A stretch of DNA of 64,000 nt from Opitutia bacterium (GTDB lineage Bacteria; Verrucomicrobiota; Verrucomicrobiia; Opitutales; Opitutaceae). The notes beneath the pieces were generated by a model. That model was not told the DNA's origin. It worked only from the letters and a program-made list of their open reading frames with translations, and searched no databases. The stretch is from positions 1,054,001 through 1,118,000 of the forward strand of contig JACPIT010000005.1 in NCBI GenBank assembly GCA_016187945.1, in the 5' to 3' direction. Positions 1-64,000 of the stretch are shown here, in pieces. Position numbers and translations under genes: made by a program. Numbering within the stretch: the first letter of the stretch is position 1; each line of letters opens with the position of its first letter.

Positions 1-1572
1 CACGAGCAGCGTGCAGAACACCGGCACAGCGGTGATGGCGAGCAGCACGGCGCCGAGGAGCGCGAAGCTCTTCGTGTAGGCGAGCGGGTGGAAGAGCTTG
101 CCCTCCTGACCGCTGAGCAAAAACACCGGCACGAACGCCAGGATGATGATCAGCATCGAGAAGAACATCGGGCGGCCGACCTGCGTGGCGGCTTCGAGCG
201 TGAGGTCGAAGACTTCGCGAGCGCTGAGGTCGGGCCGGGGTAGGGCGAGGCGTCCCGGCCGAGCCGCTTCGGACGACGGCTCGTCCGGAGGATTCGCCCT
301 ACCTTTCGCTTCCAGCGCGCGCTCGCAGTGGCGAATGACGTTTTCCGTCATCACGATTCCCGCGTCGACCAGCACGCCGATCGAGATCGCGATGCCGGTG
401 AGCGACATGATGTGCGATGGGATGCCGAAGCGATCCATCAGGATGAACGAAATCAGGATCGAGGCCGGCAGCGGCAGCGTGACGATCAGGATGCTGCGGA
501 AGTGAAACAAAAACAGGATGTGCGCGAGCGTCACGAGGATGACTTCCTCGACGAGCGCGTGCTTCAGCGTGTCGATCGCGCGCGAGATGAGATCGCTGCG
601 ATCGTAGAACGGCTGCACCGTCACGCCCTTCGGCAAACCGGCGGAGAGCGACGCGAGGCGCGCCTTGACGTCTTCGATCACGCGGTAGGCGTTCTCGCCG
701 TATCGCATCACGACGATGCCGCCGACGACTTCGCGGCCGTTCACGTCGAGCGCACCGCGGCGGAAATCGCCACCGAGCCGCACGGTCGCGACGTCGCGCA
801 GGTAGAGCGGCGTGCCGTTGCGCGGCTTGAGCGCGATCGTTTCCAGGTCGGCGGCGCTCTTCACGAGGCCGACGCCGCGCACGATGTATTCGGCGCCGTT
901 TTCCTCGATGGTCTTGCCGCCGACGTTGAGGTTGGCCGCGGCGACGGCGTCCATCACTTCGCCGAGCATCACGTCGTATTGGCGGAGTTTGAGCGACGAG
1001 ACCTCGACCTGCCACTGGCGCACGAAGCCGCCGAGGCTCGCGACCTCCGCGACGCCGGGCACGGCGGTGAGTTGGTAGCGGAGAAACGTGTCCTGCAACG
1101 TCCGCAGCGAGCCGAGGTCCTGCGTGCCGGAGTCGTCCTTCAGGTAATATTGATAGATCCAGCCGAGGCCGGTGGCGTCGGGACCGAGGCGCGCGACGAC
1201 GCCGGACGGCAGCAGGTCGCCGAGGGAGTTGAGGCGCTCGAGCACGCGCGTGCGGGCGAAGTAGGTGTCGATCTTGTCCTCGAAGATCACCGTGAGAAAC
1301 GAGAAGCCGAACATCGAGGTGGCGCGCACGCTCTTCACGCCGGCGAGGCCTTGGAGCGAGGTGCTCAGCGGGTAAGTGATCTGGTCCTCGACTTCCTGTG
1401 GCGAGCGTCCCGGCCAGTCGGCGTAGACGATGACCTGGTTTTCCGAGAGGTCGGGGATCGCGTCGATCGGCACGCGCTGCAACGCGACGACGCCCCACGC
1501 GCACAGCGCGAGGAAGCCCGCGAGCACAATGAAGCGGTTATTGAGCGACCAGCGAATGACGGCGTTGATCAT
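1..1572 (-). CDS. cusA: CusA-type heavy-metal RND efflux pump, 5' part
   Basis: Inner-membrane pump subunit of the heavy-metal RND class (CusA/SilA/CzcA group), which uses the proton gradient to move metal ions out through an adaptor and an outer-membrane channel. The window holds the first 524 codons; the rest runs off the left edge. Visible are the first membrane helix (about residues 13-33), a porter domain, and the helix block containing [11 protein letters not shown], whose Asp403 corresponds to the proton-relay Asp of CusA. The ATG lies about 195 nt downstream of the adaptor gene on the same strand. Oddity: about residues 424-444, in the hydrophilic loop after that helix, are encoded by a 63-bp palindromic REPIN (240-302) in frame. 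Copper/silver is the likeliest substrate because of the adaptor type, but specificity is inferred. Confidence 0.9.
240..302. repeat. REPIN inside the cusA-like coding sequence
   Basis: A 63-bp inverted-repeat element running from GTAG to CTAC, of the same family as the intergenic copy at 17933-18002 (arms GTAGGGCGA and TCGCCCTAC, inner GGCTCG/CGAGCC). Its length is exactly 21 codons and the reading frame stays open, so the pump gains a loop rich in Pro, Ala, Glu and Arg. Confidence 0.8.
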
Positions 1573-1634
1573 GGGAGAGAAAGTCGAAGCAGGCGCCGCG
1601 CGTCGCGGCATGGACCGGTGCGTGGCGTCCGCGC

Positions 1635-1762
1635 AATGTTCCTATTAAGCAACAAGTGGCCGGGCGACTGCCGCCGCGGTATGTGCGCGTTACCGAGGGC
1701 GCGAGCGCGGCGGCGGCCGATACGGCAGCGTGCCCGCGGGGGAATGTTCCTATTAAGCAACA
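1635..1762. repeat. Pair of 20-bp AT-rich direct repeats after the adaptor gene
   Basis: The sequence aatgttcctattaagcaaca occurs identically at 1635-1654 and 1743-1762, 108 bp apart. Both copies lie in the gap between the adaptor stop codon and the pump start and are strikingly AT-rich against a GC-rich background. The function is unknown. It could be a dispersed repeat or an RNA processing site within the cusBA transcript. Confidence 0.7.
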
Positions 1763-1766
1763 TCGC

Positions 1767-3470
1767 TCACTCGATTTCCTCGCCGCACTCGAGCATGGCA
1801 GAGCCGAAGAAGGGATTGCGGAGCGTCTTGCTCTTCGAGAGCCAGCGGCCGGTGCCGAGGACAGGCGCCATCGGGCACTGGAATATCGTCAGGTTCTCCT
1901 TGTGGTGGAGGTGTTGCGCCTTCACGAGGTCGGCCAACTCGGTGCTGAACGGTTCGAAGGCGCGGCGTGCGGCGTCGAGGTCGGGGCCGTCGACGAGCGC
2001 GGATTTCGCGAGTGGTGTTTTTGCCGAGCCGGAGGACGCGGCGACGTAGGCGGCGAGTGCGGCGCGGAGGGCGGGGAGGTGCTTCTGGTAACCGGTGAGA
2101 TCATCGGAGGCGAGGAGGTCGGCGGCGTCGGCGGCGGCGAAGGCGAGCGTCTTCAACGCGGCGTAGGCGGCATCGCTGGGCTTCGGGACTTCGACGGAGA
2201 TTTTCTGCGGCGCAGCGGCGGCGTGGTCGTGCGCGCCGGCACCGACGGCGGCGTGCGCGAGTTGCGCTTGGCCGTCGAGGACGAGCGCGCCTTCGGTGAC
2301 GACCTTGTCGCCTTCCTTGAGTCCGGAAACGGCTTCAGCGTCAGCATCGCCGGTGCGGCCGAGCGCGATTTCCTGCGCAGCGTAGGCGTGGTTGCTGCGT
2401 TCGACGAATACGACGGCGCGGCCGCTGTGTTGCAGGACGGCGGTGCGCGGCACGAGCAGGGCGTCGGGCGTTTCAGCGACGACGGAGGCGTAGGCGGTCT
2501 GGCGGTGGCGCAGGAGGCGGTCGGGATTGTCGAGGACGACGCGGACTTTCGCGGTGCGCGTGGTTTCGTTGAGGTTCGGGTCGATGAACGCGATGGGCGC
2601 GGTCAAGATTTTGCCGGGCAGCGACGGCACGGCGACGTCGACTTGCTGGCCGACGCGCAGCCAGGCGAGGTCGGGCTCGGCGGCGTCGAAGACGAACCAC
2701 ATGCGCGAGAAGTCGCCGATTTGGAACAGCTCGTCGTTCGCGCCGACGTATTTGCCCTCGTAGGCGCCGCGGGCGACGACGGTGCCGGACATCGGCGCGC
2801 GCACGGTCACCATCGCGGTGGCCTGCTTGGTGTTTTCGAGGATGTTGATTTCCTCGTCGGTGAGGCCGAGGCCGAGGAGTTTTTCCTTCGCGGCGGCGCG
2901 CTCGGCGGCGGTGAAGGCGATCGCGCCGGCCTTCATGCGCTCGAGGTATTCGCGCTGGGCGGTGAGCATGTCGGGCGAGAAAATCGTGGCGAGTTGCGCG
3001 CCTTCCTGGACTTCGGCGCCGACGAAGTTGACGAACAATTTTTCGACGCGGCCCGGCACGCGCGCGGCGAGGATGCGGTGGCGCGTGTCGTCGTCGTCGA
3101 TCGCGCCGGTGACGCGCAGCGAGCGCGTGAGCGTGCCGCGGCGCACGGGCGAGGTTTGCACGCCGACGACGGCGGCTTGCGCGGGCGTGAGCGTGACCAG
3201 ATTCGGGTCGACGACGGCGGAAGCGGAGCTGGATGCGCTCGCGGAGTTCGCGGCGACGAGTGCCATGCCGCAGATGGTGCACTTGGCGTTCGGCTTGTCC
3301 GACTTGATCCACGGGTGCATCGGGCACTGATACGTGGTGGCGGCCGCCTCGGCGGCGTGATCGTGGCCAGCAGTCGTCGCGGGAGCGGAGGATCTTCCGC
3401 AGCCGGAAAGGGCAAGACCGACGAGCAGCGCGAGAGCGGCGAAAAAGGAGGAGGCGAGACGAGCGTTCAC
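1767..3470 (-). CDS. cusB: CusB-type RND periplasmic adaptor lipoprotein
   Basis: Membrane-fusion (adaptor) subunit that delivers metal to the pump encoded downstream and bridges it to an outer-membrane channel. The 567-residue product starts at a GTG and has a signal peptide ending in LSGC (Cys24), so it should be a lipoprotein. A heavy-metal-binding domain follows (YQCPMHP...CTICGMAL, about 47-72, with Cys49, Cys64 and Cys67). The barrel-sandwich/lipoyl and beta-barrel parts fill about 90-400. The tail (about 430-567) is a DUF3347-like domain with a second Cys/Met motif, FQCPMAPVLGTGRW. Both ends therefore carry possible metal ligands. It is co-directional with the pump; no outer-membrane factor gene is visible here. 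Family assignment is firm, copper specificity probable. Confidence 0.9.
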   Translation of the reverse strand: MNARLASSFFAALALLVGLALSGCGRSSAPATTAGHDHAAEAAATTYQCPMHPWIKSDKPNAKCTICGMALVAANSASASSSASAVVDPNLVTLTPAQAAVVGVQTSPVRRGTLTRSLRVTGAIDDDDTRHRILAARVPGRVEKLFVNFVGAEVQEGAQLATIFSPDMLTAQREYLERMKAGAIAFTAAERAAAKEKLLGLGLTDEEINILENTKQATAMVTVRAPMSGTVVARGAYEGKYVGANDELFQIGDFSRMWFVFDAAEPDLAWLRVGQQVDVAVPSLPGKILTAPIAFIDPNLNETTRTAKVRVVLDNPDRLLRHRQTAYASVVAETPDALLVPRTAVLQHSGRAVVFVERSNHAYAAQEIALGRTGDADAEAVSGLKEGDKVVTEGALVLDGQAQLAHAAVGAGAHDHAAAAPQKISVEVPKPSDAAYAALKTLAFAAADAADLLASDDLTGYQKHLPALRAALAAYVAASSGSAKTPLAKSALVDGPDLDAARRAFEPFSTELADLVKAQHLHHKENLTIFQCPMAPVLGTGRWLSKSKTLRNPFFGSAMLECGEEIE

Positions 3471-3614
3471 TCCTCATTATACGCCGAAAACGGCGTCGTC
3501 CCTGCCGCAATCTTTGTCGTTTTCCGCGCGGCGGGTGCGCGGGTGGCGTGGCGCGATGCGGGGCGCGGATACGGCAAAATTTAACCTATTGAGTCTCGCT
3601 TGTCGGACGCACGG

Positions 3615-3686
3615 GTAGGGCGCACCGGCCCGGTGCGCCGGAAACGGGACTCTGTCCTCGCGGCGGAGCGAGCCGCGCCGCCCTAC
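3615..3686. repeat. REPIN, intergenic
   Basis: Inverted element bounded by GTAG and CTAC. The left arm folds as GGCGCACCGG/CGGTGCGCC and the right arm as a separate GC-rich hairpin. It lies in the 274-bp gap between the EamA gene (3' side) and the adaptor gene (5' side). The rest of that gap shows no gene and only a possible promoter region for the adaptor. Confidence 0.75.
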
Positions 3687-3744
3687 CGTTTGCAACTCAA
3701 GCGACAGCCGAGTCGCGAGATTCGACGATCGGTGACAACGGTCG

Positions 3745-4746
3745 TCAGGATTTCGCGGCGGCGGGGGCGGACTCGCCGGGGCGAGACGAAGCGGCTTGCG
3801 GCGCGGCCGCGACGGGTTTCCTGGCTTTGGCGACGGTGATTGTGGCGACGCCGACGATGATGACCGCGGCGGCGAGGAAGATGCGCGAGTCGACCTTTTC
3901 GTGCAGGATCAGCCAGCCGAGGAAGACCGCGACGATCGGGTTCACGTAGGTGTAGGTGTAGACCTTGGCGGGCGTGCTGTGCTTCATCAGCCAGACGAAC
4001 GCGGTGAAGCCCACGAGCGAGCCGACGAGCGTGAGGTAGGCCCAGGCAGTGACGGCGTGCGGCGTGAACGCGGCGGCGGTGAGGCGCGAGGGTTCGCCGG
4101 CGAGGACGCTGGCGAGAAAGAGCCAGCCGCTGCCGGTGACCATCTGGATCGCGGACGCCGTGAACGGCTCGGCGGGCTCCGACGCGTAGCGGCCGTAGAG
4201 CGAGCCGGCGCTCCAGAGCCACGTGGCGGCGAGCAGCGCACCGACGTTGAGAAAATTCAGGCCGCCGGTGCCGTGCGCGACGTCGGGGCCGACGAGCAGC
4301 GCGAGACCGGCGAAGCCGAGCGCGAGGCCGATCCAGAGCGGCAGCGTGGGGCGCGCGCCGCGTTTCTTCGTCGGATCGGCGGCGTGGATGGCCCAGTCGA
4401 GCAGCACGACGGCGAACGGGCCGGCGGAGACGAGCAGTGTGGCGATGCCGGAGGGAACGGATTGCTCGGCCCAACACACGAGGCCGTTGCCGCCGAGCAT
4501 GAGGAAGAGGCCGACGATGGCGTTGTCGCGCCACTGCTTCGCGGTCGGGCGGATTTTTTTCGTGAACCAGAGGAAGCCGTAGAGCAGCGCACCGGAAACG
4601 GCGAAGCGCGTCGCGGCCATGAAGAACGGTGGGATCGTCTCCACCGCGACGCGAATGGCGAGGTAGGTCGAGCCCCAGACGAGGTAGACCGCGGCGAAAG
4701 CGGCGATGAGTTGGCCGCGAGGAGCGGGTTGGGCGTGGGTGGACAC
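3745..4746 (-). CDS. EamA/DMT-family transporter
   Basis: Inner-membrane permease of the drug/metabolite transporter superfamily, 333 residues, the usual length for a protein with two EamA repeats and ten helices. It begins MSTHAQPAPRGQLIAAFAAV and shows the family signature VYLVWGSTYLAIR in the first helix, with a related pattern in the second half. Proteins of this type (YedA/RhaT-like) export amino acids or other metabolites; the substrate cannot be read from sequence. The C-terminal tail (about 305-333) is Ala/Pro-rich and probably cytoplasmic. It lies 39 bp downstream of the DJ-1 gene on the same strand, so co-transcription is possible. Confidence 0.88.
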   Translation of the reverse strand: MSTHAQPAPRGQLIAAFAAVYLVWGSTYLAIRVAVETIPPFFMAATRFAVSGALLYGFLWFTKKIRPTAKQWRDNAIVGLFLMLGGNGLVCWAEQSVPSGIATLLVSAGPFAVVLLDWAIHAADPTKKRGARPTLPLWIGLALGFAGLALLVGPDVAHGTGGLNFLNVGALLAATWLWSAGSLYGRYASEPAEPFTASAIQMVTGSGWLFLASVLAGEPSRLTAAAFTPHAVTAWAYLTLVGSLVGFTAFVWLMKHSTPAKVYTYTYVNPIVAVFLGWLILHEKVDSRIFLAAAVIIVGVATITVAKARKPVAAAPQAASSRPGESAPAAAKS

Positions 4747-4785
4747 GGAAGAGTTGAGAGTTGAGAGCTGAGAGTCGAGAGGAGG

Positions 4786-5388
4786 TCAGCGCTGCGCGCC
4801 GGCGTCGTTGCGCCAGTGATACTCCATGTAGCGCGCGGTGGCTTCGGCGGTGGCGGTGTCGTGCAGGCGAGCGACGAGGTGGAGCGAGAGGTCGATGCCG
4901 GCGGAGATGCCGGCAGCAGTGGCGATGCGGCCGTGATCGTGGAAACGGCGGTCGCCGTGCACGCGGGCGGCGGGCGCGAGCGCGCGCAGGTCGTCGAGGT
5001 TCTCGGCGTGCGTCGTGACGTCGAGGCTGTCGAGCAGACCGGCTTTGGCGAGGACGAGCGCGCCGGTGCAGACGGAGGCGACGATCTCGGCGTGTTTCGC
5101 GGTGCGGCGCACCCACTCGACGAGCGCGGGTTTTTTTAGCAGCGCGCGCGTGCCGTAGCCGCCGGGGACGATGAGGATTTGCGGTGCGGGCGCCGACTCG
5201 AGCGTGTGGTCGGCGACGATTTTCAGACCGTTGCGCGCGCGGATGGTGCCGGGTGTTTCGGCGACGAGGCAGACGTTGAAGCGCGTGCCGCCGGAGAGTT
5301 CATCGGTGACGGAAAAGACTTCGAACGGGCCGGCGAAGTCGAGGACTTCGACTTCATCGAACACGAGGATGGCGACGTGACGGCGCAT
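4786..5388 (-). CDS. DJ-1/PfpI family protein
   Basis: A 200-residue class I glutamine-amidotransferase-like fold protein. It starts MRRHVAILVFDEVEVLDFAG, typical of the DJ-1/PfpI group that includes the N-terminal halves of some AraC regulators and isonitrile hydratases. The acidic residue in the first loop, the GGYGTR oxyanion region (about 76-81) and the nucleophile Cys107 in SVCTGA are all present. There is no helix-turn-helix, so this is a stand-alone enzyme or chaperone-like protein. Glyoxalase, protease, hydratase and amidase activities all occur in the family, so no substrate is assigned. It lies between the cupin and EamA genes in the same orientation. Confidence 0.88.
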   Translation of the reverse strand: MRRHVAILVFDEVEVLDFAGPFEVFSVTDELSGGTRFNVCLVAETPGTIRARNGLKIVADHTLESAPAPQILIVPGGYGTRALLKKPALVEWVRRTAKHAEIVASVCTGALVLAKAGLLDSLDVTTHAENLDDLRALAPAARVHGDRRFHDHGRIATAAGISAGIDLSLHLVARLHDTATAEATARYMEYHWRNDAGAQR

Positions 5389-5459
5389 GCGCTGAAGCGA
5401 GTTGAAGGAGGAAGTTTAGGTTGAAGGAGCGACTCGCGGGAGCGAGCGGGGGATGTGTT

Positions 5460-5789
5460 CTAGTCGACGACGAAGAGCGTCGCGCCGGCGGTCGTGGAGG
5501 AGCGATGAGGCTCGGCGTGGTCGGCGACTTGGTAGCTCATGCCGGGCCGGAGGACGAACGTCCGGCCGTCTTCGAGTTGCGTGGTGAGCTCACCGGAGAC
5601 GCAGAAGAGGATGTGGCCTTTCGTGCACCAGTGGTCCGACACGTAGCCGGGTGAATAGGTCAGCAGGCGCACGCGGATGGTTCCGAACTGCCGCACGCGC
5701 CACTCGGCCCAGCCGGCGAGGCCGGGCTTGCGCTCGGCGGGGACGGCGGACCAGTCGGTGATGCCGAAGGGGAGGTTTTCGATCTGCAT
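5460..5789 (-). CDS. DHCW-motif cupin-fold protein
   Basis: A small 109-residue single-domain cupin. The signature stretch SDHWCTKGH (51-59) matches the family named for its DHCW motif. His53, Cys55 and His59 probably bind a metal or form the active pocket, with a second cupin motif near RPGMSYQVADHAEPHR. No signal peptide is seen, so it should be cytoplasmic. The reaction is unknown; related cupins handle small toxic or signalling molecules. It lies about 70 bp upstream of the DJ-1 gene in the same direction, which makes a short DJ-1/cupin transcription unit plausible. Confidence 0.8.
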   Translation of the reverse strand: MQIENLPFGITDWSAVPAERKPGLAGWAEWRVRQFGTIRVRLLTYSPGYVSDHWCTKGHILFCVSGELTTQLEDGRTFVLRPGMSYQVADHAEPHRSSTTAGATLFVVD

Positions 5790-5893
5790 GGCGGACGGAG
5801 GAGGACTGAGGACGGAGGACGGAACACGGAGGACGGACGCGGCGGACGCTAGCGCGTAAAACGGGCGAGGGTTTCGCGCGCGGGCAAGAAAAT

Positions 5894-5916
5894 CGCCGGT
5901 CGGAGACCGGCGCTAC
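5894..5916. repeat. REP hairpin downstream of the MocR gene
   Basis: On the minus strand it begins GTAG and folds as GCCGGTC-TCC-GACCGGC. It is the same type as the arm at 18772-18794. It lies 4 bp past the stop of the MocR-type gene and may act as a transcript-end hairpin. Confidence 0.75.
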
Positions 5917-5919
5917 TTG

Positions 5920-7389
5920 TCAGAGCTGCTGCTTCACGAGGTCGCCGAGCGTGTGGAGCGCGGCGTCCATTTCGTCGGACCACGGCTGGCTGCAACTCAT
6001 GCGGAGGCAATTCCGGTAGCGGTCCTTCACGGCGGAGAAGAGCGAGCCGGGCGCGGTGTTGATCTTGTGCTTCAGCGCGTCGCGCCGCAGGCGCAGCGTG
6101 TCGACCTTCACCGGGAACTCGACCCAGATGTAGTTGCCGCCTTGCGGGCGGCTGTAGCGCGTGCCCTCGGGAAAGTGGCGCTGCATGCCTTGGAGGAACG
6201 AGTGCAGGTGCTCGCGATACGCGCGGCGCAGCGAGCGGAGGTGGTGATCGTAGCCACCGTCGCGCAGGAACTCCGCGATGGTCTTCTGCAGGATGCGCGG
6301 CGTGCCCATCGTGTTGATGAACTTCAGGCGGCGGACGCGCTCGAGGTAACGGCCGGGCGCGGTCCAGCCGACGTGGAAGCCGGGCGCGAGCGTCTTGCCG
6401 AACGATGAGCAGAGCATCACGCGGCCGTCGCGGTCCCAGGCCTTGAGCGGCTTCGGGCGGATGTCGCCGAAATGCGTGTCGCCGTAGATGTCGTCCTCGA
6501 TGATCGGCAGGTCGTGCTCGGCGAGCAGTTCGTAGATTTTCTGCTTCTTCTCGTCGGGCATGAGCGAGCCGAGCGGGTTGTGGAAATTCGGCATCAGCAT
6601 CACGACCTTGATGTCGTTTTGCGCGAGCGCCTCCTGGAGCGACTCGATGCACATGCCCTGGCGCGAGCAGGTCGGGATTTCGAGCGCGCGCAGGCCGAGC
6701 GCCTGGATGATTTCGAGGAAACCGAAATACGCGGGCGTTTCGATCGCGACGGTGTCGCCGGGCTTGGTGACGGCGCGGAGGCAAAGATTGAGCGCCTCGG
6801 TGCCGCCGGTGGTGATGACCATTTCCTCGTGGCTGATGGGCACGCCGGCCTGCAAGTAGCGGCGGGCGATTTCGCGCGTGAGCGGTTCGTAGCCCCAGTT
6901 CATGCCGGGGCGGCCGATGAGCGACGGGTCGCGCCGCGCGACGGAGCCGAGCATGCGCGCGAGTTTCTTCGTGGGGAAAAGCGAGTGGTGCGGACACGCG
7001 GAGCCGAACGGCACGTAGTCGCTGTTGAGCGCGACCTCCATGACGTCGGCGGTGAGGTCGTTCACGCCGACGAAGGACGGCTTGCTCATCGGGCGCGCGA
7101 TGCGCGGCTCGGGCGCGCTGGTCAGCGCGCGCGGGCGGACGTAGTAACCCGACTGCGGCCGCGCCTCGAGGTAGCCGCGGTTTTCGAGGACCGTGTAAGC
7201 TTGCAGCACGGTCGCGATCGAGACGTCGCGCTGGCGCGACATGATGCGCACCGACGGCACGCGATGACCGGGACGCAGCGTGCCTTGCTCGATGAGGTTT
7301 TGGAGCGAGTCAGCGAGTTCCGCGTAGAGCGGTCTCGCGGCGGCCTTCGCGGAGGAAAGCGGCTTGGGGGCGACGAGGGTCTGGATCAT
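5920..7389 (-). CDS. MocR/PdxR-type regulator (GntR HTH + aminotransferase domain)
   Basis: A 489-residue cytoplasmic PLP-dependent transcription regulator. Residues about 15-85 form a GntR winged helix-turn-helix (LIEQGTLRPGHRVPSVR, then VSIATVLQAYTVLE). Residues about 130-485 are a fold-type I aminotransferase domain with the PLP Lys332 in SSFGKTLAPGF. Regulators of this class control vitamin B6 synthesis, GABA or taurine use, or amino-acid export. The target here is not known. No aminotransferase target or pdx gene is adjacent, but the promoter region just upstream carries an inverted repeat, suggesting autoregulation. The ATG at 7389 places the HTH at the expected distance from the N-terminus. 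Confidence 0.9.
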   Translation of the reverse strand: MIQTLVAPKPLSSAKAAARPLYAELADSLQNLIEQGTLRPGHRVPSVRIMSRQRDVSIATVLQAYTVLENRGYLEARPQSGYYVRPRALTSAPEPRIARPMSKPSFVGVNDLTADVMEVALNSDYVPFGSACPHHSLFPTKKLARMLGSVARRDPSLIGRPGMNWGYEPLTREIARRYLQAGVPISHEEMVITTGGTEALNLCLRAVTKPGDTVAIETPAYFGFLEIIQALGLRALEIPTCSRQGMCIESLQEALAQNDIKVVMLMPNFHNPLGSLMPDEKKQKIYELLAEHDLPIIEDDIYGDTHFGDIRPKPLKAWDRDGRVMLCSSFGKTLAPGFHVGWTAPGRYLERVRRLKFINTMGTPRILQKTIAEFLRDGGYDHHLRSLRRAYREHLHSFLQGMQRHFPEGTRYSRPQGGNYIWVEFPVKVDTLRLRRDALKHKINTAPGSLFSAVKDRYRNCLRMSCSQPWSDEMDAALHTLGDLVKQQL

Positions 7390-7461
7390 GGCATGGAAAG
7401 CAAAAGTGCGCGGCTACTCTAGCGGAGAACGCCGCGGCACAGTAGCCGCAGCGCGGTTTGA

Positions 7462-7497
7462 TTGATACCAGCACAGTTATGCCAGACAAGCACTGTG
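7462..7497 (-). promoter_or_regulatory. Candidate promoter and operator of the MocR gene
   Basis: On the minus strand TTGTCT (7484-7489) and TATCAA (7462-7467) are separated by 16 bp, a plausible sigma-70 promoter. An inverted repeat, CACAGT (7472-7477) and ACTGTG (7492-7497) with 14 bp between, overlaps it, as expected for an autoregulated MocR gene. This is inference from pattern only. Confidence 0.45.
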
Positions 7498-7595
7498 ACC
7501 ATGACAGATATTCAGGCGACGGTTGAAAATCGTTCAACGAACGACGGCGCGGCGTGCGGGGTTGCGCTGCCGGCGTGGTGTGCCGGCGCGTGCGT

Positions 7596-7664
7596 GTGGC
7601 AGCCGACGTCAGTCGGCTGGGGGCGGTAGCGCGGGTTCGTCAGCCGACTCACGTCGGCTGCTAA
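7596..7664. repeat. REPIN in the 335-bp gap upstream of the MocR gene
   Basis: Two inverted copies of a CAGCCGACGT(c/g)AGTCGGCTG palindrome facing each other. The gap 7390-7724 holds this element plus the promoter region above. No gene is visible in it. Confidence 0.7.
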
Positions 7665-7724
7665 ATTGCCCGACGGAACGGCGTGTGGCGCGATGAGCGC
7701 GCGACCGACTTTGCGAGGGAGACG

Positions 7725-8522
7725 CTAGACGGCGAGTTCGCCGCGGAGGTAGAGGACGGCGCGGCCGGCGAGTTTCACGCGGTCGCCGGCGAGGGTGCAG
7801 GCGAGTTGGCCGCCGCGGGCGGAGAGTTGGTGTGCGTGCAGCGAGGTGCGACCGAGGCGCTCCGCCCAAAACGGCGTGAGCGCGCAATGCGCCGAACCGG
7901 TCACCGGATCTTCGGGCACGGCGAGGCGCGGGGCGAAGAAGCGCGACACGAAATCTGCGCCGCGGTCGCCGGGGGCGGTGATGACGAGGCCGCGCGCGTC
8001 GAGCGCGGCGATGGCGGGAAAATCGGGCTGAGCGGCGCGCACGGCGTTGGCGTCGGCGAGGAGGGCGACGAGGTCGAACTTCGAGCGGCCGAGCGCCGCG
8101 ACGGGTTGACCGATCGTCGCGGCGACGCGGGTGCGGAGGGCGTCGTCAGCGACGGGAGCGACGGGCGTGGCGGGGAAATCGAGTTCGAGGCGGCCGTCCG
8201 CGAGCCGGCTGACGACGAGCGGTCCGCTGCGCGAGTCGAGCGTGATGCGTGCGCCGGATTGGCCGAGATGCTCGAAAATCACGAACGCGCTCGCGAGCGT
8301 GGCGTGGCCGCAGAGGTCGACTTCGGCATTGGGCGTGAGCCAGCGGATGTGAAAGCGCTCGGGGCCGGTGCGAACGAAGAAGGCAGTTTCAGCCAGGCCA
8401 TTCTCGAAGGCGATGCGCTGAAGGAGGGCGTCGTCTTGCGGCCAACGCTCAAGCGGGACGACGCCCGCGGGGTTGCCGGCGAAAAGTTGATCGGTGAAGG
8501 CGTCGATCCAGAAGAGGTGCAT
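7725..8522 (-). CDS. PhzF-family isomerase/epimerase
   Basis: Cytoplasmic protein of the PhzF/diaminopimelate-epimerase-like fold, 265 residues, typical length. The start is placed at the ATG at 8522 because the product then begins MHLFWIDAFTDQLFAGNPAG, the conserved N-terminus. The longer reading frame upstream translates a dispersed inverted repeat and is rejected. The catalytic Glu falls at position 45 (LAETAFF), exactly as in PhzF. The second-half signatures GHATLASA and DPVTGSAHCAL are also present. PhzF itself isomerises a phenazine precursor, but no other phenazine gene is nearby, so the real substrate is unknown. The GNAT gene upstream has the same orientation. Confidence 0.9.
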   Translation of the reverse strand: MHLFWIDAFTDQLFAGNPAGVVPLERWPQDDALLQRIAFENGLAETAFFVRTGPERFHIRWLTPNAEVDLCGHATLASAFVIFEHLGQSGARITLDSRSGPLVVSRLADGRLELDFPATPVAPVADDALRTRVAATIGQPVAALGRSKFDLVALLADANAVRAAQPDFPAIAALDARGLVITAPGDRGADFVSRFFAPRLAVPEDPVTGSAHCALTPFWAERLGRTSLHAHQLSARGGQLACTLAGDRVKLAGRAVLYLRGELAV

Positions 8523-8661
8523 GAATTTTCGATTTTGGATTCTCGATTTTCGATTGAGCCGCGAGTTAAACCGCGCTGTTCCGGCGGTCGATCGTGCGAA
8601 CTGGTTGATGGCTTTCGTGCTCCCGGGAAATCGAAAATCGAGAATCCAAAATCGAAAATTC
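8523..8661. repeat. 33-bp perfect inverted repeat between the PhzF and GNAT genes
   Basis: The arms 8523-8555 and 8629-8661 are exact reverse complements over 33 bp, built of repeated TTTTCGATT-like words, with a 73-bp spacer of GC-rich sequence. The arms are AT-rich and resemble dispersed gattttggattctcgatt repeats. Transcribed, the region would fold into a long stem and could end or stabilise the GNAT transcript. Confidence 0.85.
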
Positions 8662-8663
8662 AA

Positions 8664-9146
8664 TCACGCGTAGCGTGCGAGCGCTTCGCCCGTGAGGCGG
8701 CAGATTTGCCATTCCTTCATGCGGCGGGCGCCGAGCGATTCGTAGAAGTCGATCGCGGGCTGGTTCCAGTCGAGGACGCTCCACTCCATGCGGCCGCAGC
8801 CGCGGGCGTTGGCGAGTTTGGCGAGGTGGAGGAGCAGCGCTTTGCCGATGCCCTGGCCGCGGAATTCGGGTTTCACGAACAGGTCTTCGAGGTAGAGGCC
8901 GGGGCGGGCGAGGAACGTCGAGTAGTTGAAAAAGTAGAGCGCGAAGCCGGCCGGCGCGTCGCCGACGAAGGCGAGCACGCAGTGCGCGGCGGGCGCGGCG
9001 CCGTCGGCCGGGAAGAGCGTGCGCGCGAGCTGTTCCTCGGTGGCGACGCACTCATGCGTGAGGCGTTCGTAGTCGGCGAGGGCGCGGATGCAGGCGAGGA
9101 TCGTCGGAACATCGTCCCGAGTGGCGGCGCGGAGCGTGCAAGGCAT
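8664..9146 (-). CDS. GNAT N-acetyltransferase, diamine/spermidine acetyltransferase-like
   Basis: A 160-residue single-domain acetyltransferase using acetyl-CoA. Motif A, with the CoA pyrophosphate loop, is LYLEDLFVKPEFRGQGIGKA, Arg96 to Gly101 forming the RGQGIG turn. This block and the later WNQPAIDFYESLGA closely resemble spermidine/spermine N-acetyltransferases and related thialysine acetyltransferases, so a polyamine or lysine-analogue substrate is likely but unproven. The start MPCTLRAATRDDVP is typical of the family. It is cytoplasmic, with no signal peptide. The stop codon lies 3 bp beyond the arm of the 33-bp inverted repeat. Confidence 0.88.
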   Translation of the reverse strand: MPCTLRAATRDDVPTILACIRALADYERLTHECVATEEQLARTLFPADGAAPAAHCVLAFVGDAPAGFALYFFNYSTFLARPGLYLEDLFVKPEFRGQGIGKALLLHLAKLANARGCGRMEWSVLDWNQPAIDFYESLGARRMKEWQICRLTGEALARYA

Positions 9147-9266
9147 GGCGGGAGCGAAAATGCGGAGCTGGGCGTTGGCGAATCTATTGCGGCGCGCCGC
9201 GCCCGTGTCGCGGAGATGGCTCGACAAGGGGGCGGGCCGGGAGTGTGGTTTTGAGGCAAGAACCCC

Positions 9267-12200
9267 TTGCGGATGGTCACCCGTTTTTTCTGGCAACTCA
9301 CGGCGGTGCTGACGGTTCTCGCCGCGCTGGCGGCGCACGCCTCCGCTGCGGGCCGGCCGGACCATGTGGTGCTGCAATTTCCCTACACGCACCAGTTCCA
9401 GTTCGCGGGTTACTACGCGGCGCAGGCGAAGGGCTATTTCGCGGCGGAGGGGCTCGAGGTGGAGTTGCGCGAGGGCGGTTTCACGCGCCGCCCTTACAGC
9501 GAGCTGACGGCCGGACGCGCGCAGTATGGCATCGGCTCGGCGACTTATCTGCTCGACCGGCTCAACGGCGCGGCGCTGGTGCTCGTGGCGACGGTTTACC
9601 AGCACTCTCTGCTCGCGGTGATGGTGCGCGCGGAGTCGGACATCCGCGCGCCGGAGGACTTGCACGGCAAGCGCCTCGCGGCGGGCTCGAGCGGGCGCTA
9701 CCCGGAGATCGCGGCGATGTTCTCCGCGGAGGGGCTGCCGCCCGAATCCTACGTGCGCGTGGAGGACAAGTGGGAGGTCAACGAAATCGTGACGGGCGAG
9801 GCGGACGCGCAGGTGGTCTTCATCACGGATTTGCCCTTCGACATGCAGCAACAGGGCATCGCGGTGCGGTTGATCCGGCCGGCGGACTACGGAGTGGATT
9901 TCTACGGCGACGGGCTGTTCACGACGGAGACGGAACTCGCGCAGCATCCCGCGCGGGTGGCGGCGATGCGCCGCGCGGTGCTCCGCGGCTGGCAATACGC
10001 CCTCGATCATCCCGACGAGATGATCGACTACATCGTCGCGCACTTCCCGAACCGCCCCGCGAAAGTCACGCGCGATCGGCTGAAATACGAGGCGCGCCAG
10101 ACGGCGCGGCAGATCAACGCCGACCTGCTCGAACTCGGCCACGTGAATCCGGAACGCTGGCGGCGCACGGCCGAGACGTTCGTGCAGCTCGGCATGGCGA
10201 AAGACACCAAGCGACTGCAAGGCTTCATCGCGCCGATCGGCGGCGGACCGTCGGTGGCGTTGCCGCCGTGGATTTTCTGGGGCGGCGGCGGTGTGTTCGC
10301 GCTCGCCTTGCTGGCCTTGCTCGCCAACTGGCGGTTGCAGCGCCTCGTCGAGCGGCGCACGGCGGAGTTGCGCGCCTCCGAGCAGCGGCAGCGCGAAATT
10401 TTCGACCTCGCTCCGAATCCGATCGTCGTCGAGGACGTCACCGGCATCGCGGGCCGTCTCGCGGAGCTGCGGCGCGACGGCGTGACGGATCTCCGGGCGC
10501 ATCTCGCCGCGCACCCGAGCCTCGTCGAGGAGCTGCTGCGGTTGAAGCGCATCGTGACGGCAAACCGCATCGCGCTGCAGTTGACCGGATTTCGGGACCG
10601 CGACGAACTCGAACATCGTTTCCGCGAGATCATGACGCCGCAGGCGATGGCGACGCTCCCGGAAGAGTTGCTCGCGATTTGGGAAGAGCGCGAGTCGCTC
10701 ACGATGGAAAAGGTCTACCGGGCGACCGGGAACGATTACCACATGCTGGTGAACTGGTCGGTCAACCGCCTCGCGGGACGCCTCGATTTTTCCCGGGTGC
10801 GGCTGGTGTTCACGGACATCACCGGGATGAAACGCGCCCAGCGCGCCCTGCACGAGAGCGAGGAGCGCTATCGCAGCCTGTTCGAGACGACGCCGAACCC
10901 GATGTATATCTTCGACGCCGAAACGATGCAGGTCGTGATGGTGAACGAGGCAGCCGTGACGCGCTACGGCTACTCGCGGCAGGAGTTCGCGGGGATGACG
11001 GTGCTCGATTTGCGGCCGGCCGACGAAGCCGCGCGGCTGGCGCGGGCGATGGACGAATTCCACAGCCAGCGGCCGAGCGTTCCGGGCGGCAGCCACGCCG
11101 CCGGCTTGTGGCGGCATCGCTGCAAGGACGGCACGATTCTCATCGTCGAGGTTTTCACGCACTCGCTCGTGTTCAACGGCCGCCCGTGCGTGCTCTCGCT
11201 GCCGTTCGACATCACCGCGAAACTCGCCACCGAGCGCGCGCTGCGCGACAGCGAGGCGCGTTACCGCGAGCTGTTCGAGAACGCCGTCGGCGGCGTCTAC
11301 CGCGCGACGCCGGACGCGCACTTCATCTCCGTGAACCCCGCGATGGCGCGCCTCTACGGCTTCGAGACCGCCGCCGAGATGCTCGCGTGGAACGAGCGCG
11401 AGCACGCCGGCCTCACCTACGCACACGAGGACGAGCACCGGCGCTTCATGGAGCTGCTCGATCGCCACGGCAAGGTGGAGGGCTTCGAGTCGCGCCTCGT
11501 CGATCGGCACGGCAACACGCTGTGGGTTTCCGAGACCTCGCGCGCCGTGCGCGACACCGACGGCCGGCTGCTCTACTACGAGGGCTTCGTGACGGACATC
11601 ACCGCACGCCGCCGGCTCGAACACGAACTCATGCGCTCCTCGAAACTCGAGGCGGTCGGCATCCTCGCCGGCGGCATCGCGCATGATTTCAACAACATCC
11701 TCACCGTCGTCCTCGGCAACGTGACGCTCGCCGAGATGGACACCGCCGCCGACGCGTCCGTGCACCGCATGCTGCGCGATGCGAAGCGCGCCACGCTGCG
11801 CGCGCGCGATCTCACGCAGCAGCTCCTGACGTTCGCCAAGGGCGGCGATCCGGTGCGCGCCGCGATCGCGCTGCCGGAGTTGCTGAAGGAATCCGCCGAG
11901 TTCGCGATGCACGGCGCGAAGTCGCGTTGCGAGTTCGACCTCGATCCCGATCTCTGGCCCGCCAACGCCGACAAAGGCCAGATCGGCCAGGTGGTGCAGA
12001 ACCTCGTCATCAACGCCGTGCAGGCGATGCCGCAGGGCGGACTCGTGACGATCCGCGCGGGCAATTGCTCGCTGTCTGCCGCCGGGAAGATCGGGGCGCT
12101 CCCCGCGGACGACTACGTGAAAATCTCCGTGAGCGACACCGGCACCGGCATCGCGCCGGAGCACCTGAGCAAGATTTTCGATCCGTATTTCACCACGAAA

Positions 12201-12758
12201 CAACAGGGCAGCGGACTCGGGCTCGCCACGGTTTACTCGATCGCGCGGAAGCATCAGGGGCACATCGAAGTCGACTCGCGGCTGGGCGCCGGCACGACGT
12301 TTCACCTCTGGTTGCCGGCGGCGGAGCACGTCGAGAAGACAGAGACGCCCGTGCCGGAACAACCCGCCGCCCTGCGCGCGAAGGTGCTCTTCATGGACGA
12401 CGAGGAGCCGATCCGCGAGATGGCGCAGATGTTCCTGCGCCGCCTCGGCAGCGAAGTCGTGTGCGCCGCGGACGGCGCCGCGGCGGTCGAGGCCTACCGC
12501 GCCGCGCTGGCGGACGAGCGGGTGTTCGACATCGTGGTGATGGACCTGACGGTGCCCGGCGGCATGGGCGGCCGCGAGGCGATGGAACATTTGCTGAAAC
12601 TCGACCCGAACGTCCGCGCGATCGTCTCCAGCGGCTATTCGCGCGACCCGGTGCTCGGCAGCTATCGCCGCCACGGTTTTTGCGGCATCCTGCCCAAACC
12701 CTACGGTCTGGACCAGTTGCGCAAAGCGATCGCCGACGTGCTCGGTCGCGCGGCCTGA
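9267..12758 (+). CDS. Hybrid sensor histidine kinase with NMT1/THI5-like periplasmic domain
   Basis: A 1163-residue membrane signalling protein. A signal-like helix (about 5-25) is followed by an NMT1/THI5-type substrate-binding domain (about 30-330; HVVLQFPYTHQFQFAGYYAA). Next come one membrane helix (about 334-354), three PAS-like regions, HisKA with His806 in AGGIAHDFNN, a HATPase domain with GTGIAPEHL and GSGLGLATVYSI, and a C-terminal receiver with Asp1093 in VVMDLTVPGG. NMT1 domains normally belong to ABC transporters for pyrimidines, taurine or nitrate, so the protein probably senses such a small molecule directly. No separate response regulator or transporter is adjacent. The start is TTG at 9267 or ATG at 9273, two codons later. 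Confidence 0.88.
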   Translation: MRMVTRFFWQLTAVLTVLAALAAHASAAGRPDHVVLQFPYTHQFQFAGYYAAQAKGYFAAEGLEVELREGGFTRRPYSELTAGRAQYGIGSATYLLDRLNGAALVLVATVYQHSLLAVMVRAESDIRAPEDLHGKRLAAGSSGRYPEIAAMFSAEGLPPESYVRVEDKWEVNEIVTGEADAQVVFITDLPFDMQQQGIAVRLIRPADYGVDFYGDGLFTTETELAQHPARVAAMRRAVLRGWQYALDHPDEMIDYIVAHFPNRPAKVTRDRLKYEARQTARQINADLLELGHVNPERWRRTAETFVQLGMAKDTKRLQGFIAPIGGGPSVALPPWIFWGGGGVFALALLALLANWRLQRLVERRTAELRASEQRQREIFDLAPNPIVVEDVTGIAGRLAELRRDGVTDLRAHLAAHPSLVEELLRLKRIVTANRIALQLTGFRDRDELEHRFREIMTPQAMATLPEELLAIWEERESLTMEKVYRATGNDYHMLVNWSVNRLAGRLDFSRVRLVFTDITGMKRAQRALHESEERYRSLFETTPNPMYIFDAETMQVVMVNEAAVTRYGYSRQEFAGMTVLDLRPADEAARLARAMDEFHSQRPSVPGGSHAAGLWRHRCKDGTILIVEVFTHSLVFNGRPCVLSLPFDITAKLATERALRDSEARYRELFENAVGGVYRATPDAHFISVNPAMARLYGFETAAEMLAWNEREHAGLTYAHEDEHRRFMELLDRHGKVEGFESRLVDRHGNTLWVSETSRAVRDTDGRLLYYEGFVTDITARRRLEHELMRSSKLEAVGILAGGIAHDFNNILTVVLGNVTLAEMDTAADASVHRMLRDAKRATLRARDLTQQLLTFAKGGDPVRAAIALPELLKESAEFAMHGAKSRCEFDLDPDLWPANADKGQIGQVVQNLVINAVQAMPQGGLVTIRAGNCSLSAAGKIGALPADDYVKISVSDTGTGIAPEHLSKIFDPYFTTKQQGSGLGLATVYSIARKHQGHIEVDSRLGAGTTFHLWLPAAEHVEKTETPVPEQPAALRAKVLFMDDEEPIREMAQMFLRRLGSEVVCAADGAAAVEAYRAALADERVFDIVVMDLTVPGGMGGREAMEHLLKLDPNVRAIVSSGYSRDPVLGSYRRHGFCGILPKPYGLDQLRKAIADVLGRAA

Positions 12759-12821
12759 CCGGCGCGCCTTTTAGAATTTTTTGCCGGAGCAAAATGCCTG
12801 GGAGTCTGTCACGGTGAGGAC

Positions 12822-13250
12822 ATGAACACCTCGAACTCGCTTCGCTCCTCCCGTTTCTCCGCTCTCGTTTTCGGCGCGCGTGTGCTGCTCGCGGCCACGC
12901 TGGCTGGCACGGCGGCATTCACGTCCGGTTGCGTGGCGGTCGTCGCCGCCGCCGGCGCGGGCGCCGGCGTGCTCTGGGTCCGCGGCGCCATCGAGACGAA
13001 CGTCGATAGCGACATCGACCGCGTCTACCGCGCGTCGCAGCAGGCGGTGGCCGATCTGCAATTCGCGAAAATCAGCGAGCGCAAGAGCGGCCTCGACGCC
13101 GACATCCTGGCCCGCACGGCGCTCGACAAGAAGATCGAGATCAAACTCGAGAAACTCGGCAGCGCGACGAAAGTCACGATCCGCGTCGGCCTGATGGGCG
13201 ATCAACAGATGTCGCTCACGATCCTCGACCGCATCAAGAGCCACCTCTGA
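12822..13250 (+). CDS. DUF3568-like small lipoprotein
   Basis: A 142-residue predicted lipoprotein. A signal peptide ends in the lipobox FTSGC (Cys37), followed by a small-residue hydrophobic stretch VAVVAAAGAGAGVLW and a soluble domain with alternating charged and hydrophobic residues. The pattern matches DUF3568 proteins, whose function is unknown. It lies 63 bp after the hybrid kinase on the same strand, with no terminator visible between, so co-transcription is possible. No enzymatic motif is seen. Confidence 0.75.
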   Translation: MNTSNSLRSSRFSALVFGARVLLAATLAGTAAFTSGCVAVVAAAGAGAGVLWVRGAIETNVDSDIDRVYRASQQAVADLQFAKISERKSGLDADILARTALDKKIEIKLEKLGSATKVTIRVGLMGDQQMSLTILDRIKSHL

Positions 13251-13275
13251 GCGCGGCAGTGTTTCCGACTGGGCC

Positions 13276-13334
13276 GTAGCGGAAGCCGTGAGGCTTTCGC
13301 GAGTGGGCGGCGAAATTCTGACGAAGCCCGCTAC
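13276..13334. repeat. REPIN, gtagcggaagcc type
   Basis: Starts GTAG (13276) and ends CTAC (13334). The left arm folds as AAGCC-GTGA-GGCTT. A second copy of this type is at 30975-31036. A further hairpin, GCGTTTCG/CGAAACGC, follows at about 13362-13391 in the same 187-bp gap before the S41 protease. Confidence 0.8.
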
Positions 13335-13437
13335 CGCGCCGTGCACCTCGCGCGTCCGCTGCGCGTTTCGTTCCGCTGAGCGGCGAAACGCGCGGGCAAT
13401 CCTTGACCGCTGCGCCGCGGCGCGGTTCGCTCGCCGC

Positions 13438-14853
13438 ATGTTTTCGCGTCGAGTGCGGGTGGGGCTTTTCGCGTGGGCTGTGGGGCTGGTCGCGTCGTGC
13501 GCGGCGGACGAGCCGGCGACGTCGGCATCCGAGCCCGAGCCGACGACGCGGCCGGCTGCGACCGCGACGCCGGAGCCGACTCCGGCTGCGCCCGAGCGTC
13601 CGTGGCCGGAGGTGCGGCGGGAGACGTTCGACGTCGTCTGGAGCACGGTGAACGAGGCGTATTTCGATCCGAAGTTCGGCGGCGTAGATTGGCGCGCCGT
13701 GCGCGAAAAATACGCGGCGCGCCTCGATGCGGTCGCGGACAAGCCCGCGCTGCGCGCGCTGCTGCAGCAGATGCTCGGCGAGCTGCATCGTTCGCATTTC
13801 GCGATCATGCCGCGCGACGCCGCGGTGTTCGCACCGGAGGAGCGCGTGCGCATCGGCACGATCGGCGCCGAGGTGGCGTGGGTGGACGACGCCGTGGTGT
13901 TCACGCGCTTGAAGGTCGGCCGCGCCGCGGCCGCGGCGGGCGTGCCGCCGGGCGCGGCGGTGCGGGCGATCGACGATCGCGAACTGGGGAAAATCCTGCT
14001 GCTGCTGCAAAACGACGCCGGTTTCGATCGCTTGCGCGCCGGCCAGCACCTCGCGGCGTGGGTGAAGTCGAAGTTCGCCGCGCCCGTCGGCACGAAGCTC
14101 CGGCTCGCGATCGAACCCGTGGGCGCGGAGACGCGCACGGTCGAGATCGAGAGCGCGCCGCACGAGGGCGTGTGGTCGGAGCCGGTGGGCAGTTTCCCGT
14201 CGTTCCCGCTCGAAGTGGAGACGCGGCGCGAGCCCGAGGGCGTGACTTACCTGCGTTTCAACGTCTTCGCGCGCGCGGCGATGAGCGACGTGAAAAATTG
14301 CCTGCTGCGCACGCCGGCGGGCGACGCGCTCGTGCTCGACTTGCGCGGCAATCCGGGCGGTCTCGCGCCGATGGCCGGCGGCATCGTGGGCTGGATGAGC
14401 GACCGACAGCTCTGGCTCGGGCGGATGCAGATGCGGCAGGGCGTGATGCAGTTCGCGGCCTTCCCGCAAGACGGCGCGTTCACCGGGCCGGTCGCGGTGT
14501 TGATCGACCACGGTTCGGCCTCGACGTCGGAGCTGATGGCCGCGGGCTTGCAAGCGACCGGGCGCGCGCGGGTGTTCGGCGAGCGCAGCGCGGGCAAAGC
14601 GCTGCCGTCGGCGTTCAAGCAGTTGCCGATCGGCGACCTGTTTCAGTATGCGATGGCCGACATGGTGACGCCGCGCGGCAAGTCGCTCGAAGGCCACGGC
14701 GTGGCGCCCGACGAGATCGTCGAGCGCCGGCGCGCGGATCTCGCGGCGGGCCGCGATGCGGTCCTCGAAGCGGCGCGCGCCTGGGCACTGGCCGAGCGCG
14801 CGAAGCCGGCCGCGCAACGACTCACGGGCCAAACCCAACCTCGAAAACCATGA
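13438..14853 (+). CDS. S41-family (C-terminal processing-like) peptidase, lipoprotein
   Basis: Predicted periplasmic serine protease, 471 residues from the ATG at 13438. That start gives a signal peptide with lipobox VASC (Cys21); an upstream in-frame start would run through a repeat. A low-complexity Glu/Pro/Thr linker (about 25-50) precedes a helical region, a PDZ-like segment (VGRAAAAAGVPPGAAVRAIDD) and the S41 core with LRGNPGG. The catalytic region is DHGSASTSE (Ser362/Ser364), then SAGKALPS with the likely catalytic Lys. It resembles CtpA/tricorn-core proteases that trim or degrade exported proteins. Its stop overlaps the next start as ATGA (14850-14853), so it is translationally coupled to the LolA-like protein. 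Confidence 0.87.
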   Translation: MFSRRVRVGLFAWAVGLVASCAADEPATSASEPEPTTRPAATATPEPTPAAPERPWPEVRRETFDVVWSTVNEAYFDPKFGGVDWRAVREKYAARLDAVADKPALRALLQQMLGELHRSHFAIMPRDAAVFAPEERVRIGTIGAEVAWVDDAVVFTRLKVGRAAAAAGVPPGAAVRAIDDRELGKILLLLQNDAGFDRLRAGQHLAAWVKSKFAAPVGTKLRLAIEPVGAETRTVEIESAPHEGVWSEPVGSFPSFPLEVETRREPEGVTYLRFNVFARAAMSDVKNCLLRTPAGDALVLDLRGNPGGLAPMAGGIVGWMSDRQLWLGRMQMRQGVMQFAAFPQDGAFTGPVAVLIDHGSASTSELMAAGLQATGRARVFGERSAGKALPSAFKQLPIGDLFQYAMADMVTPRGKSLEGHGVAPDEIVERRRADLAAGRDAVLEAARAWALAERAKPAAQRLTGQTQPRKP

Positions 14854-16352
14854 AACTCTTTTCCCAACCGCCCGTGTGGCGCGCGCTGCTGTTCGCCGGG
14901 GCGCTCCTCGCGCCGATGCTCGCCACCGCGAAGCCCAGTCCGACCGACGAAGCCGATGCGGTCATCGATCGCTGGATCGACGCCGCCGGCGGCGCGAAAC
15001 GCCTGAAGGCCGCCAAGCAGAGCGATTTTCGGATGCGACTCACCGTCGGCCCCGGCACCGTCCTCGAAATGCAGGGCACGTCGCTGGCCAACGGCGCCTA
15101 CCGGCTGGTCACGCAGACGCCATCCGGCGAAGTGGTGAACGCGGACGACGGCCGCCTCGCCTGGATGCATCACGCGAGTCTCGGCGGACGGATCGAGGAT
15201 CCGGCCAAAGCCGAGCGCATGCGCCGGGAAAACCTCACGGCACAGCCGTTGCACGTGCGCGACGATTTCCCCACCCGCCGGCGGCTGCCCGACGCGGAGA
15301 TCGACGGCCGGAAGCTCCAGGCGCTCGAGCTGATCGATCGCCGCGGCTGGAAGGAGCGCTGGTATTTCAACCCGAGCACAGGTCTGCGCGTGCGCCGCGA
15401 GTGTCCCGACGACGACAAGCCCAAGACGGTCGAGGCGTCGGATTTTCGGAAGGTGAACGGCCTCGTGATGCCGTTCCGCGTGCGGGCGCTCGTGCAAGGC
15501 GCGCCGGACTCGGTGATCGAGGTGGTCTCGATCGTGCACCAGTCGAAGATCACCGCCGAGCCCTGGCACGTGCCCGAGGGCCTCGAGGCGGATTCGAAAC
15601 GCGTGGACGAGGCGATGCAGCGCTTCGAGACGGTCATCGGCAGCAAGGAGGCGATCGAGAAGATCAAGACCCGCGTTACCAAATCGCGTCTGGAAATCAC
15701 GTCCAACGGCATGGCGTTCGACATGACGATGTCGCAGAAGAAACCGAACCGCGTGCTCATCGAGCAGGACATCCCGGGCGTCGGCCGCATGATGCAGGGC
15801 TACGACGGCAAGACCGGCTGGGCGTGGGGCGAGATGCAGGGCTACCGCGAAGTGCGCGGCGCCGAACTCGGGCAGCTCATCGGCTCGGCGAACATCGTGC
15901 CGCGGAAAATCGGCGACGAAGCGCCGCTGCGCCGCGTGATCGGCGAGAGCACAGGCAAGAATGGCCATCGCGTGCTCGCGGTGGACCTGGCGACGTTCAC
16001 CGGTTCGGTGGGCATCTTCCACTTCGATCTCGAGACCGGTCTGCTGGTGAAAATCGAGACGCTGATCCAGGCCGGTCCCGGCGGCTCGATGAAAGTGGTG
16101 ATGGACATGGACGACTACCGCGAGGTCGACGGCGTAAAGATGGCGTTCGCGCAGACGGTGACGAATCCGGCGGTGCGCGTGAAGACGCAGGTGCTCGAAG
16201 TGGTGCACAACCGCGAGTTGCCGGATGAGATGTTCCTGCCGCGCAAAAACGGGGAAATCCCCGGCAAGCCGGCGGCCGCCGCTACCATCGGTGAGCCCGC
16301 GAAGGACGGGACCGAGGCGGCGCCGTCCGTGTCCGCCGTGCCGGCGAAGTAG
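14850..16352 (+). CDS. Exported protein with two LolA-like (outer-membrane lipoprotein sorting) halves
   Basis: A 500-residue secreted protein: signal peptide LLFAGALLAPMLATA, then DEADAVIDRWIDAAGGAKRLKA, a start typical of LolA/LolB-fold proteins. The pattern recurs in the second half (about 250-460; RFETVIGSKEAIEKIKT... VLIEQDIPGVGRMMQGYDG), suggesting an internal duplication of the domain. Such folds bind lipids or lipoproteins in the periplasm. The C-terminal 40 residues are Ala/Pro-rich and probably disordered. Translational coupling to the S41 protease suggests that the two act together, for example in handling exported proteins; this is inference. Confidence 0.75.
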   Translation: MKLFSQPPVWRALLFAGALLAPMLATAKPSPTDEADAVIDRWIDAAGGAKRLKAAKQSDFRMRLTVGPGTVLEMQGTSLANGAYRLVTQTPSGEVVNADDGRLAWMHHASLGGRIEDPAKAERMRRENLTAQPLHVRDDFPTRRRLPDAEIDGRKLQALELIDRRGWKERWYFNPSTGLRVRRECPDDDKPKTVEASDFRKVNGLVMPFRVRALVQGAPDSVIEVVSIVHQSKITAEPWHVPEGLEADSKRVDEAMQRFETVIGSKEAIEKIKTRVTKSRLEITSNGMAFDMTMSQKKPNRVLIEQDIPGVGRMMQGYDGKTGWAWGEMQGYREVRGAELGQLIGSANIVPRKIGDEAPLRRVIGESTGKNGHRVLAVDLATFTGSVGIFHFDLETGLLVKIETLIQAGPGGSMKVVMDMDDYREVDGVKMAFAQTVTNPAVRVKTQVLEVVHNRELPDEMFLPRKNGEIPGKPAAAATIGEPAKDGTEAAPSVSAVPAK

Positions 16353-16370
16353 TTTCTGCGGGGTTGCAAT

Positions 16371-16406
16371 GGCCGGAGCTGCCCGCGATAAGCCCAGCTC
16401 CGCTAC
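16371..16406. repeat. REP hairpin abutting the helicase start codon
   Basis: On the minus strand it begins GTAG (16406-16403) and folds through GGAGCTG...CAGCTCC. It ends immediately before the ATG of the DEAD-box gene, so the likely ribosome-binding region is part of the hairpin. Confidence 0.65.
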
Positions 16407-17936
16407 ATGCTCCGCAAGCTCATCTCGAAGATCAAAGACACGTTCAAGGCCGGTGGTAAGCCCGCCGAAGCCAAGCCCGCGCACGCCCACCGCGCGCCTC
16501 ACGCGAAGCCCGCCGGCAAGGGCGGCCACCGCCAGGATCGACCCGAGCGCAGCGCGCCCGGCGGACACAGCAGCCACGGCGGCAAGAGTCATGGTCGCGG
16601 GCACGCGCCCGACCACGGCGGCCGCGGGCGCGGCGAACATGCGGACCGCGCGCCCAAGTCGCACGCGGCGGCGCACCGCGCGCCGCGCCACGACGAGCCG
16701 GCGAAGCCGTTGCCCGAAGTGCCGAAGATGGAGACCGCGTTCTCCGCGCTCGGCCTCAACGACCGCCTCGCCTACGCCGTCCAGCAGATGGGTTACGAGA
16801 ACCCGACGCCGATCCAGGCGCAGGCGATCCCGCAAGTGCTCGCCGGCAAGGACGTCATCGGCTCCGCGCAAACCGGCACGGGCAAGACGGCCGCCTTCGC
16901 GTTGCCGATCCTGCACCAGCTCGAGCGCCGCGGCGCGCTCCGCTGCCTCATCCTCGAGCCGACGCGCGAACTCGCCGTGCAGGTCGAGGAGGCGTTTAAG
17001 AATTTCTCCAAGTTCACCGACCTGCGCGTGACGGTCGTCTACGGCGGCGTCGGCTACGGCAAGCAGCGCGAAGACCTCGCGCGCGGCATCGACGTGCTCG
17101 CCGCGACGCCGGGCCGCCTGCTCGACTACATGGAGCAGGGCGAAATCCGCCTCGATAACGTCGACATCCTCGTGCTCGACGAAGTCGACCGCATGCTCGA
17201 CATGGGCTTCCTGCCCGACGTGAAGCGCATCGTCGCCAAGGTGCCGAAGGACCGCCAGACACTGTTCTTCACCGCGACGCTGCCGCCCGAGATCGAGCAG
17301 CTCGCCGCGTGGGCGCTGCGCGATCCGTTCAAGATTTCCGTCAGCCGCGAACGCTCCACCGCCGAGACGATCACGCACGCGTTTTACCCGGTGGTGCAGG
17401 CGCAAAAATTCGAGCTGCTCGCGCACTTGCTCGAGCAGACGCAGTATCACTCGGTCATCATCTTCTCGCGCACGAAGAGCGGCGCCGATTACGTCGCCAA
17501 CCGCCTCAAGCACGCCGGCCACACGTGCGCCGTCATGCACGCCGACCGCTCGCAACAGGAGCGCATGGACGCGTTGAAGGGCTTCAAGTCCGGCAAATAC
17601 GAGGTGCTCGTCGCCACCGACCTCGTGGCGCGCGGCCTCGACATCGCGGACGTGTCGCACGTCATCAATTTCGACGTCCCGGAAAATCCCGAGGACTACG
17701 TCCACCGCATCGGCCGCACCGGCCGCGCGCAGAAGACCGGCGACGCGTTCACGCTCGTCACCGAGGAAACCTGGCGCGACGCGCGCAGCATCGAGCGTTT
17801 CATCGGCCAGAGCATCGAGTGGAAGAAGGTCGACGGCTTCAACTACACCTACTCGGGCATCTTCGACGGCGGCGGCATGCCGCAAGTCGCCCCCGAGAAA
17901 CCGAAGAGCCGCCTGACGCGCGGCGGTCGGCGGTAA
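16407..17936 (+). CDS. DEAD-box RNA helicase (RhlE/DeaD type, DEVD variant)
   Basis: ATP-dependent RNA helicase of 509 residues, cytoplasmic. A 105-residue basic, His/Gly/Ala-rich N-terminal extension (after MLRKLISKIKDTFKAGGK) precedes the core: Q motif FSALGLNDRLAYAVQQMGY, Walker A AQTGTGKT (Lys160), PTREL, motif II written DEVD (258-261) instead of DEAD, TAT, then helicase C with VATDLVARGLDIADVSHVIN and HRIGRTGRA. It probably helps ribosome assembly or RNA decay. The Ala-to-Val change in motif II is conservative and occurs in active relatives. REP elements flank the gene on both sides; its TAA stop lies in the first bases of the downstream REPIN. Confidence 0.93.
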   Translation: MLRKLISKIKDTFKAGGKPAEAKPAHAHRAPHAKPAGKGGHRQDRPERSAPGGHSSHGGKSHGRGHAPDHGGRGRGEHADRAPKSHAAAHRAPRHDEPAKPLPEVPKMETAFSALGLNDRLAYAVQQMGYENPTPIQAQAIPQVLAGKDVIGSAQTGTGKTAAFALPILHQLERRGALRCLILEPTRELAVQVEEAFKNFSKFTDLRVTVVYGGVGYGKQREDLARGIDVLAATPGRLLDYMEQGEIRLDNVDILVLDEVDRMLDMGFLPDVKRIVAKVPKDRQTLFFTATLPPEIEQLAAWALRDPFKISVSRERSTAETITHAFYPVVQAQKFELLAHLLEQTQYHSVIIFSRTKSGADYVANRLKHAGHTCAVMHADRSQQERMDALKGFKSGKYEVLVATDLVARGLDIADVSHVINFDVPENPEDYVHRIGRTGRAQKTGDAFTLVTEETWRDARSIERFIGQSIEWKKVDGFNYTYSGIFDGGGMPQVAPEKPKSRLTRGGRR

Positions 17937-18002
17937 GGCGAGCCGTCCCGACGAGCCGTTTGCAACGCCGCCGTTTCGGCTCGTCGGGACGACTCGCCCT
18001 AC
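17933..18002. repeat. REPIN downstream of the helicase gene
   Basis: Inverted pair with arms GGCGAGCCGTCCCGACGAGC and the complement ending CTAC (17999-18002). It has the same family as the copy inside the cusA-like gene. The left tetranucleotide is GTAA and includes the helicase stop codon. Confidence 0.85.
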
Positions 18003-18082
18003 CGATGCGCCCGACCGGCGCGGCTGCGACGCAGATTGCCGTTGCGCGTGGCACGGGCGGCGCTTCGCTCGACCGTTCACTC

Positions 18083-18685
18083 ATGAAGCTCGACATCCCG
18101 GCTGACGATTTTGGCGGCTACATTTTCGATTGCGACGGCACGCTCGTGGACACGATGCCGCTGCATTACCGCGCCTGGAACGCCGCGATGCAGCGGAACG
18201 GGCTGCGCGGCGAACTCGACGAGGAATTGTTCTACTCGCTCGGCGGCGTGCCGACGCGGCGCGTGGCGGAACTGATGGGCGCGCACTACGGGCTGTCGCT
18301 CGATCCGGAGCGGGTGTTTCACGAGAAGGAAGACATCTTCCTGTCGATGCAGGGCGAGATGAAGGTGATCCAGCCCGTGGTGGATTTCGCGATCGCGGCG
18401 GCCAAGCGCGCGCCGGTGGCGGTGGCGTCGGGCGGACCGCGGCCGATCGTGCGTCAGACGCTCGAGGTTACCGGGCTGGCGGCCTTGTTTTCGATTGTCG
18501 TGACGCCGGAGGATGTCGTGCACGGCAAGCCGGCGCCGGACATGTTCCTGCTCGCGGCGGCGAAGATGGGCATCGCGCCGGCGGCGTGTCTGGTGTTCGA
18601 GGATGCCGATCCCGGTTTCCGCGCGGCGGAGGCCGCGGGGATGAAATGGGTCGCGGTGACGAGCCGGCCGGTGAAGCGGCAGTAG
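18083..18685 (+). CDS. HAD-superfamily phosphatase, beta-phosphoglucomutase-like
   Basis: A 200-residue cytoplasmic haloacid-dehalogenase-type enzyme that transfers phosphate through an aspartyl intermediate. Motif I is IFDCDGTLVDT with nucleophile Asp16 and acid/base Asp18. Motif II lies in VASGGP, motif III is the Lys of HGKPAPDMF and motif IV is VFEDADPG. A four-helix cap inserted after motif I (LHYRAWNAAMQRNGL) is typical of beta-phosphoglucomutases and sugar-phosphate phosphatases such as YqaB. The substrate is not determined. The start at 18083 gives the family's short N-terminus. The TAG stop is part of the GTAG of the following REPIN. Confidence 0.88.
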   Translation: MKLDIPADDFGGYIFDCDGTLVDTMPLHYRAWNAAMQRNGLRGELDEELFYSLGGVPTRRVAELMGAHYGLSLDPERVFHEKEDIFLSMQGEMKVIQPVVDFAIAAAKRAPVAVASGGPRPIVRQTLEVTGLAALFSIVVTPEDVVHGKPAPDMFLLAAAKMGIAPAACLVFEDADPGFRAAEAAGMKWVAVTSRPVKRQ

Positions 18686-18794
18686 GGCCGGTCTGTGACC
18701 GGCCGAGTGATACGCGATCACGGCGGGAGTTTGCGGTGATCGCGCGTCGTGTTCGATGCGGTGTTTCTTTTCGCCGGTCGGAGACCGGCGCTAC
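18682..18794. repeat. REPIN between convergent genes, supplying both stop codons
   Basis: The left arm is GTAG-GGCCGGTC-TGT-GACCGGCC. The right arm on the minus strand is GTAG-CGCCGGTC-TCC-GACCGGCG. The TAG inside the left GTAG (18683-18685) ends the HAD gene, and the TAG inside the right GTAG (18793-18791) ends the facing hydrolase-like gene. Confidence 0.85.
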
Positions 18795-19855
18795 TCGGCG
18801 AGCCGGCGCAGGACGACCGCGTCGCCGACTTGCAGGCCGGAGACGGCGGCGGCGTTGCCGCGGTTCACGGCGAGCGTGAACCAGCCGTCGGCTTCCGGGT
18901 AACCGAACCATTCGTCGCGTTTCACCGGCGCGGGCGTCGTGGCGTAGAAGACGCGGACGACGCGCGCGCCGATCACGAGGGCGAAGCGCGTGCGCGGCTT
19001 GATGCCGAGGCGCGCGAGGTCGGCGGGTTGGAAATTCACGACGAGATCGCCGGAGCCGGGCAGGATGGCGATGACGCGGCCCGTGCCGACGGAGTTGTCG
19101 GGCGCAAACTCGATTTGCGACGGGCCGGTCTCGGGCGCGCGCGTGGCGTCGGCGTTCGGCTCGGGCGCGCGGCCTTCCTCGACCCAGCGGACGAGGGCGT
19201 GGAGCGCGGCGAGTTTTTCGGCGGAGTTGATGTTGGCGTGGCCATGCCGGGCGACGCGCCAGAGTGCGGGCGGAAATGCGGCGTGCGCGGCGGTGGTGAC
19301 GTAGGCGCGCGGACTGGAGAGTTCGGAATCGTTGGCGAGGATGACGAGCGGGCGGCGCGGCTGGAGCGAGAGGCCGATGGTCGGTTGCGGTTCCTGGAGT
19401 TGAAACTCCGGGCTGAGCGCGAGAGCGCCGGAGTAGTCGTCGGGGAACGACTCGACCATGCGTGCGACGATCGCGCCGCCCATAGCTTCGCCGAGGAGAT
19501 AGACGCGACTCGGTGCGCCGTGGACGGCGGCGATTTGTTTGCGGAGCGTGTCGAGGTCCTCGATGGCGTCTTTGAGGATGACGCCGTTGCGGCGGAAGCT
19601 GGTGGTGGCGAGGAGCCAGCCGTCGTCGAGGAGCGCGCGGGCGAAGGGTTGGCGCGTGGGCAGGGCGGCGTGCAGCGGTTGCTCCTCGGTGCGATAGGCG
19701 TGGGCGAGGAGGAGAACGCGGCCGTTCCAGCGGACGGGTTTGGCGACGGTGTAGAGGGCGCCGGAGTCGAGCTTGCCGGTCTCGAGCACGACGTCGGCGG
19801 CGCGCAGAGCGCCGAATGCGAGCGAGAAGAAAACGAGAAGACGGACGAGGCGCAC
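18791..19855 (-). CDS. Exported alpha/beta-hydrolase-fold protein with SAM-hydrolase-like C-terminal domain; nucleophile Ser replaced
   Basis: A 354-residue protein with a signal peptide (LVFFSLAFGALRA). Residues about 40-225 look like an alpha/beta-hydrolase, but the nucleophile elbow reads LLGEAMGGA. The expected Ser is Ala (codon GCT), so classical hydrolase activity is unlikely. Residues about 245-354, ending FTLAVNRGNAAAVSGLQVGD, resemble the C-terminal beta-barrel of SAM hydroxide adenosyltransferases (DUF62 family). The N-terminal catalytic domain of that family is absent. I know no standard name for this combination. It could be a binding protein derived from two enzyme parts. It faces the HAD gene across a REPIN and is divergent from hisC. 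Confidence 0.65.
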   Translation of the reverse strand: MRLVRLLVFFSLAFGALRAADVVLETGKLDSGALYTVAKPVRWNGRVLLLAHAYRTEEQPLHAALPTRQPFARALLDDGWLLATTSFRRNGVILKDAIEDLDTLRKQIAAVHGAPSRVYLLGEAMGGAIVARMVESFPDDYSGALALSPEFQLQEPQPTIGLSLQPRRPLVILANDSELSSPRAYVTTAAHAAFPPALWRVARHGHANINSAEKLAALHALVRWVEEGRAPEPNADATRAPETGPSQIEFAPDNSVGTGRVIAILPGSGDLVVNFQPADLARLGIKPRTRFALVIGARVVRVFYATTPAPVKRDEWFGYPEADGWFTLAVNRGNAAAVSGLQVGDAVVLRRLAE

Positions 19856-19900
19856 GGGATTTGATTTGAAGCGCGCGGCGGAGCGCGGTGAGTTTTTCCC

Positions 19901-21004
19901 ATGACGACCTACGCGGAGCTGGCGAACAAGGGCATTCTCACGCAGCCGGTGTATGAGCCCGGCAAGCCGATCGATCAGGTCGCGCGCGAGCTCGGGCTCG
20001 ATCCGACGACGATCGTGAAGCTGGCGTCGAACGAGAATCCGTTCGGACCGTCGCCGCGAGCGATCGCGGCGGGCGAGCGGGCGTTGCGCGAGGCGAATCT
20101 TTATCCGGACGGCGGCTACTATCTACTACGCGAGCGGCTGGCGAAGCACTGGGGACTGGGCATGGACCAGTTCGTGATCGGCGACGGCTCGAACGAGGTC
20201 ATCGAGTTGCTCGGGCATGCGTTCCTCGCGCCGGGCGTCGAGTGCGTGATGCCCCAGGCGTCGTTCATCGTCTACAAGCTGGTGACGCTGATGTTCGGCG
20301 CGACGCCGGTGGAGGTGCCGCTGGCGGCGGGGCTGCGGCAGGATTTGACGGCGCTCCGCGCGGCGGTGACGCCGCGGACGCGGCTGGTTTTTCTCGCGAG
20401 TCCGGCGAATCCGGTGGGCGCGACGAACACGGCGGAGGAGATTTTCGCATTCGTGCGCTCGCTGCCGGAGCACGTGATCTTCGTCTTCGACGAGGCGTAT
20501 GCGGAGTTTTTGGACAATCCGCCGGACTTGCGCGTGCTGATCGCGGAGGGGCGGAAGGTGATCGGGCTGCGGACGTTTTCGAAAATCTACGGACTCGCGG
20601 CGCTGCGCGTCGGCTACGGCTACGCGGCGAAGGAGTTGATCGCGATCGTGCAGCGGGCGCGGCAGCCGTTCAACGTGAGCGCGATCGCGTCGGCGATGGC
20701 GGTGGCGGCGCTCGACGACACGGAGTTTGTCGCGATGGTGCGGCGCGAGAATCGCGCGGGGCTGGCGCAGCTCGGCGACGGTTTCAAGAAGCTCGGGCTG
20801 GAGTTCGTGCCGGGGCAGGGGAATTTTCTGCTCGTGAAGGTGGGGGATGGCGTGGCGGTGTTCGATGCGTTGCAGCGGCGCGGATTGATCACGCGGCCGG
20901 TGAAACCGTATGGGCTGCCCGAGTGGTTGCGCGTGAGCGTGGGCACGCGGGAGCAGAACGAGCGGTTGCTCGCGCAGCTCGCGAGCGTGCTCGGACGCGG
21001 CTAA
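19901..21004 (+). CDS. hisC: Histidinol-phosphate aminotransferase
   Basis: PLP enzyme of histidine synthesis that converts imidazole-acetol phosphate to histidinol phosphate using glutamate. It has 367 residues, the normal length. Typical features are ARELGLDPTTIVKLASNENPFGPSP at the N-terminus, the YPDGGYYLLRERLAKHWG block, SPANPVG, FDEAYAEF, and Lys228 in TFSKIYGLAALRVGY, which binds PLP. Cytoplasmic. No other his gene lies nearby, as in many genomes where hisC is unlinked. Its TAA stop overlaps by two bases the TAG stop of the convergent TPR gene. Confidence 0.93.
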   Translation: MTTYAELANKGILTQPVYEPGKPIDQVARELGLDPTTIVKLASNENPFGPSPRAIAAGERALREANLYPDGGYYLLRERLAKHWGLGMDQFVIGDGSNEVIELLGHAFLAPGVECVMPQASFIVYKLVTLMFGATPVEVPLAAGLRQDLTALRAAVTPRTRLVFLASPANPVGATNTAEEIFAFVRSLPEHVIFVFDEAYAEFLDNPPDLRVLIAEGRKVIGLRTFSKIYGLAALRVGYGYAAKELIAIVQRARQPFNVSAIASAMAVAALDDTEFVAMVRRENRAGLAQLGDGFKKLGLEFVPGQGNFLLVKVGDGVAVFDALQRRGLITRPVKPYGLPEWLRVSVGTREQNERLLAQLASVLGRG

Positions 21005-22557
21005 GGCTCGGAGGCGGCGAGCGCGACTTCGCGGCCGAGGTGCAGACGCAGCGCGGCGAGCAGGGCGGGTTGCTCGGGGTGCAACAGGTTCAGGTCGCTG
21101 CCGAGGCGGCGGTAGACGAGCGTGAGGACTTCGCGCGAGGGGCGGCGCATCGCGAGGAGGCGGCGGAGGTGCGTGGGGAGCGTGTCGAATTGGCCGAGTT
21201 CGGCTTCGAGGCGGACGAGGTCGGTGAGCGCGGCTTGGTTGCGCGGATCGATCTCGGTGGCGCGGGTGAGGACGGCGCGCGCGGATTGTGGGCGGTCGAA
21301 GGCGAGCAGGCGCGCAGCGACGGCGGAGAGATTTTCGGCGCGGAGATTCGGTTGCGCGAGGAGGTGCTCGAGTTGGAGTCGGGCATCGTCGTCGCGGTGA
21401 AGCCCGAGCAGTGCGATGGCGCGGAGGCCGTCGAACACGGGAGCGTAGCGCGAGGCCCAACTGGGCTGGTCGCGGAGGTAGCGATCGAGTTCGGCGAGGC
21501 CGTCGGCGTAACGCGTGGCGGCGATGCAGGCTTCGGCGTAGAGGAACGCGGGGGCGTCGGGGCTCCATTTGTTTTGCGCGAAGAGTTGCTGGATGCGTCG
21601 GGCGAGAGCGGGTTGACCGGCGTGGGCGGCGAAGTCGCCGAGGGCGAGCAGGGCAGACTCGTCGTGCGAGAAGAGTTGGAGATAGGAATCGATCTCGCGG
21701 GCGAGATCGGCGGTGCGGTGTTGGGCGCGGAGGTGTTGGAGGAGGGCGAGGCGAGGAGTGGGCGAGAGCGGGTCGTCGGCAAGGCGCAGGGTGGCGTTGC
21801 GGGCGATGTCGGGCGCACGACCGAGGCGCTCGTGAATCTGGGCGGCGAGGGTGAGCGCAGCGGTTTGGGCGGCGGGGTCGTTCAGCGCGGGGGTGAGGCG
21901 GGCGAGCGCGAGTTCGGGGAAACCGCGTTCGAAGTCCGAGCGAGCGAGCAGCAGCGCGCCGTCGGGCGAATCGGTGAGCTGGTGCGTGACGAGGACGTTT
22001 TCGGCGCCGTCGAAATTGCCGCGGTGGAATGCGACGGCGGCGGCGTGCAGAGCTGCCTGGTGGCGGACGGCGATCGATGGGTGCGCGAGAAGTTGGTCGG
22101 CGACGGCGCGCAGCTCGGTGTCGAATTGAAACTCGAGAAGAAAGCCGAGGCTGAAGCGCAGATAGTCGGTGTTCTCGGCCAACGCAGGCAATCCCCTGGC
22201 GAGGAGGTCGCGAGCGAGGTCGGGTCGACGCAGGCTCACGTAGAGTTTGGCGAGAGCGATTCGGCCGGATGCGTTGCGCGGAGATTTTGCGACGCCGATG
22301 CGGTAGAGGCGCAGCGCTGCGTTCAGGTCGTTCGCGCGTAGCGCGGTGTCAGCGTCGAGAATTGCCCGGTCGCCGAACGCGGTTCGGATGTGACGCCAGC
22401 CGCTGGGCGTAACAGTATCGACGAAGTGGACCTCTCGCAGATTTCTGACTTCGACAAAGTAGAGCCAGAACGCAGTGCCGATGAGAGCTGTCGTTGTTGT
22501 TAGCGCCAGAAGCGCGACCGAGCCGACACGAAGCCAGTGAATGCGCGCGCGGCTCAT
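21001..22557 (-). CDS. Membrane-anchored TPR-like repeat protein
   Basis: A 518-residue protein with one N-terminal membrane helix (about 10-33) and a long helical-repeat region rich in Ala and Leu. Several stretches fit the TPR pattern, for example LRANDLNAALRLYRIGVAKSPRNASGRIALAKLYV and DIARNATLRLADDPLSPTPR. The repeats should face the periplasm or cell surface. The start at 22557 is preferred because it puts the helix directly after the first residues; a longer start at 22602 is possible. It is divergent from the exopolysaccharide genes, and TPR proteins of this design often accompany polysaccharide export or exosortase loci. A role as assembly scaffold is inference. Confidence 0.7.
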   Translation of the reverse strand: MSRARIHWLRVGSVALLALTTTTALIGTAFWLYFVEVRNLREVHFVDTVTPSGWRHIRTAFGDRAILDADTALRANDLNAALRLYRIGVAKSPRNASGRIALAKLYVSLRRPDLARDLLARGLPALAENTDYLRFSLGFLLEFQFDTELRAVADQLLAHPSIAVRHQAALHAAAVAFHRGNFDGAENVLVTHQLTDSPDGALLLARSDFERGFPELALARLTPALNDPAAQTAALTLAAQIHERLGRAPDIARNATLRLADDPLSPTPRLALLQHLRAQHRTADLAREIDSYLQLFSHDESALLALGDFAAHAGQPALARRIQQLFAQNKWSPDAPAFLYAEACIAATRYADGLAELDRYLRDQPSWASRYAPVFDGLRAIALLGLHRDDDARLQLEHLLAQPNLRAENLSAVAARLLAFDRPQSARAVLTRATEIDPRNQAALTDLVRLEAELGQFDTLPTHLRRLLAMRRPSREVLTLVYRRLGSDLNLLHPEQPALLAALRLHLGREVALAASEP

Positions 22558-22761
22558 GCTATCAGTTTCGATTTCCCAGAGAAGATCACGGAGTGCGCGC
22601 ACCGGTTCGTGGGTTTTGCGGTGATGAGCCTGAGACGGTTTCCGCGTGAATAGCTACGAGAAACTGCCGAAAAAAATGCCGGAAATAATCCTTGCTCAAG
22701 AAATTCTTTTGCATCTTCCTGATGCGACGTAGCTCGCTGACCTAGACACACCTTAATTCGT
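22558..22761. promoter_or_regulatory. Divergent intergenic region of the polysaccharide locus
   Basis: This 204-bp region is richer in A/T than its surroundings and separates the TPR gene from the beta-barrel gene. It holds a small hairpin, GCATC-TTCCT-GATGC (22711-22725), shortly before the latter. Promoters for both directions should be here, but no single -35/-10 pair is convincing. Confidence 0.4.
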
Positions 22762-23886
22762 ATGAAAACACACGGACGTCTGTTCGCCCTGGTTGCGCTT
22801 GGCGCATCTTCTCTCTCGGCCGCCCCCTTTGTCGCTCTTGGCGACAACGCTGAGCTGTTCCTCACTGGCGCAGTAGTGGTCAACTTCGACGATAACATTT
22901 ATCTTCGTCCCGGCACGACTGCGCGGCCAGAGGTCAGCGACACGGTGCTGACTTTCACGCCGGGTGTGGACCTCGTCTTCGGCCGCAATGCGGCCACGTC
23001 GGGGAACTTCTACTTCCGCGAGGACATCCTCCGCTACTCGGACAACGATCAGCAGAACACCTCTCTGACGAACGTTGGTTTCAATTCGCTCTACAATAAC
23101 GGCAAGTCGAAGGTCGATCTCGGTGCATCCTATACGGAATACGCGCAGAACGACACGTCGGTGCCGGGCGACATTGTGGAAAGAGACGTGACAAGCCTGC
23201 GTGCCCTGTCGGAATTCAGCGCGACGGAGAAGACATCGGTTGGCGTCGGCGCTCGTTTCGAGAAAACCGATTATTCCGGCGGCCCCGGCTATCGCGATAG
23301 CAGCATCTGGACGCTCCCACTGGACGCGTATTTTGAATACTCCCCGAAACTTCAGTGGAGCGCCGGTTATCGCTATCGCTCGACCGAGCTTTCTGGCTCG
23401 TCCATCGGCAGCAAAGATCACTTTTTCAACATCGGTGCCCGCGGTGAGTTTACTCCGAAACTGACCGGCCAGCTCCGAGTCGGCTATGGCCTTCGCAAGT
23501 TGGACAACGGCACTGACGATTCCGACTTCGGCGTCGACTCTAGCTTTGCCTACGCTTATTCGCCGAAAACCTCGTATTCGCTCGGCATCTCGAACGATTT
23601 CGGTTCTTCGGCTCTCGGCGAATCGACCAAGTCCTTCTCAGTCAATGTCGGTGCCAACAACCGCATCGACGAGCAATGGAGCTGGAATGCGAACCTTGCT
23701 TACCGCTCCACCGATTTCCCGGCTCACTCTGACGACTTTCTCCAAGGTGGCGTCGGCGTCGCTTACGTTCTGAACAACAACGTCAATTTCACGGCGTCCT
23801 ACACGCACCGCAAGAACAGCTCGGACAGCGCGTTGTTCGAATTTGCGAACAACGTTTTCAGTTTCGGGGCGAACCTCCGTTACTGA
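22762..23886 (+). CDS. Outer-membrane beta-barrel protein of the polysaccharide export locus
   Basis: A 374-residue exported protein with signal peptide MKTHGRLFALVALGASSLSA. The rest is a run of alternating amphipathic strands (for example SAGYRYRSTELSGSS and FNIGARGEFTPKLTGQLRVGYGLR) ending in the aromatic SFGANLRY, the usual C-terminal outer-membrane insertion signal. It resembles EpsL-type barrels found beside Wza and Wzc genes, which may form the outer pore or modify the polymer in transit. It is the first gene of an operon-like group with the Wza- and Wzc-type genes. Codon usage is visibly less GC-rich than in the flanking genes. Confidence 0.8.
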   Translation: MKTHGRLFALVALGASSLSAAPFVALGDNAELFLTGAVVVNFDDNIYLRPGTTARPEVSDTVLTFTPGVDLVFGRNAATSGNFYFREDILRYSDNDQQNTSLTNVGFNSLYNNGKSKVDLGASYTEYAQNDTSVPGDIVERDVTSLRALSEFSATEKTSVGVGARFEKTDYSGGPGYRDSSIWTLPLDAYFEYSPKLQWSAGYRYRSTELSGSSIGSKDHFFNIGARGEFTPKLTGQLRVGYGLRKLDNGTDDSDFGVDSSFAYAYSPKTSYSLGISNDFGSSALGESTKSFSVNVGANNRIDEQWSWNANLAYRSTDFPAHSDDFLQGGVGVAYVLNNNVNFTASYTHRKNSSDSALFEFANNVFSFGANLRY

Positions 23887-23953
23887 AAATAGTTTGAGGA
23901 ATTATCTGGACGGAAGAAGGTCGCTCGCGATCTTCTTCCGTTTCGCTTTTCTC

Positions 23954-24565
23954 ATGAGACGTCTCTTTCTTTCTTCGCTCGTGCTCTCGTCGCTCGCGAT
24001 CGGGGCATTTGCTGAAGACCCCATCGCGGCTGCGGCTCCGAAGTCGGCCATCGCGTCGCCAGTCGACTACACTTTGCAGCCGTTGGACCTGCTGCGAATC
24101 GTCGTGTTTCAAGAACCGGATTTGGAGCGCCAAGTGCGCATTAGTCAGGAATACACCGTCAACCTGCCGCTGATCGGATTGATCGACCTCTCCGGAAAAT
24201 CGGTTCGTCAGGCTGAGGAAATGATCCGGGCGCGCTATGACGCTGACTTCCTCAAGAACCCGCAGATCACGATCACTGTTCTCGAATACACGCCTCGCAC
24301 CGTTCAAGTGGTCGGCGCCATCAACCAACCTGGCGCGATCGCATTCACTCCCGAGCAGCAGATGACCATCATGGAGGCCATCGCCAAAGCCGGTGGGCAG
24401 TCACGCGTCGCCGACATCCGGCGGGTAAACCTCACCCGGCTGACGGCGGAGGGAAAAACGGAAACCTACACCATCAATCTCGACGACATCATGAAAGGTC
24501 GCTCCACCGAAAAATGGCCGCTCTTGAAAGGCGACGTCATCTTCGTTCCGGAACGCATCCTCTAA
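23954..24565 (+). CDS. Short Wza-type polysaccharide export protein
   Basis: Periplasmic/outer-membrane polysaccharide exporter, 203 residues. The start at 23954 gives a clean signal peptide (MRRLFLSSLVLSSLAIGAFA). The poly-export domain begins YTLQPLDLLRIVVFQEPDLERQV and is followed by one SLBB-like domain (VQVVGAINQPGAIAF...ADIRRVNLTR). There is no lipobox Cys and no C-terminal helix of the kind that forms the pore in E. coli Wza, which is nearly twice as long, so outer-membrane passage may depend on the neighbouring beta-barrel protein. Spacing is 67 bp from the barrel gene and 3 bp to the Wzc-type gene, indicating one operon. Confidence 0.88.
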   Translation: MRRLFLSSLVLSSLAIGAFAEDPIAAAAPKSAIASPVDYTLQPLDLLRIVVFQEPDLERQVRISQEYTVNLPLIGLIDLSGKSVRQAEEMIRARYDADFLKNPQITITVLEYTPRTVQVVGAINQPGAIAFTPEQQMTIMEAIAKAGGQSRVADIRRVNLTRLTAEGKTETYTINLDDIMKGRSTEKWPLLKGDVIFVPERIL

Positions 24566-24568
24566 GCC

Positions 24569-26791
24569 ATGGAACCAGCGACCAAATTCGACAAAGGCTC
24601 AGGCTCCGGCACCTATCCTTACACTTACTACGGTAACAGCTACGGCGGCTATGGCGGCTACGGTGGCGGTGGATCGGAAACCACCGTGCAGCGTGGCTTT
24701 CAGGACTACATGCTGATCCTGCGGGAACGCGTGTGGTATATCGTGGTGGTTTTTCTTTTGGTGCTGAGTTCCGTCGGAGTCTACACATTCACTCGCACCC
24801 GCCTCTATCTCTCGAACGCCAGCGTGCAGGTCTTCCGACGCGACCCGGTCGTGATGCAGGTCCAAGGCGTCGTCGATAACGAGATTCGCTCGGCCGAGGA
24901 TCTGAACACCCAGGTAAAAGTCCTCGAGAGCCTCGCGATTGTCCAGGCCGTGGCCGATCGACTCACGGGCGACGACTTGCGCCAATTTTTGGCTCCTTAT
25001 CAGAAGGACGGCTCCGACGAACCGATCACGCCGGCCGGCATCATTCTTACTAACCGCAAGATCGTCCCGGTCCGCCTCAGCCTGATCATCCAGGTGCAAT
25101 ACACGCATCCGGACCGTTTCGTGGCGGCGAAAGTCGCGAACCTCTTCCTCGACGAATTCATCGCGCACAACTCCCGCCTCCGCATCGAAGAATCGATGAA
25201 GGCGGTCGATGAGCTGAAAATTCGCGCCGACCAGCAAAAGAAGAAAGTCGAGGAACTCGCGCTCTCCCTCCAAGGCTATCGCGAGAAGAACAACCTCGTC
25301 TCTCTCGACCAGCGCAAGGACATCGTCACGGAAAAGCTGAAGGCGCTTAACGCCTACGTCACTCAGACCGACTCGCGCCGCAAGGAGGCCGAGGTCCGCT
25401 GGAAGCAGGTGCAGGAACGTCGCGAGCCGCTCACGGCGCTCTTGGATCTTCCGTTCATTTCGAGCCAGCCGCTCATCGGGCAGCTCGTGCAGCAGGTCGC
25501 CGCGCAAAAAATTACCATCGCGCAGCTCCGCGAACGCTACCGCGACAAGCATCCGAAGATGATCGAGGCGATGAACTCCCTCAATCAGACGGAGGCCGAG
25601 CTTGCCCGCGCGCTCGCCACCGCCGTTTCGATGACGGAGGCGGATTACCAAACCGCGGTCCGAAGCGACGAGCAGGCCCGCGGTTCGCTGGCGAAACAGG
25701 AGTCCGAGTCGCTCGATCTCGACCGCGCCGCCGTCGAATACTCCAATCTCGAACGCGACCTCCGCATCAGCGAGCAGCTCCTCGGCAACACGCTCGCGCG
25801 CATGAAGGAAACCTCGATGAGCAGCACCATCGAGACGCAAAACGCCCGCATCGTCGACCGTGCCTCGCCCGCCCTGCGCCACTACTCGCCGAACATTCCG
25901 CTCAACCTCGCCCTCGGCTTCCTCGGCGGCCTCGCGCTCGGCACTGCGTTCGCATTCTTCGTCGCCTACATCGACGACCGCGTGAAGTCCTCCTTCGACA
26001 TCGAAGGCGTGATCGGTCTCCCGCTTGTCGGCATCATTCCCGAGATCAAGCGCATGGAGCAGCCCGAGAAAGCGCAGATCGTCATCAACAATCAGGACAA
26101 GCAGGTCGCCGAAGCGTTTCTCGCCCTGCATTCCAGCCTTCGCCTCAAGGACGAGAGCAAAAACGCGCAATGCATCCTCACGACCTCGACGATTCCCGGT
26201 GAGGGCAAATCCTTCGTCTCGACGAATCTCGCACTCACCTTTGCCGCCCACGGCGAACGCGTCTGCATCGTCGATTGCGATCTCCGAAAGCCGAACGTTC
26301 ACAAATCGTTCCGCATCGAAAACCTCAAGGGCGTGATCGACGTCTGCGCCGGCACCTCGTCGCTCGACGACGTCACGGTCAAGAATCTCTTCCCGAACCT
26401 CGACATCATTCCCGCGGGCGGACGGGCGAAGAATCCCACGCAGATTCTCAACAGCAAGGGCTTCGAGGTGATGATCTCCGATCTGCGCAAAAAATACGAT
26501 CGCGTGTTCTTCGACACGCCGCCGCTCGCGGCCGTCAGCGACTCGCTCATCATCCTTCCGCTCGTCGACGGCTCGGTGTTCACGATCTACTTCAATCGCG
26601 TGCGCCGCAAAGCCGCGCAGTTCGCCGCCCGCCGTCTGCTCGAGGTCAACGTCCCGTGCTTCGGCGCCGTGCTCAACGGCCTGAACCTCACCGTCTCGGG
26701 CTACTACTACGCCCAATATTACGACAAGTCCTACAAGGACTACTACATCACGATGGCAAAGCGCGAAAAGGGCGAAGCCGCCCCGCGCTAG
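24569..26791 (+). CDS. Wzc-type polysaccharide co-polymerase with BY-kinase domain
   Basis: A 740-residue inner-membrane protein that controls chain length and export of exopolysaccharide and autophosphorylates on tyrosine. A Gly/Tyr-rich N-terminus precedes the first membrane helix (about 55-75), a Wzz domain with long coiled coil (about 200-400), the second helix (about 445-470) and a cytoplasmic BY-kinase domain. That domain has Walker A TIPGEGKS (Lys547), Walker A' IVDCDLRKP and FFDTPPLAA. The C-terminal Tyr cluster, SGYYYAQYYDKSYKDYY, is the expected phosphorylation tail. No glycosyltransferase, Wzx or Wzy gene lies in the window, so the polymer is made elsewhere. The stop overlaps that of the convergent Sua5 gene. 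Confidence 0.92.
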   Translation: MEPATKFDKGSGSGTYPYTYYGNSYGGYGGYGGGGSETTVQRGFQDYMLILRERVWYIVVVFLLVLSSVGVYTFTRTRLYLSNASVQVFRRDPVVMQVQGVVDNEIRSAEDLNTQVKVLESLAIVQAVADRLTGDDLRQFLAPYQKDGSDEPITPAGIILTNRKIVPVRLSLIIQVQYTHPDRFVAAKVANLFLDEFIAHNSRLRIEESMKAVDELKIRADQQKKKVEELALSLQGYREKNNLVSLDQRKDIVTEKLKALNAYVTQTDSRRKEAEVRWKQVQERREPLTALLDLPFISSQPLIGQLVQQVAAQKITIAQLRERYRDKHPKMIEAMNSLNQTEAELARALATAVSMTEADYQTAVRSDEQARGSLAKQESESLDLDRAAVEYSNLERDLRISEQLLGNTLARMKETSMSSTIETQNARIVDRASPALRHYSPNIPLNLALGFLGGLALGTAFAFFVAYIDDRVKSSFDIEGVIGLPLVGIIPEIKRMEQPEKAQIVINNQDKQVAEAFLALHSSLRLKDESKNAQCILTTSTIPGEGKSFVSTNLALTFAAHGERVCIVDCDLRKPNVHKSFRIENLKGVIDVCAGTSSLDDVTVKNLFPNLDIIPAGGRAKNPTQILNSKGFEVMISDLRKKYDRVFFDTPPLAAVSDSLIILPLVDGSVFTIYFNRVRRKAAQFAARRLLEVNVPCFGAVLNGLNLTVSGYYYAQYYDKSYKDYYITMAKREKGEAAPR

Positions 26792-27786
26792 TGCGCCCCG
26801 CGCCGCTTCCCCGCGGCGCGCCGCAGCCGATCGTTAATCGCTTCTCCCAAAGCACCGGCGCGAGCCGGTGCTTTTTCGCAGACGAGCCTCGCGAACCCCG
26901 CCGCATCCGCCGCCCGCAGCACCGCGTAGAGCGACCGCGCTGCGTCGTCCGCGTCGCCCGAGCGCGTGAGCGCAAAAACACTTGGAGCGGCCGCGAGCGA
27001 CCGCGGACGTTCCCAGAAAATCACTCCCGTATCCGCATCGGTCGTCTCGCGCGGCGCGCGCGCCACGAGCGTGAACGGCGTGTGCGGGCTGTAATGTTGG
27101 TCCAGCAACCCCGGCGCGAGCGTCTGTTCGCGCGCCTTTTTTCCAATGCGCGCCCCGAGGCGGGCGCGCGCGAGCGCGCCGTGCAGATCGCCCGCTGAAA
27201 TCGCTCCCGGCCTCAGCACGACGAGCCGCGCCGGATCGCTCATGTCGACGATCGTCGACTCGACTCCGACCGCGCACGCTCCGCCATCGAGCACGTGCGG
27301 AATTCGTCCGCCGAGTCCGTCGAGCACGTGCGCCGCGGTCGTCGGACTCACATAACCGAACGGATTCGCACTCGGCGCCGCGAGCGGCACGCGCGCGAGC
27401 TGGAGGATTTTTCGCGCCAGCGGATGCGCCGGCGCACGCACGGCGACCGTGTTCTGACCGGAGGTGACGATCGCCGGCACGCACGCGCGCTTCGGCAGCA
27501 CCAACGTGAGCGGTCCCGGCCAAAACGCTCGCGCGAGCGCGCGCGCCACATCGTTGAACTTCGCGAGCTGCTCCGCCGCGCGCAAATCCGTCACATGCAC
27601 GATCAGCGGATCGTTTGCCGGCCGCCGTTTCGCCGTGAAAATCCTCCGGCACGCGCGCGCGTCGAGCGCGTTCGCCGCGAGGCCGTAGACCGTTTCGGTC
27701 GGAATCGCCACCAGCTCGCCGCGTCGCAACGCCGCCGCCAGCCGCCGCAACGCGACGGGAGTGGGCGAGTGGACGCGGGTCTTCAT
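26788..27786 (-). CDS. L-threonylcarbamoyladenylate synthase (Sua5/TsaC family)
   Basis: Cytoplasmic enzyme making threonylcarbamoyl-AMP from threonine, bicarbonate and ATP for t6A37 modification of tRNAs. It has 332 residues from the ATG at 27786. The N-terminal YrdC/TsaC domain (about 10-200) has the KxR-S/T-N core pattern in TAKRRPANDPLIVHV and IPTETVYGLAANA. The C-terminal Sua5 domain (about 215-320; PGLLDQHYSPHTPF) makes this the long Sua5 form. The gene lies just downstream of rpsR, separated by a strong terminator, and its stop codon overlaps that of the Wzc-type gene by two bases. Confidence 0.93.
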   Translation of the reverse strand: MKTRVHSPTPVALRRLAAALRRGELVAIPTETVYGLAANALDARACRRIFTAKRRPANDPLIVHVTDLRAAEQLAKFNDVARALARAFWPGPLTLVLPKRACVPAIVTSGQNTVAVRAPAHPLARKILQLARVPLAAPSANPFGYVSPTTAAHVLDGLGGRIPHVLDGGACAVGVESTIVDMSDPARLVVLRPGAISAGDLHGALARARLGARIGKKAREQTLAPGLLDQHYSPHTPFTLVARAPRETTDADTGVIFWERPRSLAAAPSVFALTRSGDADDAARSLYAVLRAADAAGFARLVCEKAPARAGALGEAINDRLRRAAGKRRGAH

Positions 27787-27796
27787 GCGACCAAAC

Positions 27797-27822
27797 AAAA
27801 AGCCGGAGCGTCTGCTCCGGCT
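27797..27822 (-). terminator. Rho-independent terminator after rpsR
   Basis: On the minus strand, AGCCGGAGC-AGAC-GCTCCGGCT is a nine-base-pair stem followed directly by a T-run. It lies 28 bp after the rpsR stop and 11 bp before the Sua5 start, so it should separate or attenuate the two genes. Confidence 0.85.
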
Positions 27823-27849
27823 CAATGCGAAAGGAGGTCTGGCTCCGGC

Positions 27850-28041
27850 TTACTGCATCACCAGCATTTGGCGCGCGCGCTTGATCTTGCGCGTGACCTC
27901 ACGCTGCTGCTTGGCCGACATGCCGGTATACTTGCGGGGGAGAATCTTGCCCGTGTCGGTGATGTAGCGGGACATCAACTGCGGCTGGGTCATCGGAATC
28001 TCTTCCGGCTTGAGGCTCTGTTGCTTCTGTTCGGTGCTCAT
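27850..28041 (-). CDS. rpsR: 30S ribosomal protein S18
   Basis: Small-subunit ribosomal protein that pairs with S6 on the platform. It has 63 residues from the ATG at 28041. The conserved core is [20 protein letters not shown], then [18 protein letters not shown], the usual S18 signature. It is shorter than E. coli S18 (75 residues), missing part of the N-terminal arm and the C-terminal tail, and it starts with a polar Gln-rich segment. No zinc Cys pair is present. It is not next to rpsF, ssb or rplI as in many bacteria. A second in-frame ATG at codon 17 would give a very short product and is less likely. Confidence 0.9.
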
Positions 28042-28147
28042 GAAGATTGGAAAAGGGGACGAGATGTTGCTGTCGACGCTCCCTCTGTCAACGGGCATTT
28101 TTAGCTTTGCGAGCCGGCGCCCGCGTGCCTTCTCTCCCGGCGGATTA

Positions 28148-28223
28148 GTCCCCGTAGCTCAAGTGGATAGAGCGGTCGTTTCCTAAACGATTGATCCGCG
28201 TTCGATTCGCGGCGGGGGCACCA
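28148..28223 (+). tRNA. tRNA-Arg (anticodon CCT)
   Basis: Complete cloverleaf: acceptor GTCCCCG with CGGGGGC, D arm GCTC/GAGC, anticodon stem GTCGT/ACGAT with loop TTCCTAA (anticodon CCT at 28182-28184), T arm CCGCG/CGCGG, discriminator A and encoded CCA (28221-28223). It reads the AGG codon. Confidence 0.96.
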
Positions 28224-28226
28224 GTC

Positions 28227-28281
28227 TTCTTTCGCGAGGCGAAAGAAAACTGTCCGCCGAAGCCTTCGGCGAAGGCGGACA
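28227..28281. repeat. Two hairpins downstream of tRNA-Arg
   Basis: TTCTTTCGC-GAG-GCGAAAGAA begins 3 bp after the tRNA CCA end and may act as its 3' terminator or processing signal. TGTCCGCC and GGCGGACA then form a second, larger hairpin. The remaining sequence to 28415 shows no gene. Confidence 0.65.
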
Positions 28282-28415
28282 CCGCTTCCGCGACGCGCGC
28301 CGACTTGCCTGGAGGAAATCAGCCGCACTCCCCGAAAATCGTCCAATCCTACTCGCCACACTCCCGCTCCACGCCCCGCGCCGCCGCCCGCGTCCACACC
28401 CGCGATCGCGCCCGC

Positions 28416-29024
28416 TCACATCCCGCTGCGAAATGTCCTGTGATCCACCACGCCGCTCGCGCGCACGCCGCGCAGCGCCGCGCCATACGCGCCGAGCACG
28501 CGCAGCGCATAGCGCAGTCGCGCGCGGATCGTCGCGTCCTCCTTCGCGATCTCCGCCGTGCCGTCGGGCGCGTTCAAGTTCCCCTCGACGTGCTGCACGA
28601 TCACGTGCTCCGGAATCCACGCCAGGCGGTTGTTCTTCGTGCCGCTCATGCGCAGCTCCGCCACCGGATAACTGCCGCCGCGCCCGGCGGACACCGTGAC
28701 GATCAGCCCGGGCTTATGACCGATTTCATCGGCCGTGCAGTTCATCAAAAAATTCTTCACGCCCGGTGTCACCATGCCGTTCCACTCGGGCGTCACGACG
28801 ACGAGCGCGTCCGCCGCGCGCAGCTCGCGCGAGATCGGATCCCACAACTCGTCCGGCGCGCCGCCGCTCGCCTCGTCCCAGAGCGGCAGCGGATTCCCGC
28901 TGAGGCTGTAGAGAAAAACCTCCGCGCCCGACACCTCCTGCGGCAGCGCCGCCACGACATATTTCGCGACCTTCAACGACTGCGCTTCCACCCGGTGGCT
29001 GCCGCTCAGCACGAAAAATTTCAT
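28416..29024 (-). CDS. NADPH-dependent FMN reductase family protein
   Basis: A 202-residue flavodoxin-fold oxidoreductase that uses NAD(P)H to reduce FMN or quinone-like acceptors in the cytoplasm. The phosphate-binding loop [18 protein letters not shown] at the N-terminus and the conserved [20 protein letters not shown] around position 100 match the family (azobenzene, chromate and NADPH:FMN reductases). The start at 29024 places the beta-1 strand MKFFVLSG at the N-terminus. It is divergent from aroC with 60 bp between, so both promoters must lie in that space. The natural acceptor is not known. Confidence 0.88.
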
Positions 29025-29084
29025 GCGCCGCACGATGCCGAGCCGGGGCTTGCTTGCAAGCGACCTTCGCCCAACCTTCGCGTC

Positions 29085-30176
29085 GTGCCCAATTCGTTCG
29101 GCAAACTCTTCACCATCTCGACCTGGGGCGAGAGCCACGGCCCCTCCATCGGCGTCGTGATCGACGGCTGCCCGCCGCGCCTGCCGCTCTCCGAGGCCGA
29201 AGTTCAAGCCGACCTCGACCGCCGCCGCCCCGGCCAGAGCGACATCACCACGCCGCGCAAGGAAGAGGACAAAATCGAGTTCCTCTCCGGCCTCTTTGAC
29301 GGTCACACCACCGGCCAGCCGCTCGCGATGCTCGTGCGCAACGCCGACGCCCGCTCGTCCGCCTACGACGAGATGAAAACGAAGTTCCGCCCTTCGCACG
29401 CCGACTTCACCTACCAGACCAAGTTCGGCATCCGCGACCACCGCGGCGGCGGTCGCTCGTCTGCGCGCGAGACCATCGGTCGTGTCGCCGCCGGCGCCGT
29501 CGCGCGCAAGATTCTCGCGCTCGCCGGCAAGGTCGAGATCCGCGCCTTCGTCACGCACATCCACCACATCGCCGCGCCGTCGCTCGACCGTTTTCCGACG
29601 CTCGCCGAAGTCGAAGCCAACGCCGTCCGCTGCCCGCACGGCCCCACCGCCGAGAAAATGATCGCGACGATCAAGCAGGCGCGCTCCGAAGGCGACTCCG
29701 TCGGCGGCGTCATCGAGTGCCGCGTCCGCCACGTCCCCGTCGGCCTCGGCGAGCCCGTCTTCGATCGTCTCGAAGCCGACCTCGCGAAAGCCATGCTCTC
29801 GCTCCCCGCGACGAAGGGCTTCGAGATCGGCAGCGGCTTCACCGGCACACTCCTCAAAGGCTCGCAGCACAACGACGCCTTCGTCGTCAAACGCGGCAAA
29901 ACTCACACCGCGACCAACAAGTCCGGCGGCGTCCAAGGCGGCATCAGCAACGGCGAGGGACTCGTCTTCCGCGTCGCATTCAAGCCCACCGCCACGATCA
30001 TGCAGTCGCAGCAAACCGTCGACGTTTACGGCGAGCCGACCGAACTCCAGGGCCGCGGCCGCCACGATCCCTGCGTCGTCCCGCGCGCCGTTGTGATCGT
30101 CGAAGCGATGACCGCGCTCGTCCTCGTCGACCACTGGATGCGCCACGCTGCGCAAAACCAGACCTTCAAGTTCTGA
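29085..30176 (+). CDS. aroC: Chorismate synthase
   Basis: Last enzyme of the shikimate pathway, which converts EPSP to chorismate with reduced FMN. The 363-residue product begins at a GTG giving the invariant start [20 protein letters not shown]. Other signatures are [40 protein letters not shown] with SSARET, and [18 protein letters not shown] near the C-terminus. The length is normal. The dependence on reduced flavin fits well with the divergent FMN reductase gene next door, though such reductases are not specifically required. Assignment is secure. Confidence 0.97.
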
Positions 30177-30214
30177 CTTGTCGGGCCCCCGCGCCCGCAT
30201 TCGTTCCGTCCGCG

Positions 30215-30967
30215 ATGAGCTCCTCCGCCGCCATCTATTTCATCCTCGGCACGCCCGGCTCGGGCCGCCGCAGCACCGTGCTCGACCTCGTCGAAAACGG
30301 CCTCGCCCCCGACGAGCCCGCGCTCGTGCTGCTCGCGCAGAGCGAGACAGCGGACCCAGCAGACGACAAACTCGCCGCCCGCGCCAACATCGAAGTGCGC
30401 CGCTGGTCGTGGAACGGCACCGATCTGCCCGACCAGGAACTCCCTGCCACCGGCGCGGTGTTTTTCGTCGCCGAGTCCCGCGGCGACCCGATGACGCAGC
30501 TCGAGTCGCTCAAACCGTGGCTCGACCGCCATCACGTCGAACTCGCGCGCGTCTTCACGGTGGTCGATTGCCAGCTCGCCGAAAAACAGGCGCCGCTCGC
30601 GCCGTGGTTCGACGCCTGCATCTATTTTTCCGACGTCGTGTTCCTTACCAAGCGCGAAGGCGTGGCCAACAAGTGGCTGAGCACCTTCATCCGCCGTTAC
30701 GAGGATCAGTTTTACCCGGCGCATTTTATCCAGGTGAAGAAAGGTGGTCTGCCGAATCCCGCGATCGTGCTCGACCCGACGCCGCGCCGCGTCGCGCAAT
30801 ACTTCGAGGAGATCGAGGATCTCTCCGGCATCGAGATCGAGACCGACGACGAAGAAGAGGACGCCGAGGAAGACGAGGACGCGCCGAAACCCGAGCCCTA
30901 CTTCGAGCGCAACCGCAGCGGGCGGCGCGTGAAGGAACTGCCGGACGTCCGAAACTACCTCGGCTAA
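30215..30967 (+). CDS. CobW-like GTPase-fold protein with degenerate P-loop
   Basis: A 250-residue cytoplasmic protein whose N-terminal half follows the CobW/COG0523 layout: a first strand and loop YFILGTPGSGRRST (residues 8-21), AVFFVAESRGDP in the switch region, ARVFTVVDCQL and VFLTKREG. The Walker A Lys/Thr are replaced by Arg18-Arg19, and the CxCC metal-binding motif of true CobW metallochaperones is missing, so nucleotide binding is doubtful. The tail is very acidic (about 210-225) and then basic. It lies 38 bp after aroC on the same strand. The function is unknown and I do not assign one. Confidence 0.6.
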   Translation: MSSSAAIYFILGTPGSGRRSTVLDLVENGLAPDEPALVLLAQSETADPADDKLAARANIEVRRWSWNGTDLPDQELPATGAVFFVAESRGDPMTQLESLKPWLDRHHVELARVFTVVDCQLAEKQAPLAPWFDACIYFSDVVFLTKREGVANKWLSTFIRRYEDQFYPAHFIQVKKGGLPNPAIVLDPTPRRVAQYFEEIEDLSGIEIETDDEEEDAEEDEDAPKPEPYFERNRSGRRVKELPDVRNYLG

Positions 30968-30974
30968 CTGTCAT

Positions 30975-31036
30975 GTAGCGGAAGCCGTGAGGCTTTCGCG
31001 CTTGAGAGACAGCGAAACTCTCACGAGTTCCGCTCC
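30975..31036. repeat. REPIN, gtagcggaagcc type, second copy
   Basis: The left arm GTAGCGG-AAGCC-GTGA-GGCTT is identical to that at 13276. The right arm, on the minus strand, is GGAGCGG-AACTC-GTGA-GAGTT. The stem bases differ between the arms but pairing is kept, as expected if the hairpin is what matters. Confidence 0.8.
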
Positions 31037-31057
31037 CTTTCGTGGACGCTTCAAAGA

Positions 31058-32059
31058 CTACCGCGCGCGTTTGGCGGCTTTCCCGCTGACGATCTTCGCC
31101 GTGTAATACTCCAGCCCCACCGTCGGCGCGTAGGCGGACAACACCGCCTGCGTGGCGCTCAGTTGGCTGGCGAGCGTCGGAACTTCCACGAGCACGCAGC
31201 GCGTGATCTGGCGCGTCGAGCCCTGCGGCTGCGAGAGGTTCATGAACGTCAACGCCGATTCGAGCGGCGACATGCTCGGGTTGTAGGCGGCGTTCTCCGC
31301 GTAGCGACCCGGGTAGATTTTTCCGTCCGCCGTCAGCACGGCCACGCCGCTGAACTGATACGAGACATCCGTTTGGTAAGGCGCATAGCTGCCCGAGGCG
31401 GCGGCCAGCGCAGCGGCGACGACTGGATCGGCCGGCGTGCCGCCGTTCAGCGCGAGCGAATGCGTGCACAGCTTCGGGTCCATCATGCCGCCTTGGACGC
31501 CGAGATCGCTCGGCCCGAATGCCTGCGGCAGGAACGTCGTCAGCGGCGCGGCCGTGTAGGCGAGGGGATTCTTCGGATCGGACGGCAGCAGAATGTTCAA
31601 CTGCTGCGCCGTCACCAGCTCGTAGAGAAATTGCCGGCAATAGCCGCAAGGCGCCGCGCTGATCGCCAGCGCCTGCATGCCGGGCTCTCCGTTGAGCCAC
31701 GCATTCGTCGTCGCCGACTGCTCCGCGTGCACCGTGAAGCTGAGCGCGACGTTATCGAATTCGAAATTCGCGCCGAGATAGAGGCTGCACCAACCGGTGC
31801 CGGGCGCCGGCATGCCCGCGGCGACGGCACCGACTTGATAGTGCGAGACGGGCACGACCGCATACTGCTGCGCGACGGGCAGCAGTTGCATCATGAGCGT
31901 GCCGATCTCGGCGTTGGTGCGCCGCAGCAAGTCGCCGACTTGCTCGGCCGGCAGGCGGCCGCCGTTTTCCCAGAGAGCGTCGATGTCGGCGCGGATGAGC
32001 TTCGGGAGACGAGCGATGGCTTTCTTCCACCCCGGGGTGCGAGCGAGTTTCTTTTTCAT
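31058..32059 (-). CDS. cdd: Cytidine deaminase, two-domain (E. coli-type)
   Basis: Zinc enzyme that deaminates cytidine and deoxycytidine to uridine forms in pyrimidine salvage. It has 333 residues, longer than small tetrameric Cdd and matching the dimeric E. coli type with a second, non-catalytic domain. The catalytic motif is HAEQSATTNAWL (zinc ligand His111, proton-shuttle Glu113) with APCGYCRQF (Cys138 and Cys141). The second domain carries the degenerate equivalent GRYAENAAYNPSMSPLESA. An N-terminal helical segment of about 60 residues precedes it. Cytoplasmic. It is divergent from ada. Confidence 0.9.
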   Translation of the reverse strand: MKKKLARTPGWKKAIARLPKLIRADIDALWENGGRLPAEQVGDLLRRTNAEIGTLMMQLLPVAQQYAVVPVSHYQVGAVAAGMPAPGTGWCSLYLGANFEFDNVALSFTVHAEQSATTNAWLNGEPGMQALAISAAPCGYCRQFLYELVTAQQLNILLPSDPKNPLAYTAAPLTTFLPQAFGPSDLGVQGGMMDPKLCTHSLALNGGTPADPVVAAALAAASGSYAPYQTDVSYQFSGVAVLTADGKIYPGRYAENAAYNPSMSPLESALTFMNLSQPQGSTRQITRCVLVEVPTLASQLSATQAVLSAYAPTVGLEYYTAKIVSGKAAKRAR

Positions 32060-32186
32060 GACGTGATGTGGTTGCGGGCCCGCAGCAGCAGAGAACCGCC
32101 TGCCGCTCGCGCCGTCAACCGAGGTTTGGATTTCCTTGCCCGAATTTCGGCCGCGGACTTGCGCGGGCGACGGCTACGCTTACAGC

Positions 32187-33275
32187 ATGATCCAGCTCGA
32201 CCATCCCGTGCCGCAAAACTCCGCCACGCACCCGCTGCCGCAATTCCGCACGATGTATCGCGCGCTGCGCCGCCGCGACCCGGCCTACGAGGGCGTGTTC
32301 TTCACCGGCGTGAAAACCACCGGCATCTTCTGTCGCCCGACCTGCCGCGCGAAATATCCCAAGGCGGAGAACGTCGAATTTTTTCCCTCCGTCACCGAGG
32401 CGCTGCACGGCGGCTATCGCCCCTGCCGCCTCTGCAAACCGATGGACGCGACGCGCCCCGTGCCGCCGCTCGTCGAGCGCCTGCGCCGCGCCGTCGAAGC
32501 GGCGAAAGACGGCCGCGTCACCGACAAGGATCTCGTCGCGCTCGCCGTCGAGCCGTCGACCGCGCGCCGCCAATTCAAGGCCTACTACGGCATGACGTTT
32601 CACGCCTACCAGCGCGCGCGCCGCATGGGCCTCGCGCTGCACGGCCTGAAATCCGGCCAGCCCGTCGTCGAAGCGCAACTCGCCACCGGCTACGAGTCGA
32701 CGAGCGGCTTCCGCGACGCGTTCGCGCGGCTCTTCGGTCAGCCGCCGCGCGACGCCGCGAACAAAACCTGCCTGCTCGGCCGCCGCATCGAGACGCCGCT
32801 CGGCACGATGGTCGCGCTCGCCGACGACGCCGGCCTGCGCCTGCTCGAGTTCGTCGATCGCCGCGGCCTCGAGCGCGAAATCGAGCTGCTTCGCCGCCGC
32901 CTGAAATGCGTCGTCGTCCCCGGCGACCACCCGACGCTCGACGCCACCGCCGCGCAGCTCGCGCGCTACTTCGCCGGCGAATCGCTCACATTCGACCTGC
33001 CGCTCGCGCCGGTCGGCTCGGAGTTTCAGCAAAAAGTCTGGGCCGAACTTCGCCGCATCGCGCCGGCGCGCACGCGCAGCTATCTCGCGATGGCCGCCGC
33101 TGTCGGCGTGCCGAAGGCCGCGCGCGCCATCGGTCGCGCCAACGGCTCAAACATGATCGCGATCGTCATCCCGTGTCACCGCGTGATCAACGCCGACGGC
33201 TCGCTCTGCGGCTACGCCGGCGGTCTCTGGCGCAAGCAGCGGCTCCTCGCGCACGAGCGCAAACACCTCCGCTGA
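32187..33275 (+). CDS. ada: Ada: methyl-phosphotriester/O6-methylguanine methyltransferase and activator
   Basis: Adaptive-response protein of 362 residues that repairs methylated DNA irreversibly and activates its own regulon. The N-terminal zinc domain has Cys49, Cys53, Cys80 and Cys83 (FCRPTC...CRLC) with the same spacing as E. coli Ada Cys38/42/69/72. Cys49 is the methyl acceptor. An AraC-type helix-turn-helix follows (about 90-185; VEAQLATGYESTSGFRDAFARLFG). The C-terminal domain holds the O6-methylguanine acceptor Cys330 in IVIPCHRVI. The start at 32187 is chosen over one 17 codons upstream because it gives the usual N-terminal length. No alkB or alkA gene is adjacent. Confidence 0.94.
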   Translation: MIQLDHPVPQNSATHPLPQFRTMYRALRRRDPAYEGVFFTGVKTTGIFCRPTCRAKYPKAENVEFFPSVTEALHGGYRPCRLCKPMDATRPVPPLVERLRRAVEAAKDGRVTDKDLVALAVEPSTARRQFKAYYGMTFHAYQRARRMGLALHGLKSGQPVVEAQLATGYESTSGFRDAFARLFGQPPRDAANKTCLLGRRIETPLGTMVALADDAGLRLLEFVDRRGLEREIELLRRRLKCVVVPGDHPTLDATAAQLARYFAGESLTFDLPLAPVGSEFQQKVWAELRRIAPARTRSYLAMAAAVGVPKAARAIGRANGSNMIAIVIPCHRVINADGSLCGYAGGLWRKQRLLAHERKHLR

Positions 33276-33296
33276 GCGCCGGTCGGGGCGCGCCGG

Positions 33297-33323
33297 CGTA
33301 ACAGCCCTGTTACGGTCCGTTAC
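33297..33323. promoter_or_regulatory. GTAAC-N6-GTTAC operator upstream of DUF3570-A
   Basis: Perfect palindrome CGTAACAGCCCTGTTACG (33297-33314), followed by an extra GTTAC half-site at 33319-33323, exactly 10 bp after the previous GTTAC. It lies 89 bp before the DUF3570-A start. An identical 18-mer is at 41163-41180. It is a likely binding site for one of the OmpR-type regulators of this region. Confidence 0.7.
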
Positions 33324-33402
33324 TTTTCGCGTGCGGCGTCTGCGCAACAGTGCGCGTGCTGCCGCGCGCTCCGTCTTCGCGCGGTGGGAAAACCCTCCCG
33401 CG

Positions 33403-34578
33403 ATGACAACTTCTCCCGCCTCCTCCGCTCGCACGCGCTCGTTCGGTCTCGCTCTGGCATTCGCCGCGTGGCTCGCCCTTTCCTCGCCGCGCGCCCGCGC
33501 CGAAAACGCGCTCACCTACAAATACGAGGACTACAGCGAGGCGAACGATCGCATCGCCGTCACCACGCAGAGTGCGTTGCTCGAACAGGATCTCGGCCAC
33601 GACGTCCGGCTGAAACTCCAGGGCGTCACCGACGCGATCGTCGGCGCTACGCCCAACGGCCAGCCGGCCCCCGCCGGCGGCGATCAGGTCGTGCTCACGC
33701 ACATGAGCGAACGCCGCCACGAGTGGTCGCTCGACCTCTCGCGACAGCTCGCCCACTGGAATCTCGCCGCGAGCTACGCCAACAGCCGCGAGAGCGATTA
33801 CCACTCGCAGGGCTGGTCGCTGAACGCGCTCGGCGACTTCAACGACAAGAACACGACGCTCCTCCTCGGCCTCGGCGGCACGAGCGACGACGTGAAGGTT
33901 TTTTACCAAACGCCGTGGGCGCGGAAACGCTCGCTCGATCTCGCCGCCGGCGTGACGCAGCTCCTCGACGCGAACACCTCGGTCGCGTTCAACCTCTCGC
34001 TCAGCCACGCGACCGGCTACCTCAACGACCAATACAAGCTCGTCCAGAAATCGATCGAGGTCGGCCCGGGCATCTTCCTGCCCTTCACGTTCGGCGAAAA
34101 CCGCCCCGACGAGCGCACCAAATGGGTCGCGCTCGCCTCGCTCAACCGCGCGCTGCCCGCGGCCGACGCCGCGATCGACGCGAGCTATCGCTTTTACCAC
34201 GACACGTTCGGCACCAACAGTCACACGGTCGAATTCTCCTGGCTGCAAAAACTCGGCGCGCGCCTCGTGCTGATTCCCCACGTGCGCCTCTACACGCAGA
34301 GCGCGGCGGATTTCTATCACTACCGGCTCGACGGCACGAACATCACTCCCACCGGCGGCGCGCCGCGTCCGAACGGGCCGTTCTACTCCTCCGACTACCG
34401 GCTCTCCGAACTGCGCTCGATCACGTTCGCGCTCAAGGCCGTGGCGACGCTCTCGTCGCGCTGGCAACTCGACGCCGAGTTCGCGCGCTACGACATGCGC
34501 GGCCGCGACGGCGTCACGCCCGCGAGCGCCTATCCGCGCGCCGACGTCGTGACGCTCGGCGCAAAATTTTCCTGGTAA
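33403..34578 (+). CDS. DUF3570 outer-membrane beta-barrel protein, module A
   Basis: A 391-residue exported protein with a signal peptide ending near PRARA (about residue 33). The mature part begins ENALTYKYEDY and consists of alternating strands ending in GAKFSW with a terminal aromatic residue, as in outer-membrane barrels. It matches DUF3570, a family of unknown function. Residues 77-83 read DAIVGAT, close to the ApbE FMN-attachment consensus D-x-x-(S/T)-G-A-(T/S); Thr83 would be the acceptor. The start at 33403 is preferred to 33331 because it gives a normal signal peptide. It is the first gene of DUF3570-apbE-tlpA-DUF4266 (module A) and has a paralogue at 47184-48344. Confidence 0.82.
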   Translation: MTTSPASSARTRSFGLALAFAAWLALSSPRARAENALTYKYEDYSEANDRIAVTTQSALLEQDLGHDVRLKLQGVTDAIVGATPNGQPAPAGGDQVVLTHMSERRHEWSLDLSRQLAHWNLAASYANSRESDYHSQGWSLNALGDFNDKNTTLLLGLGGTSDDVKVFYQTPWARKRSLDLAAGVTQLLDANTSVAFNLSLSHATGYLNDQYKLVQKSIEVGPGIFLPFTFGENRPDERTKWVALASLNRALPAADAAIDASYRFYHDTFGTNSHTVEFSWLQKLGARLVLIPHVRLYTQSAADFYHYRLDGTNITPTGGAPRPNGPFYSSDYRLSELRSITFALKAVATLSSRWQLDAEFARYDMRGRDGVTPASAYPRADVVTLGAKFSW

Positions 34579-34598
34579 CCTCGCCCGCCACTCGCCCG

Positions 34599-35591
34599 AT
34601 GACCGCCGCCGAAACACCTCCGAGCACGCGCGATCGCAACGCGTCCGCGAGTGGCCGCGACGGTGCGTTGCGCCAGCTCGCGTTTCCGGCGCTCGGCACG
34701 ACTTGCGAGGTGCAATACGTCGCGCCCGCCGGCGCCGCGCAAGCCGCCGCGTTCGAGCGGGCCGTGGTGGGGTGGGTGAGCGCGTTCGAGGCGAAGTATT
34801 CGCGCTTCCGTCCGACGAGCCTCGTCAGCCGCATCAACGACGCAGCCGGCCGCGCGTGGGTCGAGGTCGACGCCGACATGGAGCAGATGCTCGCGCTCGG
34901 CGACGCGCTCTACGCCACGACCGGCGGCGTGCTTGACCCGACGGCGCTGCCGTTGTTGCGCCTCTGGAATTGGAAGGCGGAGCGTCCCACGATTCCGAGC
35001 GACGCGCAGATCGCCGCCGCGCGCCGGCTCGTCGGCTGGAACAAAGTTCAACGCGCCCCCGGGAAAATCTTTTTGCCCGAGCCGGGCATGGCGCTCGATT
35101 TCGGCGGCTTCGGCAAGGAATACGCCGTCGACATCGTCGCGCACCTCGCGCGGCAGCACGGCATCGGCGCCGCGCTCGTGGATTTCGGCCGCGATGTCTT
35201 TGCGCTCGGCACGCCGCCAGGCCGCCTCGCCTGGCACCTCGGCCTCGAAGACCCGCGGCATCCCGGCGCCACCTGGGGCAGCATCGCCGTGCGCGACGGG
35301 CGCGGCGTCGCCTCGTCGGGCGACTACGTGCGCTGCTTCCATCTCAACGGCCGGCGCTACGGACACATCGTCGATCCGCGCACCGGTTGGCCGGTCGCGA
35401 ACGGTTGCCTGCAAGTCACCGTCGTCGCCGCGACGTGCCTGCAAGCCGGCGTGCTCTCCACCGCGGCGTTCGTGCTCGGCGCGGAGCGCGGACTCGAACT
35501 CATCGCGCACTGCCCCGGCGCCGAGGGCGTGATCGTCACCGAGACGGCGCGCCACCACACCCGCGGTTTCCACGCCTATGTCGCTTCGTGA
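34599..35591 (+). CDS. apbE: ApbE-family FAD:protein FMN transferase, module A
   Basis: Enzyme that transfers FMN from FAD to a Ser/Thr of a target protein, Mg-dependent. It has 330 residues. Family features are TSLVSRIND after KYSRFRP, GGVLDPTALPLLRLW, LDFGGFGKEYAVD, VDFGRDVFALG, and ASSGDYVR with YGHIVDPRTGWPV near the C-terminus. Unusually, no signal peptide or lipobox is visible; the N-terminus is a polar stretch (MTAAETPPSTRDRNASASG). Bacterial ApbE is normally periplasmic, so it is unclear where it acts. It begins 20 bp after the DUF3570 stop and overlaps the TlpA gene by 14 bp. Confidence 0.88.
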   Translation: MTAAETPPSTRDRNASASGRDGALRQLAFPALGTTCEVQYVAPAGAAQAAAFERAVVGWVSAFEAKYSRFRPTSLVSRINDAAGRAWVEVDADMEQMLALGDALYATTGGVLDPTALPLLRLWNWKAERPTIPSDAQIAAARRLVGWNKVQRAPGKIFLPEPGMALDFGGFGKEYAVDIVAHLARQHGIGAALVDFGRDVFALGTPPGRLAWHLGLEDPRHPGATWGSIAVRDGRGVASSGDYVRCFHLNGRRYGHIVDPRTGWPVANGCLQVTVVAATCLQAGVLSTAAFVLGAERGLELIAHCPGAEGVIVTETARHHTRGFHAYVAS

Positions 35592-36099
35592 TTCGTTTCG
35601 ATTGCCCGTGCGGCTGCTCGCGCTCGCCGTCGTCGCGCTCGCCGCGCTCCCGGCGCTGTCGGCGCGCGTCACCGTCGGCGATGCGTTTCCGTCCCTGAAC
35701 GACCCTGCGCTCTCGCTCGAGGGAAACCTGCCGCCGTTTGCCGGTCGCGTGACGCTGGTCGATTTCTGGGCCTCGTGGTGCGAGCCGTGTCGCGCGTCGT
35801 TTCCCATCTACGCGCGGCTGCACGCGGACTACGGCCCGCGCGGCCTCGCGATCGTCGGCGTGAGCGTCGACAAACAGCGCGCCGCCTACGACGCGTTTCT
35901 CAAGCGCCTGCAGCCGCCGTTCGCCACCGTGCGCGACGCGCGGCACCGGCTCGCGTCGGTCGTCGACGTGCCGGCGATGCCGACCTGTTTCCTCGTCGGC
36001 CGCGACGGGCGCGTGCGCTTCGTCGGCGTCGGTTTCCACGGCGCGGAAACCACCGCCGAACTCCAGCGCGCCGTCGAAGCGGCGCTCGCCGAAAAATGA
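35578..36099 (+). CDS. TlpA-like periplasmic thioredoxin, module A
   Basis: A 173-residue exported thiol-disulfide oxidoreductase of the TlpA/ResA type. A signal-anchor helix (about 10-29) is followed by a thioredoxin fold with the active site WCEPC (Cys68, Cys71) and the cis-Pro loop VPAMPTCFLVG. ResA-like proteins reduce cysteines of exported partners. The obvious partner here is the DUF4266 lipoprotein encoded next, which ends in two Cys. The start lies inside the 3' end of the ApbE gene (14-bp overlap) and the stop overlaps the next ATG as ATGA, so translation is coupled on both sides. Confidence 0.88.
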   Translation: MSLRDSFRLPVRLLALAVVALAALPALSARVTVGDAFPSLNDPALSLEGNLPPFAGRVTLVDFWASWCEPCRASFPIYARLHADYGPRGLAIVGVSVDKQRAAYDAFLKRLQPPFATVRDARHRLASVVDVPAMPTCFLVGRDGRVRFVGVGFHGAETTAELQRAVEAALAEK

Positions 36100-36359
36100 A
36101 TTCTCCCATGAAAACGACCCGATTCCCCCGCGCCGCGCTCGCGCTCGTCGCCGCCGCGCTCGGTGCGCTCGCGCTCACCGGTTGTTCCTCGACCGATCTC
36201 GCGCGCGTGAAGCCGTATGAGCGCGAGGCGTTCGCGCACTACACGATGCGCTCCGACCGCGATCCGCTCGCCGCCACCATGAACGAGCACATCTACTTCT
36301 CGCGCGAGGCCGCCACTGGCGGGCGCGGCGTGAAGGGCAGCGGCTGCGGCTGCAACTGA
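36096..36359 (+). CDS. DUF4266 small lipoprotein ending GSGCGCN, module A
   Basis: An 87-residue predicted lipoprotein with lipobox LTGC after a hydrophobic signal. The start at 36096 overlaps the TlpA stop (ATGA); ATG 36108, four codons later, is the alternative and aligns with the paralogue. The mature part is short: a charged region with KPYEREAF and HYTMRSDRDPL, then EHIYFSREA and a Gly-rich tail ending GSGCGCN. The paralogue at 49843-50082 keeps the same last seven residues and the EHIYFSREA block, so these are the functional part. The terminal Cys-Gly-Cys suggests metal or disulfide chemistry linked to the neighbouring TlpA. Family function is unknown. Confidence 0.8.
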   Translation: MNSPMKTTRFPRAALALVAAALGALALTGCSSTDLARVKPYEREAFAHYTMRSDRDPLAATMNEHIYFSREAATGGRGVKGSGCGCN

Positions 36360-36461
36360 GGCGTCCGTGCACCGGCGCGCGCTCGCGGTGGCGAAGCAAA
36401 CGCCATCGACAAACCGACGCGCGCCGCAGAGAAGGTTTCGCCTCCCCCTCCCGCCTCCGCC

Positions 36462-37139
36462 ATGCGCATTCTCATCATCGAGGACGAGCTGCAGCTCGCA
36501 CGGCACGTCACCCGCGCGCTGGTGCGCAACGGGCATTTCGTGAACACGCAGTCGGACGGCGCCGCGGGCCTGCGCACGGCGCTGAACGAGGCGCCCGATC
36601 TCATCGTGCTCGATCTCAACCTGCCGACGCTCGACGGCTTCGCCGTGCTGACGAAACTCCGCGAAGCCGCGCATCCCGCGCGCGTGCTGATCCTCACCGC
36701 CCGCGGCGAAGTCGAGCATCGCGTGAAAGGCCTCAAGGCCGGCGCGGACGATTATCTCGCCAAGCCGTTTTCGCTCGAGGAACTCGTCGCGCGCGTCGAG
36801 GCGCTCGGCCGGCGCGGCGTGCCGGTCGACAAAGCCGACCTCCTGCGCGTGGGCGACCTGACGATGGACGTCATCCATCGCCGCGTGATGCGCGCCGGCC
36901 AGCCGGTCGCGCTCTCGCCGCGCGAGTTCGACCTGCTCCACGTGCTCATGCAGGAGCCCGGCCGCGTCTTCTCCCGCACGGAGCTGTGCGAGCGCATCTG
37001 GCAGCGCGATCACGAATACGACACGCGCACCGTCGAGATCTTCGTCACGCGCCTCCGCAAGAAAATCGACGCGGGCTTCGCCGTCGCGCTCATCCACACG
37101 CAGCGGCTCGTCGGCTACACGATTCAGGCGCCCGTGTGA
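36462..37139 (+). CDS. OmpR/PhoB-type response regulator, module A
   Basis: A 225-residue DNA-binding response regulator. The receiver domain (1-120) has acidic pocket Glu7/Asp8, phospho-acceptor Asp51 in IVLDLNLP, Thr in LTARGE and Lys in YLAKPF. The winged-helix output domain (about 130-225) has LSPREFDLLHVLMQEPGRVFSR and RTVEIFVTRLRKKI. It is very similar to the regulator at 44453-45133, so the two modules duplicated their control genes. It lies 102 bp after DUF4266-A. The cognate kinase is two genes downstream. Likely targets are the GTAAC-N6-GTTAC sites in the region. Confidence 0.93.
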   Translation: MRILIIEDELQLARHVTRALVRNGHFVNTQSDGAAGLRTALNEAPDLIVLDLNLPTLDGFAVLTKLREAAHPARVLILTARGEVEHRVKGLKAGADDYLAKPFSLEELVARVEALGRRGVPVDKADLLRVGDLTMDVIHRRVMRAGQPVALSPREFDLLHVLMQEPGRVFSRTELCERIWQRDHEYDTRTVEIFVTRLRKKIDAGFAVALIHTQRLVGYTIQAPV

Positions 37140-37191
37140 GCGCTTGCGGCGCGGCCGGTCGTCGCGCCATCCTCTTTTTCGCCACCCTGCG

Positions 37192-37875
37192 ATGAACCCG
37201 CTCTCGCTGCCGCTCTGTCGTCCGTCGTTTCGTTTGCCCGCGCTTGCCCTTCTCGCGCTCGCGGCGATGGCGGTTGCCGTCTCCGGCCGCGCCGAGGCGA
37301 CGATCGAGGGCCGCGTCGCCCTGCCCAAGAGCCGCGCCACGCCGGTCGTGAGCCAGCGCTACGAAATCGTTTCCAAGGACGGCGTGCTCGCCACCACCCC
37401 CCCGCTCGCGGTCGTCTATCTCGAGGGAAAATTCGCACCGCCCGCCGCGCCGCGGCCGCCGGCTCAGGTCGGCCAGGAAAACATGAGCTTCGTGCCGACG
37501 CTGCTCGCGATCGAGGCCGGCACGCCGGTCGAGTTCCCGAACCACGACGACGTTTACCACAACATCTTCTCCTACTCGCCGACGAAGCGCTTCGACCTCG
37601 GCCGCTACCGCAAGGAGGACAAGCCGGTGCCGACCGTCACGTTCGAGACGCCCGGCCTCGTGGTGCTGCGCTGCGACATCCATGAGCACATGCGCGGGCT
37701 CATCCTCGTGCTCGACACGCCGCATTTCGTGACGACGGACGCCGCGGGGAATTTCCGGCTGAGCGGTTTGCCGGCCGGCCGTTTCACGCTGAAAGCCTGG
37801 CGCGACAGCCGCACCACGCTCGAACGCGAAGTCGAACTCCGCGACGGCGAGACGCTGCACGTCGAGTTCCCGTGA
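37192..37875 (+). CDS. Cupredoxin-like periplasmic protein with carboxypeptidase-regulatory-like tail
   Basis: A 227-residue exported protein with a signal peptide ending around SGRAEA. Residues about 95-170 form a blue-copper fold: FPNHDDVYHNIFS (His118, His123) and VVLRCDIHEHM (Cys161, His164, His166, Met167) supply a type 1 copper site. Residues about 173-227 (VTTDAAGNFRLSGLPAGRFTLKAW) are a small beta-sandwich of the carboxypeptidase-regulatory type. Proteins of this design are often annotated as methylamine-utilization-like. It is encoded between a response regulator and its kinase and overlaps the kinase start (GTGA), so it may be a copper or electron partner linked to signal input. Confidence 0.82.
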   Translation: MNPLSLPLCRPSFRLPALALLALAAMAVAVSGRAEATIEGRVALPKSRATPVVSQRYEIVSKDGVLATTPPLAVVYLEGKFAPPAAPRPPAQVGQENMSFVPTLLAIEAGTPVEFPNHDDVYHNIFSYSPTKRFDLGRYRKEDKPVPTVTFETPGLVVLRCDIHEHMRGLILVLDTPHFVTTDAAGNFRLSGLPAGRFTLKAWRDSRTTLEREVELRDGETLHVEFP

Positions 37876-39653
37876 ACACCGCGCCGCCGAACGCCGCCAC
37901 GCTGCCCGGCTACCGCGCAAAGCTGCTGGTGGCGATGATGGTCGTCGTGTCGGTCGCGACCGGGCTCGGCCTCCTCTACGCGCAGCGCAATCTCGCGGAA
38001 TCGGTGCGCCGCGCGTTCGAGCGCGAGTTCCGCTCCGAAGTCGCGGCCGTGCATGCGGCGCAGGAAGTGCGCGACGCCGCACTCGCCGAACGTTGCCGAG
38101 CGCTCGCGACGAAACCGCGCCTGCGCGCCGCGCTCGAGGACAACGCCCTCGATCTGCTCTACCCGAGCGCGCGCGACGAACTCGCCGGCGTCGTGACCGG
38201 CGCCGCCGAGTCGGGCGGCGCGACGACGGCGTTTCGCGCGGAGTTTTATCGCTTCCTCGATGCGCGCGGGGCAGTGATCCCGCCGCTCGACCTCCGCGGC
38301 GTGGGCGCGCTTTCCCCGGCGGCCGAGAAGCAGCTCAGCGCCGGTGTCGCCCCCGCGCGCCCGCAGCGCGGCTACATCGCGGCGGACGGACGACTGAACG
38401 AGATTCTAGCGGTCCCGATTCCGTCCTCGGAGACCGGCGAGACGATCGCGGTGCTCGTGCTCGGTTTCCGCGCGCCGGCGATCGGCCGGCCCGACGGCGC
38501 GTCGTTCGAGCGCGGGCTCTGGCTCGGCGGGCAATTGCACCTGGCGAGTCTCCGCGGACCGGGCGCCGCCGTCGTCGCGCAACGGCTCGCGGCCGACGCC
38601 GACGCGCACGGGGCGAGCGAGCACAGCGTTCAACTCGACATCGATGGCGCGCCGAGCCTGCTCTTCTACAAGCTCCTCAATCCCGACTCCGCCTATCCGC
38701 CCGCCTACGAGGTCTGCGTTTACTCGCTCGACGACCTCGCGCGCCGCCAGCGCGTTCTCCTCTGGCAGTTTTTCGCCGCGTGGGCGGTGCTCCTCCTCGG
38801 CTCGTTCGCCGCGAGCCGCGTGCTCGCGACGCGGTTGAGCCGGCCGGTCGAGAAACTCGCCCTCGACTCCGAGCAGAACCGCGCGGACCTGCAGCGCACG
38901 GCGGCGGCGTTGGAAATGAGCCACGAGGAACTCGCGCGCACCGCACGCTTCTCGGCCAACGCCTCGCACCAGCTCAAGACGCCCGTTGCCGTTCTGCGCA
39001 CCGGCCTCGAGGATTTGCTCGCGAGCAAGAAACTCGATCACGAGGCGCGCGAGGAAGTGTCCACGCTCGTGCACCAGACGTTCCGCCTCACGAGCGTGAT
39101 CGAGGATTTGCTGCTGCTCTCGCGCCTCGACGAAGGCCGGCTCCGTCTCGAACTCGCGCCGGTGAACCTCGTGCCGCTGATCGACGCGTGGCTCGACGAC
39201 TTGAGCGCACTGCCCGAGGGGCGCGACCTCATCGTCGAGCGCGAGCTGCCCGACGCATTGCGGGTGCTCGGCGAGCAGCGCTACACGACGCTCATTCTCC
39301 AAAACCTCCTCGAGAACGCGCGGAAATACAACCGCCCCGGCGGCCGCGTGCGCATCGCGGCGACGATCGACGGTGCGGACGCGCTGCTCGTCGTCGGCAA
39401 CACCGGCGCGCCGATCCCGCCCGAATCGCAGGCGCACATCTTCGAGCGCTTCCATCGCGGCGCGGTGGCGGAAAACAAACCCGGCCACGGCCTCGGCCTC
39501 AATCTTGCGCGCGAGCTCGCGCGCTTGCACCGCGGCGACCTGCGCCTGTTGCGCTCGGCCGACGATTGGACCGAGTTCGCCGTGCGCTTCGTCCGCGCCG
39601 AGCCCGATGCGCCCGGCGCTCCCGCGCCCGTCGCGCCGGGTGTCGCGTCATGA
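37872..39653 (+). CDS. Sensor histidine kinase, module A
   Basis: A 593-residue membrane kinase with a GTG start overlapping the cupredoxin stop. It has a first helix (about 18-36), a periplasmic domain of about 250 residues with no recognised fold, a second helix (about 297-316), a HisKA domain with His366 in NASHQLKTPVAVLRTG, and a HATPase domain with LLENARKYNRPGG and GHGLGLNLARELA. The C-terminus is Pro/Ala-rich. It is paralogous to the kinase at 45130-46902, including the SAYPPAYEVC-type segment before the second helix. The presumed partner is the response regulator at 36462. Its stop overlaps the porin-like gene's start (ATGA). The stimulus is unknown; copper or redox state is suggested by context. 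Confidence 0.9.
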   Translation: MNTAPPNAATLPGYRAKLLVAMMVVVSVATGLGLLYAQRNLAESVRRAFEREFRSEVAAVHAAQEVRDAALAERCRALATKPRLRAALEDNALDLLYPSARDELAGVVTGAAESGGATTAFRAEFYRFLDARGAVIPPLDLRGVGALSPAAEKQLSAGVAPARPQRGYIAADGRLNEILAVPIPSSETGETIAVLVLGFRAPAIGRPDGASFERGLWLGGQLHLASLRGPGAAVVAQRLAADADAHGASEHSVQLDIDGAPSLLFYKLLNPDSAYPPAYEVCVYSLDDLARRQRVLLWQFFAAWAVLLLGSFAASRVLATRLSRPVEKLALDSEQNRADLQRTAAALEMSHEELARTARFSANASHQLKTPVAVLRTGLEDLLASKKLDHEAREEVSTLVHQTFRLTSVIEDLLLLSRLDEGRLRLELAPVNLVPLIDAWLDDLSALPEGRDLIVERELPDALRVLGEQRYTTLILQNLLENARKYNRPGGRVRIAATIDGADALLVVGNTGAPIPPESQAHIFERFHRGAVAENKPGHGLGLNLARELARLHRGDLRLLRSADDWTEFAVRFVRAEPDAPGAPAPVAPGVAS

Positions 39654-40897
39654 AAACGCTGCGCCTCGCTCTTGTTTTCCTCGGTGTCGTCCCCGCGTGC
39701 GCGTCGGCGTGGGATGACGAGTGGCTCGACCGGCTCGATGCCACGCTCACGCGCGCGGCGGACGACGGCGCGTGGCGCGCGCGGCTCAGCGGCGTCGTCG
39801 AGGTGAACTACTACCGCTTCGACCAACCGGCGCCCGGCTTGATCGAAGCGCAGGGCCGCTCGCTCTTCGACCCGCGCCTCGTGCTCTTCCTCGACGCGCA
39901 AGCCGGCGCGCGCTGCTATTTTTTCGCGCAGGCGCGCCTCGACGGCGGCTTCGATCCCGGTGCGCACGACGGCGGGGTGCGGCTCGACGAGTATGCGCTG
40001 CGCATCCGCGCCGGCGAGGCGGAGCGGCTCGTGTTTCAAGTCGGGAAATTCGCCACGGTCGTCGGCCAGTGGGTGAAGCGTCACCAGGCGTGGGACAACC
40101 CGTTCGTGTTCGCGCCGCTCGCCTACGAGAATCCCACGGGCATCTTCGACGAGACGGCGGCGCGCTCCGCGACAGTGTTGCGGTCGTGGGCGCACGTCGG
40201 CGTGCCGTTCGCGCCGGCGCCGGGCGACGAGTATCGCGTGCCGGTGATCTGGGGACCGTCGTATGCCAGCGGCGCCTCGGTGGCCGGACGCAGCGAGCAT
40301 TTCGATTACGCGCTGGAACTGAAAAACACCGCGCTCTCCTCGCGCCCCGAGGCGTGGGACGCCACCCACACGCAGTGGCAAAACCCCGCGTGGCATGCGC
40401 GCCTCGGCTGGCGCCCGGACTTGCGGTGGAACTTCGGCGTGTCGTTCGGCGCCGGCGCCTACCTGCGCGACTCCGCCGCGCGCACGCTGCCGGCCGGACG
40501 CTCGCTCGCCGACTACCGGCAGACGACGCTCGGCTTCGACGCGAGTTTCGCCTGGCGGCACTGGCAACTCTGGGCCGAGGGCTACCGCGCGCGCTTCGCG
40601 ATTCCCGGCGTCGGCGACGCGGACACGTTCGTCGGCTTCATCGAGGCGAAATACAAGTTCACGCCGCAGCTCTTCGGCGCCGTGCGGTGGAACCGTCAGA
40701 CGTTCGGCGACGTGCCCGACGACGTCACGCGACGCCCACTGCCGTGGGGCGCGGATGAGTCGCGCCTCGATTTCGCCGCGGGCTACCGTTTCACGCCGCA
40801 CACCGAACTCAAGCTCGAGTGCGACCTCGAGCGCGGCCGCGCCGGCACCGGCGGCGGCGCGACGACGTTCGCCGCGCAATTCGTGCTGCGTTTCTGA
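39650..40897 (+). CDS. Porin-like outer-membrane protein
   Basis: A 415-residue exported protein with signal peptide MKTLRLALVFLGVVPACASA. The remainder shows amphipathic strands, many aromatic residues and a C-terminal Phe (FAAQFVLRF), typical of outer-membrane barrels. Segments such as ARLSGVVEVNYYRFDQ, LVFQVGKFATVVGQWVKRH and FVGFIEAKYKFTPQLFGAVRWN recall phosphate-selective or general porins, but no specific family is certain. It is translationally coupled to the sensor kinase, which places it in the cupredoxin-kinase operon. It might bring in or release the compound sensed. The function is not assigned further. Confidence 0.7.
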   Translation: MKTLRLALVFLGVVPACASAWDDEWLDRLDATLTRAADDGAWRARLSGVVEVNYYRFDQPAPGLIEAQGRSLFDPRLVLFLDAQAGARCYFFAQARLDGGFDPGAHDGGVRLDEYALRIRAGEAERLVFQVGKFATVVGQWVKRHQAWDNPFVFAPLAYENPTGIFDETAARSATVLRSWAHVGVPFAPAPGDEYRVPVIWGPSYASGASVAGRSEHFDYALELKNTALSSRPEAWDATHTQWQNPAWHARLGWRPDLRWNFGVSFGAGAYLRDSAARTLPAGRSLADYRQTTLGFDASFAWRHWQLWAEGYRARFAIPGVGDADTFVGFIEAKYKFTPQLFGAVRWNRQTFGDVPDDVTRRPLPWGADESRLDFAAGYRFTPHTELKLECDLERGRAGTGGGATTFAAQFVLRF

Positions 40898-40931
40898 GAC
40901 GGACGCAGGCGCGCGGCGTGGCGCGACAATT

Positions 40932-41005
40932 GTAGGAGCGGCTTTACGCCGCGATCGGTTCGCAGCGCACGCCGCGTTCGAATCGCGGCGTAAAGCCGCT
41001 CCTAC
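40932..41005. repeat. REPIN, gtaggagcggcttta type
   Basis: Arms GTAGGAGCGGCTTTACGCCGC and its complement ending CTAC face each other. Each arm folds as GCGGC-TTTAC-GCCGC. The 373-bp gap 40898-41270 holds this element, the next REPIN and the operator at 41161-41182; no gene is visible in it. Confidence 0.9.
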
Positions 41006-41028
41006 AGTTCACGCTGCCTCGGCTCGGA

Positions 41029-41089
41029 GTAGCGCGGTGCTTTAGCCCGTGCCGAAAAAAATTCCAGCGCGGCCAAAGCACCGCGCCAC
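41029..41089. repeat. REPIN, gtagcgcggtgcttt type
   Basis: The left arm is GTAGCGCGGTGCTTTAGCC and the right arm, on the minus strand, is GTGGCGCGGTGCTTTGGCC. They are separated by an A-rich centre. It lies downstream of the porin-like gene and could serve as a terminator. Confidence 0.8.
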
Positions 41090-41160
41090 CGACTCATCCC
41101 GCTTCGCGTGCGTCGCTCCTCGCGCGCGTTCTCGTTTCACGCGTGCCGTCCGCGCCCGCC

Positions 41161-41182
41161 GCCGTAACAGCCCTGTTACGGC
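41161..41182. promoter_or_regulatory. GTAAC-N6-GTTAC operator upstream of Ig/NHL protein 1
   Basis: A 22-bp perfect palindrome, GCCGTAACAG-CC-CTGTTACGGC. Its inner 18 bp are identical to the site upstream of DUF3570-A, and it ends 89 bp before the ATG of the Ig/NHL gene, nearly the same distance as in the other case. Confidence 0.7.
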
Positions 41183-41270
41183 TGGCCGCTTTTCCCGCGG
41201 CGCAGAACGGCAACCTTGAGCGCGGCCCGGCCGTGCGCCGCGCCGCGTTTCCCTCGTCCACCGCCTCCGT

Positions 41271-44264
41271 ATGAAACTCCCCGCCTTCTTCCAGCGCCGC
41301 ATCCACTGGCTCAATCTTCCGAGCGCGATCCTCATGCTGATCCTTCAGCGGACGCCCGCCGCTACGCTCGTGGCCGTGGCCGACGAGATCGTCGCCGCCG
41401 CGCCGCTCGGCACGGTCCTGAAATCCGCGCTCGCCACCGCCGCCGCGCTCGGCGCCGTCAACACCGTCGTCGGCGCCACGCCCCTCGTCCCATCGAGCGG
41501 CACGGCGAGCGGCGTCACGGTCACCACGGGCAATTCCGTCTCCGTTTTCTACACTGTCAACGGCACGCAAACGCCGCCCCAGTCGTGGAGCGTCTCGGGA
41601 AGTTTCCCGCCCGGCCTGAATTTCTCCGGCCTGACCAGCGACGGCGCGGTGAACGTCAGCTCGCTCAATCTCTCCGGCACACCGACGACCGCGGGAACTT
41701 ACAACGTCACGATCATCGCTTACGAATTCACCAATCAGGGCGGCATCGCTTCGCCCTCCTACAGCTACACCGTCACCGTCACCGGCGGCAACACGGCCAC
41801 CGCGCCGAGCATCACGACGCAGCCGTCGAGCCAGACGGTGACCGCAGGCACATCGGTGACGTTCACCGCCGCCGCGAGCGGCAACCCGACGCCGACGTTC
41901 CAGTGGCGCAAGGACGGCAGCGACATCGCGGGTGCCACGAGCGCGAGCTACACGATTGCGAGCGCCGCCGCGGGCGACGCGGGAACTTACACGGTCGTCG
42001 CGACAAACTCCGCCGGCTCCGCCACAAGCACCGGCGCGACGCTCACCGTAAACGCCGCGACCGCCGCGCCGACGTTCACGACGCAACCGAGCAACCAGAC
42101 GACGACCGCGGGCGGCTCGGTGACGTTCACCGTCGCCGCGAGCGGCAACCCGACGCCCACGTTCCAGTGGCGCAAGGACGGCACGAACATCTCCGGTGCG
42201 ACGAGCGCGAGCTACACGATCGCGAGCGCCGCCGCGGGCGACGCGGGAACTTACACGGTCGTCGCGACGAACTCCGCCGGCTCCGCCACAAGCACCGGCG
42301 CGACGCTCACCGTGAACGCCGCCACCGCCGCGCCGACGTTCACGACGCAACCGAGCAACCAGACGACGACCGCGGGCGGCTCGGTGACGTTCACCGCCGC
42401 CGCGAGCGGCAACCCGACGCCGACGTTCCAGTGGCGCAGGGACGGCAGCAACATCGCCGGCGCCACGAACGCGAGCTACACGATCGCGAGCGCCGCCGCG
42501 GGCGACGCGGGAACTTACACGGTCGTCGCGACAAACTCCGCCGGCTCCGCCACAAGCACCGGCGCGACGCTTACGATCACCACAACGGACGTCGCGCCCG
42601 AGATTACCTCGAGCCCGAGCGGCCAATTGGCCGCGCTCGGCAGCTCGGTGACTTTCACCGTCACCGCGACCGGCAGCCCGGCGCCGACTTACCAATGGCG
42701 CAAAGACCTCAACAACATCGCCGGTGCCACGAGCGCGAGTTATACGATCGCGAGCGTCGCGCTCAGCGATGCCGGCCACTACTCGGCCGTCGTAACGAAT
42801 CCGCTCGGCACCGTGATCAGCGGCTCGGCCACGCTCACGGTCACGACGACGGCGTCGCGTCACCTCAACGACGTCACCGTCACCAGCGGACACGGCACGA
42901 CGTTGAGCGCGGGCAGCGTGACCGGCTCGGTGAAATGGCAGATTTCCACCAATGGCGGCTCGACGTGGGCGGACTTGACCGACGGCGGCAGCTACAGCGG
43001 CGTCACGACCGCGACGCTCGCGATCGCAAACGTCGGCTCGACTCTCAACGGCGCGCAGTATCGCTTCGTCGTGGCGAACAACGGCGTCATCTCCACGAGC
43101 AATGGCGCCACTCTCACTGTCGCGACGGTATTCTTCCCGTTCCCGACCGGCATCGGCGCCGACGGCTCCGGCAATCTCTTCGTCGCCGACGCGAACGCCG
43201 ACACCGTGCAGAAGATCAATTCGTCCAACCAAGTCAGCCTCCTGGCCGGCGCGAACAATTCCACCGGCGCCACCGATGGGACTGGCGCAGCGGCGCGCTT
43301 CAACCAGCCCAACGGCGTCGTCGTCCTCGCCAGCGGCAGCCTCGTCGTCGCCGACACCGCCAACGCCACGCTTCGCGCGATCGACGCGAACGGCGCGGTG
43401 ACGACGCTCGCAGGTTCCAGCGCCACGCGCGGCGGCGCCGACGGCACGGGCACCGCCGCGACATTCTCCGCGCCCGTCGGCCTCGCGCGCGACAGCGGCG
43501 GCGTGGTGTTCGTCGCCGACTCGATGAACCACGCGATTCGCAAAGTCACTTCCGCCGGCGCGGTCACGACCTTTGCCGGCAGCGCAGGCGCGCAAGGCTC
43601 GACGGACGGCGCGGGCGCGGCGGCGCGTTTCAACTTGCCCAACGGCATCGCCGTCGACGCGAACGGCGTGGCCTACGTCGCAGACACGACGAACAACACG
43701 ATCCGCCGCATCGCCGCCGACGGCACCGTCAGCACGCTCGCCGGCCTCGTCGGCGTAAGCGGCTTCGACAACGGCACCGGCCTCGCCGCGCTCTTCAATC
43801 GTCCGATGGCGGTCGTCGTCGACGGCGCCGGCAACCTGTTTGTCGCCGACACCGGCAACTCCACGATCCGCAAAGTCACGGCCGCGGGCGTCGTCACGAC
43901 CTTCGCCGGCACGGCCGGTATCGCGGGCATCGCCGACGGCACGGGCGCGGACGCGCTTTTCAACCAGCCGCAAGCGCTCGCGATCGACGCTGCCGGCAAT
44001 CTCTACGTCGCCGACACCGGCAACGCCGCCATCCGCAGGATCACGCCTGCCGGGGTCGTCACGACCCTCGCGCTCACCGCCGCGCCGGCGCCGACCCCGA
44101 CGCCCACTCCCACGCCGACCCCGACGCCCACGCCAAATCCCTCCTCCGGCGGCGGCGGTGGTGGCGGCGGCGGCGGCGCCCCGAGCGTCTGGCTGCCGCT
44201 CAGCGCAACGCTGCTGCTCGCGCTGCGCCAACGCCGGCGCTCGCGCCTCGCGCGCCGCGACTGA
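41271..44264 (+). CDS. Giant Ig-repeat/NHL-repeat surface protein 1
   Basis: A 997-residue secreted or surface protein. The N-terminus has a LP(S/A)-LILQRTP motif and a hydrophobic stretch ending VVGAT, shared with the paralogue at 50148. Residues about 70-175 form a putative-Ig domain (LSGTPTTAGTYNVTI). Next come three 88-residue Ig-like repeats, nearly identical in DNA (264-bp period, 41.8-42.6 kb), a fourth diverged one, then five or six NHL blades (about 620-925; GNLFVADTGNSTIRKVT). A Pro-Thr linker and Gly run lead to the tail GGAPSVWLPL, a hydrophobic helix and an Arg cluster, resembling a three-part sorting signal. It probably binds a ligand or surface. It has its own operator upstream. 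Confidence 0.82.
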   Translation: MKLPAFFQRRIHWLNLPSAILMLILQRTPAATLVAVADEIVAAAPLGTVLKSALATAAALGAVNTVVGATPLVPSSGTASGVTVTTGNSVSVFYTVNGTQTPPQSWSVSGSFPPGLNFSGLTSDGAVNVSSLNLSGTPTTAGTYNVTIIAYEFTNQGGIASPSYSYTVTVTGGNTATAPSITTQPSSQTVTAGTSVTFTAAASGNPTPTFQWRKDGSDIAGATSASYTIASAAAGDAGTYTVVATNSAGSATSTGATLTVNAATAAPTFTTQPSNQTTTAGGSVTFTVAASGNPTPTFQWRKDGTNISGATSASYTIASAAAGDAGTYTVVATNSAGSATSTGATLTVNAATAAPTFTTQPSNQTTTAGGSVTFTAAASGNPTPTFQWRRDGSNIAGATNASYTIASAAAGDAGTYTVVATNSAGSATSTGATLTITTTDVAPEITSSPSGQLAALGSSVTFTVTATGSPAPTYQWRKDLNNIAGATSASYTIASVALSDAGHYSAVVTNPLGTVISGSATLTVTTTASRHLNDVTVTSGHGTTLSAGSVTGSVKWQISTNGGSTWADLTDGGSYSGVTTATLAIANVGSTLNGAQYRFVVANNGVISTSNGATLTVATVFFPFPTGIGADGSGNLFVADANADTVQKINSSNQVSLLAGANNSTGATDGTGAAARFNQPNGVVVLASGSLVVADTANATLRAIDANGAVTTLAGSSATRGGADGTGTAATFSAPVGLARDSGGVVFVADSMNHAIRKVTSAGAVTTFAGSAGAQGSTDGAGAAARFNLPNGIAVDANGVAYVADTTNNTIRRIAADGTVSTLAGLVGVSGFDNGTGLAALFNRPMAVVVDGAGNLFVADTGNSTIRKVTAAGVVTTFAGTAGIAGIADGTGADALFNQPQALAIDAAGNLYVADTGNAAIRRITPAGVVTTLALTAAPAPTPTPTPTPTPTPTPNPSSGGGGGGGGGGAPSVWLPLSATLLLALRQRRRSRLARRD

Positions 44265-44452
44265 AATGCTCGAGGTCGGGCGGCGAGTCCCTTCGCCGCC
44301 ATCGCCTCCGAGTTCTCGCCACTCGCGCTTCGTCGTCGACGTCCCGGCGGCGTCCCGCGAGTTGCACGAAGACTTCCCCGCCGTCGCCTCGCGAACGCCG
44401 CGCCTGTTTGCGCGCTTGCCAAGCGTGGCGCATTGGGGGCAGTCATGCGGCG

Positions 44453-45133
44453 ATGCGAATCCTCGTGCTCGAAGACGAGCAACAACTCGCGCGTCATATC
44501 GTGAGCGCGCTGACGCGCCACGGCCACGTGGCGACGGCCGAGCACGACGGGAACGCCGGCGTGCGCCGCGCGCTCACGGATCGCCCGGACCTGATCGTGC
44601 TCGACCTGAATCTGCCCGGCCTCGACGGCTTCGGCGTGCTCGCGCAGGTGCGCGCGGGCGGCGGCGCGGCGCGCGTGCTGATGCTCACCGCGCGCGGCGA
44701 GGTGGAGCATCGCGTCGCCGGATTGCGCGCGGGCGCGGACGACTATCTCGCGAAGCCCTTCGCGATGGACGAACTGCTCGCGCGAATCGAGGCGCTCGGC
44801 CGCCGCGGCACGGCGCCGACGGCGGAGGATCTGCTGGCGGTGGCGGACCTGCGCGTCGACGCGCATCGCCGCACGGTGGCGCGCGGCGGCGTGCCGATCG
44901 AGCTGTCGCCGCGCGAATTCGACCTGCTGCTCGTGCTCATGCAGGAGCCGGGGCGGGTTTTCTCGCGCGGGGAGATTTGCGAGCGCGTCTGGCATCGCGA
45001 GCACGAGTATCACACGCGCACGGTGGAGATTTTCATCGGCCGCCTGCGCAAGAAAATCGACGCGAGCGGTCCGGTGCTCATCCATACCGTGCGCTCGGTC
45101 GGCTACACGCTCCGCGCGCCGTCCCGGCCATGA
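44453..45133 (+). CDS. OmpR/PhoB-type response regulator, module B
   Basis: A 226-residue regulator with receiver domain (Glu7, Asp8, phospho-acceptor Asp51 in IVLDLNLPGLDGF, Lys in YLAKPF) and a winged-helix domain (LSPREFDLLLVLMQEPGRVFSR, RTVEIFIGRLRKKI). It is closely related to the module A regulator, most residues being identical. The start MRILVLEDE at 44453 is the family-typical one. The preceding 188 bp show no gene or clear operator. The stop overlaps the kinase start (ATGA), so this pair is strictly coupled, unlike module A where a cupredoxin gene intervenes. Confidence 0.93.
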   Translation: MRILVLEDEQQLARHIVSALTRHGHVATAEHDGNAGVRRALTDRPDLIVLDLNLPGLDGFGVLAQVRAGGGAARVLMLTARGEVEHRVAGLRAGADDYLAKPFAMDELLARIEALGRRGTAPTAEDLLAVADLRVDAHRRTVARGGVPIELSPREFDLLLVLMQEPGRVFSRGEICERVWHREHEYHTRTVEIFIGRLRKKIDASGPVLIHTVRSVGYTLRAPSRP

Positions 45134-46902
45134 TGCCCGAGAATACCGTCGCGCCGTTTCCGACGACCACGCCGAAGCGCTTCCGCTGGCGCCTCCAACT
45201 GACGATCATGGCGGTGGTGTCGGCGGTGACGGTGGTCGTGCTGTGGTTCGCGCAGCGGCGCATGGAGCAGACGGCGGAGCAGGGGCTGATGCGGGAATTC
45301 CAGCACACGTTCGACGCGCTGCGCGACGTGCAGGAAATGCGGCGCGCGGCGTTGATGGAGCGCTGCCGCGGATTGGTCGATCGCCTGCGCGCCTCGTCCG
45401 AACGCGATTTCCGGCAGCGCATTTATGCGCACGGCGTGGAGGTGCTGCGCGACGTGATCGAGCGCGACGAGACCGGTGAGACGAAACCGGAGCAGCAGTT
45501 TCACGTCGAGTTCGTGCGTTTTCTCGAGCCGGACGGACGAATGATCGAACCGCCGACGGGTGCGCCCGTCGGGACGCTCACGCCCGCGGAAGAGGCGCAG
45601 TTGGCGCTGCGAGGTCTCTCCGGCGTCGAGCCGCAACTCGGTTACCTGCTTCGCGAGCGGGTGGATCTCGACGGTCCGGTCTACGACGTGATCGCGCTGC
45701 CGGTGGTGAACGCGCGCGACGGGCGCGTCGTCGCAGTGCTGGTGCTCGGTTTCGAGCCGGCCAAGCACGTGATCGCCGCGAAGGTGCCGCGCGAAGAAAC
45801 GATCTCGGGCGTGTGGACGCAGGGTCGGATGTTCCTGCTCGGGCTGCCGCCGTCCGAGGAGCAGAACGTCGCCGACGCCGTGAACGGCGCGCTCGCGCGG
45901 CAACGCGTGCCGGTGCGGCCATTGTCCGTGACGGTCGCCGGCGTCCCGCGCTTGCTGCTGATGCAATGCCTGAACGTCGGCTCCGCCTATCCGCCGGCTT
46001 ACGAGGTGGGCCTCTACTCGCTCGAGAAAATGCAGGCGCTGCAATGGCAGTTGCGCTGGCAGGTGCTCGGCGCGGGCGGGTTCGTGCTGTTGCTCGCGAT
46101 CGGGATCAGCCATTTGATGGCCGTGCGTTTCGCGCGTCCGATGGAGCAACTGGTGCAATTTTCCGCGGAGAACCGCGCGCGCCGCCGCCACGCGGAGGAG
46201 GCGCTGGCGCTGACGACAGAAGGCTTGCGACGCGCGGCGCGTTTTTCCGCCGACGCCTCGCACCAACTCAAGACGCCCGTCGCGGTGCTGCGCTCGGGCC
46301 TGGAGGAGTTGCGCGTGAAGGAGCGCTTGTCGCAGGGCGCCGAACGCGAGGTGCAGGCGCTGATCGCGCAGACGTCGCGGCTCTCGACGTTGATCGACGA
46401 CCTGCTGCTGCTCTCGCGCATGGACGCCGGCCGCCTGGAAATCCAGTTCGGCGTCGTGGATCTCGTGCGGCTCGTCGAGGGCGTGCTCGACGATCACAGC
46501 GTGCGGCCCGACCCGCTCGGCTTGCAGATGAAAGTCGATTTGCCGCCGCGCCTGCCGGTGCGCGGCGAGGCGCGCTACGTCTCGCTCGTGATCGAAAACC
46601 TCCTCGAGAACGCCGCGAAATACAACCGCCCCGGCGGCGTCGTCCGGCTGCGCGGGGCGCGGCGCGACGGCTGGGTCGAACTCATCGTGAGCAACACGAC
46701 GCGCCAGCCGATCCCGCTCGCGGATCAGCCGCGAATTTTCGACCGGTTCAGTCGCGGCGCGATGGGCGAGGACATCCCCGGCTACGGCCTCGGGCTGAAT
46801 CTCGCGCGCGAACTCGCGCGCTTGCACCACGGCGAACTCGAGTTGCTGCGCTCCGACGCGGAGTGGACGGAGTTCGTCGTGCGGCTCGTCGCGGCCGACT
46901 GA
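45130..46902 (+). CDS. Sensor histidine kinase, module B
   Basis: A 590-residue membrane kinase: first helix about 22-40, periplasmic domain of about 270 residues, second helix about 312-330, HisKA with His378 in DASHQLKTPVAVLRSG, HATPase with LLENAAKYNRPGG and GYGLGLNLARELA. It is paralogous along its whole length to the module A kinase (shared periplasmic segments such as GYLLRERVDLDG/GYIAADGRLNE and SAYPPAYEV), so both probably detect related signals. The start is ATG 45130 (overlapping the regulator stop) or ATG 45133. It is followed by a 281-bp gap holding a GTAAC-type operator before DUF3570-B. Confidence 0.9.
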   Translation: MMPENTVAPFPTTTPKRFRWRLQLTIMAVVSAVTVVVLWFAQRRMEQTAEQGLMREFQHTFDALRDVQEMRRAALMERCRGLVDRLRASSERDFRQRIYAHGVEVLRDVIERDETGETKPEQQFHVEFVRFLEPDGRMIEPPTGAPVGTLTPAEEAQLALRGLSGVEPQLGYLLRERVDLDGPVYDVIALPVVNARDGRVVAVLVLGFEPAKHVIAAKVPREETISGVWTQGRMFLLGLPPSEEQNVADAVNGALARQRVPVRPLSVTVAGVPRLLLMQCLNVGSAYPPAYEVGLYSLEKMQALQWQLRWQVLGAGGFVLLLAIGISHLMAVRFARPMEQLVQFSAENRARRRHAEEALALTTEGLRRAARFSADASHQLKTPVAVLRSGLEELRVKERLSQGAEREVQALIAQTSRLSTLIDDLLLLSRMDAGRLEIQFGVVDLVRLVEGVLDDHSVRPDPLGLQMKVDLPPRLPVRGEARYVSLVIENLLENAAKYNRPGGVVRLRGARRDGWVELIVSNTTRQPIPLADQPRIFDRFSRGAMGEDIPGYGLGLNLARELARLHHGELELLRSDAEWTEFVVRLVAAD

Positions 46903-46960
46903 GCCGCGCTCGCCCCGCCGCGCCTCCGGCGGCACATCGGGAAGAGCTCCGTGGGGAAAT

Positions 46961-46978
46961 GGTAACGCCGAGGTTACC
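46961..46978. promoter_or_regulatory. GTAAC-N6-GTTAC operator upstream of DUF3570-B
   Basis: GGTAAC-GCCGAG-GTTACC, an inverted repeat with the same half-sites and six-base spacer as the two module A sites but a different spacer and flanks. It lies 205 bp before the DUF3570-B start, in the 281-bp gap after the kinase gene. The rest of that gap shows no gene. Confidence 0.6.
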
Positions 46979-47183
46979 TTAATCTGGTTGGCTGTCCGCG
47001 GAGCGAAACTAATCCCGCATGCGTTCCCCGTCAGGGCCGAACGGCATGTTTTCCTCCTCCCTGTTTTCCGCATCTCGCCGCCTCGTCGACATGGTTCCTC
47101 TGAACCACGCCGCGATCGCGCCGAGTGCGCGCGATGCGGAGCGTGCCGCGCGGCCTCGTGGGAACGTCCGCTCATTTTTTCCC

Positions 47184-48344
47184 ATGTCGCACCCACAACG
47201 CCCCGCCTTCGCTCCGGCTCTGCTCGTCGCCGGCGTGCTCTTTCTCCTGCACCCGCGCAGCGCGCGCGCGGAATCGACCGTCACCTACAAATACGAGGAC
47301 TATCGCGAGTCCGCCGGCCGCGTGGGCGTGCAGGCGCAATACGGCCTGATTGAGCAATCGCTCGGCACCGACGCGAAACTGAAACTCACCGGCGTCATCG
47401 ACGCCATCGCCGGCGCGACGCCCACGGGCGAGGCGCCGAGCACGCCCGGCGGCGACGTGCCGCTCACGCAGATGCACGAGCGCCGCAAGGCCTGGACCGC
47501 CGACTACTCGCGCCAGATCGGCCGCGTGAACCTCGGCCTCGGCATCGCCAACTCGCGCGAGAGCGACTACGTCTCCAACGGCGCGTCGCTGAACACGCTC
47601 ACGGATTTCAACGACAAGAACACCTCGCTCCTCCTCGGCTTCAGCGCGACCGACGACACCGTGCGCGTCTTCTACCAGCCCGAGCGCGTGAAGAAGCGCG
47701 CGTGGGATGCCGTCGTCGGCGTCAACCAGCTCCTCGACCCGCAGACCTCCGTCTCGCTCAACTTCAGCTTCGGCCACGTCTCCGGCTACCAGAGCGATCC
47801 CTACAAGATCATCACGAAGGACACCGAGCTGCTGCCCGGCCTCGTGCTGCCGCTGACGTTCCCCGAAAACCGTCCCGACACGCGCAACAAGTGGATCGTC
47901 TTCGCGAGCGTGAATCACTCCGTCGACTCCGTGCACGGCGCCGTCGACGCGAGCTACCGCCTCTACCACGACTCCTTCGGCACCACGAGCCACACGCTCA
48001 CCGCGGCGTGGCTCCAGAAACTCGGCGCGCACGTCGTGCTGATCCCGAGCGTGCGTTTCTACCAGCAAGGTCAGGCCGATTTCTATCACGTCACGCTCAC
48101 CGGCACCGCCATCGTGCCCGGCGATCGGCCGAACCCCGCCGGTCCTTTTTTTTCCGCCGACTACCGGCTCTCGAAACTGCGCAGCGTGAACTGCGGCCTG
48201 AAACTCGTGTGGAATCCCACGGAGCACGTGCACCTCGACGTCGCGGTGGACCGCTACGACATGGCCGGCCGCGACAGCCTCACCTCCGCCAGCGCCTATC
48301 CCGACGCCAACATCGTGACCGCCGGCATCAGCTTCACCTGGTAA
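47184..48344 (+). CDS. DUF3570 outer-membrane beta-barrel protein, module B
   Basis: A 386-residue exported protein with signal peptide ending RSARA (about residue 29). The mature part begins ESTVTYKYEDYRE and matches the module A protein throughout, ending in a strand with terminal Trp (GISFTW). Residues 73-79 read DAIAGAT, again near the ApbE FMN-attachment consensus, with Thr79 as possible acceptor. The start at 47184 gives a normal signal peptide; an upstream in-frame start at 47019 would add 55 unrelated residues. It is the first gene of module B and is preceded by a GTAAC-N6-GTTAC operator. Confidence 0.82.
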   Translation: MSHPQRPAFAPALLVAGVLFLLHPRSARAESTVTYKYEDYRESAGRVGVQAQYGLIEQSLGTDAKLKLTGVIDAIAGATPTGEAPSTPGGDVPLTQMHERRKAWTADYSRQIGRVNLGLGIANSRESDYVSNGASLNTLTDFNDKNTSLLLGFSATDDTVRVFYQPERVKKRAWDAVVGVNQLLDPQTSVSLNFSFGHVSGYQSDPYKIITKDTELLPGLVLPLTFPENRPDTRNKWIVFASVNHSVDSVHGAVDASYRLYHDSFGTTSHTLTAAWLQKLGAHVVLIPSVRFYQQGQADFYHVTLTGTAIVPGDRPNPAGPFFSADYRLSKLRSVNCGLKLVWNPTEHVHLDVAVDRYDMAGRDSLTSASAYPDANIVTAGISFTW

Positions 48345-48363
48345 CCTGCCGCGCGCCGCTCTC

Positions 48364-49347
48364 GTGACCGCCTCCGCCACTCTCCCGTCCGACACGACGC
48401 CGCCGCACTCGACCGAGCGCGGCGAGCCGCCGCTGCGCCGGTTCGCGTTCCGTGCGCTCGGGACGAATTGCGAAGTGCGCTACGTCGCGCCGGCGCCCGG
48501 CGCCTCGGTGCAGTTCGAGCACGAGTTGCGCGCGTGGGTCGAGCGCTTCGAGGCGCGCTACTCGCGCTTCCGGCCCACCAGCCTCGTCTCGCGCATCAAT
48601 GCCGCTGCCGGCTCGTGGATCGAGATCGACGACGAGATGGAGGAGATGCTCGACATTTGCGGATCGCTGCACGCGCTCACCGGCGGCATCCTCGACGCCA
48701 CCGCGGGACCGTTGCTGCAACTCTGGGATTACCGCAACCCGCCCACGCAACTGCCGACCCCCGCCTGCGTCGCCGCCGTGCGCGGACTCGTCGGCTGGCC
48801 GCGCGTCGAGCGCGTGCGCGGCCGCGTGCGGTTGCGCCCGGGCATGTCGCTCGATCTGGGCGGGTGGGGCAAGGAGTGGGCGGTCGACATCGTCGCCCAA
48901 CTCGCGCGCCGCGCCGGCGTGCGCGACGCGTTGATCGATTTCGGTCACGACATCCGCGTGCTCGGCGCGCCGCCCGGACGCCCCGCGTGGCACATCGGTC
49001 TCGAAAATCCCGCCGTGCCCGGCCAGCACCACGGCGGCATCGCCGTGAGCGGCAGCAAGGGCGTCGCGTCGTCCGGCGACTACATCCGGCAATTCACTTT
49101 CGCCGGCCGCCGCTTCGGCCACATCGTCGATCCGCGCGACGGCTACCCGGTCGCGCACGGCCTGCAACAGGTCACGGTGATCGCGGAAAATTGTTTCATG
49201 GCCGGCGTGCTCTCCACGACCGCCTTCGTGCTCGGCCCGCGTCTCGGGCTGGAATTCATCCAGCGCTTCCCTGGCGCCGAGGGCCTGCTCGTCACCGTCA
49301 ACGACCGCGCGCAGACGCGCGGCTTCTGGAATTATGTCGTCACGTAA
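48364..49347 (+). CDS. apbE: ApbE-family FAD:protein FMN transferase, module B
   Basis: A 327-residue flavin transferase with a GTG start 20 bp after the DUF3570-B stop. It shows the family pattern: FRPTSLVSRIN, GGILDATAGPLLQLWDY, SLDLGGWGKEWAVDIV, IDFGHDIRVLG, ASSGDYIRQF and FGHIVDPRDGYPV. As in module A there is no signal peptide or lipobox; the N-terminus is polar (VTASATLPSDTTPPHSTERG). It overlaps the TlpA gene by 14 bp, the same overlap as in module A, so the whole four-gene arrangement was duplicated as a block. Likely target: the DUF3570 protein encoded just upstream (inference). Confidence 0.88.
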   Translation: MTASATLPSDTTPPHSTERGEPPLRRFAFRALGTNCEVRYVAPAPGASVQFEHELRAWVERFEARYSRFRPTSLVSRINAAAGSWIEIDDEMEEMLDICGSLHALTGGILDATAGPLLQLWDYRNPPTQLPTPACVAAVRGLVGWPRVERVRGRVRLRPGMSLDLGGWGKEWAVDIVAQLARRAGVRDALIDFGHDIRVLGAPPGRPAWHIGLENPAVPGQHHGGIAVSGSKGVASSGDYIRQFTFAGRRFGHIVDPRDGYPVAHGLQQVTVIAENCFMAGVLSTTAFVLGPRLGLEFIQRFPGAEGLLVTVNDRAQTRGFWNYVVT

Positions 49348-49846
49348 ACTCGTCGCTCTCCTCGCCGCCGGATTCCTGTTCGCTGCGGCTTTCTCCTTCG
49401 CGCGGGCCGAACTCGTTCGCGGCGCCGCGTTCCCCAGCCTCGCCGACGCGCAACTCGAAGGCGCGCTGCCCGAGACGCGCGGCCGCGTCGTGCTCGTGGA
49501 TTTTTGGGCGTCGTGGTGCGCGCCGTGCAAGGCGTCGTTTCCCGCGCTCGGCCAGCTCCACGCCGACTACGGCGCGCGCGGCGTCACGATCCTCGGCGTG
49601 AGCGAGGACGACCGGGCGAAGGACTACGCCGCGTTCCTCAAGAAATACGCGCCGCCCTTCGCCACCGTGCGCGACGCCGCGCACAAGCTCGCCGGCGCCG
49701 TGAAAGTCCCCGCCATGCCGACCACCGTCGTGCTCGGTCGCGACGGCCGCGTGCGCGCCATCTTCACCGGTTACCACGGCGGGGAGACGGAGAAATCCAT
49801 CCGCGCCGCGCTCGACCAGGCCCTCGCCGAATCTCCCGCTTCATGA
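49334..49846 (+). CDS. TlpA-like periplasmic thioredoxin, module B
   Basis: A 170-residue exported thioredoxin-fold protein with signal helix about 6-25 and active site WCAPC (Cys62, Cys65). The cis-Pro loop is VPAMPTTVVLG. It is paralogous to the module A protein but with Ala instead of Glu between the Cys, which should shift its redox potential. The start overlaps the ApbE gene and the stop overlaps the DUF4266 start (ATGA at 49843-49846). It probably keeps the C-terminal Cys of DUF4266-B, or other exported thiols, reduced. Confidence 0.88.
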   Translation: MSSRKLVALLAAGFLFAAAFSFARAELVRGAAFPSLADAQLEGALPETRGRVVLVDFWASWCAPCKASFPALGQLHADYGARGVTILGVSEDDRAKDYAAFLKKYAPPFATVRDAAHKLAGAVKVPAMPTTVVLGRDGRVRAIFTGYHGGETEKSIRAALDQALAESPAS

Positions 49847-50082
49847 AAACTCCGCTCGCTCTCCGCCTCGCTCTCGCCACCGCCGCGCTCGCCGCCGCGC
49901 TGCTCGGCACCGGTTGCTCCACCGCGCGCGTCCAGCCGTGGGAGCGCGCGACGCTCGCCGACTACACGATGCGGCCCGATCGCGATCCGCTCCAAAACGC
50001 GATGACCGAGCACATCTATTTCTCCCGCGAAGCCTCCTCCGGCGGTCGCGGCGTCGGCGGCAGCGGCTGCGGCTGCAACTGA
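49843..50082 (+). CDS. DUF4266 small lipoprotein ending GSGCGCN, module B
   Basis: A 79-residue predicted lipoprotein, start coupled to the TlpA-B stop by ATGA. The signal ends in GTGC (lipobox). The mature part shows RVQPWERATLADYTMRPDRD, EHIYFSREA and a Gly-rich tail ending GSGCGCN. Comparison with module A: the DYTMRxDRDPL, EHIYFSREA and GGRGVxGSGCGCN blocks are kept while the signal peptide differs, so selection acts on these blocks. Such a conserved extreme C-terminus is unusual for a structural lipoprotein and may be a metal-binding or modification site. Confidence 0.8.
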   Translation: MKTPLALRLALATAALAAALLGTGCSTARVQPWERATLADYTMRPDRDPLQNAMTEHIYFSREASSGGRGVGGSGCGCN

Positions 50083-50147
50083 GCCGCGCGGCCTTTTCCC
50101 TTCCACGTCAACCTGTCGGGCCCCGCCGCGCGGGGCCGTGTCCTGCC

Positions 50148-53100
50148 ATGCACTCGCTCGCCCTTTCTCTGTTCTGGAAATTCCGCCGCCTCCAACTCCC
50201 CGCGCTCGCGCTGATCGCGCTGCTGCAACGCACGCCCGTCCTGCGTGCGCTGTTCAGCGCCGAGTCGCTCGTCGTGCGCGGCTCGCTCGGCCACGTGCTG
50301 CGCTCCACCGCGCTCGTCGCCACCGCCGTCGGCGCCGTCGACACGCTCGCGGGCGCGACTACGTTTAGCGCGACGCCCGCCAGCCCCGCGTCGGCGACGA
50401 CCGGCACCGCGTTCCAGGCTGCGTTCGCCGTCACCGGCGCGCCGTCGGCCGTGAAAGCTTACACGATCGCCGGCCTGCCCCCCGGCCTCGCCGTCACCGG
50501 TGCGACCGCGTCGGGCGCCGACCTGTTGCTCAACGCGAGCACCGGCACCATCACCGGCACGCCGACGACCGCCGGCAACTACACCACGGTCATCACCGCG
50601 TGGGAAAAAACCGGCGGCACCGGCAACAAGAAAGCCTACAACTACGTCATCAACGTCACCGGAGGCGTCGTCGCGACCGCGCCCTCGATCACAACGCAAC
50701 CAACCAGCCAGACGGTGACCGCCGGCGCCGCGGCCTCGTTCAGCGTCGCCGCCTCGGGCACCGCCCCGCTGAGTTACCAGTGGCAAAAAGACGGCGCCGC
50801 CATCTCGGGCGCGACCTCCACGACCTACTCGATCGCCTCCGCCGCTGCAGGCGACGCGGGAACTTACTCCGTCGTCGTGACCAACTCCGCCGGCAGCGCG
50901 ACCTCGAACGGTGCGACGCTCACCGTCAACGCCGCCGCCAGCGCGCCGGCGATCACCACGCAGCCCAGTAACCAGAGCGTGACCGCCGGCGGAGCCGTGT
51001 CGTTCAGCGTTGCCGCCTCGGGCACCGCGCCGCTCAGCTATCAGTGGCGCAAGGACGGCACCGCCATCTCCGGCGCGACTTCGTCGACCTACTCGATCGC
51101 CTCCGCCGCTGCGAGCGACGCCGGCACCTACTCCGCCGTCGTGACCAACTCCGCCGGCAGCGCGACCTCGAACGGCGCCACGCTCACTGTGAGCGCCACC
51201 AACACCGCGACCGCTCCATCGATCACGACGCAGCCCGCCGCGCAAACGGTCACCGCAGGCGGAGCCGTGTCGTTCAGTGTCGCCGCTTCCGGCACCGCGC
51301 CGCTCAGCTATCAGTGGCGCAAGGACGGCACTGCGATTTCCGGCGCGACTTCGTCAACTTACTCGATCGCCTCCGCCGCAGCGAGCGACGCCGGCACCTA
51401 CTCCGCCGTCGTGAGCAACTCCGCCGGCAGCGCAACCTCGAACGGCGCCACGCTCACCGTGAACGCCGCCAACACCACAACCGCGCCGTCGATCACGACA
51501 CAGCCCGCCGCGCAAACGGTCACCGCCGGCGGAGCCGTGTCGTTCAGTGTCGCCGCTTCTGGCACCGCGCCGCTCAGCTATCAGTGGCGCAAGGACGGCA
51601 CCGCCATCTCCGGCGCGACTTCGTCGACTTACTCGATTGCCTCCGCCGCGGCGAGCGACGCGGGCACCTACTCCGTCGTCGTGAGCAACTCCGCCGGCAG
51701 CGCGACCTCGAACGGCGCCACGCTCACCGTCAACGCTGCCAACACCACAACCGCTCCATCGATCACGACGCAGCCCGCGAGCGTCACGGTTTCGCCCGGT
51801 CAATCCGCGACGTTCTCCGTCGCTGCCTCCGGCACCGCGCCGCTGAGTTACCAGTGGCGCAAAGACGGCGCCACCATCGCGGGAGCCACCAGCGCCAGCT
51901 ACACGATCGCCTCGGTTGCCAGCAGCGATGCCGCTTCCTACACCGTCGTCGTGACGAACTCCGTCGGCAGCGCCACCTCGAACGCCGCCACGCTCACGCT
52001 TGCCGCGAGCATTTTCCCGCACCTCACCGCGCTGACCTTCGACGGCTCGGGCCGGCTCTACGCCACCGATTCGACCAACGACACCATCCAGCGCATCGCG
52101 GCCGACGGCACCGTTTACCTCGTCGCCGGCTCCACCGGCAGCGCCGGCTCGACCAACGGCAACGGCTCCGCCGCGCTCTTCAACCAGCCCGGCGGCGTCG
52201 TCGCCACGAACGACGGCGTCCTCTACGTCGCCGACACCGCGAACGCCCTCATCCGCCGCATCGCGACCGACGGCACCGTCACGACCTTCGCCGGCAACGC
52301 CGCGCTCCGCGGCAACGCGAACGGCACCGGCACCGCGGCGACTTTCTCCGCACCCACCGGCCTCGCGCTCGACACCGCCGGCAATCTCTACGTCGCCGAC
52401 GCCACCAACCACACCATCCGCAAGATCACGTCCGTGGGCGTCGTCACGACCTACGCCGGCCAGGCCGGCAGCGCCGGCTCGACGAACGGCAGCGCGACCG
52501 CCGCGAAATTCAACAACCCGACCGCCCTCGCCGTCGACAGCTCGGGCAATCTCTACGTCGCCGACACCAACAACAACACGATCCGCAAGATCAGCGCCGC
52601 CGGCAACGTCACCACGCTCGCCGGCGTCTCCGGCGTCAGTGGCGCGACCGACGGCACCGGTTCCGCTGCGCTCTTCAACCAGCCGCAAGGCCTCGCGTTG
52701 GACGCCGCCGGCAATCTCTACGTCGCCGACACCGGCAATTCGTCCGTGCGCAAAATTATGCCCGCTGGCGCGGTCACGACGATCGCAGGCCTCTCGACGA
52801 TCTCGCGCGAGAGCGATGACGACGATGGCGGCGACGACAACAATTCCAGCGGCGCAGGGTCCGGCGACAAGCGTTCGAGCCTGAGCGGTTCGCTGTTCAA
52901 CCACCCGCTCGCGCTCGCCGTCAGCCCCGGCGGCACGCTCTACGTCGGCGACACTGGCGCAGCCGCCGTTCGCACTGTCACGACCGACGGCACGGTCACC
53001 ACGCTCACGCTCACTCTCGCACCCTCCGGCAGTGGCGGATCGAGCTCCAGCGGCTCGTCGAACAGCGGCACCGGCGGCGACTCGTCGCCGGGCAGCGGCG

Positions 53101-53210
53101 CCTCCGGCAGCGGCGCAAGTGGCGGCGGCGGCGCTCCGAGCCTGTGGCTCCCGCTCGCCATGACGCTTGCCCTCGCGGCCCGCCGCTGGCGGCGCGAAGT
53201 CAGTCGTTGA
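50148..53210 (+). CDS. Giant Ig-repeat/NHL-repeat surface protein 2
   Basis: A 1020-residue secreted or surface protein, paralogue of the one at 41271. The N-terminus has RRLQLPALALIALLQRTP, then a hydrophobic segment ending LAGATT. A putative-Ig domain (about 70-180) precedes five Ig-like repeats of about 90 residues (ISGATSSTYSIASAAA); three are nearly identical in DNA with a 270-bp period (about 50.95-51.75 kb). NHL blades follow (about 620-960; GNLYVADTGNSSVRKIM) with an Asp/Ser-rich insertion near 885-910. The tail has Ser/Gly-rich sequence, GGGAPSLWLPL, a hydrophobic helix and RRWRRE. It starts 65 bp after DUF4266-B with only a GC hairpin between, so it may belong to the module B transcript. 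Confidence 0.82.
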   Translation: MHSLALSLFWKFRRLQLPALALIALLQRTPVLRALFSAESLVVRGSLGHVLRSTALVATAVGAVDTLAGATTFSATPASPASATTGTAFQAAFAVTGAPSAVKAYTIAGLPPGLAVTGATASGADLLLNASTGTITGTPTTAGNYTTVITAWEKTGGTGNKKAYNYVINVTGGVVATAPSITTQPTSQTVTAGAAASFSVAASGTAPLSYQWQKDGAAISGATSTTYSIASAAAGDAGTYSVVVTNSAGSATSNGATLTVNAAASAPAITTQPSNQSVTAGGAVSFSVAASGTAPLSYQWRKDGTAISGATSSTYSIASAAASDAGTYSAVVTNSAGSATSNGATLTVSATNTATAPSITTQPAAQTVTAGGAVSFSVAASGTAPLSYQWRKDGTAISGATSSTYSIASAAASDAGTYSAVVSNSAGSATSNGATLTVNAANTTTAPSITTQPAAQTVTAGGAVSFSVAASGTAPLSYQWRKDGTAISGATSSTYSIASAAASDAGTYSVVVSNSAGSATSNGATLTVNAANTTTAPSITTQPASVTVSPGQSATFSVAASGTAPLSYQWRKDGATIAGATSASYTIASVASSDAASYTVVVTNSVGSATSNAATLTLAASIFPHLTALTFDGSGRLYATDSTNDTIQRIAADGTVYLVAGSTGSAGSTNGNGSAALFNQPGGVVATNDGVLYVADTANALIRRIATDGTVTTFAGNAALRGNANGTGTAATFSAPTGLALDTAGNLYVADATNHTIRKITSVGVVTTYAGQAGSAGSTNGSATAAKFNNPTALAVDSSGNLYVADTNNNTIRKISAAGNVTTLAGVSGVSGATDGTGSAALFNQPQGLALDAAGNLYVADTGNSSVRKIMPAGAVTTIAGLSTISRESDDDDGGDDNNSSGAGSGDKRSSLSGSLFNHPLALAVSPGGTLYVGDTGAAAVRTVTTDGTVTTLTLTLAPSGSGGSSSSGSSNSGTGGDSSPGSGASGSGASGGGGAPSLWLPLAMTLALAARRWRREVSR

Positions 53211-53228
53211 GCCTCCGCGGCCCCGCTC

Positions 53229-53498
53229 ATGTCGACCGCTGTCGCCGTTCGCCTCACTCCTCCGCTCGACGCCGTTCCCGGGCTGCACCTCTGGCCGCAG
53301 CTCGGCGAAAGCTGTCCGACCGTATTGCTGACGCCGGCGGAGAAACGCGTGCTGCACCTCGTGCAGCTCGGCCTGAGCAACAAGGAAATCGCCAGCGCGC
53401 TCGGCCGCGCCGAGCCCACGATCAAGAACCAGGTTTCGTCCTGTCTGCGCAAATTCCGCGTCCCCTCGCGTGCGCGTCTGATGGCCCTGTTGCGTTGA
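53229..53498 (+). CDS. Small LuxR-type helix-turn-helix protein
   Basis: An 89-residue protein consisting mainly of a LuxR/FixJ-type DNA-binding domain (about 33-89): LTPAEKRVLHLVQLGLSNKEIASALGR then PTIKNQVSSCLRKFRV. There is no receiver or autoinducer domain; the first 30 residues are unlike known domains. Stand-alone HTH proteins of this kind are usually transcription factors. It lies 18 bp after the Ig/NHL-2 gene on the same strand, so it is probably co-transcribed with module B and could regulate it. It is followed by tRNA-Leu. Confidence 0.8.
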   Translation: MSTAVAVRLTPPLDAVPGLHLWPQLGESCPTVLLTPAEKRVLHLVQLGLSNKEIASALGRAEPTIKNQVSSCLRKFRVPSRARLMALLR

Positions 53499-53563
53499 CG
53501 CGTCGCCGCCAACAAAATCCTTGCGCCCCTCGGGGCGGGGCGTATCCATGCCCCTTCCTCTCC

Positions 53564-53648
53564 GCTCAGGTGGTGGAATTGGTAGACACGCAGGTCTCAG
53601 AAGCCTGTGCTTAACCGCATGGGGGTTCGAGTCCCCCCCTGAGCACCA
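53564..53648 (+). tRNA. tRNA-Leu (anticodon CAG)
   Basis: Acceptor GCTCAGG with CCTGAGC, anticodon stem CAGGT/GCCTG with loop CTCAGAA (anticodon CAG, 53598-53600), a long variable arm typical of Leu tRNAs, T arm with GTTCGAGTC, discriminator A and encoded CCA. Its 3' end is followed directly by an integrase gene, so it is the likely integration site of the element. Confidence 0.96.
53620..53648. other. Probable attL core within the tRNA-Leu 3' end
   Basis: Tyrosine recombinases next to tRNA genes usually use the T arm and acceptor end as attachment core. The integrase gene begins 73 bp further on. The exact core cannot be set without the other end of the element. Confidence 0.5.
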
Positions 53649-53665
53649 ACTAACACGTTGGTTGT

Positions 53666-53715
53666 GAGGCACGGTGCCTCCGGAGAAAGCTAGGTTGCCA
53701 GTTGACGCGGCAACC
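53666..53715. promoter_or_regulatory. Two palindromes upstream of the integrase gene
   Basis: GAGGCA-CGG-TGCCTC (53666-53680) and GGTTGCC-N9-GGCAACC (53693-53699 and 53709-53715) fill the gap between tRNA-Leu and the integrase ATG. They could be recombinase or excisionase arm sites, or an operator that shuts off integrase expression. Confidence 0.45.
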
Positions 53716-53721
53716 TAAGCA

Positions 53722-54972
53722 ATGAATCAAACGGAATTCACCGTCGCGCGTTTCGAAAATCGCAACGGCACCACGTCATGGCGCGTCTCCGGTTGGCTGC
53801 ACGGCCTGCGCATTCGCCGGAACTTCAAAACGCGAGAGGAAGCGGCAGCCGAGAAATCCGCGCTGGAAATCAAAGCACTGCAAGCGGCCTCAGGCCTGCG
53901 GAGCGTCGCCACGGCGCTGACCGAAGAACAGATTCGCGAGGCCGAGGCGCTCTTTCAGCGGATCGCCGGCAAGGCGCACCCGCTCACCTTCTACGTCGAT
54001 TTCGCACTCGCCAACTATCGCGAGGCCGAGACGCGCAAGCCTCTCGCTGAAGCCATCACCGAATACACCGCCGCACGGAAACGCGAGTTCGAGCAGGATC
54101 AGATTTCCGGAGTTCAATTCGAGCGGATCGAACGCGACCTGAAACATCTCGGGAATTACTTTCCGGGCGTGACAGTCGCGGAGCTAACCGCGCCGAAGCT
54201 GACGGCATTCCTGGAGCGCGGAAACCCGGCGTTGAAGACCTACAACAACCGCCGGGGCATCGTCTCGACATTCCTGAAATTCTGCCTGTATCGCGGTTGG
54301 ATCGTCGAAACGCTGCTCGCGAAAATCCCCGCCCGACGGATTCGCCGCCGTCGCGGCGGCGCAGCGACACTGACGGCCGCCCAAGCCTCCGAGTTCATGC
54401 GTCGCATGGAGGATTTCGAGGGCGGGCGTTGGGTGCGCTTCTTCGTGCTGTGCTTGTTCGCCGGCATCCGGCCTTCCGTGCCAGACGGCGAAATTGCCCG
54501 GCTTAAGGCGTCCGACGTGTGCCTGAAAACCGGCGTGATTTCGATTTCGGCGCAGGTCTCGAAAGTCCGTGAGCCGCGCAAGGTGACGATCCAACCGAAC
54601 CTCGCGGCGTGGTTGCAGGCTTACCCATTGGACAAAGCACCGCTCATCGTCCCGGACTTCCATCGCCGCCGCACCGCGATCGCGAAGGAGTTCAGTCTGA
54701 CTCACGACGTGCTGCGCCACACATTCATTTCGATGTTCGTTGCCAAGTTCCGCTCCGTCGGTGAGGCCGCGCTGCAAGCGGGCAACTCGGAGTCGATCAT
54801 TCGCAAGCACTACCTCGATTTGAAAACACCGGAAGAGGCGGAGCAGTTTTTCAACATCCTGCCGAAACGCGCCGCCGGCTCGCCGGCAATCGCGGCGACG
54901 CCAACCCCAACGCCGGTCGAAGCGTGCGAGGCGACCTCGCCCGCACCAGTCGAGTTGCGTTTGGCGAGTTGA
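53722..54972 (+). CDS. Tyrosine recombinase/integrase
   Basis: A 416-residue phage-type integrase that should catalyse insertion and excision of the element at tRNA-Leu. The N-terminal arm-binding part (1-100) is followed by a SAM-like core-binding domain (about 105-200) and the catalytic domain: Arg250 in FAGIRPSVPDGE, His328 and Arg332 in HDVLRHTFISMF, and nucleophile Tyr364 in SIIRKHYLDL. The spacing H-x-x-x-R is one residue longer than the classical HxxR, a variant also seen in other integrases of this subgroup. The C-terminal Pro/Thr-rich tail is probably unstructured. It is the first gene of the element and is transcribed away from the tRNA. Confidence 0.92.
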   Translation: MNQTEFTVARFENRNGTTSWRVSGWLHGLRIRRNFKTREEAAAEKSALEIKALQAASGLRSVATALTEEQIREAEALFQRIAGKAHPLTFYVDFALANYREAETRKPLAEAITEYTAARKREFEQDQISGVQFERIERDLKHLGNYFPGVTVAELTAPKLTAFLERGNPALKTYNNRRGIVSTFLKFCLYRGWIVETLLAKIPARRIRRRRGGAATLTAAQASEFMRRMEDFEGGRWVRFFVLCLFAGIRPSVPDGEIARLKASDVCLKTGVISISAQVSKVREPRKVTIQPNLAAWLQAYPLDKAPLIVPDFHRRRTAIAKEFSLTHDVLRHTFISMFVAKFRSVGEAALQAGNSESIIRKHYLDLKTPEEAEQFFNILPKRAAGSPAIAATPTPTPVEACEATSPAPVELRLAS

Positions 54973-54988
54973 CGCCGCGTCTCTCTGC

Positions 54989-55216
54989 ATGGAGACGCCA
55001 CCGAACATGCCAGCTCGCACCAATCCACTCATCGACATTACCGGCTTGCGCGCCTGCGGAATTTTTCCTCCGGGGCGCGAGCCCTCGATTCGCACACTGC
55101 GCGAGTGGACACGCCTGCGTCGCATCCCGCATCACCGGGTCGGACATTTCGTTTACTACGATCCGACGGAAGTAGCAGTGCACATTCGCACCAATCTGAA
55201 AGTGCCGGCCCGCTGA
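54989..55216 (+). CDS. Excisionase-like small HTH protein
   Basis: A 75-residue basic protein whose central part, FPPGREPSIRTLREWTRLRRIPHHRVGHFVYYDPTEVAVHI, fits the MerR-like helix-turn-helix of excisionases/AlpA (recognition helix, then the RVG-F-Y wing). Position right after the integrase supports an excisionase or element-regulator role. A second in-frame ATG at 55007 would shorten it by six residues. Its TGA stop is inside the stem-loop of the following terminator. Confidence 0.72.
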   Translation: METPPNMPARTNPLIDITGLRACGIFPPGREPSIRTLREWTRLRRIPHHRVGHFVYYDPTEVAVHIRTNLKVPAR

Positions 55217-55233
55217 AAGGCGGGCCTTTTTTT
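55207..55233 (+). terminator. Terminator of the excisionase-like gene
   Basis: GGCCCGC-TGAAAG-GCGGGCC followed by seven T residues (55227-55233), a standard rho-independent terminator overlapping the stop codon. Confidence 0.85.
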
Positions 55234-55433
55234 CAGCGCCCACCCCGCAGGCACTCGGGCTTGGGCCGAAGGCTTCGGCACTGGCGCGCCTGCATCTTCG
55301 TCCCAAACCCGAGCGCCTGCTCCTCCCTTCTTTTGGAAAAAGAACCAAAAGGATGCGCCCAGTCGCCGACTCCGGCGCGCGTTGCGTCCGGAGACTGCGA
55401 CCGGGCGCAGGAGCGCGGCTGACCCCGCGCTAG
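55219..55433. repeat. Structured non-coding unit, copy 1 (interrupted by the IS)
   Basis: About 210 bp almost identical to 58130-58340. It contains a terminator stem, GCCGAAGGCTTCGGC, CTTTTGG-N8-CCAAAAG and a 56-nt stem-loop (55354-55409; arms start TGCGCCC and end GGGCGCA). In the long stem a T-A pair here is a C-G pair in copy 2. It continues past the IS into a remnant of the gene that follows copy 2. No convincing protein is encoded. Confidence 0.8.
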
Positions 55434-56918
55434 GAGTCTGTCGGACTTTGATGAGCTGCCGATGGGGGTGCCGGAAGATTTTTTCTGTTCCGGCGTTGGA
55501 GTTTGTCCGTCGGTGATGCCGGTTTGGTGCGGCGGGGCTTTTCGGGGCGATTGGGGACTTGGTCGGGGCGGCCCCCGGGGGGTCAACTCGCGGTCGGAGT
55601 CGGGCGCAGGGTGTGCAGGCGTTTGAGATTGTAGGCGAGGCAGACCAGATTCCATTCGCCGGTGACCTGGTGCAGACCGCGGAGCAGGAACTGGCGGAAG
55701 CCGAGCACGTGTTTGACGATGCCGAAGACCGGTTCGACCGTGCAGGCGCGTTGGCGGTAGATTTTCCGTCCGGCCTCGGTCTTGAGCTTCTCGGCCATGG
55801 CGAGGAGCGCGGGGTCGGGCGGGGGTGGCGGCGATGCGGGCGAAGGCGTCGCGGTTGACGTAGCCGCAATCGGCGAGGGCGGTGGCGGGGTGGCCGAGGC
55901 TGGCGGGGATGGCTTGGAGGGTGGGTTCGAGTTCGTTGGCGTCGCTGGCGCAGGTGCTCACTCGGGTGGCGACGACGAGCTGGCTGCCGTCGGCGTCGAC
56001 GGCGGCTTGGGCGTTGTAGCTTTGGGTGTAGCCCTCGCGTTTGCTTTTGCGCATGAGGGCGGAGTCGGCGTCGGTGAGGTTGATTTGTTCGTCGGGGGCG
56101 GGCGTGGCGGAGGGGGGCTTGGGCTGGGGGCCTTTGGTGCTGCCGGTGCGGGCCTCGCGCGCGGCGAGTTTGCGTTCATACTCGGCGCGCTCGGCGGCGG
56201 CGCGGGCTTGGGCGCGTTGCTCGAGGTGGGCACAGGCCTGGTCCATCTTGCGGAGGAGTTTTTCGCGGCGGGCGATCTCGTCGGGGAGCTTTTGCGGGTC
56301 TTCGTCCTGGCGGTCGGTCTGCTCGGCTTGCTGGAGCAGGGTGTCCACGTCGAGGCGGAGCTGGGCGCGCAGTTCCTGGGCGCGTGCGTAGGTGAGGTTT
56401 TTGTCCTTGGAGGCGCTGGCGCGGATGTGCGTGCCGTCGATGCTGACGGTGCCGAGCTTGAGCAGCTTCATCTCGCGGGCGAGTTCGAGGGTGTCGACGA
56501 ACGCCGCGGCGATGGCCGCGAGGTTTTGGCGGCGGAAGGTGCAGATGGTGTCGTGGTCGGGGTGCGTGTCGGCACAGAGGTAGCGCACGGCGATGTCGCG
56601 GTAGGTGGCGCGCTGGATGCGGCGCGAGCTGAACAGGCCGTTGGCGTAACAGTAGATCAACAGCGCCAGCAGCAGGTGCGGGGGATATTGTTCGTCGCCG
56701 GTGCCTTTGTGGTTCACCGCAAACTGCGCGAGCGGCAACCGCTCGACGGCCGCGATGACGAAGTGCACCAGATCGTCCTCCGCCACCCAGTCACGCAGGT
56801 CCGGGGGCAGGAGCATGGGGGTGTTGCGGTCGATGTTCTTGAAACGATGCGCCATACCACCCCTGCTGCATGCCCCGTGCCCCGCATCACAGCGGCAGGA
56901 AAAAAGTCCGACAGACTC
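55434..56918. mobile_element. IS1182-like insertion sequence
   Basis: 1485 bp with 16-bp perfect terminal inverted repeats (GAGTCTGTCGGACTTT) flanked by CTAG on both sides (55430-55433 and 56919-56922), a 4-bp target duplication. The undisrupted site is visible in the second repeat copy at 58337-58340 as a single CTAG. It carries one transposase gene on the minus strand. Confidence 0.92.
55583..56855 (-). pseudogene. IS1182-family transposase, frameshifted
   Basis: DDE transposase starting MAHRFKNIDRNTPMLLPPDL, with the DUF772-type N-terminal domain (LLLALLIYCYANGLFSSRRI), DGTHIRASASKDKN and the DCGYVNRD block. After about residue 350 (ARIAATP) the frame shifts: the C-terminal part EKLKTEAGRKIYRQRACTVE to TPTAS is read in another frame, 55583-55798. 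The cause is one extra base in the G run at 55821-55825 (C run on the coding strand); with four instead of five the protein is continuous, about 423 residues. Loss by slippage is likelier than programmed frameshifting, but a single-copy sequencing error cannot be excluded. Family members cut and paste DNA using the DDE triad. Confidence 0.85.
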
Positions 56919-57025
56919 CTAGACTTCCAAGACCTGCACCGCATCGATTGTGCATCCGTCTTGAACGTCACGACGGAGGGCCTTCACGCGGCTCACGAGC
57001 AAATGCGCGAATAGGTCCGCTGGGC
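56919..57025 (-). pseudogene. 3' remnant of a paralogue of the 97-residue gene at 58337
   Basis: Read on the minus strand, this stretch encodes LFAHLLVSRVKALRR then DGCTIDAVQVLEV and a TAG stop, matching the last 33 residues of the protein at 58337-58630 (LFAHLLGGRVKAIRR, DGCTVAAVQVLEV). The 5' part is missing; beyond about 57025 similarity ends. The IS inserted exactly at the stop codon CTAG and the target duplication restored it. It is not expected to be functional. Confidence 0.75.
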
Positions 57026-57136
57026 CGCTTCCTTTTAAGCACTCCAAGTTGCAAACAGGCGCGTCGTTTCAATCCGTCGATCGGATTTTTCTAGTCGCAG
57101 CCAAAGGATACATGACGCCATGCTTCGCTAAGAAAA

Positions 57137-57556
57137 ATGTCCTCGTATTTGGCACAAGCAGGCTGGCATGCGGGCGAGTTGCTCGAATTCTTCGGACAGG
57201 ATGACATCGAGGCGCTGCGGGCCGATCTGCTCAATCTCGGTGTTGATGGCTGGCGCGAGTGGGAAATTGAACACCGCGAGGAGGCGAACGGGTTTTTGCG
57301 AGCGACGAGAGCGCAACGTGAGAAAAAGAAGAGGTGGCAAGAGCCAGCTCATAAGCGTCGATTGGCATTTAGTGCATATTGGCAGGCTCGGCTTGCGATC
57401 GCCGTGCTCGAATCAGCGGCATGCTGCGGACCGGGCGGCGGCTACCGCGAGACTACCGCAGCGGCAGCTATGCGCGCATTCTCGATTGCCGAGGCGCTAG
57501 TGTGGACCTGGCCGTTTGGCGACGAACCTCCTTTCGACTGGACGACGGCGCGTTGA
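57137..57556 (+). CDS. Hypothetical protein, element cargo
   Basis: A 139-residue protein I do not recognise: MSSYLAQAGWHAGELLEFFG, a central basic helix (RATRAQREKKKRWQEPAHKR) and a C-terminal part with AAAAMRAFSIAEALVWTWPFG. No signal peptide, membrane helix or enzyme motif is evident. Codon usage is less GC-biased than in the chromosomal genes, in line with foreign cargo. It is followed 46 bp later by the YodC-like gene on the same strand, and the two may form a transcription unit. The coding assignment rests on open frame length and position only. Confidence 0.5.
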   Translation: MSSYLAQAGWHAGELLEFFGQDDIEALRADLLNLGVDGWREWEIEHREEANGFLRATRAQREKKKRWQEPAHKRRLAFSAYWQARLAIAVLESAACCGPGGGYRETTAAAAMRAFSIAEALVWTWPFGDEPPFDWTTAR

Positions 57557-57602
57557 CTTGGTGAACGGCTTCGTGCCCAACTTTCGCAGAATCTTCGACT
57601 TT

Positions 57603-57833
57603 ATGTTCAAAACTGGAGATATTGTTAGACTAAAATCCGGAGGGCCTAAAATGACCGTCCAGCGTCTCGTGGGTGACAAGAGTTCGCCGATGATGGCGTT
57701 CGTGGATCAACATCTCAGAACAAAGGGCCACCAGGACGGCGACGTAATTTGCCAATGGTTCGCGAGCAGCGAGCTGAAATCCGAGACATTCTTTGTCGAT
57801 ACATTGGAAGCCGTCGTTGCCGAAAGTAACTGA
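57603..57833 (+). CDS. YodC-like DUF2158 protein
   Basis: A 76-residue protein beginning MFKTGDIVRLKSGGPKMTVQR, the diagnostic start of YodC/DUF2158 proteins, with the second signature VICQWFASSELKSETF. These small SH3-like beta proteins are common on plasmids and integrative elements; their function is unknown. The start at 57603 reproduces the family N-terminus; the open frame upstream is not conserved. It lies 16 bp before the next small gene. Confidence 0.8.
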   Translation: MFKTGDIVRLKSGGPKMTVQRLVGDKSSPMMAFVDQHLRTKGHQDGDVICQWFASSELKSETFFVDTLEAVVAESN

Positions 57834-57849
57834 TAAACTGCCCACGGCG

Positions 57850-58104
57850 ATGAGGCACGCTAACGTCGTAGAGTGGTTTCCCATCGATACGGCGCCACCG
57901 CCGACGGGGAAGATACTACTTTGGTGGCGGCGCAATCCGATGCCGGGCCAAGTCGCCGACATGATTTTCTCAGGCATGGTCCTCGACGAGGACACCGACA
58001 CGCACAAGAAGGGCGAAATTTTGCTGATGAACGACGACCCCAATCTCGACTATCGGAGTCAGTTCAGTCACTGGGCCTATTATCCGGCAGGCCCCCAGCG
58101 CTAG
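57850..58104 (+). CDS. Small DUF551-like protein, element cargo
   Basis: An 84-residue protein: VEWFPIDTAPPPTGKILLWWRR near the N-terminus and FSHWAYYPAGPQR at the C-terminus. The W-x-P-x-x-x-x-P-P...V-L-W pattern followed by a terminal HW-x-x-x-P resembles DUF551-type phage and element proteins, but similarity is only partial. ATG 57850 is preferred to an in-frame start 19 codons upstream that would overlap the YodC-like gene. A terminator hairpin follows 15 bp after the stop. Confidence 0.55.
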   Translation: MRHANVVEWFPIDTAPPPTGKILLWWRRNPMPGQVADMIFSGMVLDEDTDTHKKGEILLMNDDPNLDYRSQFSHWAYYPAGPQR

Positions 58105-58119
58105 CGGCATGGCTCTCGC

Positions 58120-58143
58120 CCGCCGAAAGCGGGCCTTTTTTCA
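58120..58143 (+). terminator. Terminator after the DUF551-like gene
   Basis: GCCCGC-CGAAA-GCGGGC followed by CTTTTTT. It corresponds to the terminator at 55207-55233 and is the left end of the second structured unit. Confidence 0.8.
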
Positions 58144-58340
58144 GCGCCCACCCCGCAGACACTCGGGCTTGGGCCGAAGGCTTCGGCACTGGCGCGCCTG
58201 CGTCTTCGTCCCAACCCGAGCGCCTGCTCCTCCCTTCTTTTGGAAAAAGAACCAAAAGGGTGCGCCCGGCCGCAGACTCCGGCGCGCGTTGCGTCCGGAG
58301 ACTACGGCCGGGCGCAGGAGCGCGGCTGACGCCGCGCTAG
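58130..58340. repeat. Structured non-coding unit, copy 2 (intact)
   Basis: Intact copy of the unit at 55219-55433, with the same series of hairpins, including the long stem 58261-58316. It ends in the CTAG that forms the stop codon of the facing 97-residue gene. Differences from copy 1 in the long stem include one compensated pair (T-A to C-G). Confidence 0.8.
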
Positions 58341-58630
58341 ACTTCCAAAACCTGCACGGCGGCGACCGTGCATCCGTCATGGTTGCCACGACGAATCGCT
58401 TTCACCCGGCCGCCGAGCAGATGCGCGAACAGTTCCGCGAGTCCGTCGCCTTCTATGACGACTTCAGCGGCGGAGTATTCGAGCAACATGCGTTGTCCGC
58501 TCGCGCCGCGCAGCGTGGCCTTGTTCAATTGGATCAGCGGCAATGCGACCGCATCGCCCGCCTCGAACGTCGTGAAGCCGCCGCCGTGGGCGTGGATTTC
58601 ATAAGGCGGAAGCGTGGCGGACGGATTCAT
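58337..58630 (-). CDS. Small protein translationally coupled to the relaxase
   Basis: A 97-residue protein of unknown family: MNPSATLPPYEIHAHGGGFT, then LPLIQLNKATLRGASGQRML and the end VKAIRRGNHDGCTVAAVQVLEV. Its ATG overlaps the relaxase stop (ATGA, 58627-58630), so it is translated together with it. The predicted beta-rich make-up fits a small accessory or DNA-binding protein, but no motif proves this. A truncated paralogue lies at 56919-57025, next to the other structured unit, showing that gene end and unit were duplicated together. Confidence 0.65.
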   Translation of the reverse strand: MNPSATLPPYEIHAHGGGFTTFEAGDAVALPLIQLNKATLRGASGQRMLLEYSAAEVVIEGDGLAELFAHLLGGRVKAIRRGNHDGCTVAAVQVLEV

Positions 58631-61419
58631 GCGTGTGCGCGATTCGGGTCGTTTCTTTCTTCACCTCTGTCAACGCGTGCTCCCGGTAGGATTCGCCGAC
58701 TCCACTCGGCGACGCCTCGCATCACGTCGCGCCACCACGGTTGTTGCAGTGCTTGCGCTGCTGTGGCGACGCGCTCGGCACGAGCAGACAGGTTGTGTTC
58801 CGCTTTTAGCCATGCTCCGGCGCGCTCGATTGTTGCTGCCGGCGGGTTGAAATCCAATGCGGCGTCTCGCGTTCCCGCCGGTAACCGCTCCAACAATGCC
58901 GCCTTGTCGGGTGTGTGCACCGAACAATTCAACCGCCCACGCGAGCAGGCGACGTAAGCTGATTTTGCATCCAGTTTGGCCGCGGCGACAATGACGTGAT
59001 CGGTTGTCTTGCTCTGCGAACGATGCGAGGTAACGGCAAAGCCGTGCGTGAATTGGCGGAATTTCTGGGTATCGATTTGCCGCCCTTCGACGGTTTCAAT
59101 GACGTTCTCGCGCATTGCCGCGACCGTCAGCGTTTGGCCGTTGACCAATCCGGAGGAGCGATCGTTGGCGCGCATGAGCAATTTGTCGCCGATGCAGACC
59201 TCCATCGTGTGCGGTCGGGCCACCGAAAACGCATCGCTGCGCAATGGCAGCTCTTTCTCCCCGTCGCGGCCGGCAATCCAAACTTGCTCACCGGTCACGC
59301 GGGCGACTTCGGCGAATTCACCCCGAGCGAAGCCGACGCACCGTCCGTTGAACGTCACGACAAGGCCCGGCGAGTAGTTTTTCGCGCGGGCCAGTTGCGT
59401 GCGGGTCCACGGCAACGGTTCGTGTGCGCAGACGCTGCTGCCGTCGCGGAGCACGCCACGCGATTTTAGTTCGACGCGGAGCGTGTTCGTGAAGGCGTGG
59501 TTTTCTTCCCAAGTCGGAGTGACCGCTAGGACATTGTCCAGGCGTTCACCGTTTCCAGAGACGCGCAGGTAGTCGTCCACGGCGGCGCGCAGATACTCCG
59601 CCTTGCCTTCGTGAACCCAGCCGATCCGGTCCAGTTGCTCCAATCCTTCCCGAGCGGAACCGTCAGCCATCAACCGAACGGCATCGCGATATTCGCGCAT
59701 CGTCTGCCGCCGAATGTCGCTCAGGTCGACACGGTGAAGCGGTGCATGCGCTTCCAGGATGCGCAGAAAGTCGCCTGCCTCGACGGAAGTGTGTTGTCGG
59801 CTGTCGCCCAGAAATACGACCCGCGCGCCGTGGCGCTCAGCGAGTTGGAGCACCTCCGCGCCTTGGCTATTTGAGGTAAGCCCGGCTTCATCGACGACGA
59901 ACACCGCACGTGCTGAAATGTCGCGCGGCGCGACATTCTGCAAAAAACCGCTGACCGTCGTAGCGTTCGCGATGCCGTCGCGGCGCAGGGTATCGGCGGC
60001 GGAACTGGTTGGCGCGCAGACAAAGACCGTATGCCCATCCGCGACCAACGCGGTGTGAAGTTGGGTTAGCACCGTGGATTTTCCGACGCCGGCCGCGCCG
60101 CGCAAGCAGACCACTTGATCGCGCGTCGTCAGCAGCTCCGCGACCGCCCGCCGCTGCTCAGACGAAAGCTTTTCCATCTGCGCTGGATCGGCCCGACTGA
60201 GGATGGGGAACTTATCTTTCGTGCGGTCGATGAATTCGACCGCCCAACGTTCCTGCGTCAGTCCGCGCGGTGTCGCGAAGACGCCATGCAGCCAGGTTCG
60301 TTCGTCGAGCGCGACCAGCGGGGATTTCGTTGCCTGCACTTGCAGGCGGTCAAGGTCGAGATGGCCGAGATTCTGATTCAGGGCTTCCGCCAAAATCTCG
60401 TGACCCGTGACGACGGAGCGGCGTTCAAACGCATGGCCGATGGCCAGTCGCAAGCTCTCGCGCTCACGAGTGGGGCTGGGTTCGGCAATGCCCCTCGTCT
60501 CGGCCCGCGCTTTGATCGCCGTCAATTCGTTCCATTCTCGCGGCGTCAGTTGCGCGCGTTGAGCAGCGAGCACCTCGGGCGTGGTGATTTCCGCGAGCTT
60601 GGCGTTGCGGCTCTCAACCGTGATCGCATGGATTTCCGCCGTGGTCGGCGCTCGCCCGTGCTTCTTTTCAAACATGGCGATGCCGCGTTCGATGTCCGCC
60701 CGCCGCTTCGAGAAGCGGGCTCGGACTTCTTCGGATACGCCAGCGATTTCGAAACCGGTAATGGTGCCTCGTGCGTCGCGGGCCGTCGTGATGTCGTAGC
60801 CGAGGGCACGACACTCCTTCGCGAGTTCGTTTTGATACGTTTTCCCGCCGTAGCGAATCGCGCGCAGCATTTCGTATTCGGTGAGCGCCTTCCATGATTT
60901 GGTAGCGGCGTCCCACGTCGCGTTGGCGACGACAAAATGCGTGTGCACCTGCGGATCGAGGGCGCGGCTGGCGGTGTGCCGAAACACGGCGGCGGCGGCG
61001 TTGCCGGTGACGTGATTCTGGCGGACAAACATCGTGTTGGCCTGACACGCGGCGAATTTTTCCAGTTCCGCGAACGCGACCGCAGCAGCGCGGTCATGGG
61101 CGATCAGCAGGCGGGCGTCGCCCATTGTGACGGCCATAATCGACACGGATTTTTGCGCGCTGCATTGAAAATCGAAGAACTTCACGCGCTCGGCACTGTT
61201 GCGCGGCGTGAGCTTGTGACCGTCTTCGGGATGCTGGTTGTTGCGGAGCCGTTCAAAGGCTTCGTCCCCGGCGCGGATTTCTCCATGTAAACCGAGCCGT
61301 TCCGCGGCGCGCCCCTGCCAATGGCCGATGACGGCTTCGTTCTCGCAGTAGTAGTCGTTCGAGGCGAGATGGCGGCCGAGATAGGTCGCTCCGTCCTTGA
61401 TTTTGGCCATAGTGAACAT
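58627..61419 (-). CDS. MobF-family relaxase/helicase (TrwC/TraI type)
   Basis: A 930-residue conjugative relaxase that nicks oriT and unwinds the strand to be transferred. The N-terminal TrwC domain has Tyr residues near the start (Tyr13, Tyr23, Tyr24; SNDYYCENEAV) and the metal-binding His pair HTHFVVAN (His159, His161). A RecD/TraI-like helicase follows with Walker A GAAGVGKST (Lys447), VFVVDEAGLTSN and the late motif FAVTSHRSQSKTTDHVIV. The length is normal for plasmid MobF proteins without a large C-terminal domain. It begins at ATG 61419, or ATG 61410 three codons later, and is divergent from a small HTH gene across an oriT-like region. Confidence 0.93.
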   Translation of the reverse strand: MFTMAKIKDGATYLGRHLASNDYYCENEAVIGHWQGRAAERLGLHGEIRAGDEAFERLRNNQHPEDGHKLTPRNSAERVKFFDFQCSAQKSVSIMAVTMGDARLLIAHDRAAAVAFAELEKFAACQANTMFVRQNHVTGNAAAAVFRHTASRALDPQVHTHFVVANATWDAATKSWKALTEYEMLRAIRYGGKTYQNELAKECRALGYDITTARDARGTITGFEIAGVSEEVRARFSKRRADIERGIAMFEKKHGRAPTTAEIHAITVESRNAKLAEITTPEVLAAQRAQLTPREWNELTAIKARAETRGIAEPSPTRERESLRLAIGHAFERRSVVTGHEILAEALNQNLGHLDLDRLQVQATKSPLVALDERTWLHGVFATPRGLTQERWAVEFIDRTKDKFPILSRADPAQMEKLSSEQRRAVAELLTTRDQVVCLRGAAGVGKSTVLTQLHTALVADGHTVFVCAPTSSAADTLRRDGIANATTVSGFLQNVAPRDISARAVFVVDEAGLTSNSQGAEVLQLAERHGARVVFLGDSRQHTSVEAGDFLRILEAHAPLHRVDLSDIRRQTMREYRDAVRLMADGSAREGLEQLDRIGWVHEGKAEYLRAAVDDYLRVSGNGERLDNVLAVTPTWEENHAFTNTLRVELKSRGVLRDGSSVCAHEPLPWTRTQLARAKNYSPGLVVTFNGRCVGFARGEFAEVARVTGEQVWIAGRDGEKELPLRSDAFSVARPHTMEVCIGDKLLMRANDRSSGLVNGQTLTVAAMRENVIETVEGRQIDTQKFRQFTHGFAVTSHRSQSKTTDHVIVAAAKLDAKSAYVACSRGRLNCSVHTPDKAALLERLPAGTRDAALDFNPPAATIERAGAWLKAEHNLSARAERVATAAQALQQPWWRDVMRGVAEWSRRILPGARVDRGEERNDPNRAHA

Positions 61420-61499
61420 GCGTTCTCGTCAGGAGCAACGTCGTCAACCGCAGCGGGAGTGGGTGGTTTGGAGGAGAGACGCAATATGTCTAGCGCCAC

Positions 61500-61633
61500 A
61501 ATTGCGTCGTTAGATTCACTCCTACGGACGCCGATGGCGTCGGAGCGAATCTGAGGCCCGTCGAACGCGGCGTGTTGTCCCCGCTCCGATTGGCTCCGAT
61601 AGACTCCGATTGCTCTCCAACAAACTCCGTCGG
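61500..61633. other. Candidate oriT region with stem-loop and 10-bp iterons
   Basis: The 234-bp gap between the relaxase and the HTH gene holds a cruciform-type sequence, 61512-61552 (outer AGATTC/GAATCT, then CTCC/GGAG, inner GACGCC-GAT-GGCGTC). It also has three exact CTCCGAT iterons at 61584, 61594 and 61604 with 10-bp period, with partial copies further on. This is the usual place and structure of oriT for MobF systems, but the nic site cannot be identified. Confidence 0.55.
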
Positions 61634-61653
61634 TTGACGACAACGGATAGAGC

Positions 61654-61950
61654 ATGAATCTCGACGAAAGAATCTCCGCGTTCCTGCATCAGACCGAAAC
61701 CAAACCAGCCCGCAGCAAACTGGAGCCCTACACCGACCTGATCCGAACGCTACGCCAGCGACGCTGGACCTACGTCGAAATCGCGCAGGCGCTCCGCGAC
61801 AAGTTCGCGGTGGACGTCCATCCGACGACGATTCACGCCTTCGTGAAAGTCCGCGCCAAGAAATGCGCGGTGGCGACAATGCCGCCACCCGCGGCGCCCG
61901 CTGTAGCAGCACGCGAGACGAAAAAGCCGCGTTTCAACTTGGACGCCTGA
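61654..61950 (+). CDS. Small HTH protein, possible relaxosome accessory/regulator
   Basis: A 98-residue protein: KLEPYTDLIRTLRQRRWTYVE then IAQALRDKFAVDVHPTTIHAFVKV, a clear helix-turn-helix of the kind found in small plasmid and element proteins encoded beside relaxases. The C-terminal 35 residues are Ala/Pro-rich and basic. It is divergent from the relaxase and next to the iteron array, which makes it a candidate for the iteron-binding protein that shapes the relaxosome or represses the transfer genes. No specific family name is certain. Confidence 0.7.
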   Translation: MNLDERISAFLHQTETKPARSKLEPYTDLIRTLRQRRWTYVEIAQALRDKFAVDVHPTTIHAFVKVRAKKCAVATMPPPAAPAVAARETKKPRFNLDA

Positions 61951-61981
61951 GTGTCCGCAGGGTCGCTGTCAGCACACCGTC

Positions 61982-63364
61982 CTACACGATTCCAACGGTC
62001 CCGCGCTTGCCCGGCATATCCTTGTGCCAGCGAGCCAACCATACTCGGCCATCGCGCAAGCAGATGGTTTCGCCGACCTGCAACTCGGCGAAGCGGGACG
62101 GTGGCACGCGATAATCCCATTGCTCGTGCACGGAAGTGCTGGTTGTCCGTCCGCCGTCTCTTGAGTGATTCCTGCCGATCGTTTTCGTTTCGACCGTCAC
62201 CTTGCGTTTGCCGATTTGCTCCGCCGCCCATTGTCGCGTTGCCGCGTGTCCCTGCGGGCCAAAAATCTTCAATCCGAGCAATCCACAAAAGCCTTCTCGC
62301 GCAGTCTCGCCGATTCGATCGTCCAAGACTGCCAAATTTTGCGATAGCATGACTGACGTAACCTTGAACTCGCGCAAGACCGCCAGCTTTCGCATCAGTT
62401 CACGGCTCACCGTTTCCTGACATTCATCGGAAATCAAAAACGAATAGTGCTTGCGCGCGCGCCGCGTTGCCGCCCGGCAGAAGCAAAACTGCATGATCGC
62501 GTTGGCGATTCGACCTTCGGCCGAATTCAGCGTTGGCAAGCCGACCACGCAGATTTTCCCGTGCTCGAAAAGGTCGTCCATGGTGAACGTGGATTCGCCA
62601 GCGAACAACTCCCGCAGTGGCGACCGGCGCAGGTGATCGAAGACGCTGGTAACCGTAGCGGCGAGGGAACCTTGCAGGCGGTCGCCGTGCGTCGGATACG
62701 TCCGCGTAAAATACTCGACGGCCAGTCGAGCGTTCGAGTCGTTATCCCGCTTACGAGCCAGCGTCAGCGCGGCGGCAAGCGGGCTTCGTTGCCGCCATTG
62801 AGGATCGTCGAGTTCCGCCATGCTATTGGCGCGGCCGTCGAACAATTCCGCCGCGAGCAACCAATCATGACGATCATAGGCAAGTCGGCAGAGCACGAAC
62901 AGGTTTCGCAGGATGATGCTCAATTGTGCGCGCCAGAAGGCATCGTTTTCTCCGCCATCTCGCACACGTTCGGCGAGCACTTCGGCTAATTCCGAAACCA
63001 GCGCCGCTGCCTCGGCGCTGCTCGACTCGCGCAGCAACGGATTGAACGAATGGCGAGACCCCGGATTGAGAACGATCGAATCGCGGAGCCTTTCTTCACG
63101 TTCGCACACGGCGCGAAACTCCTCGATCTGAGACTCCTTGACGCAAAGGACCAATCCGCCTTGGCGATCGCGAAGTAGCGCGCGATACAGTGTTCGCCCC
63201 AACGTCGTTTTGCCCTTGTTGGTGCCGGCAAGAATAAGCACTGACTCGGTCAAATTGCGGCGGGTGAGATGCTGCCGATTGCCGAACTCCACGAGACGTT
63301 CATCTGCGGGGGCGGGCTGGGCGCCGATCGCGAGCCGTTCGATGAACTCGGCAACGGCGTTCAT
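61982..63364 (-). CDS. Type IV coupling protein-like ATPase without membrane helices
   Basis: A 460-residue TraD/VirD4-type ATPase that should recruit the relaxosome to a type IV secretion channel. Walker A is GTNKGKTT (47-54, Lys52) and Walker B FLISDEC (Asp313, Glu314). Further family features are QGSLAATVTSVFDHLRRSPL and the C-terminal RVPPSRFAELQVGE of the TraM-recognition domain. Unlike VirD4 it has no N-terminal membrane segments, starting directly before the ATPase domain. The gene upstream, overlapping by ATGA (63361-63364), encodes a membrane protein that could provide the anchor. The stop lies 31 bp from that of the convergent HTH gene. Confidence 0.88.
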   Translation of the reverse strand: MNAVAEFIERLAIGAQPAPADERLVEFGNRQHLTRRNLTESVLILAGTNKGKTTLGRTLYRALLRDRQGGLVLCVKESQIEEFRAVCEREERLRDSIVLNPGSRHSFNPLLRESSSAEAAALVSELAEVLAERVRDGGENDAFWRAQLSIILRNLFVLCRLAYDRHDWLLAAELFDGRANSMAELDDPQWRQRSPLAAALTLARKRDNDSNARLAVEYFTRTYPTHGDRLQGSLAATVTSVFDHLRRSPLRELFAGESTFTMDDLFEHGKICVVGLPTLNSAEGRIANAIMQFCFCRAATRRARKHYSFLISDECQETVSRELMRKLAVLREFKVTSVMLSQNLAVLDDRIGETAREGFCGLLGLKIFGPQGHAATRQWAAEQIGKRKVTVETKTIGRNHSRDGGRTTSTSVHEQWDYRVPPSRFAELQVGETICLRDGRVWLARWHKDMPGKRGTVGIV

Positions 63365-64000
63365 CGGGAGCTTTCGGAGGGAAACAGAAAATCTGCGCCG
63401 ACGATGTAGCCTTGCGCATCCTTACGCCAAGCCGTGCCGCGCAATACGTGGGGCCCGGTAATGCTGAGTAGCTCCCCCTGATCGGTGCGCTTGATCGACG
63501 CGCCGATACCAGTCGCGTTTAGCTGATCGACGAACTCTTGCGCTTGTTGCGCCTCACGGTAACTCGACCAGAAAATCCCTGTGACCGCGCCGCAGCCGAG
63601 TAGGAAACCGAGGGCCATTAGCAGTGCCAGGCCGCCGACACGCGCTTGCCGGAGGCGCGCCAAACTGCGTTCGAATCGACCGAGTTCGGCGGTTTGCGCA
63701 ATCAGACCAGCTTCGACCTTATCGAGTGCGAGTGCTTTCCCCAAAGCGGGAATCTGCTGGCGCAGAAATTCCCGCAACATTTCGTCGCGTTGGTCGCTTT
63801 TCGCGGATGTTTGCGCGGCTAGGCGCTCAAGCCGCGTGTCAAATTCGCGCAACAGTTTTTCCCCGCTTACGACGATCGCTTGAGGGATCGTGTCGGCGTA
63901 AGCGGACGTAGCTTCAAACGCGACGAGCACCTTCGCGAAAATGCTATCGTTTCCGTTTTCGCTGATGGAATGAAGTGCTTCGCGCGCAGCCGGCCGCTTT
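63361..64000 (-). CDS. Membrane protein coupled to the coupling-protein gene, 5' end outside window
   Basis: At least 213 codons, open to the right edge. An internal GTG at 63930 could be a start, but the upstream sequence (ALHSISENGNDSIFAKVLVAF) reads like ordinary protein. There is a helical, partly coiled-coil N-terminal region (EKLLREFDTRLERLAAQ), one strong membrane helix (GGLALLMALGFLLGCGAVTGIF) and a C-terminal domain ending FLFPSESSR. It overlaps the coupling-protein gene by 4 bp. By position it may be the membrane partner of the soluble ATPase, comparable in role to MobB/TraJ-type proteins. No family was recognised. Confidence 0.65.
   Translation of the reverse strand, partial: KRPAAREALHSISENGNDSIFAKVLVAFEATSAYADTIPQAIVVSGEKLLREFDTRLERLAAQTSAKSDQRDEMLREFLRQQIPALGKALALDKVEAGLIAQTAELGRFERSLARLRQARVGGLALLMALGFLLGCGAVTGIFWSSYREAQQAQEFVDQLNATGIGASIKRTDQGELLSITGPHVLRGTAWRKDAQGYIVGADFLFPSESSR

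Follow-up and report, generated by a model that had tools for sequence, protein, structure and literature searches.

Two DUF3570/ApbE gene modules and a second motif-bearing protein in an Opitutia bacterium: a candidate cell-envelope unit for flavin-based electron transfer

Described systems and the compared locus

The closest described system is that of Chlorobium luteolum, in which the cognate ApbE was shown to flavinylate DUF3570 (Meheust et al., 2021; PMC8238504). That paper already describes a cluster of ApbE, thioredoxin-like and DUF4266 genes with DUF3570 and reports 316 clusters without DsbD. The core interpretation of the locus presented below, a flavinylated DUF3570 with a cognate ApbE cluster, is thus not new. 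The words "beta-barrel" and "porin" are absent from the main text of that paper, and "NHL repeat" from its full text. According to its cloning passages, a signal-peptide-truncated apbE was used for the DUF2271 pair and a "similar cloning strategy" for C. luteolum, a wording by which the C. luteolum ApbE may have a signal peptide (PMC8238504). As described in PMC12052999, the Klebsiella ApbE acting on fumarate reductase is likewise without a signal peptide and cytoplasmic; its substrate is a soluble enzyme, whereas the substrates proposed below carry export signals.

Flavinylation of exported proteins by ApbE is normally thought to be extracytoplasmic. The FMN_bind proteins NqrC and RnfG also carry an ApbE-type heptad, with phosphoester-linked FMN, and differ from DUF3570 in fold and place. 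In the MtrCAB porin-cytochrome conduits, a barrel is combined with redox carriers on either side of the outer membrane; the locus would operate on the same principle, with flavin and thiols in place of hemes.

The window is a stretch of 64,000 nt from the Opitutia bacterium GCA_016187945.1 (contig JACPIT010000005.1, positions 1,054,001-1,118,000, forward strand), and it holds two modules, A and B. Like the system of Meheust et al. (2021), each has a DUF3570 gene with a GA[ST] motif, an adjoining apbE, a thioredoxin-like gene and a DUF4266 gene with a terminal CxC. The modules differ in that each barrel has one such site, with V or A at position 4, instead of two [ST]GA[ST] sites, that the ApbEs have no recognisable signal peptide and an altered metal site, and that a motif-bearing Ig/NHL protein lies nearby. 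The last two features, ApbEs of this kind and, in both loci, Ig/NHL proteins with a comparable motif close to the N-terminus, are new, and both had been missed by the preliminary description.

Each module is proposed to form a small cell-envelope unit for electron transfer by flavin, of the kind already published. Working in the cytoplasm on chains that have not yet folded, ApbE-A would attach FMN to Thr83 of DUF3570-A, and ApbE-B to Thr79 of DUF3570-B. The flavin-bearing chains would then pass through Sec and form 18-strand barrels in the outer membrane, and a loop on what is predicted to be the outer side of the barrel would carry the flavin. An N-terminal [HDN]xx[ASV]GA[TS] of the nearby Ig/NHL proteins is probably modified by these ApbEs as well, and electrons would run from the inner membrane by way of the TlpA-like thioredoxin and of DUF4266 with its CxC tail. 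We put the probability of this whole explanation at about 0.7. It rests on the genes, their conservation, ApbEs without signal-like stretches, the barrel model and the co-occurrence of the Ig/NHL N-terminus with DUF3570, all of which come from this analysis, and on the flavinylation of a related DUF3570 by others; the place and timing of the modification, the second substrate and the path and direction of the electrons are inferred.

Gene layout, barrel model and conservation of the heptad

Module A opens with DUF3570-A (33403..34578; all features given here lie on the + strand), a predicted outer-membrane barrel with a signal peptide (Pfam PF12094, 1.7e-64), the homologue of which, DUF3570-B, was modelled as a barrel. 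Its candidate FMN site DAIVGAT covers residues 77-83 (33631..33651), with Thr83 as acceptor. It is followed by apbE-A, an FAD:protein FMN transferase gene without a signal peptide (34599..35591; PF02424, 8.4e-75), by a TlpA/ResA-like thioredoxin with a signal peptide and WCEPC (thioredoxin A, 35578..36099; Pfam Redoxin/Thioredoxin_8 and sequence) and by DUF4266-A, which is lipoprotein-like by eye and has CGCN at its end (36096..36359; PF14086, 2.2e-20). An alternative GTG start of apbE-A at 34575 overlaps the stop of DUF3570-A.

Upstream of module B lie a response regulator (44456..45133) and a sensor histidine kinase (45133..46902), both assigned by Pfam. The module consists of DUF3570-B (47184..48344; PF12094, 1.5e-64), apbE-B without a signal peptide (48364..49347; PF02424, 4.9e-69), TlpA-like thioredoxin B with WCAPC (49334..49846; Pfam and sequence) and DUF4266-B, again lipoprotein-like by eye with CGCN at its end (49843..50082; PF14086, 5.5e-23). 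The candidate site DAIAGAT of DUF3570-B (residues 73-79, acceptor Thr79; 47400..47420) is at the end of strand 64-80, in which the hydropathy pattern changes register. The two DUF3570 proteins are 54% identical; with 218.6 (A) and 218.8 bits (B) against a curated cut-off of 25 for PF12094, and with 252.2 and 233.2 bits against 25.6 for PF02424 in the ApbEs, Pfam confirms the families that the preliminary description had named, and the two heptapeptides and the neighbouring apbE genes are where it had placed them. All four genes occur together in 26/31 DUF3570 neighbourhoods picked by profile. Both ApbE genes of the genome, which is 95.7% complete, are those of the two modules, DUF3570 is likewise confined to them, and neither FMN_bind nor DUF2271 was found in it; the sole DsbD_TM gene found is about 1 Mb away, which counts against the proposed explanation.

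The idea that DUF3570 is an outer-membrane barrel gains support from a confident AlphaFold2 model of DUF3570-B (pLDDT 92.3). Foldseek matched this model to barrels of the porin, FadL and TonB-receptor kinds, with E values as low as 5e-9 for PfeA and FadL. Among the 50 matches listed, TM by query length was 0.35-0.49, so the matches indicate a fold class and not a family. No relative of DUF3570-B was found in viral contigs, and a DUF3570 search of plasmids gave only two, distant and from Bacteroidota.

A D...GA[TS] string arises by chance in about 3% of shuffles per protein (696 and 602 of 20000). The relaxed heptad stands at the same aligned place in 102/102 type I DUF3570 rows, 74 of which are biased because the motif was one of the two seeds of the search that found them. 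The other 28 rows, picked by the Pfam profile alone and including the window, all have G5, P8, G10 and T/S at position 7, the acceptor. Neither window DUF3570 has the strict D-x-x-[ST]-G-A-[ST], a point against the proposed explanation, and both have the relaxed form with a small residue at position 4. Val or Ala at that position, earlier regarded as the weak point, proved to be common natural variation in these 28 relatives (S15/A8/V3/T2). The type I tallies leave out three type II loci (L055, L060, L065) and L063, the DUF3570 alignments leave out L058 and L077, in which DUF3570 is split by stops, and ORFs sharing their last 250 residues were counted once; shared ancestry weakens every count.

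The suggestion that the motif would be conserved only where apbE is linked did not hold, for 10 of the 11 DUF3570 ORFs without apbE in reach still have it. In the eleventh (L063), which is perhaps misaligned, the motif is absent from the corresponding position. In L134, where the sequence ends 48 bases past the gene, and in the second copy of L091 (848), apbE is possibly linked after all, and all 8 tested genomes of such unlinked ORFs hold apbE elsewhere. That DUF3570 is a substrate of ApbE is supported, since, in the published test reported in PMC8238504, a relative was flavinylated. The C-terminal strings DGVTPAS/DSLTSAS were rejected as a second FMN site, as they are not conserved.

ApbEs that lack a recognisable signal peptide and have a changed metal site

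A signal-like stretch was defined as a best mean hydropathy of 12 residues >= 2.0, a measure of hydropathy and not a trained predictor. It is reached in 0/91 type I ApbEs, in 80/106 DUF3570 proteins and in 82/90 thioredoxins, and by 30/30 of the best ApbEs by score elsewhere in the phylum. The best hydrophobic stretch is 0.76 in apbE-A (over the 60 residues that precede the domain) and 1.2 in apbE-B (over the 39 in-frame residues before it), and by hydropathy neither has the signal peptide or lipobox of a classical periplasmic lipoprotein. Not every member of the subclass lacks a signal, and the lack is not confined to the subclass: the type I ApbE of L154 is preceded by a hydrophobic stretch, and there are other ApbEs that have no such stretch and yet keep the metal-site Asp.

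Since these ApbEs have no recognisable signal peptide, they probably attach FMN before export. Export of the ApbEs by an unrecognised route, with flavinylation in the periplasm (the situation of NqrC and of the type II DUF3570 loci), would agree with the hydrophobic ApbE N-termini of the three type II loci (2.40, 2.12 and 1.93), and the majority of the ApbEs characterised so far are lipoproteins of the periplasm (PMC12052999). We consider this improbable, as no signal-like segment lies upstream of the domain in the open frame measured for either window copy, none of the 91 type I ApbEs reaches the cut-off of 2.0, and cytoplasmic ApbEs are known from Klebsiella (described in PMC12052999).

The metal-site Asp of A-D-x-x-x-T is replaced by Gly in both window ApbEs and in 89/91 type I rows, the other two being unreadable. 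The Gly position is read here as the presumptive equivalent of D280 of E. coli ApbE, which binds metal 1 (PMC4767422). Together with this change, a Glu is gained directly after the conserved Lys in 91/91 type I rows, and the site residues His (93/94 rows), Lys (93/94) and Thr (91/94) are kept. The replacement could mean lost or changed activity, which counts against the explanation, as does the passage of an FMN-bearing chain through Sec, which is only putative. The ApbEs might then have no transferase activity and serve, for example, FAD hydrolysis or binding, with the DUF3570 motif a structural feature of the barrel, and G-A-T-P-x-G could indeed be a turn. This is slightly less probable still than periplasmic attachment: the gained Glu and the retained site residues speak against it, the motif is found again in an inserted loop and in a protein of these loci that is unrelated to DUF3570, and the DUF3570 and ApbE gene trees agree (Mantel r 0.908, 92 pairs, 0/999 permutations). 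The main explanation is further supported by the presence of ApbE in 30/30 DUF3570-bearing genomes of the phylum sample, against 219/288 genomes overall.

For exported proteins, how FAD reaches the enzyme has been called obscure (PMC12052999). If cytoplasmic attachment is true, an ApbE that acts inside the cell and is dedicated to exported substrates would sidestep that question, and Sec and the barrel-assembly machinery would handle flavin-bearing chains.

Ig/NHL proteins as candidate second substrates

Ig/NHL protein A (41271..44264; Pfam I-set and NHL, N-terminal region and motif) has the motif NTVVGAT (41460..41480), and Ig/NHL protein B (50148..53210; Pfam Ig_3 and NHL) has DTLAGAT (50340..50360) at the end of a predicted helix, directly before the first beta domain. 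Each is a candidate second ApbE substrate, judged from motif, co-occurrence and linkage. An Ig-repeat protein with a conserved N-terminus ending in the heptad is found in 61/86 relatives' loci with room; the partners in the window also carry NHL repeats. In the phylum sample of 288 genomes, in which at most 19 candidates per genome were scored, strong matches to this N-terminus occur in 15/30 DUF3570-bearing genomes and in 0/258 others; in a scan of 52 genomes with all candidates scored, strong matches were again confined to DUF3570-bearing genomes. The 15/30 DUF3570-bearing genomes without a strong match count against the proposed explanation.

On the main rival to the second-substrate reading, the motif of the Ig/NHL proteins would be nothing more than a cleavage site for signal peptidase I within a conserved signal sequence of unusual length, and ApbE would have DUF3570 as its only substrate. 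Read as A/S/V-G-A / T, the motif has residues that suit signal peptidase (A/S/V at -3, Ala at -1). It follows a hydrophobic run, and the predicted fold turns from helix to beta domain exactly there. Signal peptidase, however, needs neither Gly at -2 nor Thr/Ser at +1, and with a profile built without the motif columns these residues were found in 75/79 and 79/79 distinct matches, and in 21/25 and 25/25 held-out rows. The strong matches in DUF3570-bearing genomes only, and the occurrence of the region beside some orphan type I ApbEs, also argue against a mere cleavage site, which we regard as unlikely, though less so than either alternative concerning the ApbEs.

Modification of both proteins leads to a bolder proposal, a flavin conduit without heme that would cross the outer membrane. 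In it, an ApbE subclass with no signal peptide and a rewired metal site would tag the barrel and a surface Ig/propeller protein in the cytoplasm, ahead of export, and in sister lineages a long barrel loop would carry the second flavin instead. It is offered tentatively, at somewhat less than even odds. Further GA[TS]-like strings stand in one loop of 14/17 long-loop relatives; both window DUF3570 proteins have this loop in its short form. If true, a surface second substrate would be a plausible cytochrome-free exit route for electrons in some Verrucomicrobiota.

By eye, both Ig/NHL proteins have a GlyGly-CTERM-like tail. As a general partner feature it was rejected on the pattern count (4/58 complete partner ORFs), a pattern that misses plainly related tails, such as that of L099.

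Between module A and Ig/NHL gene A lies a cassette with an OmpR-type response regulator (36462..37139; Pfam) and its sensor histidine kinase (37872..39653; Pfam). Between these two genes is a product that we take, by eye, to be cupredoxin-like (CDIHEHM; 37192..37875; in Pfam CarboxypepD_reg only), with homologues in 9/108 loci. A signal-peptide protein follows, porin-like by eye only and with no Pfam match (39650..40897; homologues in 8/108 loci). The cassette with the OmpR-type regulator recurs in 8-9 of the 108 loci.

Gene modules and the DUF3570 heptad

The window carries two copies of a four-gene module in the order DUF3570, apbE, TlpA-like thioredoxin and DUF4266, module A at 33403-36359 and module B at 47184-50082. 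The candidate FMN sites DAIVGAT (residues 77-83 of DUF3570-A) and DAIAGAT (residues 73-79 of DUF3570-B) were confirmed in the translated sequences at the residues first reported for them. Also encoded are two proteins, each roughly 1000 residues long, that combine Ig domains with NHL repeats. The gene of Ig/NHL protein B (50148-53210) lies directly 3' of module B, and that of protein A (41271-44264) lies 3' of module A after a cassette of response regulator, cupredoxin-like, histidine kinase and porin-like genes (36462-40897). The cupredoxin-like gene of this cassette was found near a DUF3570 module in 9 of 108 loci and the porin-like gene in 8 of 108; a second response regulator/kinase pair precedes module B. 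By appearance, 53564-63930 is an integrated conjugative element, with a tRNA-Leu gene followed by a tyrosine-recombinase-like ORF (53722-54972) and a transposase-like ORF, and with relaxase/helicase-like (58627-61419) and coupling-protein-like (61982-63364) ORFs, all named by eye.

The preliminary description had put forward DUF3570 as a substrate of ApbE. The observation is real, but its central idea is prior art: Meheust et al. (2021; PMC8238504) already named DUF3570 as an ApbE substrate and reported that its gene clusters with those for ApbE, a thioredoxin-like protein and DUF4266, both in the presence and in the absence of DsbD. They also noted the terminal CxC of DUF4266. There, co-expression of the C. 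luteolum DUF3570 with its ApbE gave UV fluorescence, which was lost only once both [ST]GA[ST] sites were changed. No other paper naming DUF3570 or DUF4266 was found in a literature search that left most subscription journals outside, and the covered part of the follow-up PMC11334425 has no word beginning with "3570".

Of 288 genomes of the phylum searched with the Pfam profile, 30 contain DUF3570. Reading 31 neighbourhoods gave 32 full rows including the window, 28 of them window-like (type I). In these profile-picked rows Gly at position 5, Pro at position 8 and Gly at position 10 are invariant (28/28 each), position 7 is Thr (22) or Ser (6), position 6 Ala (26) or Ser (2), and position 1 Asp (19) or Asn (9). 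Val or Ala at position 4, regarded earlier as the weak point of the motif, is ordinary variation (Ser 15, Ala 8, Val 3, Thr 2), Val occurring in module A of the window's genus and in locus L131. The motif picture was unchanged in 102 type I rows, reached by adding 80 loci from a search seeded partly by the motif and hence biased. Conservation is not restricted to linked apbE: 10 of 11 DUF3570 ORFs with no apbE within reach keep the motif, and all eight genomes tested of this kind have apbE elsewhere. The three type II loci L055, L060 and L065 read DYVSSAS and differ in gene order; type II proteins (these three, L168 and L169), which occur also on Bacteroidota plasmids, have xxxSSAS instead of xxxSGA[TS]. 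In L058 and L077 (G121:C1 near 1015000), the DUF3570 gene is broken into three ORFs, with a TAG stop at one of the breaks, and the rest of the module is present.

The type I ApbE subclass

Export signals were judged by a simple measure rather than a trained predictor, namely a 12-residue mean hydropathy of at least 2.0 within at most 60 residues upstream of the domain, read stop to stop. By this measure both window ApbEs lack a signal-like stretch ahead of the domain, the best values being 0.76 over 60 residues for ApbE-A and 1.2 over 39 in-frame residues for ApbE-B. None of 91 type I ApbEs passed the cut-off (six reached 1.6). It was passed by 80 of 106 DUF3570s and 82 of 90 thioredoxins of the same loci and, in the rest of the phylum, by all 30 of the best-scoring ApbEs, among them one neighbour of a type II DUF3570. 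The ApbEs of L055, L060, L065 and L169 likewise have hydrophobic N-termini.

Two substitutions accompany this. Glu replaces the Gly after the conserved Lys in 91/91 type I ApbEs, and Gly replaces the Asp of A-D-x-x-x-T in 89/91, the other two being unreadable there; the 30 best-scoring other ApbEs retain both Asp and Gly. This Asp is a metal 1 ligand in E. coli ApbE (PMC4767422). Neither the absent signal nor the loss of Asp is unique to type I, because L161, L162, L163, L165, L166 and L167 lack the hydrophobic stretch (two with too few upstream residues to judge) and retain Asp, and two of six plasmid ApbEs have Asn for Asp, without the Glu. One type I ApbE not counted among the 91, L154, does carry a hydrophobic stretch upstream. 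Among the ApbEs examined, the Glu/Gly pair occurs in type I only.

DUF3570 and ApbE distances agree closely over 92 pairs (Mantel r 0.908; 0 of 999 permutations as high), and in each of the two trees modules A and B form clades of their own. Orphan type I apbE genes in L201 and L204 (G283:C22 and G290:C129) adjoin type II secretion K/M-like genes. Neither this subclass nor the Ig/NHL motif proteins described below were found in the literature searched, which left most subscription journals and supplementary files outside.

A second candidate site in the barrel loop or in a partner protein

The loop after the site, usually of about 13 residues, is 54-160 residues long in 17 type I DUF3570s. In 14 of the 17 it contains one or more additional [GA]A[TS] strings, which read [AS]GAT in 11 (for example WAKAGATP, NSLSGATP and NAISGATS). 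The inserts have a high content of Ala, Pro, Ser and Thr, and some loose matches are therefore to be expected by chance. This string is presumably the second site of the 2021 paper (PMC8238504). DUF3570-A and -B have one site each because they lack the insert.

Among the 108 module loci, 70 contain homologues of the window Ig/NHL proteins. Over their N-terminal 60-70 residues these homologues have in common LP..LL.ALLQRTP..R ... LGAV and, after it, the motif [HDNQ]-[STAG]-x-[ASVT]-[GA]-A-[TS]; beyond the motif they diverge. A profile built only from columns preceding the motif found 79 distinct ORFs among the retrieved sequences, with Thr 71 and Ser 8 at position 7, Ala 79 at position 6, Gly 75 and Ala 4 at position 5, Ala 52, Ser 22, Val 4 and Thr 1 at position 4, and His 41, Asp 23, Asn 11 and Gln 4 at position 1. 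Since the motif had served to select the 54 training rows, the fairer figure is that of the 25 held-out ORFs (0.30-0.97 identity to the nearest training row), 21 with GA[TS] and four with AA[TS]. Strictly canonical sites occur in 4/79 (L053, L091, L116 and L141), and across 1121 further mechanically defined ORFs from these loci the relaxed motif has a background of 30 in 461,693 residues.

Within the window's class, 15 of 16 genomes with DUF3570 gave strong profile matches. No strong match came from 33 genomes that lack DUF3570, 13 of which have ApbE; G075 among them gave two weak matches (E 0.005-0.009). Three DUF3570-bearing genomes outside the class had no strong match either. Over the phylum sample, a strong match is present in half of the genomes with DUF3570 (15 of 30) and in none of the 258 without it; G287 has a weak match (7.6e-5) with a stop inside.

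In this sample the second candidate site is in the barrel loop or in a separate protein, not both: of the 69 short-loop loci that extend 1.2 kb or more past the module, 61 have the partner on the same strand as the module, whereas none of the 17 long-loop loci has it. In seven of the eight short-loop misses the regulator/cupredoxin cassette intervenes and the locus ends before the gene could show; in one of these, G099, the partner is present further on. Where a DUF3570 module lacks apbE, the type I ApbE elsewhere adjoins an N-terminal motif gene in G288, G291 and G292 and lies about 1.4 kb from one in G290; none was seen near it in G283, the contig ends in G293, and in G289 and G294 it is located with a DUF3570.

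Of 68 loci, 48 have the same residue at position 4 in both proteins, barrel and partner (A/A 25, S/S 19, V/V 3, T/T 1). V/V is confined to the window's genus, in genomes whose module B is A/A; shared ancestry can account for much of this agreement. In a less certain model of the N-terminus (pLDDT 80.8 overall, 51-75 in blocks of the first 70 residues), the motif is predicted at a helix end just ahead of the first beta domain, a position that would suit either a signal-peptidase site or a flavin site. In L146:8731-12613, one DUF3570 module is followed by a tandem array of three genes that encode the N-terminal motif region. Ig/NHL proteins A and B end in a glycine-rich stretch, APS[VL]W, a hydrophobic run and a basic tail, which we take to resemble GlyGly-CTERM sorting signals; only 4 of 58 complete homologues match such a pattern.

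Barrel model and proposed electron path

In the main text of PMC8238504, "beta-barrel" and "porin" are absent and "outer membrane" appears once, on TonB receptors. The AlphaFold2 model of DUF3570-B, built with 63 relatives, has 18 strands (pLDDT 92.3, pTM 0.86) and matches PfeA, FadL, OccK, OmpG and others in Foldseek. Its eight even turns have 2-5 residues; across the family six vary by at most one residue and two reach 11-12. Odd loops that are long or variable include the flavin loop, growing from 13 to 160 residues, and loops of 36 and 11. Strand 64-80 ends at the flavin site, which the usual rule for such barrels, applied to the model, would place on the outer side.

Beyond the gene anatomy, we infer every step of the following path. 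ApbE would modify unfolded chains in the cytoplasm, where FAD is available. In the 2021 experiment (PMC8238504) the C. luteolum DUF3570 was found mostly in the pellet, and flavinylated, as would suit a chain modified before folding. The FMN-bearing chains would then be exported via Sec, and the barrel inserted into the outer membrane. The passage of bulky adducts through Sec was reportedly studied by Bonardi et al. in 2011. Electrons would pass from DsbD to the thioredoxin, then to the CxC of DUF4266, and would reach an outside acceptor by way of FMN. One DsbD_TM match was found, at C9:12438, about 1 Mb from the modules.
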